A stretch of DNA of 32,773 bases, taken from contig JAIBCK010000035.1 in the NCBI GenBank assembly GCA_019694215.1, forward strand, positions 1 through 32,773. Reading direction: 5' to 3'. The translations under genes and the position numbers were made by a program. Below, in pieces: positions 1 through 32,773 of the stretch (positions are counted from its first letter, which is position 1; every line of letters starts with the position of its first letter). The notes under the pieces are model-generated. The model saw nothing but the letters and a program-made list of their open reading frames with translations, did not search any database and was not told where the DNA came from. The DNA comes from Thermoflexales bacterium (lineage in GTDB: Bacteria; Chloroflexota; Anaerolineae; J036; Brachytrichaceae).

Positions 1-812
1 GTCACGATCTCGTCCAGGTCCGCGCGCGCGCCAAGCCGCGCGATGGCCTTGCCGGTGAAGAGCCCGTGCGTGCAGGCGACCGATATCCGCCGCGCGCCGC
101 GGTCGCGCAGGCGATCAAACAGCTCGATCAGCGTGCCGCCCGTCGCGATCTCGTCGTCGAGCACGATCACGTCCTTGCCCTCGACATCGCCGACGATGGT
201 GTCGATGATGACGCGATCGTCAGACAGGCGCCGCTTGCTCCCCGCCGCCACCGGCGTCTTGAGCAGCCGCGCCAGCGTCGCCGCGGTCTTGGCATTGCCC
301 AGGTCGGGCGAGACCACGATGGTGTTGTCCAACGCCTGCTTCTCACGGAAGTAGCGCGCCAGCACCGTCAGCGCGTTCAGGTGATCGACCGGGACGTTGA
401 AGAAGCCATGCACCTGCGGCGAGTGCAGCGTCATCGTCAGCACCCGGTTGGCCCCCGCGGTCTGCAGGAGGTCGGCGACGAGACGCCCGGCAATCGAAAT
501 GCGCGGCGCATCCTTCTTGTCGGAGCGCGCATACGCGTAGTGCGGGATCACCGCCGTGGTCCGGAAGGCGCTCGAGCCGCGTGCGACATCGAGCATGAGC
601 AGCAGCTCGAAGAGATGCTCCTGCACCGGCGGCACCAGCGGCTGGATGAGGAAGACGTCCGACTCGCGACAGCTCTCCAACAGTTGGACATACAGGCAGT
701 CATTGCTGAACCGGCGCACATCCACGCCCGACAGCCGGACGCCCAGAAAATCGCACACCTCGCGCGCCAGCTCGGGGTGGGCGCTTCCGCTGAAGATGGT
801 GATGTCACGCAT
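1..812 (-). CDS. prs: Ribose-phosphate pyrophosphokinase (PRPP synthetase), 3' end beyond window
   Basis: This enzyme makes phosphoribosyl pyrophosphate from ribose 5-phosphate and ATP for nucleotide, His and Trp synthesis. About 270 residues are visible from the ATG at 812; full-length enzymes have about 315, so only the C-terminal end is lost off the left edge. The alignment with the family is clear: an N-terminal IFSGSAHPELA stretch, RSDKK near residue 97, LHSPQVHGFFNVPVDH at 129-144, VVSPDLGNAKTA at 166-177, KRR near 193 and the PRPP loop DDEIATGGT at 219-227. The usual DLHA and FSDGE motifs read TLHS and FSND here, so it is a divergent member and could be a specialised paralogue. It starts 23 bp after the dinB-like stop and probably belongs to the same transcript. 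The family call is secure; the catalytic properties are inferred. Confidence 0.9.
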   Translation of the reverse strand, partial: MRDITIFSGSAHPELAREVCDFLGVRLSGVDVRRFSNDCLYVQLLESCRESDVFLIQPLVPPVQEHLFELLLMLDVARGSSAFRTTAVIPHYAYARSDKKDAPRISIAGRLVADLLQTAGANRVLTMTLHSPQVHGFFNVPVDHLNALTVLARYFREKQALDNTIVVSPDLGNAKTAATLARLLKTPVAAGSKRRLSDDRVIIDTIVGDVEGKDVIVLDDEIATGGTLIELFDRLRDRGARRISVACTHGLFTGKAIARLGARADLDEIV

Positions 813-835
813 GATGTTGATCGGCGATCGGGGCC

Positions 836-1306
836 TCAGCCCAGCTGCCGGCGGATGTCTCGAACGTGCATGCTGGCGTGGAGGTGAATCATCTTGATCA
901 TGTCGCCCAACGCACTATCCCCCATCGCGGGATGCCGGCCGTGGCGCGCCAGTTGCGCCTCGTCCAGTCCGCGCGTGAAGTCGGCGATGCGCTGGCGGCC
1001 CGCCCGAAAGGCATCCATCAACCCGGCCGGGTCGGCCTGAAGCGAGCCAGTGCGCTGCGCGTTGAAGCGGTCGATGTCAATCTCTGGCGGCGCGCCGGGG
1101 CCGCCGGCGGCCACATCCCGCAGCACGCGCAGCAGCGTGACCTCGGCGATGACCAGGTGTTCGAGCGCCTGCGCCACCGTCCAGGCGGCGCCTTCGCCGT
1201 AGACGGCCTGCGCCCAGGCGTCCGCGCTCAGGGCATGAAAAAAGGCGAGCGTGCGCTCGCCTTCGCTGAGCAGTTTGTCCGCAAGTGCACCAGATGCTTC
1301 TGTCAT
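836..1306 (-). CDS. DinB-family four-helix protein
   Basis: A 156-residue protein of the DinB/YfiT-like four-helix-bundle superfamily, whose members are metal-binding and often thiol-dependent transferases or isomerases. The putative metal ligands are the His in ALEHLVIAE (about residue 52) and the two His of IHLHASMHVRDI near the C-terminus, the usual HxxxH arrangement. I chose the ATG at 1306 because a GGGTGGGTGAA stretch precedes it; the open frame continues upstream, but there it reads antisense-like sequence inside ctaA. It lies 25 bp after the ctaA stop and 23 bp before prs on the same strand. The substrate cannot be read from the sequence. The superfamily assignment is fairly sure; the thiol partner and reaction are unknown. 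Confidence 0.8.
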   Translation of the reverse strand: MTEASGALADKLLSEGERTLAFFHALSADAWAQAVYGEGAAWTVAQALEHLVIAEVTLLRVLRDVAAGGPGAPPEIDIDRFNAQRTGSLQADPAGLMDAFRAGRQRIADFTRGLDEAQLARHGRHPAMGDSALGDMIKMIHLHASMHVRDIRRQLG

Positions 1307-1331
1307 TTCACCCACCCTTGACCAGATGGTA

Positions 1332-2198
1332 TCACCCCTGATCGCGCACACCGAGCAGCGCCACCCAGGTGAACGCCGCCGTCGCATTGTGCAGCGTCGC
1401 GAGCGGGAGCGGCCGCAGGTTGAGCACCATGAGCGCGCCCAGCGCCGCCTGCACGAGGATGCCGATCCCGGCGGCCAGCGCCCAGTGCCGGGCGGGCCCG
1501 CCGTGCTTCCAGGCCCGCGCCGCCACCCACCACACGGCCACCGCAGTGATGGCCGCCCAGCCACGGTGCAGCCACTGCGCAAACGCCGTCGAGTTGACGT
1601 AGGGTTCGAGCGATCCCGCGCACAACGGCCAACCTTGAGGAAACTGGGCCCCGCATCCGAGCGCCGTCCCCGTCCCGGACACCGAGCCGCCAGATAGCAG
1701 CAGCAGGAAGACCATCACCGCAGCGATGCCGGCCCCCGCGACCAGGCGGCTGCGCCCGCGCCAGTACCACGCCATTGTCACCACCGCACCAAGGGTGAGC
1801 ATCCCGGTGCCCAGGTGCGCGGCGACCGTCCACCACGCCAGCAGCAGCCATACCGTCAGCGCGCCGAGCAGGACCTGCACCGCGAGCACGGCCAGCAAGA
1901 GCCAGGACAGCGCCACCATCCGCGAGGCGTAGCGCCCGCGCAGCGTGCGCACGGTCAGCACAACGATCAATATTGAAACGCTGCCGGCAAAGAAACGGTG
2001 CGCCATTTCGATGATCGCCGGCGCGTGGGCGGCCGGGATCGGGCTGCCATAGCAGAAGGGCCAGTCCGGGCAGCCCAGCCCGGACTCCGTCACCCGCACG
2101 ATGTTGCCGGAGACGACGAGGAAATAGGCCAGCACGGCGGTCAGCGTGGCCAACCGCGCAAAGCGGGCGCGGGTCTCGATGGGGATCCGTGAAAGCAC
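1332..2198 (-). CDS. ctaA: Heme A synthase (CtaA/COX15 family)
   Basis: A 288-residue, eight-helix membrane protein that oxidises the C8 methyl of heme O to give heme A for aa3-type cytochrome oxidase. The two halves repeat the same four-helix plan. Likely heme-ligand His are in EMAHRF (about residue 66), AAHLG (about 128), WLHRGW and TLHNAT. It has the paired cysteines of the Bacillus type in both outer loops: CPDWPFC near 43-49 and LGCGAQF...LCAG in the second half. The start is GTG at 2198. A TATGCT hexamer ends 6 nt before it, so the transcript may be leaderless. No cytochrome oxidase or heme O synthase gene is in the window. Confidence 0.93.
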   Translation of the reverse strand: MLSRIPIETRARFARLATLTAVLAYFLVVSGNIVRVTESGLGCPDWPFCYGSPIPAAHAPAIIEMAHRFFAGSVSILIVVLTVRTLRGRYASRMVALSWLLLAVLAVQVLLGALTVWLLLAWWTVAAHLGTGMLTLGAVVTMAWYWRGRSRLVAGAGIAAVMVFLLLLSGGSVSGTGTALGCGAQFPQGWPLCAGSLEPYVNSTAFAQWLHRGWAAITAVAVWWVAARAWKHGGPARHWALAAGIGILVQAALGALMVLNLRPLPLATLHNATAAFTWVALLGVRDQG

Positions 2199-2204
2199 GG
2201 GCCA

Positions 2205-2210
2205 AGCATA
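2205..2210 (-). promoter_or_regulatory. Possible -10 box (TATGCT) of ctaA
   Basis: TATGCT on the minus strand ends exactly 6 nt before the GTG start of ctaA, which would place the transcription start on the first base of the start codon. No good -35 box is visible and there is no Shine-Dalgarno sequence in the space. It is supported mainly by the same arrangement before several other genes in this window. Confidence 0.35.
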
Positions 2211-2237
2211 CCCGGCCGCGGGAACGAACCGCGTCGG

Positions 2238-3491
2238 CTAGACGTCCAAACGGAAGGCGGGTACGCCGTCGATGACGGGGGCGGGGCAGTCGATGGTAAG
2301 GACGATCAGGCGCTTGCCCGAGGCGGCCAGGCGCGTCACGGCATCGACCAGGGCCGGGTTGGGCAGCGGCGTGATGACGACCTGCACGCTGGTGGTGGGC
2401 AGATGCCGTTGTTCGCTGAACAGGAATAGCCCGCACGGCAGGATCGGGTAGGCGGTGATGGCGGCCAGATTTTCCATCACCCGCATGAACTGGCGCGGCG
2501 AGCGGCGGGCGCGCACGCGCAGGTTGTGCGGCAGGCTGGGCGCGTTGCCATTGGAGGACAGCCCAAACGGCCAACCCTGTTCATCCGCCCAGTGGGCCAG
2601 GCTGGCGGCCACCGAGACCGCCTTCTCGAAGGACTCGACCGCGATGCCCTCCCACTCGCGTTCGTAGGTGCTGACATCGAGCAGCAGCGCGAGACAGGGC
2701 TCGCTGGCGCGCTCGTGCACGCGCGTCTGGAGCTTGCCGCGCCGCGCGCTGGCCTTCCAGTCCACCCAGCGGAAGTCATCGCCCCAGGCGTAGTCGCGCG
2801 CGCCGATGACGCGCAGCGGATCCTCGACCAACGTGCGCAGGGCGTGGAGCGCGCCATATAACTCACGGTTGGGCGCTTGCGGGCCGGTCAAGTCGATCAG
2901 GCGTGGATACACGATCACATCGTCCTGCGTGCCGACCGCGCGCTCGGCGTCACCGATGCCCAGGGCGTCGGTGATGCGCAGTGTGGCATCCGGGAAACGG
3001 TAGTACCCGCGCTGGTTGGCCCGCAGCAGGGCGGCCTTGCTGACGCGCTCGCGCGGGAGCAGGGCCACCCACTGGCCGAGGTCCGGCCCGCGCTTGCCCT
3101 TTTCGGTCAGCCACGCCAGGGTGGGCACGCCAGCCTCTGGATCGGCCTGCGCGAGCAGCGTGAAGGCCTTGGGCGCGGTGTCCATCACCTGGATGCGGCT
3201 GGTTGGCAGGCGGCTTTCATTGATCGTTGTGCGCGTCACGGTGAGGGTCTCGCCGACGCTGAGGCGGCGGGTGCTGAAGTCGCGGACGTAGCGGGTATCG
3301 CGCAGGAGCAGGTTGCGTGAGAGGCGCGCCAGCAACAGCACGACCATGCCGATGGAGAACAGCCCCAGCATGGCGGGCGCGCGCCAGATCACGCCGATCA
3401 CGCCCGCCAGCAGGAAGAGCGGGAACAGGCGCGGCTCGAGCGACGGCTCGTCGGGGGCCGGCTCGGCAAACAGCTTCAGTAGCCTGCGCAT
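2238..3491 (-). CDS. DUF58 domain membrane-anchored protein
   Basis: A 417-residue protein with two N-terminal hydrophobic segments (about residues 22-53) followed by a soluble region ending in a DUF58 domain. The diagnostic DUF58 stretch is visible at about residues 230-260: GARDYAWGDD, then RWVDWKASARRGKLQTR, then HE. The following region (LALLLDVS...) resembles a von Willebrand A-like fold. DUF58 proteins are almost always encoded beside MoxR ATPases and are thought to be their partners or substrates in assembling or maturing cell-envelope or protein complexes. It follows the MoxR gene by 12 bp and is the last gene of a DUF4129-moxR-DUF58 operon. The precise role is unknown. Confidence 0.9.
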   Translation of the reverse strand: MRRLLKLFAEPAPDEPSLEPRLFPLFLLAGVIGVIWRAPAMLGLFSIGMVVLLLARLSRNLLLRDTRYVRDFSTRRLSVGETLTVTRTTINESRLPTSRIQVMDTAPKAFTLLAQADPEAGVPTLAWLTEKGKRGPDLGQWVALLPRERVSKAALLRANQRGYYRFPDATLRITDALGIGDAERAVGTQDDVIVYPRLIDLTGPQAPNRELYGALHALRTLVEDPLRVIGARDYAWGDDFRWVDWKASARRGKLQTRVHERASEPCLALLLDVSTYEREWEGIAVESFEKAVSVAASLAHWADEQGWPFGLSSNGNAPSLPHNLRVRARRSPRQFMRVMENLAAITAYPILPCGLFLFSEQRHLPTTSVQVVITPLPNPALVDAVTRLAASGKRLIVLTIDCPAPVIDGVPAFRLDV

Positions 3492-3503
3492 GGGTTTTCT
3501 TCG

Positions 3504-4448
3504 CTAGGCGCGATCGACCGGCGCAGCGACCTTTGTCAGTGTGTCGGCGATGATTTCCTCGGCGCTGCGGTTGCGCAGGCGGGCCTGGGCGTCGAGGACG
3601 AGACGGTGCGTGAGCACGGCCGGCGCCATGCGCTTGACATCATCGGGCAGGACGAAATCGCGGCCGTCCAACGCGGCGCGCGCCTGGGCGGCGCGATACA
3701 GCGCCAGGCTGCCGCGCGGGCTGACGCCATACTGTGCCCCGGCCGCGCCACGCGTGGCGCGGCACAGGCGCAAGGCGTAGTCGCCCACGCTGCGCTCGAC
3801 GCGCACCTGGCGGATGGCGGTCTGTGCCTCGATCAGCTCGGCGGGTTCGGCGACCGGGCGCAGCGTCGCGAGCGGATCGTCATGCTCGTAGCGCAGGAGC
3901 ATCTCGCGCTCCTCGCCCTCGCTGGGATAGCCGATCGAGACGCGGGCAAAGAAGCGGTCGATCTGCGCCTCCGGCAGCGGAAAGGTGCCCTCCAGCTCGA
4001 TCGGGTTCTGCGTGGCGATGACGAGGAACGGGCGCGGCAGCGGGCGCGTCTCGCCATCCACCGTTGTCTGCCGTTCCTGCATGGCCTCCAGCAGCGCCGC
4101 CTGCGCGCGCGGGGTGGCGCGATTGATCTCATCGACCAGCAGCACATTGGCGAACACCGGGCCGGGGCGGAACTCAAAGGCCTGCGTCTTCTGGTTGTAG
4201 TACGAGACGCCGGTCACGTCGCTGGGCAGCAGGTCGGGCGCGCCCTGCACCCGCCGGAACTGGCAGTTGAGGCTGCGCGCGAGGGCTTTTGCCAGCGTGG
4301 TCTTGCCGACGCCGGGCGCGTCCTCGAGCAGGAGGTGGCCGTCGCACAGCAGGGCGATCAGGGCAAGGTCGATGACGTCGTTCTTGCCGACGATGACGGC
4401 GCGCACGTTGGCGCGCAGGCGGTCGATCAGGGGGGTGATGTCTTTCAT
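3504..4448 (-). CDS. MoxR-family AAA+ ATPase
   Basis: A 314-residue MoxR-type AAA+ chaperone-like ATPase. Visible motifs are Walker A in EDAPGVGKTTLAKAL (about residues 41-55), Walker B in LLVDEINRATPRAQ (about 105-118), sensor 1 in VIATQNPIE, and LPEAQIDRFFARV with the following lid helices. MoxR proteins use ATP to insert cofactors or remodel partner complexes, usually with a DUF58 protein bearing a VWA-like region. Its ATG overlaps the stop of the upstream DUF4129 gene as ATGA (4445-4448), a sign of translational coupling, and DUF58 follows after 12 bp. The family assignment is firm; the client is unknown. Confidence 0.95.
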   Translation of the reverse strand: MKDITPLIDRLRANVRAVIVGKNDVIDLALIALLCDGHLLLEDAPGVGKTTLAKALARSLNCQFRRVQGAPDLLPSDVTGVSYYNQKTQAFEFRPGPVFANVLLVDEINRATPRAQAALLEAMQERQTTVDGETRPLPRPFLVIATQNPIELEGTFPLPEAQIDRFFARVSIGYPSEGEEREMLLRYEHDDPLATLRPVAEPAELIEAQTAIRQVRVERSVGDYALRLCRATRGAAGAQYGVSPRGSLALYRAAQARAALDGRDFVLPDDVKRMAPAVLTHRLVLDAQARLRNRSAEEIIADTLTKVAAPVDRA

Positions 4449-5767
4449 GCGTTTGTAGGGTTGGCTTCCGGTGCCGGCGGGGCGGTCTGACGCAACCGCG
4501 ACCAGCTGGCTTGTATGTCGCGCAGGCTCTGGAGCGTATCTGGTAATTCACCGTAATGCGCGGCGATGTAGGCGGCGGTGATGCGGCCGGCCTCGGCCCC
4601 GGCGCCCGGGAAGGCGCGCTCGAGCGCGGGCACGTATTCGCTGGGCGTCTGGGCCGGGCGGCGCGCCTCGCCACGGCGGGCGGCCTCGGCGGCCATGCGG
4701 GCGTAGATCAGACGGATGGTGGCTGCGGCCAGCCGGCGCGAGATGGCGCGCCGCAGCCCGGCCGCAACGCCAGCGGGCTCGACGGGCTCGCTCGCCGGGA
4801 GGGCCTCGGGCATCCCGGCATCGGCGGTCCGGGCCGCCCGCGCACGGCGGGCCTGCGCCACCTGCGCGCCCAACGCAAACAACACCACCAGCGCCAGCGC
4901 GGCCACGGCGATGCCGATGGTGATCGCGCTGGAGACGATGGGCGAGGGTGCAGCGGCAGGACTGGTCTCGGGCAGGAGCGGGTTTGTGTTGCCCGAAATG
5001 GAGAGGTTGGCCAGGAACGCCTCCATGCGCCGCATGAAGTCGGCCAGGGCCTCCGGCGAGATGAACATCAGAAAGAGACCCCCCGCCAGGCCGACGATCA
5101 CGACAAGCGGCAGCATGAGGATGAAGACCAGGAGTTGGGCAACCCGCGTGATGCTCTCGACGTTGAACGCGAGCAACGTCAGGGCCATCAGGGTCAGCGC
5201 GCCGAGCTCTACAAGCCCGAGCGTGCGCCACCAGCCTGGCCGCCGCAGCGCGCGCGGGTCGATGTCCTGGTGGTCGGCCACCGCCCTGAGCAGTGCGAGC
5301 TGCAGCGCGATCAATGTGGTGACGACGAAGATCACCATCAGCCCGGTCTGCGCGCTGACCAGCGCGGTGACGGCCGTGAGGGGCAACCCCAGCCACAACC
5401 GCGTGCGCACGCCGGCGATGTCGAAGCCCTCCTCGGCCAGGGCAAGGCCGCGCGCCCACAGGATGAAGGCGCCACCGATGGCGATGGCAAAGGCGAACAC
5501 GCCGGCGCTGGCGCGTGAGAGCGTGAAGGCGGCGATGACGACGAAAAGGCCAACCAGCAGCACGGTGCGCGCGGCGGGATCGATCTGCGCCTCACCCAGC
5601 ACCAGGCGCGCGAGGGCGACGGCGGCGATGACGGCGGTGACCAGGAGCACGGTCAGTGCCGGGGACAGCGCCGCGCGCGCGGGGGCCAGCAGCGAGAACG
5701 CCATCCCCAGCGCGCTCGCATCCCCCAGCGCATACAGGCCAATCAAGACCAGCCGCGTCCGTGACAT
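4445..5767 (-). CDS. Multi-pass membrane protein with C-terminal DUF4129 domain
   Basis: A 440-residue membrane protein with about eight or nine hydrophobic helices before residue 320, then a soluble tail. The tail has the DUF4129 pattern: RLIYARMAAEAARRGE, a TPSEYVPALE segment and AAYIAAHYGEL. This domain usually sits at the C-terminus of membrane transglutaminase-like proteins encoded with MoxR and DUF58; here no transglutaminase Cys-His-Asp domain is visible. I chose the ATG at 5767; the longer open frame to 5854 translates an intergenic repeat and was rejected. TACACT ends 8 nt before this ATG, so the operon may be transcribed with almost no leader. It is the first gene of the three-gene operon. 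Confidence 0.83.
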   Translation of the reverse strand: MSRTRLVLIGLYALGDASALGMAFSLLAPARAALSPALTVLLVTAVIAAVALARLVLGEAQIDPAARTVLLVGLFVVIAAFTLSRASAGVFAFAIAIGGAFILWARGLALAEEGFDIAGVRTRLWLGLPLTAVTALVSAQTGLMVIFVVTTLIALQLALLRAVADHQDIDPRALRRPGWWRTLGLVELGALTLMALTLLAFNVESITRVAQLLVFILMLPLVVIVGLAGGLFLMFISPEALADFMRRMEAFLANLSISGNTNPLLPETSPAAAPSPIVSSAITIGIAVAALALVVLFALGAQVAQARRARAARTADAGMPEALPASEPVEPAGVAAGLRRAISRRLAAATIRLIYARMAAEAARRGEARRPAQTPSEYVPALERAFPGAGAEAGRITAAYIAAHYGELPDTLQSLRDIQASWSRLRQTAPPAPEANPTNA

Positions 5768-5775
5768 TGGGGGGC

Positions 5776-5781
5776 AGTGTA
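5776..5781 (-). promoter_or_regulatory. Possible -10 box (TACACT) of the DUF4129-moxR-DUF58 operon
   Basis: TACACT on the minus strand lies 8 nt before the ATG at 5767, the same spacing seen for TACAAT at three other genes in the window. No convincing -35 box is present; a GGCGGA-TT-TCCGCC palindrome (5791-5804) lies roughly where one would be and touches the edge of the adjoining repeat element. Confidence 0.4.
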
Positions 5782-5798
5782 AGGCACGCTGGCGGATT

Positions 5799-5925
5799 TC
5801 CGCCGACGGAGGACGGACGACCGAAGACCGAAGACCGAAGACGGAAGAAGGCACGGACGGGGTTGGTCAATTCGCACAAAGCCCATCGGTACCTGCCTCG
5901 GTCCTCGGTCGCCGGTCGTCGGTCC
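5799..5925 (+). repeat. Heptad-armed interspersed element, copy A
   Basis: An imperfect palindromic element of about 127 bp. The left arm contains tandem GACCGAA heptads (about 5819-5840), the core has GGTCAATTCGCACAAAGC and ATCGGTACCTG, and the right arm reads as GACCGNN heptads on the opposite strand. Positions 5840-5920 are identical, inverted, to 6630-6710 (copy B). A third, diverged copy lies at 11887-11996. No ORF in it is credible. The structure is like a MITE or REP-type element, but no target-site duplication is obvious. Confidence 0.8.
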
Positions 5926-6004
5926 CAGTTTCTTACCACCCCTCCACCGCTTCTCCATGCGCCGGGGGCATGCTGGGATCAAGACGTTTGTGGAGGAACG
6001 TGTC

Positions 6005-6613
6005 ATGAACAGAAAGCAAATGAACCTGATGGTGGGTGCGGCGCTGGCGGCGCTGCTGGCGAGTGGATGTGCGACGACGACCGCGCAGGCGGCGGACCCG
6101 GAGGGGTATGGCGGCCCCGGCCGACGCGGTGGCCCACCGCCCGCGACCACGCCCGTCGTGGCGGTCACGCCGGTCAGCGGCGCGTTGAGCCAGGCCGAGA
6201 TCGCCGGCCTGCTGCGGATGCGCGAGGAGGAGAAGCTGGCCCGCGATGTCTACCAGGCGCTCTACGAGACCTGGCACGCCCAGGTGTTCGCCAACATCAC
6301 GCGCAGCGAGCAGACGCACATGGATGCGGTGAAGGGGCTGCTCGATGCGTATGGCCTGACCGATCCTGCGGCGGGTCAGCCGGCCGGCCGCTTCACCGAT
6401 CCCGCGCTGCAGGCGCTGTATGACCAGCTGCTCGCGCGCGGCCGGACCTCACTGGCCGAGGCGTTCAACGTCGGTGTGGCTATCGAAACGTTGGACATCG
6501 AGGACCTCGACGCGGCGCTGGCGCAGACGACGCGCGCAGACATCGTGCAGGTCTACGCTCGCCTGCGCGCCGGCTCGGTCAACCACCTGGCGGCGTTTGG
6601 GAGGCAGGGCTGA
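6005..6613 (+). CDS. DUF2202 ferritin-like lipoprotein
   Basis: A 202-residue protein with an N-terminal lipoprotein signal ending LLASGC (Cys near residue 20) and a DUF2202 domain, a ferritin-like four-helix bundle expected to bind a di-iron or similar metal site. Likely ligands are the Glu cluster in REEEKLARDVY, Glu and His in SEQTHMDAV, Glu in AIETLDIEDL and His in VNHLAAF. The start at 6005 is supported by GGAGG 8 nt upstream; an in-frame ATG at 5957 lacks this and would spoil the signal peptide. The gene stands alone between two inverted repeats (copies A and B). A role in metal or oxidative-stress handling at the cell surface is inferred from the fold only. Confidence 0.85.
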   Translation: MNRKQMNLMVGAALAALLASGCATTTAQAADPEGYGGPGRRGGPPPATTPVVAVTPVSGALSQAEIAGLLRMREEEKLARDVYQALYETWHAQVFANITRSEQTHMDAVKGLLDAYGLTDPAAGQPAGRFTDPALQALYDQLLARGRTSLAEAFNVGVAIETLDIEDLDAALAQTTRADIVQVYARLRAGSVNHLAAFGRQG

Positions 6614-6622
6614 TCGCATTTC

Positions 6623-6744
6623 GTGGACGGACGACCGGCGACCGAGGACCGAGGCAGGTACCGATGGGCTTTGTGCGAATTGACCAACCCCGTCCGTGCC
6701 TTCTTCCGTCGTCGGTCCTCGGTCGCCGGTCATCCGTCGGCGGA
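6623..6744 (-). repeat. Heptad-armed interspersed element, copy B (inverted)
   Basis: The reverse-oriented copy of the element upstream of the DUF2202 gene. The 81 bp at 6630-6710 are the exact reverse complement of 5840-5920. The outer arm carries the same TCCGTCGGCGGA edge sequence as copy A. It fills the space between the DUF2202 stop and the convergent phosphotransferase stop and could also act as a strong bidirectional stem-loop in RNA. Confidence 0.8.
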
Positions 6745-6784
6745 GCGCGGTCGTCCGTCGGCGGGGCGCGGTCGTCCGCCGGCG
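6733..6784 (+). repeat. 21-bp tandem repeat at the edge of copy B
   Basis: Two units of 21 bp (6733-6753 and 6754-6774), differing by one base, plus a 10-bp partial third unit. The unit begins TCCGTCGGCGG and ends GCGCGGTCG. Twenty-one bases equal three heptads, so this looks like local expansion of the element's arm by slippage. Confidence 0.75.
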
Positions 6785-6800
6785 AAGCCGCCGTTCGCGG

Positions 6801-7832
6801 TCAGTAAAACCGCATCTCCCGCACCTCGGCGAGCGCAGCGTCGAGGTCGCCGTCCGGCCAGGCCAGGGCGCGGGCCAGATAGCGGCGGGCGCGGACCTCG
6901 CCGGGCAGGGTGTTCATCATCCAGTCGCGCACCGGGCCGGCCTTGGCCTGTGCCAGGATGTGCTCACAGATCCAATCCAGCCACAGCAGCGATGTGGCAA
7001 GCTCGTAGCCTTTGACGCGCTCGGCCAGACCCGCGTCCTGCGCCGACAGGGCGGACATGACCGGATCCCGAAACGCCGCCCAGGCATCGGCGGTGAGCAG
7101 GTCCTCCTGGTTGGGTCCGGTGCGCAGGTCGGCGATTCCCTCGGCCGGGTCGCTGATCCCGCAGTCCTCCCAGTCCACCATCCCCAGCCGGCCGTCGGGG
7201 CGGCGGATGATGTTGGCGAAGCGAGGGTCGGTGCGCGTGTAGAGCGCGCGATGGGGCGCCGTGCGCAACGTAGAAATCACACCCTGTGCTTTGGCCGCGG
7301 CGCGCGCGAGCAGGTCGGCGGCCGGGCGGGCTTCCGGGCAGGCCGAGCGCGCCCAGTGGCCGTAGCGCTCCATGATCGCGACGCTGCGATCGATCATCTG
7401 GCCGGCGCCCTGCCACAGCCCGCGCGCGCGAGGGGTGCCGTCCGGCGCGGGGCGATGCACCGTCAACCAGAGCGTCGCGAGCGCGGCCATGTCGGCGGGG
7501 GTGGGCGCGCGGCGATCCCACATCTCGCCCTCCATGCGCCGATACACGACCACGGGCCATTGCCCCGCCGCAAGCGCGCCGGCGGGCACCCAGCCCATCA
7601 GCCGCGGCGCGACATCCAGCGCGTCGAGCGAGGACAACGCATACGCCTCGCGCAGCGGGGCGTCGTAGAGCTCGGCGGGCTTGCGGAACTCCTTGGCGAT
7701 GAGGCGCTCACCACGCAGCCGCACGTCGTACAACGTACTACTTTGATGCGCCAGCGGCGCAATCGCCGTCATCGTGAAGCAACCCCGGTCGACCTTGAGG
7801 GCTGCCGCGATCGTCGTGCCACTGTCTGCCAT
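6801..7832 (-). CDS. APH-like phosphotransferase family protein
   Basis: A 343-residue protein with the aminoglycoside phosphotransferase/choline kinase-like fold. An N-lobe Lys is in LIAKEF (about residue 47). The catalytic loop reads RTDPRFANII (about 200-209), with Asp and Asn conserved but the usual His of HxD replaced by Arg. The metal-binding Asp is in MVDWEDCG (about 220). The family phosphorylates small molecules such as antibiotics, choline or homoserine; a role in resistance should not be assumed. It lies 56 bp downstream of the metallo-hydrolase gene on the same strand and ends against repeat copy B. The fold is fairly sure; the substrate is unknown. Confidence 0.8.
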   Translation of the reverse strand: MADSGTTIAAALKVDRGCFTMTAIAPLAHQSSTLYDVRLRGERLIAKEFRKPAELYDAPLREAYALSSLDALDVAPRLMGWVPAGALAAGQWPVVVYRRMEGEMWDRRAPTPADMAALATLWLTVHRPAPDGTPRARGLWQGAGQMIDRSVAIMERYGHWARSACPEARPAADLLARAAAKAQGVISTLRTAPHRALYTRTDPRFANIIRRPDGRLGMVDWEDCGISDPAEGIADLRTGPNQEDLLTADAWAAFRDPVMSALSAQDAGLAERVKGYELATSLLWLDWICEHILAQAKAGPVRDWMMNTLPGEVRARRYLARALAWPDGDLDAALAEVREMRFY

Positions 7833-7888
7833 GCGTTCACGATACGCCGGCCCTGCGCGGGTTGCCGGGCGCTGGCCCGACGATCCGC

Positions 7889-8578
7889 CTACGCCCAGCG
7901 TCGTCGGAATCGTGCCTGCGCGTCGTGCACGATGGGCCGGCCATGCCCGAAACAGGCCCGTTCGAAGACGAGCGTGGCCAACCGCGCCAGGCTCTGGCGG
8001 GCCAGGGGAAAGTCCTCGTGCGCAAACGACGGGTCGAGGCCAAGCAGATTGGCGCAGGCATCCCCGGCGATCAGGGTGTTCTCGCGCGCAGACAAAAAGG
8101 CGAGGTGGCCGGCGCTGTGGCCGGGTGTGTGATACGCACGAAGACCACCCAACGCCGGCACGCTCCCGTCATCCTCCACCTCGACCGCGACCGGCGCCGG
8201 GTCATACGCGCGGGGCATCGAGCCACCGCCCAACGCCATCAACGCACGCCGGGCAATGCCGGGCCCGCCACGCAGTGTCTCGCGTGCCGGGATGCCGCGT
8301 CGGATCAGCTCGGCATCCAGCGGATGCGCGTGGATCGGCGCGCCCGTGCGCGCGTGGAGCTCCGCGGCGCTGCCGGCATGATCGATGTGGTGATGGGTCA
8401 GCACGATGCCACGCAGGCCTGTTGGCTGCTGGCCGAGCGAGGCCGCGGCGTGCAGGATGGCATCCGCGCTGCCCGGCATCCCGGTGTCGATGAGCCACCA
8501 ACCGTCGTCGTCCAGCGCGAAGCAGACGTTGACCGTTCCAAGCGAGTGCACATGCAGGTGCGGGGTGAGTGCGATCAT
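7889..8578 (-). CDS. Metallo-beta-lactamase-fold hydrolase
   Basis: A 229-residue MBL-fold protein of the glyoxalase II-like group. Zinc ligands are visible in order: THHHIDHAG (HxHxDH at about residues 62-67), His of PGHSAGH (about 154), Asp of AGDACAN (about 173) and the last His of FGHGRP (about 212). I chose the ATG at 8578, preceded by GAGGAG; the much longer open frame upstream reads out-of-frame sequence of the glycosyltransferase gene. It starts 14 bp after that gene ends, so the two are probably co-transcribed. Likely substrates are thioesters, lactones or phosphodiesters, but nothing here decides. Confidence 0.88.
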   Translation of the reverse strand: MIALTPHLHVHSLGTVNVCFALDDDGWWLIDTGMPGSADAILHAAASLGQQPTGLRGIVLTHHHIDHAGSAAELHARTGAPIHAHPLDAELIRRGIPARETLRGGPGIARRALMALGGGSMPRAYDPAPVAVEVEDDGSVPALGGLRAYHTPGHSAGHLAFLSARENTLIAGDACANLLGLDPSFAHEDFPLARQSLARLATLVFERACFGHGRPIVHDAQARFRRRWA

Positions 8579-8592
8579 GATTTGTGCGCTCC

Positions 8593-9921
8593 TCAGCGCA
8601 ACGCCGGCGCGATCACGCGCAGCAACGCATAACCGTCCAAGACCACCATCAACCCGGTGAAGAGCAGCCAGGCCCGGTCTGCGAGCGCCGGCAGCCGCGC
8701 GAGCACCTGGTGCCAGCCCAGCGAGACGGCCAGCGCGGCCGGGATGAGGGCGGGAAAGAGATAGCGGCCCTGATGCTGGACGTACTTGGTGTTGTACCAA
8801 ACAAATCCCAGGATGGTGACGACGGTCAGACCGGCCAGGGCCAGTAACGCCTGCTTTTGACCGTTGGAAAGCTTGCGCGCGGCGCGGATGGCATACGCGA
8901 CGAACAACGCCAGGCTGAGCACCGAGAAGGCCAGCAGCGCCGCATACAGCCAGCCCGGCAGCGCCACGCTCAGCCAACCAAACATCCCCCACCACGACTG
9001 GAAGGTGAAGCGCGCCCCGCGCACGAGATAACTCTCCGGATCGGCGCTCAGCCAGCCGTGCGCGGCGATCCATTCCGCGGTGGTGGTCTGGCCGACCACG
9101 ACCAGGTCGTGACGCGTCAGCCCCATCACATCCGTGCCGCCATACAGCGCCAGATTGCGCGCCCACCAGGGCAGCCCGATCAGCGCCGCGAGTGCGGCGA
9201 AAAGGCCAACGTGGAACACCCAGACGCGGCCGCGCCGGGACAGGGCCAGCACGGCCAGCCCCGCGACGGGCGGCATGTAATACGCCGTGGTCTTGGTCAG
9301 GAAGCACAGCCCGAGCGTCACCGCGAGCGCGCCGGCTTCCGCCGCCGTCGGCGCGCGCCCGCGCACGATCAGCCGCAGGGTCAGCCAGACGACCAGCGCG
9401 AGCAGGGCCTCGGCCAGCGCGTCATTGTTCACCCCGGCCAGCATGAAGACGTGCTGCGGCAGCAGCGCCACCAGCGCCGTGGCAAAGGCGACGACGCCGG
9501 GGCGCTCGGGAAAGACCTCGCGCAGCGCCAGCCACGTCAGCCCAATCCCCAGCGCACCGAGCAGCACCGAGAACAGCCGCAGCGCCAGCAGCGAGCCATT
9601 GGTCAGGGCGAAGATCGGCGCGGCGAGCAGGTAGTACAACGGGGGCTGATGATCCTCATACTGCACCGCCTCCAGCTGCGCGCGGTCGGCCTCGCTCAGC
9701 TGCGCGTGCGGGGGCGCGATGCGCTGCATGTTGAAGGCACCGTCGTAGTCGCCGGGCATCAGCACCGGGATCTGGCCCTGCTGCGCGATCTGGCGGATGT
9801 AGTTGTAGTGGGCGGGTTCATCCGGAACCTGCCAGGCGGGAACCGTGACGGCGAAGGCGATGCCGAGCGCCAAGTAGAATCCCACGATCACGGCCAGCGG
9901 CCCATGCAGAAACTTGCTCAT
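8593..9921 (-). CDS. GT-C type membrane glycosyltransferase-like protein (GT39/DUF2142-like)
   Basis: A 442-residue membrane protein with about 10-12 hydrophobic helices. The first outer loop carries VPDEPAHYNYIRQIAQQG (about residues 33-50), with the acidic pair typical of polyprenyl-phosphate-sugar-dependent GT-C enzymes, and later YEDHQPPLYYLLAAP. This points to a PMT/ArnT-like or DUF2142-like transferase acting on lipids or proteins at the outer face of the membrane. The start is uncertain: ATGs at 9921, 9939 and 9957 are in frame, and the last would overlap the divergent hydrolase start. No decisive ribosome site is seen. It heads the run to the MBL and phosphotransferase genes. Confidence 0.78.
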   Translation of the reverse strand: MSKFLHGPLAVIVGFYLALGIAFAVTVPAWQVPDEPAHYNYIRQIAQQGQIPVLMPGDYDGAFNMQRIAPPHAQLSEADRAQLEAVQYEDHQPPLYYLLAAPIFALTNGSLLALRLFSVLLGALGIGLTWLALREVFPERPGVVAFATALVALLPQHVFMLAGVNNDALAEALLALVVWLTLRLIVRGRAPTAAEAGALAVTLGLCFLTKTTAYYMPPVAGLAVLALSRRGRVWVFHVGLFAALAALIGLPWWARNLALYGGTDVMGLTRHDLVVVGQTTTAEWIAAHGWLSADPESYLVRGARFTFQSWWGMFGWLSVALPGWLYAALLAFSVLSLALFVAYAIRAARKLSNGQKQALLALAGLTVVTILGFVWYNTKYVQHQGRYLFPALIPAALAVSLGWHQVLARLPALADRAWLLFTGLMVVLDGYALLRVIAPALR

Positions 9922-9955
9922 GCGTGCGCGGCCAATCATAGCCTGAGCGCCTGTC

Positions 9956-10744
9956 ATGAACCTACTCCTCCCGTCCGGCCTCCGCATGCACGTCGATGTC
10001 TACGGTGATCCCGCCGCGCCGCCGCTCCTGCTCGTGCATGGCAGCACGTGGACGGGAGACCGCGATTTTGGCCCGGGCTCGGGCACCATCGCGCGCTTCA
10101 GCCAGCGCTACCGGGTGATCGTGCCGGATTGCCGCGGGCACGGGCGCAGCGAGGCGACCTGGACGGACGGCCGTCTGGACTACGCGTTCGCCGGGATGGC
10201 CGCCGATATGGCGGATCTTCTTCGTGCGTTGGGCGCTGCGCCGGCGCGCGTGTTCGGGCACAGCAATGGCGGCAATGTTGCGCTGTATCTGGCCTGCCAG
10301 CACCCCGAGGTGACGACGGCGGCGGTCCTGCTGGCCGCCAACGCCTACATCGACGACCACCTCCGCGCCCGCGTCCCGGTGGGGATGAACCCCGACCGGG
10401 TCGCCGCGGAGTCGCCCGAGTGGATGGCCGAGATGATCGACCTGCACGACCGCCATCACGGGCCGGGCTTCTGGCGGCATCTGTTGCAGGCGACCATCGC
10501 GGAGACCATCACCAACCCGGACTGGACGCGCGCCGATCTCGCGGATGTGCACGTGCCCTGTCTGTGCGTGCAGGGGGAGAACGACCGGGTGAATGCGCCC
10601 GGCCGCCACGCCCAGGTTCTCGCCGAGTGGCTGCCAAACGGTCAAGCCTGGGTTCCCGCCGGGATCGGACATTCGGTCCACCACGAGATCCCGGATGCGT
10701 TCGAGACCCGCGTCGAGGCCTTCTTCCGCGATGCGCATCACTGA
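9956..10744 (+). CDS. Alpha/beta hydrolase
   Basis: A 262-residue alpha/beta-fold hydrolase. The catalytic triad is visible: Ser103 in GHSNGG, Asp210 in GENDRV and His239 in GIGHSVHHE; the oxyanion motif is VHGSTW near residue 28. Family members hydrolyse esters, amides, lactones or halides; the substrate is not apparent. It is divergent from the glycosyltransferase gene with only about 34 bp or less between the starts, and no Shine-Dalgarno sequence precedes the ATG. Its last 14 bp overlap the start of the MFS transporter, which suggests translational coupling and perhaps a shared substrate. Confidence 0.88.
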   Translation: MNLLLPSGLRMHVDVYGDPAAPPLLLVHGSTWTGDRDFGPGSGTIARFSQRYRVIVPDCRGHGRSEATWTDGRLDYAFAGMAADMADLLRALGAAPARVFGHSNGGNVALYLACQHPEVTTAAVLLAANAYIDDHLRARVPVGMNPDRVAAESPEWMAEMIDLHDRHHGPGFWRHLLQATIAETITNPDWTRADLADVHVPCLCVQGENDRVNAPGRHAQVLAEWLPNGQAWVPAGIGHSVHHEIPDAFETRVEAFFRDAHH

Positions 10745-11936
10745 GCGGCTCGGCGGGCTGCCGGGCGAGTTCACGCTGAAGCTCTTCTACTTCAGCTTCT
10801 ACTTCGCGCTGGGCGCCTACAGCCCGTTCACGCAGCTGTATTACCGCGAGGTCGGGCTGGATGTGGCGCAGATCGGCGTGCTGGCGACGGTGGCCGGCCT
10901 GGTCATGGCCACCTGCGGACCGGTCTGGTCGCTGATCGCCGATGTCTTCCGTTTGAGGCGTGTGCTCTTACCGTTGTGCTTCTCGCTGCACCTCGGGATG
11001 CTCTTCGTCATCGGCCAGGTGCACAGCTTCGAGGGGCTGCTGCTCATCATGCCCATCAACGCCTTCTTCGCGGCGCCGGTCGGCCCGCTCGCCGACAGCG
11101 GCGTGGTGCTGGCGCTGGGCGAACGGCGCGAGCGCTATGGCGCGCAGCGGCTGTGGGGGTCGCTCGGCTGGGCGCTCTCAAACCTGATGATGGGCGCCAT
11201 CGTCACCGCGGTGGGTGTGCGCGCGATCTTCCCGGCCGTGCTGCTGCTGGGCGCGCCGGCCGTGTGGGTGACGACGCGGCTGCCGGTGGGCACGCTCGCG
11301 CACCCCGACCTGCGCCAGGGCCTGCGCGGATTGCTGCGTGAGCGGGCCTGGCTGGTGTTTCTGCTCGGCGTGCTCCTGCTCGGGCTGTGCATCGTGGCCA
11401 CGACCGGGTTCGTCACCACCTGGCTGGGCGAGATTCATGGGGATGGGCAGGTGGTGGGCGCGGCGTTTGCCATCGGCGCGCTGGCCGAGATCCCGGTGAT
11501 GGCCTTCACCGCGCGGCTGATCCGTCGCTTCACCGCGCGTCGCGTGCTGGCGGCCTCATCGCTGGTGTATGCGGCATGCGGACTGGCTCAGAGCGTGACG
11601 CACAATCCCTGGCTCGGGGCGGCGACGCAGGCGTTCCGCGGGGCGGGCTACGGACTGTTCTGGACCGCCGGGGTGATCGAGGCGCAGCGCCTGGCCCCGC
11701 GCGGGATGAACGCCACGGCCCAGAGCCTGTTTGGCACCGCGCTGTCGAGCGCGCCGACGCTCGCCTTCACCTCGCCGGCCGGGCTGATTTACCGCGACCA
11801 TGGCGCGGCAGGGCTCTTTCAGTTGGGCGCCGGGTTGGGGGTGGCGTCGGCGATGATGTTGCTGACGGCTGGCGAACGGCCGAACGCAGACCGCCGACCG
11901 AGGACGGACGACCGAAGCGGGTACGGACAGGGCTAG
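10731..11936 (+). CDS. MFS transporter (MFS_1-like/LacY-type)
   Basis: A 401-residue protein with about 12 membrane helices and the general major facilitator layout. It begins MRITERLGGLPGEF and then runs FYFSFYFALGAYSPFTQLYY, the typical first helix of the LacY/nucleoside-symporter-like MFS_1 group; a basic cytoplasmic loop (ADVFRLRR) follows helix 2. The start at 10731 overlaps the upstream hydrolase by 14 bp. The last roughly 15 codons (DRRPRTDDRSGYGQG) are encoded by interspersed element copy C, so the original C-terminus has been replaced or extended. The substrate is unknown; the coupling hints at a compound also handled by the hydrolase. Confidence 0.87.
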   Translation: MRITERLGGLPGEFTLKLFYFSFYFALGAYSPFTQLYYREVGLDVAQIGVLATVAGLVMATCGPVWSLIADVFRLRRVLLPLCFSLHLGMLFVIGQVHSFEGLLLIMPINAFFAAPVGPLADSGVVLALGERRERYGAQRLWGSLGWALSNLMMGAIVTAVGVRAIFPAVLLLGAPAVWVTTRLPVGTLAHPDLRQGLRGLLRERAWLVFLLGVLLLGLCIVATTGFVTTWLGEIHGDGQVVGAAFAIGALAEIPVMAFTARLIRRFTARRVLAASSLVYAACGLAQSVTHNPWLGAATQAFRGAGYGLFWTAGVIEAQRLAPRGMNATAQSLFGTALSSAPTLAFTSPAGLIYRDHGAAGLFQLGAGLGVASAMMLLTAGERPNADRRPRTDDRSGYGQG

Positions 11937-11996
11937 TCAACTCGCACAAAGCCTATCGGTACCTGCTTCGGTCCTCGGTCGTCCGTCCTCGGTCGG
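11887..11996 (+). repeat. Heptad-armed interspersed element, copy C
   Basis: The third copy of the element found around the DUF2202 gene. It has the same layout (GACCGNN arm, CTCGCACAAAGCC and ATCGGTACCTG core, CGGTCCTCGGTC arm) but with several substitutions in the core relative to copies A and B. It overlaps the 3' end of the MFS transporter gene and directly adjoins the palindrome at 11995-12043. Confidence 0.78.
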
Positions 11997-12043
11997 CGTT
12001 TGCTGGGGACAGGCGGCTTCGCCGCCTGTCCCCAGCAAACGCC
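11995..12043. repeat. Perfect 23-bp-stem palindrome with 3-nt loop
   Basis: Arms 11995-12017 and 12021-12043 are perfect reverse complements, with TTC between. The arm runs from GGCGTTTGCTGGGG through ACAGGCGGC. There is no T-tract on either side, so it is not a standard intrinsic terminator. It sits between repeat copy C and the -10 box of the beta-helix gene. It could be a REP-like element, an RNA-stabilising hairpin, or a bidirectional transcription block. Confidence 0.85.
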
Positions 12044-12064
12044 CCCGCTTTTCCCCTGCGGCCC

Positions 12065-12070
12065 TACAAT
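12065..12070 (+). promoter_or_regulatory. -10 box TACAAT, 8 nt before the beta-helix gene ATG
   Basis: TACAAT is followed by exactly 8 nt and then the ATG at 12079, with no room for a Shine-Dalgarno sequence. Transcription starting about 7 nt after the box would give a leader of about 2 nt. No clear -35 box is seen; the big palindrome ends about where it would lie. Confidence 0.55.
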
Positions 12071-12078
12071 CCGGCGCC

Positions 12079-14292
12079 ATGACGATCACGGCCCTTTTCT
12101 CCCGCGTCACCTTCAGCGTCGTCTTGTGTGGCGCGCTTCTCGGCAGCGCCGCCGCGCACTCCGCATCCAGCAAGGCGCCGGAAGCCCCGCGGAGTGGGAC
12201 CTTTGTCGTTAACTCGGCCGCGGACTCGAACGTGCTCGACAACAACCTTACGCTGCGGGAGGCCCTTGCCGTCGCCAATGGGTCGCTCACCGGAAGCTTC
12301 TCGGCTGCTGAGCAGGCCCAGCTGGGCGGCTGCATCTTCAGCGGCGGGATGATCATCGGAGGCTGCGGCGCCGGCTTTGATGACACCATCAATTTCGCCT
12401 CCGCGTATACGATCACCCTGCTGGCACCGCTGCCGGCGATCAGCGACTCCGCGCCGATGACGCTCAACAGCTGCTACAACGCCCACCCGTGCGTCATCCT
12501 GGAAGCGGGCGGTCTGGTCGCGGGCTCAGCGGCGCTCTCGATCACCAGCGACTCGAATGCGGTGTGGGGGCTTCAGGTGCAGAACAGCCCCGGGGATGGC
12601 TTCCGCATCCTGGGCGATGCCAACCTGCTGGAGTACACCAAGGCGTATTCCAGCGCGGGCAGCGGCATTCACATCCTCAGTGGCGGCAACAACGTGATCG
12701 ACTCAGCGACGATCGGGTTCAAGTCGTCGGCAAGTGAGACCTGCCATCCCAACCAGACTGGCATCCGGCTGACATCCGGCGCAACCGGCAACCGGATCCA
12801 GTACTCGCGCATCGCCTGTTCTACCGGCGCCGGGATCCTCGTCAATGCCAGCGGCGGGAACATCATCGGCCCCTCCACCAGCCTCGGCTATGGCTATGTC
12901 TATGGCTGGCCGAACAACGTCGGCATCCTCATCAACAACGGCTCCTTCCGCAACGAAATCACCAGCACAACGGTCGCATACAGCCTCGGAAACGGCATCG
13001 AGATCACCGGCGCGAACGGCACGGTCATCGTCAACAACACCGTCGTGGGCAACGGGCGGAATGGCATCGCCATCTACAACGCCTCGTCCACCAGCGTGGG
13101 CGGGCGCTATCTCGACCGCAATACCGTCGACGGAAACCGGATCGGCGGGAATGGCCGCAATGGCATCGTCATCAGCGGCACGGCCAACAGCACCGACGTG
13201 CTGGGCAACACCATCGGCAACTACACGGGCTATCCCGCCTCGACGCCAAACAATGCCAACGCCGGTATCCTCGTGACCGATGGCGCGTATCAAAACACCA
13301 TCGGCAACCTGCGCGGCGGTGTCTACGCACTGGGGCGGGGTGGGAATGTCATCGGTGGCAACAGCGTCGGCGTTCAGATCAGCAACGGCGCGAACAACAA
13401 CACCCTGCTGGGCAACGACATCGGCCGCAGCGCGACCAGCCCCGGCGCGCCGCTCAACATCATCGGCGTACAGCTGGACAACGGCGCCTACAACACTACG
13501 TTGGGCGCAGTGGCCCCCAACTACTTCAATGTCATCGCCGGAAACGGCAGCGGCATCGTCGTCTCCGGCGCAAATCGGATCAACGCCCTCAGCAACATCA
13601 TCGGCCTCAGCACCACGCTGGTCAATACCAGCACGGGCATCTCCCTGCGCAACACCACGACCAACACCTGGACGGGCAACCAGATCACCTTCAATGGCGG
13701 TGATGGCGTGCGCGTGATGACCGGCACGACAAACAACTCCTTCATCGGGGGCAGCGTCAGCAGCAACGGCGCGAATGGCTTCAACCTGATCACGGCGACG
13801 CTGAACACCATCACCGCAACGACCATCGCCGGCAACGCGGGCTCGGGCATCCGCGCCAACACGGGGGCCACGCTGAACTTCTGGAGCCATCTCGCCGTGC
13901 GCGACAACGGTGGGTTGGGCATCGACAAGATGGCCGACACGATCGGGACGAACACGCCCAATCCCCCCACCGGGACCATCAACTCGGTCAATCGCGCCAC
14001 GGGCGTGATCACGGGGACCTCCACCGGGACGGCCTTCTTTATTGTGACCAGCGTGCAGCTGTATCGCGCCGCCCCCGATCCGAGCGGCTATGGCGAGGGC
14101 GCGCAGTATGTCGGTTCAGACACCACTGACAGCGCCGGCGTCTGGTCGATCACCGACCCCGATCCCGTGGCGCGGCAATACAGCTGCTACACCCTGCTGG
14201 TCGATGCCGTCGCGGTGATTCCGCTGGGCACATCCGAGTTCGGCAACGGGACCTGCCGGCCGGCGTCCTGGCTGCCGCTGACCTTTCGCTGA
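12079..14292 (+). CDS. Secreted right-handed parallel beta-helix repeat protein
   Basis: A 737-residue protein with a Sec signal peptide (hydrophobic FSVVLCGALLGSAAAHSA, about residues 12-29). A CSLREA-like motif follows (FVVNSAADSN...LTLREALAVANG, about 42-68), marking the N-terminus of many secreted beta-helix proteins. The bulk (about 130-620) consists of PbH1/NosD-type rungs rich in Asn, Gly, Ser, Thr and Ile, such as GNGIEI, NNTVVGNGRNGIAI and GGNVIGGNSVGVQI. The C-terminal 100 residues look like an Ig-like or carbohydrate-binding-style beta domain. No sorting motif or membrane anchor is seen. It may bind or cleave extracellular polysaccharide; catalytic residues cannot be assigned. Four Cys lie between about 87 and 137, suggesting disulfides. 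Confidence 0.87.
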   Translation: MTITALFSRVTFSVVLCGALLGSAAAHSASSKAPEAPRSGTFVVNSAADSNVLDNNLTLREALAVANGSLTGSFSAAEQAQLGGCIFSGGMIIGGCGAGFDDTINFASAYTITLLAPLPAISDSAPMTLNSCYNAHPCVILEAGGLVAGSAALSITSDSNAVWGLQVQNSPGDGFRILGDANLLEYTKAYSSAGSGIHILSGGNNVIDSATIGFKSSASETCHPNQTGIRLTSGATGNRIQYSRIACSTGAGILVNASGGNIIGPSTSLGYGYVYGWPNNVGILINNGSFRNEITSTTVAYSLGNGIEITGANGTVIVNNTVVGNGRNGIAIYNASSTSVGGRYLDRNTVDGNRIGGNGRNGIVISGTANSTDVLGNTIGNYTGYPASTPNNANAGILVTDGAYQNTIGNLRGGVYALGRGGNVIGGNSVGVQISNGANNNTLLGNDIGRSATSPGAPLNIIGVQLDNGAYNTTLGAVAPNYFNVIAGNGSGIVVSGANRINALSNIIGLSTTLVNTSTGISLRNTTTNTWTGNQITFNGGDGVRVMTGTTNNSFIGGSVSSNGANGFNLITATLNTITATTIAGNAGSGIRANTGATLNFWSHLAVRDNGGLGIDKMADTIGTNTPNPPTGTINSVNRATGVITGTSTGTAFFIVTSVQLYRAAPDPSGYGEGAQYVGSDTTDSAGVWSITDPDPVARQYSCYTLLVDAVAVIPLGTSEFGNGTCRPASWLPLTFR

Positions 14293-14314
14293 TCGCGGCC
14301 GGGCCGCATCGCCA

Positions 14315-14320
14315 TACAAT
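14315..14320 (+). promoter_or_regulatory. -10 box TACAAT, 8 nt before the biotin carrier gene ATG
   Basis: The same TACAAT-N8-ATG arrangement as before the beta-helix gene. The 8-nt space is AGCCCCCC, which has no ribosome-binding sequence. No clear -35 box is visible. Confidence 0.55.
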
Positions 14321-14328
14321 AGCCCCCC

Positions 14329-14826
14329 ATGAAGTATGTGACCGCCGTCGGCGAAAAGTCCTTCACGATTGACATCAACGAAGCGGGCTCGATCAACGTG
14401 AATGGGCAGCCACGGGCCCTGGACTTTCAGTCGATCGACAACGGCGGGTTGTATTCCGTGCTGGTCGACAACAAGTCCTTCGAGGCGTTGGTCGAGCAGG
14501 GCGAGGGCGAATACCGCGTTCTGATCGCGGGCACCCTGTATCACGTCAAGGTCGTCGACGAGCGGGCCAAGCGGCTGGCCGAAGCGGGGGGTGCCTTCAC
14601 CCCCACCAGCGGCGAACTCACGATCAAGTCGCCCATGCCCGGCCTGATCGTCGCCATTCCGGTCAAGGACGGCGATGTCGTGAAGAAGGGCCAGGTTCTG
14701 ATCGTGCTCGAATCCATGAAGATGGAGAACGAGCTCAAGGCCCCCCGCGACGGCACCGTGACCGCGATCAAGGTCACGCCCCGTCAGGCGGTTGAACAGG
14801 GGCAGGCCCTGCTCACTTTGGCCTGA
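14329..14826 (+). CDS. Biotin carboxyl carrier protein-like (biotinyl domain) protein
   Basis: A 165-residue protein whose C-terminal half is a biotinyl/lipoyl domain (about residues 98-165). The biotinylation site is the second Lys region of ESMKMEN (about 124-130), and the MPGLIV turn is near 103. The N-terminal half (about 1-85) is a beta-rich domain as in the small biotin-carrier subunits of acyl-CoA or pyruvate/oxaloacetate carboxylases. No carboxylase or carboxyltransferase gene is adjacent, so it must serve subunits encoded elsewhere. It is transcribed alone, from a near-leaderless promoter, and convergent to the M20 peptidase gene. Confidence 0.92.
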   Translation: MKYVTAVGEKSFTIDINEAGSINVNGQPRALDFQSIDNGGLYSVLVDNKSFEALVEQGEGEYRVLIAGTLYHVKVVDERAKRLAEAGGAFTPTSGELTIKSPMPGLIVAIPVKDGDVVKKGQVLIVLESMKMENELKAPRDGTVTAIKVTPRQAVEQGQALLTLA

Positions 14827-14844
14827 CGCCGCAGCACGCGCCCG

Positions 14845-14864
14845 GCGATTCGGCTGCGAATCGC
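14845..14864. terminator. Weak hairpin between convergent genes
   Basis: A perfect 8-bp stem (GCGATTCG / CGAATCGC) with a GCTG loop lies 18 bp after the biotin-carrier stop and 39 bp after the M20 gene on the other strand. It lacks a T-run, so a role in ending transcription from either side is only a suggestion. Confidence 0.3.
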
Positions 14865-14902
14865 ACAACGGAGAAACCATTTTCCTGGCGACGTCCGTCG
14901 CC

Positions 14903-16027
14903 TCAGGCCCACCAGCGCCGATACACCTCGGCCATCTTCCGCACCTCGTCGATCGCCACCCATTCCTCGGCACCGTGCGCCTGGTCGATGGACCCGGGAC
15001 CCATGACCAGGATGTTGGCCGTCGTGGCGCTCGAATACGCCGAGGCATCGCTGCAATACGGCACCGTCACCGGGGCCATTCCCGACCACGCGCTGAAGCG
15101 GCGGATCGTCCCGGATTGCTCATCCTGCAGGAACGCCGACATGGGCTTGTGGATGACGGACTCGGTTGGCAGGCCGGCGGCGTTTTCCCCAAGCGCCGCC
15201 AGCGCCGTGAGCGTGACGGTCTCGTCCTCATCGGTCGTGAGGCGACGGTTCACCATGAGGGTGGCCACGTCGGGGACGATGTTGGGCGCGCGACCGCCGG
15301 ACACGTGGACGGCCGAGAGCTGCCCACGCCCAACCGGCGTCGGCGCAACCGTCTGCAGGCGTTCGTGCTCAGCCTGCATGGCCATGGCGATGCGCGCCGC
15401 GCCGACGATGGCGTTCCTGCCCAGGTGTGGCTGCGAGGTGTGTGTCGACACACCCTGCACGGTGAACTCGATGCGCGCGCTGCCCATGTGCCCGAAACAC
15501 GGCGCGCACAGGGTGGGCTCGGCGACGAGCAGCTCATCCATCCGCATCCCGCGCCGGCGCAGCCAGGCCTCGAAGACATACGCGCCGCATAGCGTCATTT
15601 CCTCATCCGCGACCGCCGCCACGATCACGTTGGGTCCCGGGCGACGCTGCGCATCGTGCAGCGCTTCGAGCACGGACAGCGCCGCAGCCAGCGAGGCCTT
15701 GTTGTCGACCGCGCCACGCCCCCACACCCTGCCATCGCGGTGCTCGCCGCTAAACGGGTCGCCGGGCATCTGTTCGACGCCGACCGTGTCGGTGTGGACA
15801 TCGAGGGCCACCCAGCGATCGCTGTCGGGATTGCGCCAGATGCCATACACGTTGGGGCGGCCGGGATGGGCGTCCTCGCTCACGACCTCGGCACCGAGCC
15901 CGGCAAACCACGCCGCCAGCTCGGCGGCAATGCGGGCCTCGCCCGGGGTCCCGGCCCGCGGGCCGGCGTGCGGCGGCGTGACGCTGGGGATGCGGACGAG
16001 GCGGGAGAGCCAGTGTTCGGGGTTCAT
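14903..16027 (-). CDS. M20 family metallopeptidase/amidohydrolase (ArgE/DapE-like)
   Basis: A 374-residue M20 zinc hydrolase. Metal and catalytic residues are recognisable: LDVHTDTVG (His and the catalytic-pair Asp, about residues 74-82), GRGAVDNKAS (bridging Asp), ADEEM (catalytic base and ligand Glu), VAEPT (ligand) and the late His in IDQAHGAEE. The central dimerisation domain begins near HMGSARIEF. Members cleave N-acyl amino acids, acetylornithine, succinyl-DAP or dipeptides. It is the last gene of the ABC transporter operon, 42 bp after the Gfo/Idh/MocA gene, so it probably hydrolyses an imported amide or peptide. Confidence 0.92.
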   Translation of the reverse strand: MNPEHWLSRLVRIPSVTPPHAGPRAGTPGEARIAAELAAWFAGLGAEVVSEDAHPGRPNVYGIWRNPDSDRWVALDVHTDTVGVEQMPGDPFSGEHRDGRVWGRGAVDNKASLAAALSVLEALHDAQRRPGPNVIVAAVADEEMTLCGAYVFEAWLRRRGMRMDELLVAEPTLCAPCFGHMGSARIEFTVQGVSTHTSQPHLGRNAIVGAARIAMAMQAEHERLQTVAPTPVGRGQLSAVHVSGGRAPNIVPDVATLMVNRRLTTDEDETVTLTALAALGENAAGLPTESVIHKPMSAFLQDEQSGTIRRFSAWSGMAPVTVPYCSDASAYSSATTANILVMGPGSIDQAHGAEEWVAIDEVRKMAEVYRRWWA

Positions 16028-16069
16028 GTCTTCGCTCCTCGAGTCGGGCTTCGCGGCCAGCGCCGCATG

Positions 16070-17035
16070 TCAGAGATTTACGTTGTATACGGCGCGCGCG
16101 TCGAGCCCGTCCTTCTGCCAGGCGCCCAGGCGCGCGAAATCACGGGTGTAGGCCGCGCCGTCAAACCCCGCCCCGGATGGGAGCTCGCTCAGCGCCACGC
16201 GGCGGCCGGTCCGTCGCGCCTCGGCCGCGGCCAGGCACACCCGCGCGGACTGGAGCAGATCGGCCAGCGGCGCCGGCGCGACGCCTTCGCGGAAGAAGCG
16301 ACCGAGCGCCGCAAACGCCGCGTTGCGCATCGTCCAACCGTTGGGCGGCTGAACGACCTCGACGCTCGTTCCCGTCGTCACCACCAGCACGCAGCCGTTG
16401 CCCGCCATGACCTTGCCACTGCCGAACTGGACGAGCACCGGCGGGCCATCGCGCAGCTCCAAATGGAAGAGCAGCGAGCGTTTGCCGCCGACGTGGGTGA
16501 CCGCCTCCGCCTGCGGGCCAAAGAACGCCAGGACCATCTCCAGGATGTGGGTGCCGTAGTTGAGCAGATCGCCCGGCCCGGACGCCCAGGCCGAGACGGC
16601 ACCGCCCAGCCCGGCGACCTTCTCGCGCAACGTCACGAGCTCCTCCGCGTACCGCATCGTCGAGCCGCCCGCGACCGGCGTCCCGGTCCGGGCCGCCAGC
16701 GCCTGAAGCGCCTCGAGATCGGCCAGCCGGCCGGCGATGGGCTTGTCGATGAAGACGGGTTTGCCCGCTTCCAGGAAGGGCCGCGCGCGTTCGAGGTGCA
16801 GGTCCCAGTTCTGGCTCAGCACGAGGCCGGCATCGACCGAAGCCACCAGCTCGTCCAGGCTGTCGCACACCTGTGGGATGCCGTGTTCGCGCGCGAAGCC
16901 GGCGACATACTCGGCCGTCTGAACGGCGCCCCCGTCGTGGAGCGCGGTCACGCGCAGGTCCGGCGACTGATGCAGCAGCGGGACAAAGAAGCCGGGGTGG
17001 GTGGTGTCGACATCGACCAGGCCAATTCGGATCAT
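16070..17035 (-). CDS. Gfo/Idh/MocA family oxidoreductase
   Basis: A 321-residue NAD(P)-dependent oxidoreductase. The N-terminal Rossmann strand is MIRIGLVDVDTTHPGFF, where the usual GxGxxG is degenerate. The EKP-type motif appears as VFIDKPIAG (about residues 93-101), and GTHILEMVL marks the C-terminal substrate domain with its His. Family members oxidise or reduce sugars, inositols and related polyols, or act as deacetylases via a redox cycle. The ATG at 17035 overlaps the GntR stop as ATGA, so the two genes are translationally coupled. The degenerate nucleotide loop leaves cofactor binding to be confirmed. Confidence 0.85.
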   Translation of the reverse strand: MIRIGLVDVDTTHPGFFVPLLHQSPDLRVTALHDGGAVQTAEYVAGFAREHGIPQVCDSLDELVASVDAGLVLSQNWDLHLERARPFLEAGKPVFIDKPIAGRLADLEALQALAARTGTPVAGGSTMRYAEELVTLREKVAGLGGAVSAWASGPGDLLNYGTHILEMVLAFFGPQAEAVTHVGGKRSLLFHLELRDGPPVLVQFGSGKVMAGNGCVLVVTTGTSVEVVQPPNGWTMRNAAFAALGRFFREGVAPAPLADLLQSARVCLAAAEARRTGRRVALSELPSGAGFDGAAYTRDFARLGAWQKDGLDARAVYNVNL

Positions 17036-17754
17036 CTTGAATTTGCGGCAAACCACGCCGACAGACGGTCGCGGGCGCGCTCGACGTGCGCGGTGCAGGC
17101 GCTGGCCAGCGCCGCCCCGTCGCGTGCTTCGAGCGCCGCGAGGATGGCGGCGTGTTCGGGCTCGGTGAATTGAATAAAGGCATCGGGGCTGAGGCGGCTC
17201 AGCACCCGGGCCAGTTGCAGCGGCCCCGCGACCTGGGCGTAGACCTCGTTTAGCCGGCGGTTGCGGGCCAGGGCCACGATGCGGCAATGAAAATCAAAGT
17301 CCAGGCCGACATACTCGAGCAGGTTGGCGGCGGGGTCCGGCGTGCGAAGCAGGGCGGCCATCCGTTCGAGCAGTGATCGCAGGGTCTTGATGTCGGCATT
17401 GGTGACGTTCGCGGCGGCACGCGGCGCCGCACACCGTTCGAGCGCAAGCCGCACATCGTAGGTCTCCGCCATCTCCAGCGTTTCGAAGGTGGCGACAAAG
17501 GTGCCCCGGCGCGGGACGATGTTGATCAGCCCCTCCATTTCCAAGCGTTGGACGGCCTCCCGGATCGGAGTCTGGCTGACGCCCATCTGGACGGAGATGT
17601 CGCGCAGGTCGAAGCGGAAGCCGGGCGGGTATTCACGGCTGAGAATCCGTCGGCGCAACAACGCATACACCGCATCGCGGATGTTGGAGCGTGAAACGAT
17701 CATGTCGGGATCGTCGGGGCGCTGGGTGGGGGTGATCGCAGTGATGTCGGACAT
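17032..17754 (-). CDS. GntR-family regulator with FCD domain
   Basis: A 240-residue transcription factor of the FadR/VanR branch. The winged helix spans about residues 20-90, with the recognition region in DISVQMGVSQTPIREAVQ (about 52-69) and the wing in PRRGTFVA. The all-helical FCD ligand domain follows (about 97-228), with its metal-ligand residues suggested by DFDFHCRIV and EHAAILAALEARD. Such proteins usually repress catabolic operons until a carboxylate ligand binds. It is the sixth gene of the transporter operon and the only regulator there, which makes it the best candidate for the palindrome at 23295-23322. Confidence 0.93.
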   Translation of the reverse strand: MSDITAITPTQRPDDPDMIVSRSNIRDAVYALLRRRILSREYPPGFRFDLRDISVQMGVSQTPIREAVQRLEMEGLINIVPRRGTFVATFETLEMAETYDVRLALERCAAPRAAANVTNADIKTLRSLLERMAALLRTPDPAANLLEYVGLDFDFHCRIVALARNRRLNEVYAQVAGPLQLARVLSRLSPDAFIQFTEPEHAAILAALEARDGAALASACTAHVERARDRLSAWFAANSR

Positions 17755-17777
17755 GGTGCTGCCGGGAATTCTATCGG

Positions 17778-18800
17778 CTAGACCCTCACGGCGATCGCCG
17801 CAGCGATGGCCTCCTCGATCCCCAGCGCCTCCCCGGCTGCATCGGCGGCGGCGCGCGTTTCCGCATCCAGCGTCGCGCGCGTCCCGGTCAGGGCCGCTTC
17901 GACCGCCGGGCGCAGCAAAGGCACAACGGCCTTTCCCTGTCCGCGCAGGATGGCGGTCCCGGCCGCCAGGAGCGTGAGCGCTTCGGCCGGGCGCCCAAGC
18001 GCAGCGGCGACCCGCCCCAGCCCGATGATGTTGTAGGGGGTGATGGCATCCCCGCTGTTCCCGGCCGTCTCGAGGCTCTCGACAAAGAGTGCGCGGGCGC
18101 GGGCGATGTCGCCGCGCAGACAGGCGACGTGGCCAAGGTTGTGCAGCTCGGAGACCACCAGCTCGCGCCGGCCCATCCCGCGATACACGGCGATGTTGGC
18201 GGCATAGCGGCGTTCGGCCTCGGGCAGGTCGCCGTCCATGACCGCGGCATGCGCAAGGTGATGCAGCGCGATGGCCTCGCCCGTCTCATACCCCGAGGCG
18301 CGCGCGGCCTCCAGCGCCACGGCGCTGTGCTCGCGCATCCCGGCCGCGTCGTTGCGCGACATGGCCACCCGCGACAGCCCGCCGCGCGCCTCCGCCACGA
18401 TCTGCGCCGCGCCAAGCGCCTCGCCGATGGCCAGGCACTCGCGCAGGACGCGCTCGGAGGCATCCGCATCGCCGCGGTGGAAGGCCAGGTTGCCGGCCCC
18501 GGCCAACGCTCGCGCCCGATCCGCGGTGGGTGCCTGCGCCCCCGGCGCGTCCAGCAGCCGCTTCAGCCAGGCCGCGCCGTCCGCGAGCCGCCCGCGGCTG
18601 AGCCACCACGGCCATATTTCAGCCGCGATGGCCACGCCCTCGGCCGGGCAGTTGCGGGTCAGCGTCTCGGCCAGCGCCGCTTCCAGCGTTTCGCGGGCGG
18701 CGTCCAGGCGCGCCAGCGCCGGGCCCGGATCGCGGCCACGCAGAGCAGGGCCGGTTGCGGCGGCCAGCGCGGCCGCATCTTGAATCACTGCGTTGGTCAT
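17778..18800 (-). CDS. TPR-repeat protein
   Basis: A 340-residue, Ala-rich helical protein made of tetratricopeptide-like repeats, for example RALAGAGNLAFHRGDADASE, IALHHLAHAAVMDGDLPEAE and SELHNLGHVACLRGDIARAR, each about 40 residues apart. It looks like the C-terminal TPR half of AfsR/MalT-type STAND regulators, but no ATPase or DNA-binding domain is present; no signal peptide is seen either. It begins by an ATGA overlap with the MDR gene and ends 23 bp before gntR. It may be a cytoplasmic scaffold or a fragment of a former regulator; the function is unknown. Confidence 0.82.
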   Translation of the reverse strand: MTNAVIQDAAALAAATGPALRGRDPGPALARLDAARETLEAALAETLTRNCPAEGVAIAAEIWPWWLSRGRLADGAAWLKRLLDAPGAQAPTADRARALAGAGNLAFHRGDADASERVLRECLAIGEALGAAQIVAEARGGLSRVAMSRNDAAGMREHSAVALEAARASGYETGEAIALHHLAHAAVMDGDLPEAERRYAANIAVYRGMGRRELVVSELHNLGHVACLRGDIARARALFVESLETAGNSGDAITPYNIIGLGRVAAALGRPAEALTLLAAGTAILRGQGKAVVPLLRPAVEAALTGTRATLDAETRAAADAAGEALGIEEAIAAAIAVRV

Positions 18801-19744
18801 GCCTCCCCTCCGGAATCGATGACGGCCACGGCCTTGCCTGCCACCTGGCGAGCCCCCAGCGCTGCCAGCATCGGCCCCATCTCGCGCCAGCTGCCCTGCA
18901 AGCCGATCTGTGGGTCCAGCTTCCCCGCTGCGACCAACGCGAGCAGGTCGCCCAGCGCGCGCGCCCCGACCCCCTGACGCTCCATCTCCTGAAACAGGCT
19001 GATCGCGTAGAGGGTGATCGCCCCCCGCCGGACCAGGGCCAGAACGTCAAACGTGGTGAATTCATCCGAGGAGGCGCCCAGCGACACCGCCGTCCCACCG
19101 GGGGCCATCTTCGCCAGCGTCTGCGCCAGGACCGCCCCGCCGATGGACTCGATCGCCAGGTCAAACAGCCCCGTGGCCGCGTCCACGCTGAGCACGACCT
19201 CGGCGGCCCCGAGCGCCCCCAGCCCCGCCGCGCGCTCGGGCCTGCCGACCTGGGCGGTCACGTGGGCGCCGCCCAGACGGGCGAGCTGAATGGCGATGCG
19301 CCCGACCCCGCCCGCCGCCGCGGTCACCGGCACGCGCGTGCCCAGCAGCGGCCCACCCCGGGCCAGCGCAACGATGCAGGTCAACCCTGCGGCCGGCAGC
19401 GCCGCGGCCGCGGCGTCGGAGACGCCCTCCGGGATGACGGCCAGGCGACGGGTGGGCACGGCGACGCGCTCCGCCCACGCGCCTTCGGGCACCAACCCGG
19501 CCACGCGCGCGCCCTCCGGCGGCCCGCTGCCATCCGCCGCGGCCCGCAGCACGATGCCGGCGACGTCGTAGCCCGGCCGCCAACCGGCCCCCTCCCATGT
19601 CAAACGGCGGAAGTTGCCACGGTTGAGCGAGACCGCGCGCGCTGCAACGAGCGCCTCATCGCGGGAAGGCGTGGGCTCGGCGACATCGGCAAAGGCGATG
19701 CGGTGGGGTTGATGGGGATCGCTGACAATCGCGCGCACAGTCAC
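18797..19744 (-). CDS. MDR-family (quinone oxidoreductase-like) zinc-independent dehydrogenase
   Basis: A 315-residue medium-chain dehydrogenase/reductase. The N-terminal GroES-like domain contains VSLNRGNFRRL and PGYDVAGIV; the Rossmann domain has the nucleotide loop TAAAGGVGRIAIQLA (about residues 142-156). The Cys ligands of zinc alcohol dehydrogenases are absent, which places it with NADPH:quinone/enoyl reductases. It starts 16 bp after the DppC-like permease gene and overlaps the TPR gene by ATGA. It probably reduces an intermediate of the imported compound; the substrate is unknown. Confidence 0.88.
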   Translation of the reverse strand: MTVRAIVSDPHQPHRIAFADVAEPTPSRDEALVAARAVSLNRGNFRRLTWEGAGWRPGYDVAGIVLRAAADGSGPPEGARVAGLVPEGAWAERVAVPTRRLAVIPEGVSDAAAAALPAAGLTCIVALARGGPLLGTRVPVTAAAGGVGRIAIQLARLGGAHVTAQVGRPERAAGLGALGAAEVVLSVDAATGLFDLAIESIGGAVLAQTLAKMAPGGTAVSLGASSDEFTTFDVLALVRRGAITLYAISLFQEMERQGVGARALGDLLALVAAGKLDPQIGLQGSWREMGPMLAALGARQVAGKAVAVIDSGGEA

Positions 19745-19760
19745 TCCTTCCCTGCAACAC

Positions 19761-20624
19761 CTATACCGTGTTGCGAAGATACGGGTCCAGCAGGTCGCGC
19801 AGCCCGTCGCCGAGCTGATTCAGGGCCAGCACGGTCACGCCGATGGCCAGCCCCGGAAAGACGGTCAGCCACCAGCCCAGGCGCATGTAGTTGCGGGCTT
19901 CGCTCAACATCGCCCCCCACTCCGGCGTCGGCGGTTGCGCCCCGAGCCCGAGGAAGGACAGCGCCGCCCCGGTCAGGATCGCGCCCGCGGTGCCGAGCGT
20001 GGCCAGCACGATGAGCGGCGCCAGGATATTCGGCACGACGTGGCGGCCGATCGTGCGGAGCGGCGAGCTGCCCAGCGCGCGCGAGGCCTCGATGTAAGGC
20101 AGGCCCCGCACCGTGAGCACCGAGGCGCGCACCATGCGTGTGTAGGTGGGGATGGACGCGATGCCCACCGCCAGCATGACGTTGAACAGGCTCGGGCCGG
20201 CAATCGCGACGATGCCCAGCGCCAGCAGCACCGACGGAAACGCCAGCATCAGGTCAATCAGCCGCATGACCAGAAAGTCCACCCAGCCGCCGGCAAAACC
20301 GGCCGAAAGCCCGAGCAGCAGTCCGCCCGTCACAGCCAACAACACCGAGACCGCGCCGATGAGCAACGACAGGTGTGCGCCGTTCAGGATGCGGCTGAAG
20401 ATGTCGCGCCCGTAGTGATCGCTCCCCAGCACATGCTGCGCGCCGGGCTCGGCCAGCCGGTTTGGCACATCCATGAGGACGGGGTCGTAGGGCGTGAAGC
20501 GCAGGCCGATCAGCGCCGCCAGCACGATGATGGCCAGCAGCGTTCCGCCGAAGGTGGCGCTGCGGTTGCGCAGGATGCGCCGCAGCACCGAGGGGCCGGC
20601 CGGCATCGCGGCCTCCCTACGCAT
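19761..20624 (-). CDS. ABC transporter permease, DppC/OppC type
   Basis: A 287-residue inner-membrane permease of the peptide/nickel importer group. It has one N-terminal helix, the OppC-type segment HVLGSDHYGRDIFSRILNGA (about residues 66-85), five further helices and the ATPase-contact EAA loop (EASRALGSSPLRTIGRHVVPN, split around residue 185). It overlaps the DppB-like gene by 8 bp if the ATG at 20624 is used; the ATG at 20606 is an alternative. It forms a pair with the upstream permease. Confidence 0.93.
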   Translation of the reverse strand: MRREAAMPAGPSVLRRILRNRSATFGGTLLAIIVLAALIGLRFTPYDPVLMDVPNRLAEPGAQHVLGSDHYGRDIFSRILNGAHLSLLIGAVSVLLAVTGGLLLGLSAGFAGGWVDFLVMRLIDLMLAFPSVLLALGIVAIAGPSLFNVMLAVGIASIPTYTRMVRASVLTVRGLPYIEASRALGSSPLRTIGRHVVPNILAPLIVLATLGTAGAILTGAALSFLGLGAQPPTPEWGAMLSEARNYMRLGWWLTVFPGLAIGVTVLALNQLGDGLRDLLDPYLRNTV

Positions 20625-21540
20625 AGCGGATCCTCGGGTCGATCAGCGCATACGAGATGTCGACCAGCAGGTTCACGCCGACATACACGCAGGCCACGAA
20701 CAGGACGACGCCCTGCACCAGCGGGAAGTCGCGCCCCAGGATGGCGGTCACCAGCAGGCGCCCGATGCCCTGGCGCGAGAACACCGTCTCGACCACCACC
20801 GCGCCGGCGAGCAGGTTGCCGAACTGCAGCCCCACGATGGTGACGACGGGGATGATGGCGTTGCGCAGCGCGTGCCGCAGCACGACGCGGGCAAAGCCGA
20901 GGCCCTTGGCGCGCGCCGTGGTGATGAATTGTTGTCGTAGGACTTCGAGCAGCGAGCTGCGGGTGAGCCGGGCGATGATGGCGGCCGCGCCAAAGCCCAG
21001 CGTGCCGGCCGGCATGATCAAACGTTCAAAGCCCTCCGTCCCGGTGGCGGGCAGCCAGCCCAGCGCCAGCGAGAAGATCAGCAGCAGGTTCAACCCGACC
21101 CAGAAGGACGGGAAGGAGACCCCGGCCAGCGCCAGCGCCATCGCGCCCGAATCCAGCCAGGTGCCCGGGCGCAGGGCGGCCACGATGCCCAGGCTCAACC
21201 CGACCGTCAGCGCGACGACCATGGCCGCCAGCGTGAGCTGGAGGGTCGCCGGCAACTGCGAGCGGATCTCATCGACGACGGGGCGCTTGAACTGGAGCGA
21301 GCGACCCAGGTCGCCCTGGATCGCCCGCTCCACAAAGCGGAAGTACTGAACGTGCAGCGGGTCATCGAGCCCGTACTGCGCGCGCAGCTGCGCCGCCTGT
21401 TCCTGGCTGATGACCCCATCGCCGACGATGGCGGTCAGCGGATCGCCCGGAACGAGCTTCAGGCTGAAGAAGACCAGCGCCGAGATCCCGATCAGGATCG
21501 GGATGGTGGCGAGCAGCCGCTTCAGGATGTACGTCCCCAC
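20617..21540 (-). CDS. ABC transporter permease, DppB/OppB type
   Basis: A 307-residue permease with the OppB layout: an N-terminal helix (LKRLLATIPILIGISALVFF), the PGDPLTAIVGD periplasmic motif, five later helices and the EAA loop RAKGLGFARVVLRHALRNA (about residues 217-235). It follows the binding-protein gene by only a few bases. With the DppC-like protein it would form the channel of an oligopeptide, dipeptide or glycoside importer. No ATPase subunit gene follows, contrary to the usual dppABCDF order. Confidence 0.94.
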   Translation of the reverse strand: MGTYILKRLLATIPILIGISALVFFSLKLVPGDPLTAIVGDGVISQEQAAQLRAQYGLDDPLHVQYFRFVERAIQGDLGRSLQFKRPVVDEIRSQLPATLQLTLAAMVVALTVGLSLGIVAALRPGTWLDSGAMALALAGVSFPSFWVGLNLLLIFSLALGWLPATGTEGFERLIMPAGTLGFGAAAIIARLTRSSLLEVLRQQFITTARAKGLGFARVVLRHALRNAIIPVVTIVGLQFGNLLAGAVVVETVFSRQGIGRLLVTAILGRDFPLVQGVVLFVACVYVGVNLLVDISYALIDPRIRYA

Positions 21541-21543
21541 GCG

Positions 21544-23223
21544 CTATTCCAGCGAGACTTCGTAGAGATACGGGTAGCTGCCGAGCGGATGGGTGCGGAA
21601 GCCCTTCACCTTCGGGCTCACGCCGAACAGGCGGGCGAAGTTGTAGATGGGGTACACCCACGCGTTCTCCATGATCTTCATCACCACCTGTTCGAGCAGG
21701 GCGGCGCGCTTGGCGGCATCGGGCTCCTTGGCCTGGTCGTCGAGCAGCTTGTCGAGATCGGCGTCCTTGATCCGCGACCAGTCGAAGCCGCCCAGGTTGC
21801 GCGAGTGGAAGACCAGCTGGATGGCGCCGGGATCGCTGTCGATGAGCGCGGTCGAGAACATGTTGCCCTCGCCCTTGTGACCCATCGACACGCGCGTGGC
21901 CTGGTCAAATACCTTGACATTGACCGTGATGCCGAGTGGCTTGAGCAGCGCCTGCGTGGCGACGACCTTGGGCTCGTAGGTGGTCAGGTCGACGAAGTCG
22001 ATGACCAGCTTCTGCCCGTCCTTCACCCGCACGCCGTCGGGCCCCGCCTTCCAACCCGCGTCGTCGAGCAGCTTCTTGGCCTTCTCCATGTCGTAGGGAT
22101 ACATGCCCACGCCCTTCTTGGCGTGATGCAGGGTGTTGTCGGCGATGGGCGTGTCGGCGGCGGAGTACAGCCCGAAGAAGGCGGCGTTGATGAGCTCCTG
22201 CCGGTTCAGGCCGTGCAGGATGGCCTTGCGGACATTGATGTCGTTGAAGGGCGCCTTCTCGGTGTTCATGTAGATGCTCATCGGCGACCCCGGGGTGCGC
22301 GCGACGACCATCTGATATTTGCCCGACTTCTTGAGCCGGTCGAAGTCGCCTTCAGGCACGGTCTCCATCACCTGCAGCTCGCCGCTCTCGAAGGCGGTGA
22401 GGCGGGCGCCGTTCTCGGAGATGCCGACAAAGGTGATCTGTTCGAGATAGGCCGGCCCGGTGTGGTTCCAGAACGCGGGGCCCCAGGCGTAGTCGGCGTT
22501 GCGGACGACGACGATGCGATCCTTGGCCACCCACTCCTTGAAGACCATGGGGCCGGTGCCGACCGGGTTGCGGCCAAAGTCGTCGCCAAACTTCTTGACC
22601 GCCGTCGGCGAGGCCATCGACAGCCAGGTCTGGGCGAGCGAGTCGTAGAAGGCGGCATATTGCGTCTTGAGGGTGACCTCCGCCGTGAACTCGTCGACGA
22701 CGCGGGTCCCAGCATACGGGCCGAGCTTGGCGGTCGAGCTCGGGCTCTTGGTGGCCGGATCCGCATAGCGATCAAAGTTAAACTTCACCGCCTCCGCGTT
22801 GAAGGGCGTGCCGTCATGGAACTTGACGCCCTTGCGCAGCTTGAAGGTGTGCGTCAGCCCGTCGGCGGAGCTCTGCCAGGACTCGGCCAGGCCGGCCTTG
22901 TACTGCAGGTCGCCCGGGTCCTGCCAGATCAACGTGTCATACAGGTTCATCATCACGTTGAAGGCTGAGGCCTGGGCGGTCTTGGCCGGATCGAGCGAGT
23001 CCGGCTCGTTGTTCATGGCATAGCGAATCTGCCCGCCGGGCTTGCCGGCCCCGGATGCGGCCGGCGCCGCCGTGGGCTTGACAGCGGGTGCCGCGGTGGG
23101 CGCAGCGGGCGCGGCAGGGGTCGCGGGCACGCAGCTGGCGGCGAGCACCGCCACCGCGCCGGTTCCGCCGATCTTGATGAAACGGCGGCGGGAGATCAGG
23201 TTGGGACGCGATCGTTTGGACAT
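21544..23223 (-). CDS. ABC transporter substrate-binding lipoprotein, family 5 (peptide/nickel type)
   Basis: A 559-residue extracytoplasmic binding protein. The signal has a twin-arginine-like SRRRFIK (about residues 11-17) and a lipobox ending LAASC (Cys31), followed by a flexible Ala/Pro/Thr-rich linker to about residue 70. The family-5 core is shown by YAMNNEPDSLDPAKTAQA, LAESWQSSADGLTHTFKLR and GVKFHDGTPFNAEAVKF. The start at 23223 is supported by AAGGAGGAAGCC immediately upstream, one of the few strong ribosome sites in this window. It is the first gene of the eight-gene operon behind the operator-bearing promoter at 23295-23350. Confidence 0.95.
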   Translation of the reverse strand: MSKRSRPNLISRRRFIKIGGTGAVAVLAASCVPATPAAPAAPTAAPAVKPTAAPAASGAGKPGGQIRYAMNNEPDSLDPAKTAQASAFNVMMNLYDTLIWQDPGDLQYKAGLAESWQSSADGLTHTFKLRKGVKFHDGTPFNAEAVKFNFDRYADPATKSPSSTAKLGPYAGTRVVDEFTAEVTLKTQYAAFYDSLAQTWLSMASPTAVKKFGDDFGRNPVGTGPMVFKEWVAKDRIVVVRNADYAWGPAFWNHTGPAYLEQITFVGISENGARLTAFESGELQVMETVPEGDFDRLKKSGKYQMVVARTPGSPMSIYMNTEKAPFNDINVRKAILHGLNRQELINAAFFGLYSAADTPIADNTLHHAKKGVGMYPYDMEKAKKLLDDAGWKAGPDGVRVKDGQKLVIDFVDLTTYEPKVVATQALLKPLGITVNVKVFDQATRVSMGHKGEGNMFSTALIDSDPGAIQLVFHSRNLGGFDWSRIKDADLDKLLDDQAKEPDAAKRAALLEQVVMKIMENAWVYPIYNFARLFGVSPKVKGFRTHPLGSYPYLYEVSLE

Positions 23224-23294
23224 GGCTTCCTCCTTTTGGGGCGATCTGGCCTGACGGGACACGCTCCGTCGTGACGGCGTTCGCGCCCACCAGC

Positions 23295-23322
23295 CGTGAT
23301 ATCTGATATTTCAGATATCACG
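23295..23322. promoter_or_regulatory. 28-bp AT-rich palindromic operator
   Basis: Perfect 12-bp arms CGTGATATCTGA / TCAGATATCACG surround a TATT centre. It is strikingly AT-rich against a GC-rich background and directly adjoins the -10 box at 23323-23328, so it covers the transcription start region of the transporter operon. This position is classic for a repressor. The GntR-family protein encoded in the same operon is the obvious candidate; binding is inferred. Confidence 0.85.
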
Positions 23323-23350
23323 ATTGTAGGAGCACGGGAGACGCTGTCAA
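23323..23350 (-). promoter_or_regulatory. Sigma-70-type promoter of the transporter operon
   Basis: On the minus strand TTGACA (23350-23345) is separated by 16 bp from TACAAT (23328-23323). The start point would fall near 23316, inside the palindrome, leaving a leader of about 90 nt that ends in a strong Shine-Dalgarno sequence. Confidence 0.82.
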
Positions 23351-23520
23351 GGTGGGCCCGGTCCGCAGTTTCCCCTGGCACACCGCCGTGAGTGACAAAG
23401 ACTCGTGAACCGATTTACAAACCCAGTGGACGGGTTGGCGGCTGGGCGCGGCGCAGGGGAGGTGCCTGCCCGCGGGCGGCGCTCGCCGGACCTGCCCGGG
23501 GCGCGGGGCGCGGCCCCTAC

Positions 23521-23526
23521 TACAAT
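23521..23526 (+). promoter_or_regulatory. -10 box TACAAT upstream of recJ
   Basis: TACAAT is followed by 8 nt and an ATG at 23535, the same spacing as at 12065 and 14315. The region upstream (23351-23520) is GC-rich with no obvious -35 box and no ORF I can support. Confidence 0.5.
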
Positions 23527-23534
23527 ACCGCGCC

Positions 23535-23651
23535 ATGAACGCGATCACCGCCATGCGCCGGGAAGCCCTTTGCACACGCAGCGGTGGACCGCACCTTTCG
23601 GCCAGCGTGGCCGCCGACCGGCAGCATCGGCGTGCGCGCCTTCCGACCTGA
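23535..23651 (+). CDS. Possible 38-codon leader ORF before recJ
   Basis: This short ORF begins at the ATG served by the TACAAT-N8-ATG promoter, is in frame with recJ and stops at TGA 3 bases before the recJ ATG. The peptide (MNAITAMRREALC..., 38 residues, Arg-rich) matches no family I know. It may be a leader peptide that couples translation to recJ, or the remains of a longer recJ N-terminus interrupted by a frameshift: a neighbouring frame reads PDAWRLL just upstream, which resembles the Trp-containing start of some RecJ proteins. Confidence 0.3.
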   Translation: MNAITAMRREALCTRSGGPHLSASVAADRQHRRARLPT

Positions 23652-23654
23652 CGC

Positions 23655-25910
23655 ATGGCGGCTCCTGCTGATTTCGCCGCCGCCATTGGCGGGCACCCCA
23701 TCGTCGCCGATGTGCTGTGGGCGCGGGGCTTCCGCGACCTCGACCGCGCGCGCGCCTTCCTCGACCCGGAGCGTTATGCGCCCCGCCCGCCCGGCGAGCT
23801 GCCCGGCATGGCCGAGGCCGTCGCCCGGCTGAGCGCGGCCCGCGCGCACGGCGAGCGGGTGCGGGTATGGGGTGATTTCGATGTGGACGGCCAGACCGCG
23901 ACCAGCACGCTCGTGGTGGGTTTGCGTGCGTTGGGCGTCGTGGTCGACTACAGCATCCCCAACCGGCTGACGCACAGCCACGGCCTGAACCGGGAGGGCC
24001 TGCAGCGCGCGCAGGCTGACGGCGTGCGGGTGCTGCTCACCTGCGACTGCGGCGTGACCGATTTCGCCGAGATCGCAGCGGCGCGCGCGCTGGGCCTGGA
24101 CGTCATCATCACCGACCACCACGATCTGGCCCGCGACGCGGCCGGGGCCGTCCTCCTGCCCGACGATGTCTCCGCCGTCGTCAACCCGAAGCGTTTGCCC
24201 GAGGATCATCCGTTGGGCCAGCTGCCCGGCGTGGGCGTGGCGTGGAAGCTGATTCAGGCGCTGGGCCAGGCAATCGATCCGGGCTTTGATCCCGATCCGC
24301 TGCTCGATCTGGTCGCGCTGGGCATCGTCGCCGATGTCGCCCACCAGGCCGCCGATACGCGCCACCTGCTGCAGCGCGGGCTGCGCCGCCTGCGCGAGGC
24401 GCCCCGGCCGGGCATCCGCGCGCTGCTCCGCACCGCCGGCCTCACGGCCGGCCAGGTCACGGCGGATGAGATCGGCTTTCAGCTCGGCCCGCGCCTGAAC
24501 GCGGCCGGCCGCCTGGACACCGCCGAGCGCTCGGTGCAGCTGCTCATCGCCGCGACCGACGCTGAAGCAAAACCGTTGGCCGAATCGATCGAGGCCCTCA
24601 ACCTGCGCCGCCGCGAGTTGCAGCGCGCGGTGGAGGAGAGCGCGGCGCGGCTGCTTGGCCAGCACCCCGAATGGCTGGAGGGGCGCGCGCTGGTCATGGC
24701 TTCGGCCGAGTGGCATCCCAGCGTGCTGGGCGTGGTGGCATCCGGCTATGCCGAGCGGCTGGGCAAGCCCGCCATGCTGATCGCCGCCGATGAGGCCGGC
24801 CCCCCGGCGCTGGCGCGCGGATCGGCTCGCAGCGTGTCCGGCATCGACATCAACGCCGCGATCTTGGCCCAGGGCGAACTGATTGCCGGCGGCGGGGGCC
24901 ATCCGCTCGCGGCCGGGTTCGCCATCCCCAGCCAGAACATCGCCGCCTTCCGGGTGGGCATCGATGCCTGGCTGCGCGCCGCCCCCGGCGTTGCCGCCGC
25001 GTCTGGTGACGCCGACGAGGCGTTTGACATCCCCTTGCGCGAGGCCGGGCTGGCGCTGGTGATGGAATTGGAGCGTTTGGCGCCCTTTGGACCGGGCAAC
25101 CCGCGCCCGATGCTGCGCAGCGCGCCGGTCGAGGTCGCCCGGATCGAGCTGCTGGGGCGGGATGGCCGCCATCAGCGCGTGTGGCTGCGCGATGCGGCCG
25201 GTGAGCAGCGCGAGCTGGTGTGGTGGCGCAGCGCGGGGCAGAGCGTGATTGCCGGCCCCTGCGCCGCCGTCTTCACGGCACGCCGCAATGTGTATCGTGG
25301 CCAGGAGCGGCCGCAGCTTCAGTTGGAGCGTTTTGCGGAGGCAACCCCGGCCGCCGCACCCACGGGGGCGCCGGCCCGCGCGGCGGTGACCGGGCAGCGC
25401 GCGGTGTTGGACCTGCGCGGGCGCGCCGACCGCGAGGCCGCCGTCGAAGCCTTTCTGGACGCACAGGGGCGGGAACGCGTGTTTGCGCTCGGCGCGTGGC
25501 CGGGGTTGCCGGCCCTGCCGCGTCCGCTCACCGCGCAGCCCGCGCTGTTGGTGTTGGAGGCCCCGCCCGGGTTGGCCGAGTGGGAGCATGTCCTGGCGGT
25601 GGTGGCGCCGCAGCGCGTGGCGCTGGCGACCGCGCCGCCGGATGCGCGCGCGGATGGGATCGAGCGCGTGCTGCGTCAGGCCCGCGGGCTGCTGGAGACC
25701 GCCCGGGCACGCGGTGACGATGTCGATGACGCGCAGGTGCTGGCGCGCATGGCCGCCCGCATCGGGCAGCGGATCGAGACGCTGCGCTGTGCGTTTGACG
25801 TCGTGCTCGGGCGGGATGCCGGCGTGGCCCGCGGCCGGCTGGCGTATTTGCTCGAGGAGACCCACGCCTTCCGGCGCTTCTTTCATCAGGCCGCCAGCGG
25901 GACGTTTTGA
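23655..25910 (+). CDS. recJ: Single-stranded-DNA-specific exonuclease RecJ (DHH/DHHA1)
   Basis: A 751-residue 5'-3' exonuclease for recombination and mismatch or base-excision repair. DHH-domain motifs are clear: VWGDFDVDGQTATS (about residues 71-84), TCDCGV and IITDHHDLA (about 151-159), then NPKRLPEDHPLG and LPGVGVAWKL. The DHHA1 domain contains WHPSVLGVVASGYAERLGK and GGGGHPLAAGF. An OB-fold region follows (about 485-560). The last 190 residues form an extension found in some lineages, and no motif in it tells its role. The ATG at 23655 is the first usable in-frame start, but the N-terminus is a little short; see the leader ORF upstream. Confidence 0.92.
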   Translation: MAAPADFAAAIGGHPIVADVLWARGFRDLDRARAFLDPERYAPRPPGELPGMAEAVARLSAARAHGERVRVWGDFDVDGQTATSTLVVGLRALGVVVDYSIPNRLTHSHGLNREGLQRAQADGVRVLLTCDCGVTDFAEIAAARALGLDVIITDHHDLARDAAGAVLLPDDVSAVVNPKRLPEDHPLGQLPGVGVAWKLIQALGQAIDPGFDPDPLLDLVALGIVADVAHQAADTRHLLQRGLRRLREAPRPGIRALLRTAGLTAGQVTADEIGFQLGPRLNAAGRLDTAERSVQLLIAATDAEAKPLAESIEALNLRRRELQRAVEESAARLLGQHPEWLEGRALVMASAEWHPSVLGVVASGYAERLGKPAMLIAADEAGPPALARGSARSVSGIDINAAILAQGELIAGGGGHPLAAGFAIPSQNIAAFRVGIDAWLRAAPGVAAASGDADEAFDIPLREAGLALVMELERLAPFGPGNPRPMLRSAPVEVARIELLGRDGRHQRVWLRDAAGEQRELVWWRSAGQSVIAGPCAAVFTARRNVYRGQERPQLQLERFAEATPAAAPTGAPARAAVTGQRAVLDLRGRADREAAVEAFLDAQGRERVFALGAWPGLPALPRPLTAQPALLVLEAPPGLAEWEHVLAVVAPQRVALATAPPDARADGIERVLRQARGLLETARARGDDVDDAQVLARMAARIGQRIETLRCAFDVVLGRDAGVARGRLAYLLEETHAFRRFFHQAASGTF

Positions 25911-26011
25911 CGACCAGTCCCGTGCGCGTGCCGGGGCCTGCGCCGGCAACAGAAGGATGAAGCAGCGCAGGGCTCTACGTGATCCGGGATCGGATCGCTG
26001 ATCGGGCGCCA

Positions 26012-26302
26012 ATGCAAACGGCCCGTGTTTACATTGGATCTTCTGCGCGGTGTCAGGTGCATCGTTCATTTGAGGGCGGAGATCTCGTCGAGCGGATCGA
26101 TCCCCAAACGGGCGAAAGTACTGTGCTCGCAACGCGCGACACCTTCCTTGCGTTGGATCCGAGGGGGCGGGCGCTGGTGTATGTGGCGAAGGCGGCCCGC
26201 GGCCAGATCGATCTCTGGGTGGCGCGCCTCGATGGCAGCCCGCCCTTTCGGCTGACGGACGGTGCGCGGGTCGAAGAACACCCCCTTTGGAAGCGGCCCT
26301 GA
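26012..26302 (+). pseudogene. TolB/PD40-like beta-propeller fragment
   Basis: A 96-residue ORF (a GTG at 25979 would add 11 residues) whose C-terminal part reads like one or two PD40 propeller blades: ALDPRGRALVYVAK, then QIDLWVARLDGSPPFRLTDG and EEHPLW. TolB-type propellers need six or so blades plus a signal peptide, neither of which is present, so this is most likely the 3' remnant of a larger gene. The 100 bases before it (25911-26011) and after it (26303-26402) show nothing else recognisable. Confidence 0.55.
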
Positions 26303-26402
26303 CGGGATTGCGCTTGCCCGCACCGAGGTGCCTGCGCGCTTCACGCCTTCAGGCTGTCGTTCCCGGCCAGCGTCGCGTCCGCCCGATGGTTGATGAAAGA
26401 CA

Positions 26403-26431
26403 AAGGGCGCATCCAATTCGGATGCGCCCTT
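26403..26431 (-). terminator. Rho-independent terminator of the amidohydrolase-CYTH gene
   Basis: A perfect 12-bp stem, AAGGGCGCATCC / GGATGCGCCCTT, with loop AATTC. On the minus strand it lies 33 bp after the stop at 26464 and is followed by TTTGTCTTTCATC. On the plus strand it is followed by GAATTT, so it may also stop weak transcription from the left. Confidence 0.8.
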
Positions 26432-26463
26432 GAATTTGCGCCGATCGGCACAACGGTCGCAGC

Positions 26464-28446
26464 CTACTTCTTCGCGGCGATGTCGACGTATTCCTCGCGC
26501 ACCACCTGCGCATCGCTGATGCCCAGGCGGGCCAGCGCGTCCGAGATCACCTGCGCCTTGCGCTCGGCGTCGCGGCGGCTCCAGGTGCGGCTCTTGAGCT
26601 CGAGGTAGTAGCCCTCCTGCTTCGGGCTGACCATCTGATCGAGGTTGAGGAAGAGCTCCTCGTCCTGGAAGATCATCTCCCAGCGCAGGCGGTCCTTCTC
26701 CACCGAAACCTCTCGCTCCGGCTTGAAGTACTCGCGGTAGAAGCGCAGGCTGCGGTCGGCCGACGAGATGAAGCGCGAGCGCGAGAGCAGGATCGAGTGC
26801 GAGAACTCGCGGTCCTTCTCGCTGCCCACCAGCGTCAGACGATAGCGGTTGCTGATCGGCTTGCCGGCCTCGTCGATGCGCTCGTCCTCGCGGTAGCGCA
26901 GGCGGCTGTCATCATCCGCAAAGAAGAAGTAGGTGTCGTACTGCCGGTAGTGCACATGCCGGACGACCGTGAAGTCGCTGCCCTTGAGCGCGGCGATGAT
27001 CGTGGCCGGGTCGTTCACCCGGGCCTTGACCTGCACCTCGAAGCTCTCCTCCTGCTGCACGCCGCCGATGGCCGCCAGCTTGCGCAGCACATCCCCCTCG
27101 CGCTCGCCGAGGAAGGTGGCGATGCGCTGGCCCATGGCGTTCGCTTCATTGCGGATGCGCTCCTCGTTCAGCGTGAGCAGCGCGCGGTCGCGCATGACCG
27201 GCTTGCCGTTGATGATGACATCGCGCACATCGGCGGCCTTGGTCGCGTAGACGAGCTGGGTGTAGATCGCATCGGGGTTGGCCGGGCCGGCATACAACGG
27301 GGCGTTGTGCAGGCGGCGCAGGTCGACGACGATCAGGTCAGCGCGCTTGCCCACTTCCAGCGAGCCCGTCAGCGCGCCGATGTGGCAGGTTTCGGCGCCG
27401 CCGAGCGTGGCCATGCGCACCGCGGTGCGGGCCGGCACGCTGACCGGGTTGCGGGTGCTGCCCTTGGCCAGCAGGGCGACCAGGCGCATCTCCTCGAAAT
27501 GATCGAGGTCGTTGTTGCTGGCGGGGCCATCTGTGCCGATGCCGACGGTGACGCCGATCTCCAGCATCTGGTCGACGTTGGCGATCCCGCTGGCCAGCTT
27601 GAGGTTGGCGGCGGGGTTGTGGCTGATCGTGGCGCCGGCGTTCTTGAGCGTGCGCATCTCACCGGCGTCGATCCACACGCAGTGCGCGCAGATGACCTTG
27701 GCTTCGAGCACGCCGTTCTTCTTGATCCAGTTGACGACCGGCATGCCATGGTCGCGGCGGCAGTCGATGACTTCCTGCTCGGTCTCGCTGATGTGAATGT
27801 GCAGCGGCACGTCGTATTTCTCGGCGATCTCCGCGCACGAGCGCATGAGCGATCCGCTGCAGGTGTAGGGCGCGTGCGGGGCGATGACCGGCACGATCAG
27901 CGGATGGCCCTTCCACTTCTCGATGAAGCGGGTCACCGACTCGAGCGCGTCATCGGGCGAGGGGCTGTCCGGCGTCGGGAACTGCATCACCGTCTGGCTG
28001 GCCAACGCACGCATGCCAGCCTTGGCGAGCGCCTCGGCGATGTCGTCCTCGAAGTAGTACATGTCGTTGACGCAGGTCACGCCGCTGCGGATCATCTCGG
28101 CGGCGGCCAGCTCGGCGCCCAGGCGGACGAACTCGGGCGAGACGAACTTGCGCTCGGCGGGCAGCATGTAGCCATACAGCCACACGTCCAGGCGCAGGTC
28201 ATCGGCCAACCCGCGCAGTAAGGTCATTGGCACGTGGGTGTGGCAGTTGATCAGCCCGGGCATGATCACGCAGCCCTGGCAGTCGATGGTTTCGCGGGCC
28301 GTGTAGCGCGCCTGCAGGTCGGCACTCTCACCGACCGCGACGATGTGATCCCCGGAAATGGCGACAGCGCCGTTCTGAAATTGCGAGAAATTGGCGTCGA
28401 TCGTGATGACGATGCCATTGATGAGAAGGGTGTCAATGCGTTCCAT
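26464..28446 (-). CDS. Amidohydrolase (MtaD/SsnA-type deaminase) fused to a CYTH domain
   Basis: A 660-residue two-domain protein. Residues 1-450 form an amidohydrolase of the MTA/SAH deaminase group: NCHTHVPM (His69, His71), APHAPYT (His191), LHIHISETE (about 216-222), CAHC (about 255) and GTDGPASNNDLD (Asp306), plus the C-terminal ADLIVVDL strand. Residues about 468-655 are a CYTH (triphosphate tunnel) domain: EVQVKARV, YDTYFFF, SRLRYRED, RYRLTLVGSEK and LELKSRTWSRRDAERKA. The CYTH ExExK motif reads ExQxK. Normal MtaD proteins end near 430-450, so this is a true fusion with no internal stop. The ATG at 28446 follows a TATAAA box by 6 nt. It is divergent from the ATP-grasp genes. The product of the pair of domains is unknown. 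Confidence 0.88.
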   Translation of the reverse strand: MERIDTLLINGIVITIDANFSQFQNGAVAISGDHIVAVGESADLQARYTARETIDCQGCVIMPGLINCHTHVPMTLLRGLADDLRLDVWLYGYMLPAERKFVSPEFVRLGAELAAAEMIRSGVTCVNDMYYFEDDIAEALAKAGMRALASQTVMQFPTPDSPSPDDALESVTRFIEKWKGHPLIVPVIAPHAPYTCSGSLMRSCAEIAEKYDVPLHIHISETEQEVIDCRRDHGMPVVNWIKKNGVLEAKVICAHCVWIDAGEMRTLKNAGATISHNPAANLKLASGIANVDQMLEIGVTVGIGTDGPASNNDLDHFEEMRLVALLAKGSTRNPVSVPARTAVRMATLGGAETCHIGALTGSLEVGKRADLIVVDLRRLHNAPLYAGPANPDAIYTQLVYATKAADVRDVIINGKPVMRDRALLTLNEERIRNEANAMGQRIATFLGEREGDVLRKLAAIGGVQQEESFEVQVKARVNDPATIIAALKGSDFTVVRHVHYRQYDTYFFFADDDSRLRYREDERIDEAGKPISNRYRLTLVGSEKDREFSHSILLSRSRFISSADRSLRFYREYFKPEREVSVEKDRLRWEMIFQDEELFLNLDQMVSPKQEGYYLELKSRTWSRRDAERKAQVISDALARLGISDAQVVREEYVDIAAKK

Positions 28447-28452
28447 CCAGCG

Positions 28453-28458
28453 TTTATA
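28453..28458 (-). promoter_or_regulatory. -10 box TATAAA of the amidohydrolase-CYTH gene
   Basis: TATAAA ends exactly 6 nt before the ATG at 28446, which would start the transcript on the A of the start codon. No Shine-Dalgarno sequence is present. It lies back to back with the promoter of the ATP-grasp genes, about 24 bp from that promoter's -35 box. Confidence 0.5.
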
Positions 28459-28481
28459 GCACAATCGCCGGCCGCTTTCGG

Positions 28482-28509
28482 TTGACTTTCCGCGATCCGG
28501 TCTTACAAT
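28482..28509 (+). promoter_or_regulatory. Promoter of the tandem ATP-grasp operon
   Basis: TTGACT (28482-28487), a 16-bp spacer and TACAAT (28504-28509). The start would fall near 28516, giving a short leader of about 16 nt before the ATG at 28532. The leader has no Shine-Dalgarno sequence. Confidence 0.78.
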
Positions 28510-28531
28510 CGCGCCCCAGAACCAGACAATC

Positions 28532-29566
28532 ATGCCATCTCGCAAGACCTTCAAGGTCGCCGTCCTTGTCAACCTGGCCAAGAATGCCCCCTCCGTCGCA
28601 AGCGAGCGCGTCAGCGTCACCCACGATGCCCTGGCCGATCTCGACTCCGAGAAGACCGGGCTTTCGTATGTCGCCGCGCTCCGCGCGCGCGGTCATGAGG
28701 CGGTGCTCCGCGAAGGTGGGCTCGACCTCCCGGCCTGGCTGGCCGAATTCAAGCCCGACATCTGCCTGAACACGTGCGAGGGCTTCATCGGCGACAGCCG
28801 CGAGGCGCAGGTGCCCGCCCTCCTGGAGATGATCGGCAATGTCCGTTATACCGGTCCCGGCCCGCTGGCCGCCGCCGTCACGCAAGACAAGCCCACCACC
28901 AAGCAGGTGCTGCATTACTACGGCCTGCCCACGCCGCTTTTCCAGGTCTTTGCCACGCCGCATGACCCCGTGCGCGTTGACCTGCGCTATCCGCTCTTCG
29001 TCAAGCCCAAGCACGAGGGCACCGGGATGGGCGTCAAGGCCGACAGCATCGTCCGCACGGCGGCGCAGCTGCGCGACCGGGTCGCCTGGGTGATCGACAC
29101 CTATCAACAGCCTGCGCTGGTCGAGAGTTACATCGAAGGCCTGGACATCACCTGCGGCCTGACCGGGAACGGCGACGACGTGCACTTCTTCCCGATCACC
29201 GAGGTGGACTTCAGCGGTTATCCGCCCGAGATCGGCGCCGTCTACGGCAGCCTGCACAAGATCGAATACGACGAGGCCTATCGAAACAAGTGCCCGGCCC
29301 CGCTGGATGATTACCGACCCGGCCTGAGCGATGAGATCCGTACGCTCACCCATCAGGTCTTTCTGCGCACCGGCTGCCGCGACTACGGGCGGGTCGATTT
29401 CCGCCTGGATGCCGATTACAACCCGCACATCCTGGAGATCAATGGCCTGCCGGGCATCGCCCCGCGCAGCGATCTCACGCTGATGGCCGAGGCCGAGGGC
29501 CTGACGCACACCGACCTCGTCAACATGGTCCTGGATGCGGGGCTCAAGCGCTACGGGTTGATCTGA
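28532..29566 (+). CDS. ATP-grasp ligase, D-Ala-D-Ala ligase-like
   Basis: A 344-residue ATP-grasp enzyme that should form an amide or peptide bond through an acyl-phosphate. Visible features are an N-terminal preATP-grasp Rossmann-like domain with NTCEGFIGDSREAQ (about residues 80-92), TGPGPLAAAVTQDK (Lys120), the nucleotide loop FVKPKHEGTGMGVK (about 156-169), GRVDFRLD (Asp289) and the Mg-binding LEINGLPGI (Glu302, Asn304). Several hallmarks differ from true Ddl, and a second ATP-grasp gene follows 5 bp later, so cell-wall D-Ala-D-Ala synthesis is unlikely. It is probably the first ligase of a small two-step amide-forming pathway. Substrates are unknown. Confidence 0.88.
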   Translation: MPSRKTFKVAVLVNLAKNAPSVASERVSVTHDALADLDSEKTGLSYVAALRARGHEAVLREGGLDLPAWLAEFKPDICLNTCEGFIGDSREAQVPALLEMIGNVRYTGPGPLAAAVTQDKPTTKQVLHYYGLPTPLFQVFATPHDPVRVDLRYPLFVKPKHEGTGMGVKADSIVRTAAQLRDRVAWVIDTYQQPALVESYIEGLDITCGLTGNGDDVHFFPITEVDFSGYPPEIGAVYGSLHKIEYDEAYRNKCPAPLDDYRPGLSDEIRTLTHQVFLRTGCRDYGRVDFRLDADYNPHILEINGLPGIAPRSDLTLMAEAEGLTHTDLVNMVLDAGLKRYGLI

Positions 29567-29571
29567 TCCCC

Positions 29572-31125
29572 GTGAACCGCCTGCCCGTCCTCCTGCTCTA
29601 CGGTCTGGATGCGCGCAGCCATGACTGGGAGGTGACCTCCACCCGCGCGCTGGTGGCGCGCGTTCAGCAGGCCCTGCGCGGGCAGGGCTGGCTCGTGCAT
29701 GCGCTCGAGGTTCGCGACGACCTGGCCGGCGCGCTGGCGCCGTACCGGCCGGGCGAGTGGGTGGTGCTCAACCTGTGCGAGGGCGCCCCGGAGCAGGCCT
29801 TCTACTACGCCGCCGCGGCCGAACATCTCGAACGGACAGGACACATCTACACGGGCTCCTCGGCGCACTGCCTGGATGTGACGCAGTACAAAGGCATGAC
29901 GAAGCGCCTGCTCGACGCGGCCGGCGTGCCCACCCCGCGCTGGAGGGAGATCCAGGGTCCGGAGCAGGCCGACTTCGACGCGTATCCGGCCATCCTCAAA
30001 CCGAGTGCTGAGCATTGTTCGTATGGCATCACGCGCGAATCCGTCGTCGTGAACGATGCCGAGGCGCGCGCGCAGGCCGCGCACCTGGCCGCCACCTTTG
30101 GCGGCAACATCCTGGTTGAGGCGTTTCTCGACAGCCCGGAATACAACGTCTCGGTGTGGGGCAATGGCGAGGCCCATGTGCTGGGCATCTCTACCATGAC
30201 CTACGACGCCTTCTCCGACATTCATGATCGGCTGTGTACGTTTGACGCGAAGTGGACGCCAGAGTCGGTGGCGTATCGGCGCATCCCGGCCATCTGCCCG
30301 GCCCCCATCAGCGCCGCCCTGGCCGCCGAGATCGAGGCCGTGGCGGTCGCCGCGTATCGCGCCTGCGGCGTGCGCGACTACGGCCGGGTCGATCTGCGCC
30401 TGACGTCCGAGGGTCATCCGCTGGCCTACGACGTCAACGCCAACTGCGATGTCAGCGATGACGGCGGTTTCTTCCACGCGGCGGAGGCGGCCGGCCTGAG
30501 CTATGGCCAGATGCTCGAGCGCATCCTGATCTTTGCGCTGCGGCGGCATGCCCAGGACGCGCCCGCGCAGCCGGTCGGGACCGTGCGCGTGGTGGACAGC
30601 GTCGCCGCGGACCGCGAGGAAATCGGCGCCATCCTGACGAACTCGGGCCTCTTTCACGCGGTGGATGTGGCCACCGTCGATGAGATGTTCGCCACCACCT
30701 ACGCCCGGCCCATCACACGCGACAGCTACCGCTTTCTCACCGCCTGGGAGGACCTGCCCAACGGACAAAGCCGTCGCGTTGGGTTCGCCTGCTTCGGGCT
30801 GGAGTCGCTCACCGAGGACACCTGGGATCTGTTCTGGGTGTGCGCGCTGCCGTCCGCGCGCGGGCGCGGCGTCGGCGGTGCGCTGCTCGGGCGGGCCGTG
30901 GCGACGGCGCTGGCCGAGAACGGGCGGGTGATGGTGATCTACACCTCGTCGACGGACCCGTATGCGCCGGCCCGGCGGCTGTATGCCTCGCAGGGCTTCG
31001 CGCGCACCGCGGTGATTCCCGACTACTACAGCGACGGCGACGACCTGAATATCTTCTCGCGTCGGCTGCGGCCGCGCCCGGGCGCTCAGGCCGACGGCGC
31101 GACGACCTCGGTCAGCGAGGGGTAG
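29572..31125 (+). CDS. ATP-grasp ligase fused to a GNAT acetyltransferase
   Basis: A 517-residue fusion that starts at GTG 29572, 5 bp after the previous stop. The ATP-grasp half (about residues 1-325) shows LNLCEGAPEQAFYYAAAAEH, TQYKGMTKRLL, AILKPSAEHCSYGI and GRVDLRL; the metal-binding strand reads YDVNANCD, with Asp in place of the usual Glu. The GNAT half (about 338-505) shows the acetyl-CoA loop in ALPSARGRGVGGALL and the late APARRLYASQGF and SDGDDLNIF segments. The protein may ligate an amino group and then acetylate the product, or the reverse. The last 40 bp overlap the 3' end of the convergent kinase gene. Confidence 0.88.
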   Translation: MNRLPVLLLYGLDARSHDWEVTSTRALVARVQQALRGQGWLVHALEVRDDLAGALAPYRPGEWVVLNLCEGAPEQAFYYAAAAEHLERTGHIYTGSSAHCLDVTQYKGMTKRLLDAAGVPTPRWREIQGPEQADFDAYPAILKPSAEHCSYGITRESVVVNDAEARAQAAHLAATFGGNILVEAFLDSPEYNVSVWGNGEAHVLGISTMTYDAFSDIHDRLCTFDAKWTPESVAYRRIPAICPAPISAALAAEIEAVAVAAYRACGVRDYGRVDLRLTSEGHPLAYDVNANCDVSDDGGFFHAAEAAGLSYGQMLERILIFALRRHAQDAPAQPVGTVRVVDSVAADREEIGAILTNSGLFHAVDVATVDEMFATTYARPITRDSYRFLTAWEDLPNGQSRRVGFACFGLESLTEDTWDLFWVCALPSARGRGVGGALLGRAVATALAENGRVMVIYTSSTDPYAPARRLYASQGFARTAVIPDYYSDGDDLNIFSRRLRPRPGAQADGATTSVSEG

Positions 31126-32690
31126 GGGCTGGGCAGCTCGATCCGCAGGTCGAGCCCACCCCCTGCCGGGCGCTCGAAGCTGACACTGCCGCGCATGAGC
31201 GAGACGCGCTCGCTGATCCCGAGCAGGCCAAAGCTGCGGCGCTGCGACAGCGCCGCGAGGTCGATGTCCCCGGCCAGCCCCTTGCCATTGTCCGTCAGGC
31301 GCAGCATCAGGCTGGCGGTTGCGGAGCGGCTGAGGGCGAGGTGCACGCGGGTGGCGCGGGCATGCTTCTTGATGTTGGCCAGCCCCTCCTGCACGATGCG
31401 ATACACCGAGAGCTCCATGGCCTCGGGCATGCGGCCGAGCTCGTCCTCGATCTCGAGGTCGATCGGGATGCCCGTCTGCGCCGACCACTTCTCCACCAGC
31501 GAGCGGATGGCCACCGAGAGGCCGTGTCGGTCGATCGTGGGAGGGCGCAGATCGCTGCACATCTCGCGCACATTGCCGATGGCCTGGCGCAGCCCGGTGC
31601 GGATCTTGAGCAGCTCGGCGCGCTGGGCGAGGTCGTCGCTCTCGTCCTCGACCTCCTCGATCTGATAGCTGTAGCTGAGCAGGTCCTGGATGACCTGGTC
31701 GTGCAGCTCGCGGGCCAGCCGCTTGCGCTCCGTCTCACGCTCTGTCATCAGACGCTGGTGGGCGTCCTGCAGCGCCAGGTTCAGCCGGTCCAGCGCCCCG
31801 AGCTGGTTGCGCATCCGGTCGATCAGCTCGCGGTTGAGCGAGTCCTGGGCTTCCAGGCTGAGCTGCAACTCGCGCTGCTGGCTGCGCAGCGATTCGGCCT
31901 GGCGCTGGGCGAGGTGATAGTTCTCGATGGCCCAGATCACCGGGGTGATCTGGTCGCGCCGGTTTGAGCCCACGATCAGCTCGACGATCTCGCGCGGGTC
32001 GGAATCCTGCGTTGTTCGGAGCGTCGTCGGACGGTCGGGATGCAGGATCAGGATGCGCTGGGTGATCGAGAAGATGTGTTTGAGGTCGTCGGCGATCAGG
32101 ATGACACCGGCACCCTGCTCGGCGCGCTGGCGCAGACAGCGCAACAGTGCGTTCTGCCGCTCGTAGGTTAGCGCATCCAACCCGCTGTCGACGACCAGCA
32201 CGCGCGCGGTGCGGCTGAGCAGGCGGGCCAGGGCGACGACATGACGTTGCTCGCCCGACAGGCGCGCCGCCTGCGCCGGGAAGAGCTCGGGCGGGAAGTC
32301 GAACTCGCGCAGGATCTGGCGCGCGCGGGCGAGCATGTCGCCGGTATCGAGCAGCATCCCCGCGCGCGGAAGGCGCGTCACCTCGCGGCCCATGAAGACG
32401 TTGGCCAGCACGCTGAGGTTGCCGGCCAGCGAGGGCCGCTCGTGGGCGACCTCGATCCCGAGCGCCTGGGCGCGGCGCGGATTGCGCAGCACGACGGGTT
32501 GATCGTCGACCAGAATGCCGCCGCCGGTCGGGAGCTCCGCGCCCGCGAGCAGGCGCGCGAGGGTGGATTTGCCCGCCCCGCGCTGCCCGACCACCCCTAG
32601 GATCTCGCCGGGATCGAGCGTGAAGGTCGCCTCGGTCAACGCTGCGACCGGACCGTGATACTTGCTCAGGGATTGCGCGTTTAGGAGCAT
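31086..32690 (-). CDS. ABC-ATPase-like domain fused to a NarL-type sensor histidine kinase
   Basis: A 534-residue soluble protein. Residues 1-245 form an RbsA/MglA-like ABC ATPase domain: Walker A GQRGAGKST (35-43), signature LSGEQ (144-148) and Walker B VLVVDSGLD (164-172). The catalytic Glu after Walker B is Ser169, and the H-loop His is Asp (IADDLKHI), so ATP binding is likely but turnover is not. A coiled coil (about 255-325) leads to a HisKA_3 domain with RELHDQVIQDLL (His330). The HATPase domain has N box EGLANIKKHA, G1 TDNGKG and G2 FGLLGI. No membrane helix is present. It probably senses nucleotide or a transporter state and phosphorylates a NarL-type regulator, which is not in the window. 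Promoter GTGACA-17-TATACT lies upstream. Confidence 0.9.
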   Translation of the reverse strand: MLLNAQSLSKYHGPVAALTEATFTLDPGEILGVVGQRGAGKSTLARLLAGAELPTGGGILVDDQPVVLRNPRRAQALGIEVAHERPSLAGNLSVLANVFMGREVTRLPRAGMLLDTGDMLARARQILREFDFPPELFPAQAARLSGEQRHVVALARLLSRTARVLVVDSGLDALTYERQNALLRCLRQRAEQGAGVILIADDLKHIFSITQRILILHPDRPTTLRTTQDSDPREIVELIVGSNRRDQITPVIWAIENYHLAQRQAESLRSQQRELQLSLEAQDSLNRELIDRMRNQLGALDRLNLALQDAHQRLMTERETERKRLARELHDQVIQDLLSYSYQIEEVEDESDDLAQRAELLKIRTGLRQAIGNVREMCSDLRPPTIDRHGLSVAIRSLVEKWSAQTGIPIDLEIEDELGRMPEAMELSVYRIVQEGLANIKKHARATRVHLALSRSATASLMLRLTDNGKGLAGDIDLAALSQRRSFGLLGISERVSLMRGSVSFERPAGGGLDLRIELPSPYPSLTEVVAPSA

Positions 32691-32707
32691 GTTGGCTGGG
32701 CGTGATC

Positions 32708-32736
32708 AGTATAGACCCCAATGATCCTGATGTCAC
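32708..32736 (-). promoter_or_regulatory. Promoter of the ABC-histidine kinase gene
   Basis: On the minus strand GTGACA (32736-32731) is followed by a 17-bp spacer and TATACT (32713-32708). The leader to the ATG at 32690 would be about 11 nt and lacks a Shine-Dalgarno sequence. Downstream of it, to the window edge, I see no gene. Confidence 0.72.
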
Positions 32737-32773
32737 CCCGACGGCGGTGCCACCTCGACCAAATGGTCTGTCG

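Follow-up and report, generated by a model that had tools for sequence, protein, structure and literature searches.

What do two adjacent ATP-grasp ligases make, and which genes work with them? The question is raised by a group of three genes in a 32,773-bp stretch of DNA from a Thermoflexales bacterium, the whole of which is referred to here as the window. A first-pass annotation described these genes as an amidohydrolase-CYTH fusion diverging from an ATP-grasp gene and an ATP-grasp-GNAT fusion, and suggested that all three serve one pathway. The two forward-strand genes lie side by side with a gap of 5 bp, as had been claimed. By Pfam, ligase A (28532-29566, 344 aa) is a Ddl-like ATP-grasp protein matching Dala_Dala_lig_C (E 2e-26), and ligase B-GNAT (29572-31125, 517 aa) matches both Dala_Dala_lig_C (1e-20) and GNAT (6e-9). 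The ATP-grasp part of the latter comprises residues 1-335 (29572-30576) and the GNAT part residues 336-517 (30577-31125); the GNAT part scores 36.7 bits against PF13508 (cut-off 27 bits) and carries the acetyl-CoA loop RGRGVG in the window sequence. The amidohydrolase-CYTH gene lies on the reverse strand (26464-28446, 660 aa). The intervening region, put at 36 bp by the annotation, is most likely 85 bp instead, since comparison with homologues from relatives supports an amidohydrolase start at 28446; it measures 223 bp in a relative of the same genus (L068), gene starts beyond the window being the output of a simple gene caller. The region holds a promoter-like site directed toward the ligases (28482-28509, forward strand, TTGACT-16-TACAAT), called by consensus match alone (10/12), where shuffled sequences give 0.1 such sites.

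Of the proposed amidohydrolase-CYTH fusion, the amidohydrolase part is strong (Amidohydro_1, E 7e-73), whereas the sequence match to CYTH is weak (E 6.6e-4; 20 bits against a Pfam cut-off of 23.2). The CYTH-like C-terminal domain spans residues 470-649 (26500-27039, reverse strand), and the same profile matches 5 of 22 homologues, with a best E of 5e-7. The ExExK motif of CYTH domains appears here as ExQxK: E470, Q472 and K474 are invariant in the 22 homologues. An AF2 model gives the protein a separate strand-rich C-terminal domain, and a profile of this domain searched against PDB sequences found no CYTH entry, so the CYTH label is likely but not certain. Among solved structures, the closest to the amidohydrolase are enzymes of the adenosine or methylthioadenosine deaminase type, with identities reaching 40%. 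The protein resembles methylthioadenosine, S-adenosylhomocysteine and 5'-deoxyadenosine deaminases (about 40% identity, TM 0.96 by target length to 4f0r and 4dzh, both adenosine deaminase homologues), but differs from them by the additional CYTH-like domain with its ExQxK motif.

Could this enzyme belong to the pathway and trim its product, as the annotation had it? The divergent arrangement would speak for this, were it not confined to the window and one other genome of the same genus (L068/L086). Nearly every genome sampled from the window's family, and many other families in the class, have the fusion at full or near full length, with 49-85% identity; at 30 homologous loci its neighbors differ, with no constant companion gene. 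In the one-contig genome G317, ~1.5 Mb separates the fusion (C1:2532729) from ligase A (C1:4026278). Each also occurs without the other: three genomes (G325, G184, G331) have the fusion without a clear ligase A, and G208 has ligase A without the fusion. Because its neighbors vary, its adjacency to the ligases is limited to one genus and the two occur separately, the amidohydrolase is removed from the candidate members, and its participation, given also its deaminase-type relatives, is very improbable. The annotation had itself named rarity of such adjacency in other genomes as grounds for refutation, and for this gene that is what the comparison shows. We judge the amidohydrolase-CYTH gene to be an independent core gene of the window's family and a mere neighbor of the ligases.

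The ligases themselves have a different history of linkage. When GTDB genomes were scanned with ligase A, 80 loci were returned, most of them from Chloroflexota; about twenty close loci share the order A - B - GNAT - C, in which the last gene (C) encodes another, third Ddl-like ATP-grasp protein. Fusion of B to GNAT is confined to the window's genus, and every other relative examined encodes the two separately, in the same order; ligase C of the window genome is found on another contig (C52), away from A and B-GNAT. Ligase A, ligase B and the GNAT protein thus belong together as one unit, and the part of the annotation that took the tandem for a small-molecule unit is borne out by an operon which is conserved in relatives and looks like a small-molecule pathway. 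Other genes flanking the operon were considered as further members and rejected: MFS, ArsB-like and two-component genes (L079/L082/L083) are not shared across groups, and MTTB, Exo VII and GMP synthase genes at other loci likewise do not recur across groups.

One more gene does recur. Beyond the window's family, nearly all A - B/C - GNAT operons have a gene for lysine 2,3-aminomutase (LAM) immediately upstream of A and co-directional with it. It is the first gene of the operon at loci L075-L077, L079, L082, L083, L109-L114, L116-L118, L121-L123, L125 and L126, and in several operons (L076, L082) the LAM and A reading frames overlap or abut. The linkage is seen in Anaerolineales-type and Thermoflexus-type groups and, in another class that is probably Dehalococcoidia, in members with small genomes. 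Genomes such as the small one-contig G007, G020 and G048 have the LAM-A pair alone, with no match to B or C at the threshold used, and B, C and GNAT are therefore not always needed. The same three genomes contain a second LAM_C match in a much longer open frame of 764-784 aa away from A (G007:C1:318678, G020:C1:175302, G048:C1:213758). In the window's family LAM is unlinked to the ligases and lies on other contigs—contig C166 in the window genome—so that the likely real partner was out of sight of the first-pass annotation, an illustration of how neighboring genes in one genome can mislead. In a FastTree phylogeny rooted with a single outgroup, the LAMs from the window's family cluster in a single group that branches from within the operon-linked LAMs, as would fit an operon broken up later.

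The association of LAM with ligase A extends beyond physical linkage. Of 301 genomes sampled across the phylum, 51 match A; one of these (G036, E 9e-46) is a weak match, probably a paralogue, and was kept out of the remaining 50. Each of the 50 with a clear A, drawn from 15 families, has LAM, as against 65 of the 251 without A (Fisher p about 3e-25, a value that is only indicative because the genomes are related). By their listed coordinates, 22 of the 50 have the two genes side by side on one contig. Every sampled family f2 genome with A also has LAM, in each case unlinked. Among 60 close relatives, 40 have both genes, 5 have A without LAM, 4 have LAM without A and 11 have neither (p about 1e-5), and some of the 5 in which LAM was not detected, out of 45 with A, are incomplete MAGs. 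The 65 genomes with LAM and no A indicate that LAM has other uses. By co-occurrence, ligase A is the operon member most tightly tied to LAM.

The window genome's LAM (L166:8297-9658) scores 529.4 against the AblA equivalog model, above its cut-off of 525.4, and can be aligned nearly end to end with a lysine 2,3-aminomutase of known structure (2a5h), at 55% identity. It retains KAM residues Asp293 and Asp330, which bind the lysine side chain in the 2a5h structure, together with the PLP lysine Lys337 and the iron-sulphur motif CxxxCxxC. A glutamate 2,3-aminomutase identity is disfavored by the higher AblA score and by the retention of the lysine-type Asp residues. A search for lysine 5,6-aminomutase (PF09043) gave no match in the 60 genomes, nor in the control genomes, and so ran without a positive control. 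In the AblA/AblB pathway of methanogens and some bacteria, beta-lysine becomes N-epsilon-acetyl-beta-lysine, AblB acetylating it directly. No protein over the AblB cut-off (TIGR03827) was found in the 60 relatives, in a search that was positive in 3 control genomes; the GNAT protein is RimI-like and does not reach the AblB profile, which rules out an AblB identity for it.

Beta-lysine is also attached to protein: beta-lysylation of EF-P uses EpmB, a LAM-family enzyme, and ligase A might by analogy act as EpmA does on EF-P, joining beta-lysine to a protein instead of producing a free metabolite. The genomes with a LAM-A pair only would suit such a role, as would the EF-P precedent. Yet the LAMs score far better against AblA than against EpmB (529 versus 259 bits), most operons carry further ATP-grasps and a GNAT, and no gene for a target protein recurs beside the operons, all of which make a protein-modifying role for A unlikely.

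Are the ligases then ordinary D-alanine--D-alanine ligases that happen to accompany LAM? Ligases A, B and C were aligned with E. coli DdlB (L226), the N-terminal alignment being the least certain part. In A all of the ATP and metal residues (K97, K144, E180, D257, E270, N272) are retained, and in B likewise, with D replacing E270. The substrate side is altered: at the Ddl substrate residues E15, S150 and Y216, A has A/V, T and V/I, and B has E, C and W. Ligase A keeps the PG...S carboxylate pocket while E15, H63 and Y216 are changed; in B and C the pocket is lost and a Trp occupies position 216. An AF2 model of B-GNAT matches Ddl structures of the PDB in its ATP-grasp half; with few GNAT rows in the underlying alignment, the GNAT half was modelled at low confidence. 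Neither A (132.9 bits) nor B (92.7 bits) reaches the curated Ddl cut-off of 243 bits, and C likewise falls short of a curated Ddl cut-off. A canonical Ddl is encoded elsewhere in the window genome (G000:C10, E 2e-63) and keeps E15, S150 and Y216 together with the ATP and metal residues. The missed cut-offs, the separate canonical enzyme and the changed pocket residues rule out A and B as ordinary Ddl.

The comparison bears on another explanation, in which A, B and C are divergent cell-wall D-Ala-D-X ligases tailoring peptidoglycan precursors and the link to LAM is incidental. Their closest solved structures are all Ddl; they share its fold and metal-binding residues, and A has its C-terminal carboxylate pocket as well. 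Such a role is nonetheless unlikely: the genome encodes a canonical Ddl, the three ligases lie below the Ddl cut-offs, A differs from Ddl at E15, H63 and Y216, and an incidental link sits poorly with LAM in every genome that has a clear A.

We favor, with moderate confidence, a reading in which the window holds two members, A and B-GNAT, that belong to a Chloroflexota pathway with LAM and ligase C encoded elsewhere in the genome and with a product that contains beta-lysine. Taking the operon and the co-occurrence with LAM as observed, we infer substrates, order of steps, product and role as follows. LAM would convert L-lysine to beta-lysine. Ligase A may then activate a carboxylate as an acyl-phosphate and couple beta-lysine to another amino acid or an amine; its predicted place as the first ligase follows from its adjacency to LAM and from the genomes with LAM and A only. 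Ligases B and C might extend or cap the product, and the GNAT would acetylate it; the outcome would be a small amide or peptide that is N-acylated and contains beta-lysine. A and B-GNAT probably build an undescribed small molecule of this kind. By likeness to acetyl-beta-lysine, the product is perhaps a compatible solute or another protective metabolite.

The proposed pathway resembles the AblA/AblB system in combining a LAM with a GNAT acetyltransferase, the two genes being linked in many relatives, and departs from it in that the GNAT is RimI-like rather than AblB and the operon adds Ddl-like ATP-grasp ligases, two or three in number. Amide pathways such as N-acetylglutaminylglutamine amide synthesis likewise pair an ATP-grasp ligase with a GNAT to produce an acetylated small peptide; the LAM partner and the Ddl-like ligases set the present genes apart. 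A more specific proposal is that a widespread undescribed pathway of Chloroflexota makes an N-acetylated oligopeptide containing beta-lysine without ribosome or NRPS, with up to three Ddl-like ATP-grasps acting serially after LAM; this we put forward tentatively, as somewhat short of an even chance. If the favored reading is right, a pathway is assigned to a set of genes which annotation pipelines would probably label D-alanine--D-alanine ligases, and a metabolite derived from beta-lysine is to be expected in many Chloroflexota families. A literature search, with most subscription journals outside its scope and an earlier prediction therefore possible, found no paper linking aminomutase, ATP-grasp and beta-lysine and none on the operon.

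Several further observations concern the same genes and their surroundings. Homologues of ligase A without B, C, GNAT or an adjacent LAM are found at various loci among L130-L165, in Anaerolineales and Bacillota. The cultured species Longilinea arvoryzae has a homologue of A (L131). Past ligase C in the same-genus relative lies a 173-aa gene (L068:10513-11034, forward strand) that matches glycine reductase selenoprotein B weakly (GRDB, E 7e-7). The B-GNAT gene overlaps by 40 bp at its 3' end, tail to tail, with a reverse-strand gene (31086-32690) in which an ABC-transporter ATPase domain (RbsA/YtfR-like) is joined to a histidine kinase (HisKA_3 and HATPase) in one protein; a related 506-aa protein is encoded in the same genome (L074:2216-3736). 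A 165-aa gene and RecJ, which adjoin in the same-genus relative (L068, 1393-4246), are separated in the window (14826-23655) by ~8.8 kb, a stretch that includes an oligopeptide-type ABC importer (19761-23223), a zinc alcohol dehydrogenase-like gene and a TPR protein.
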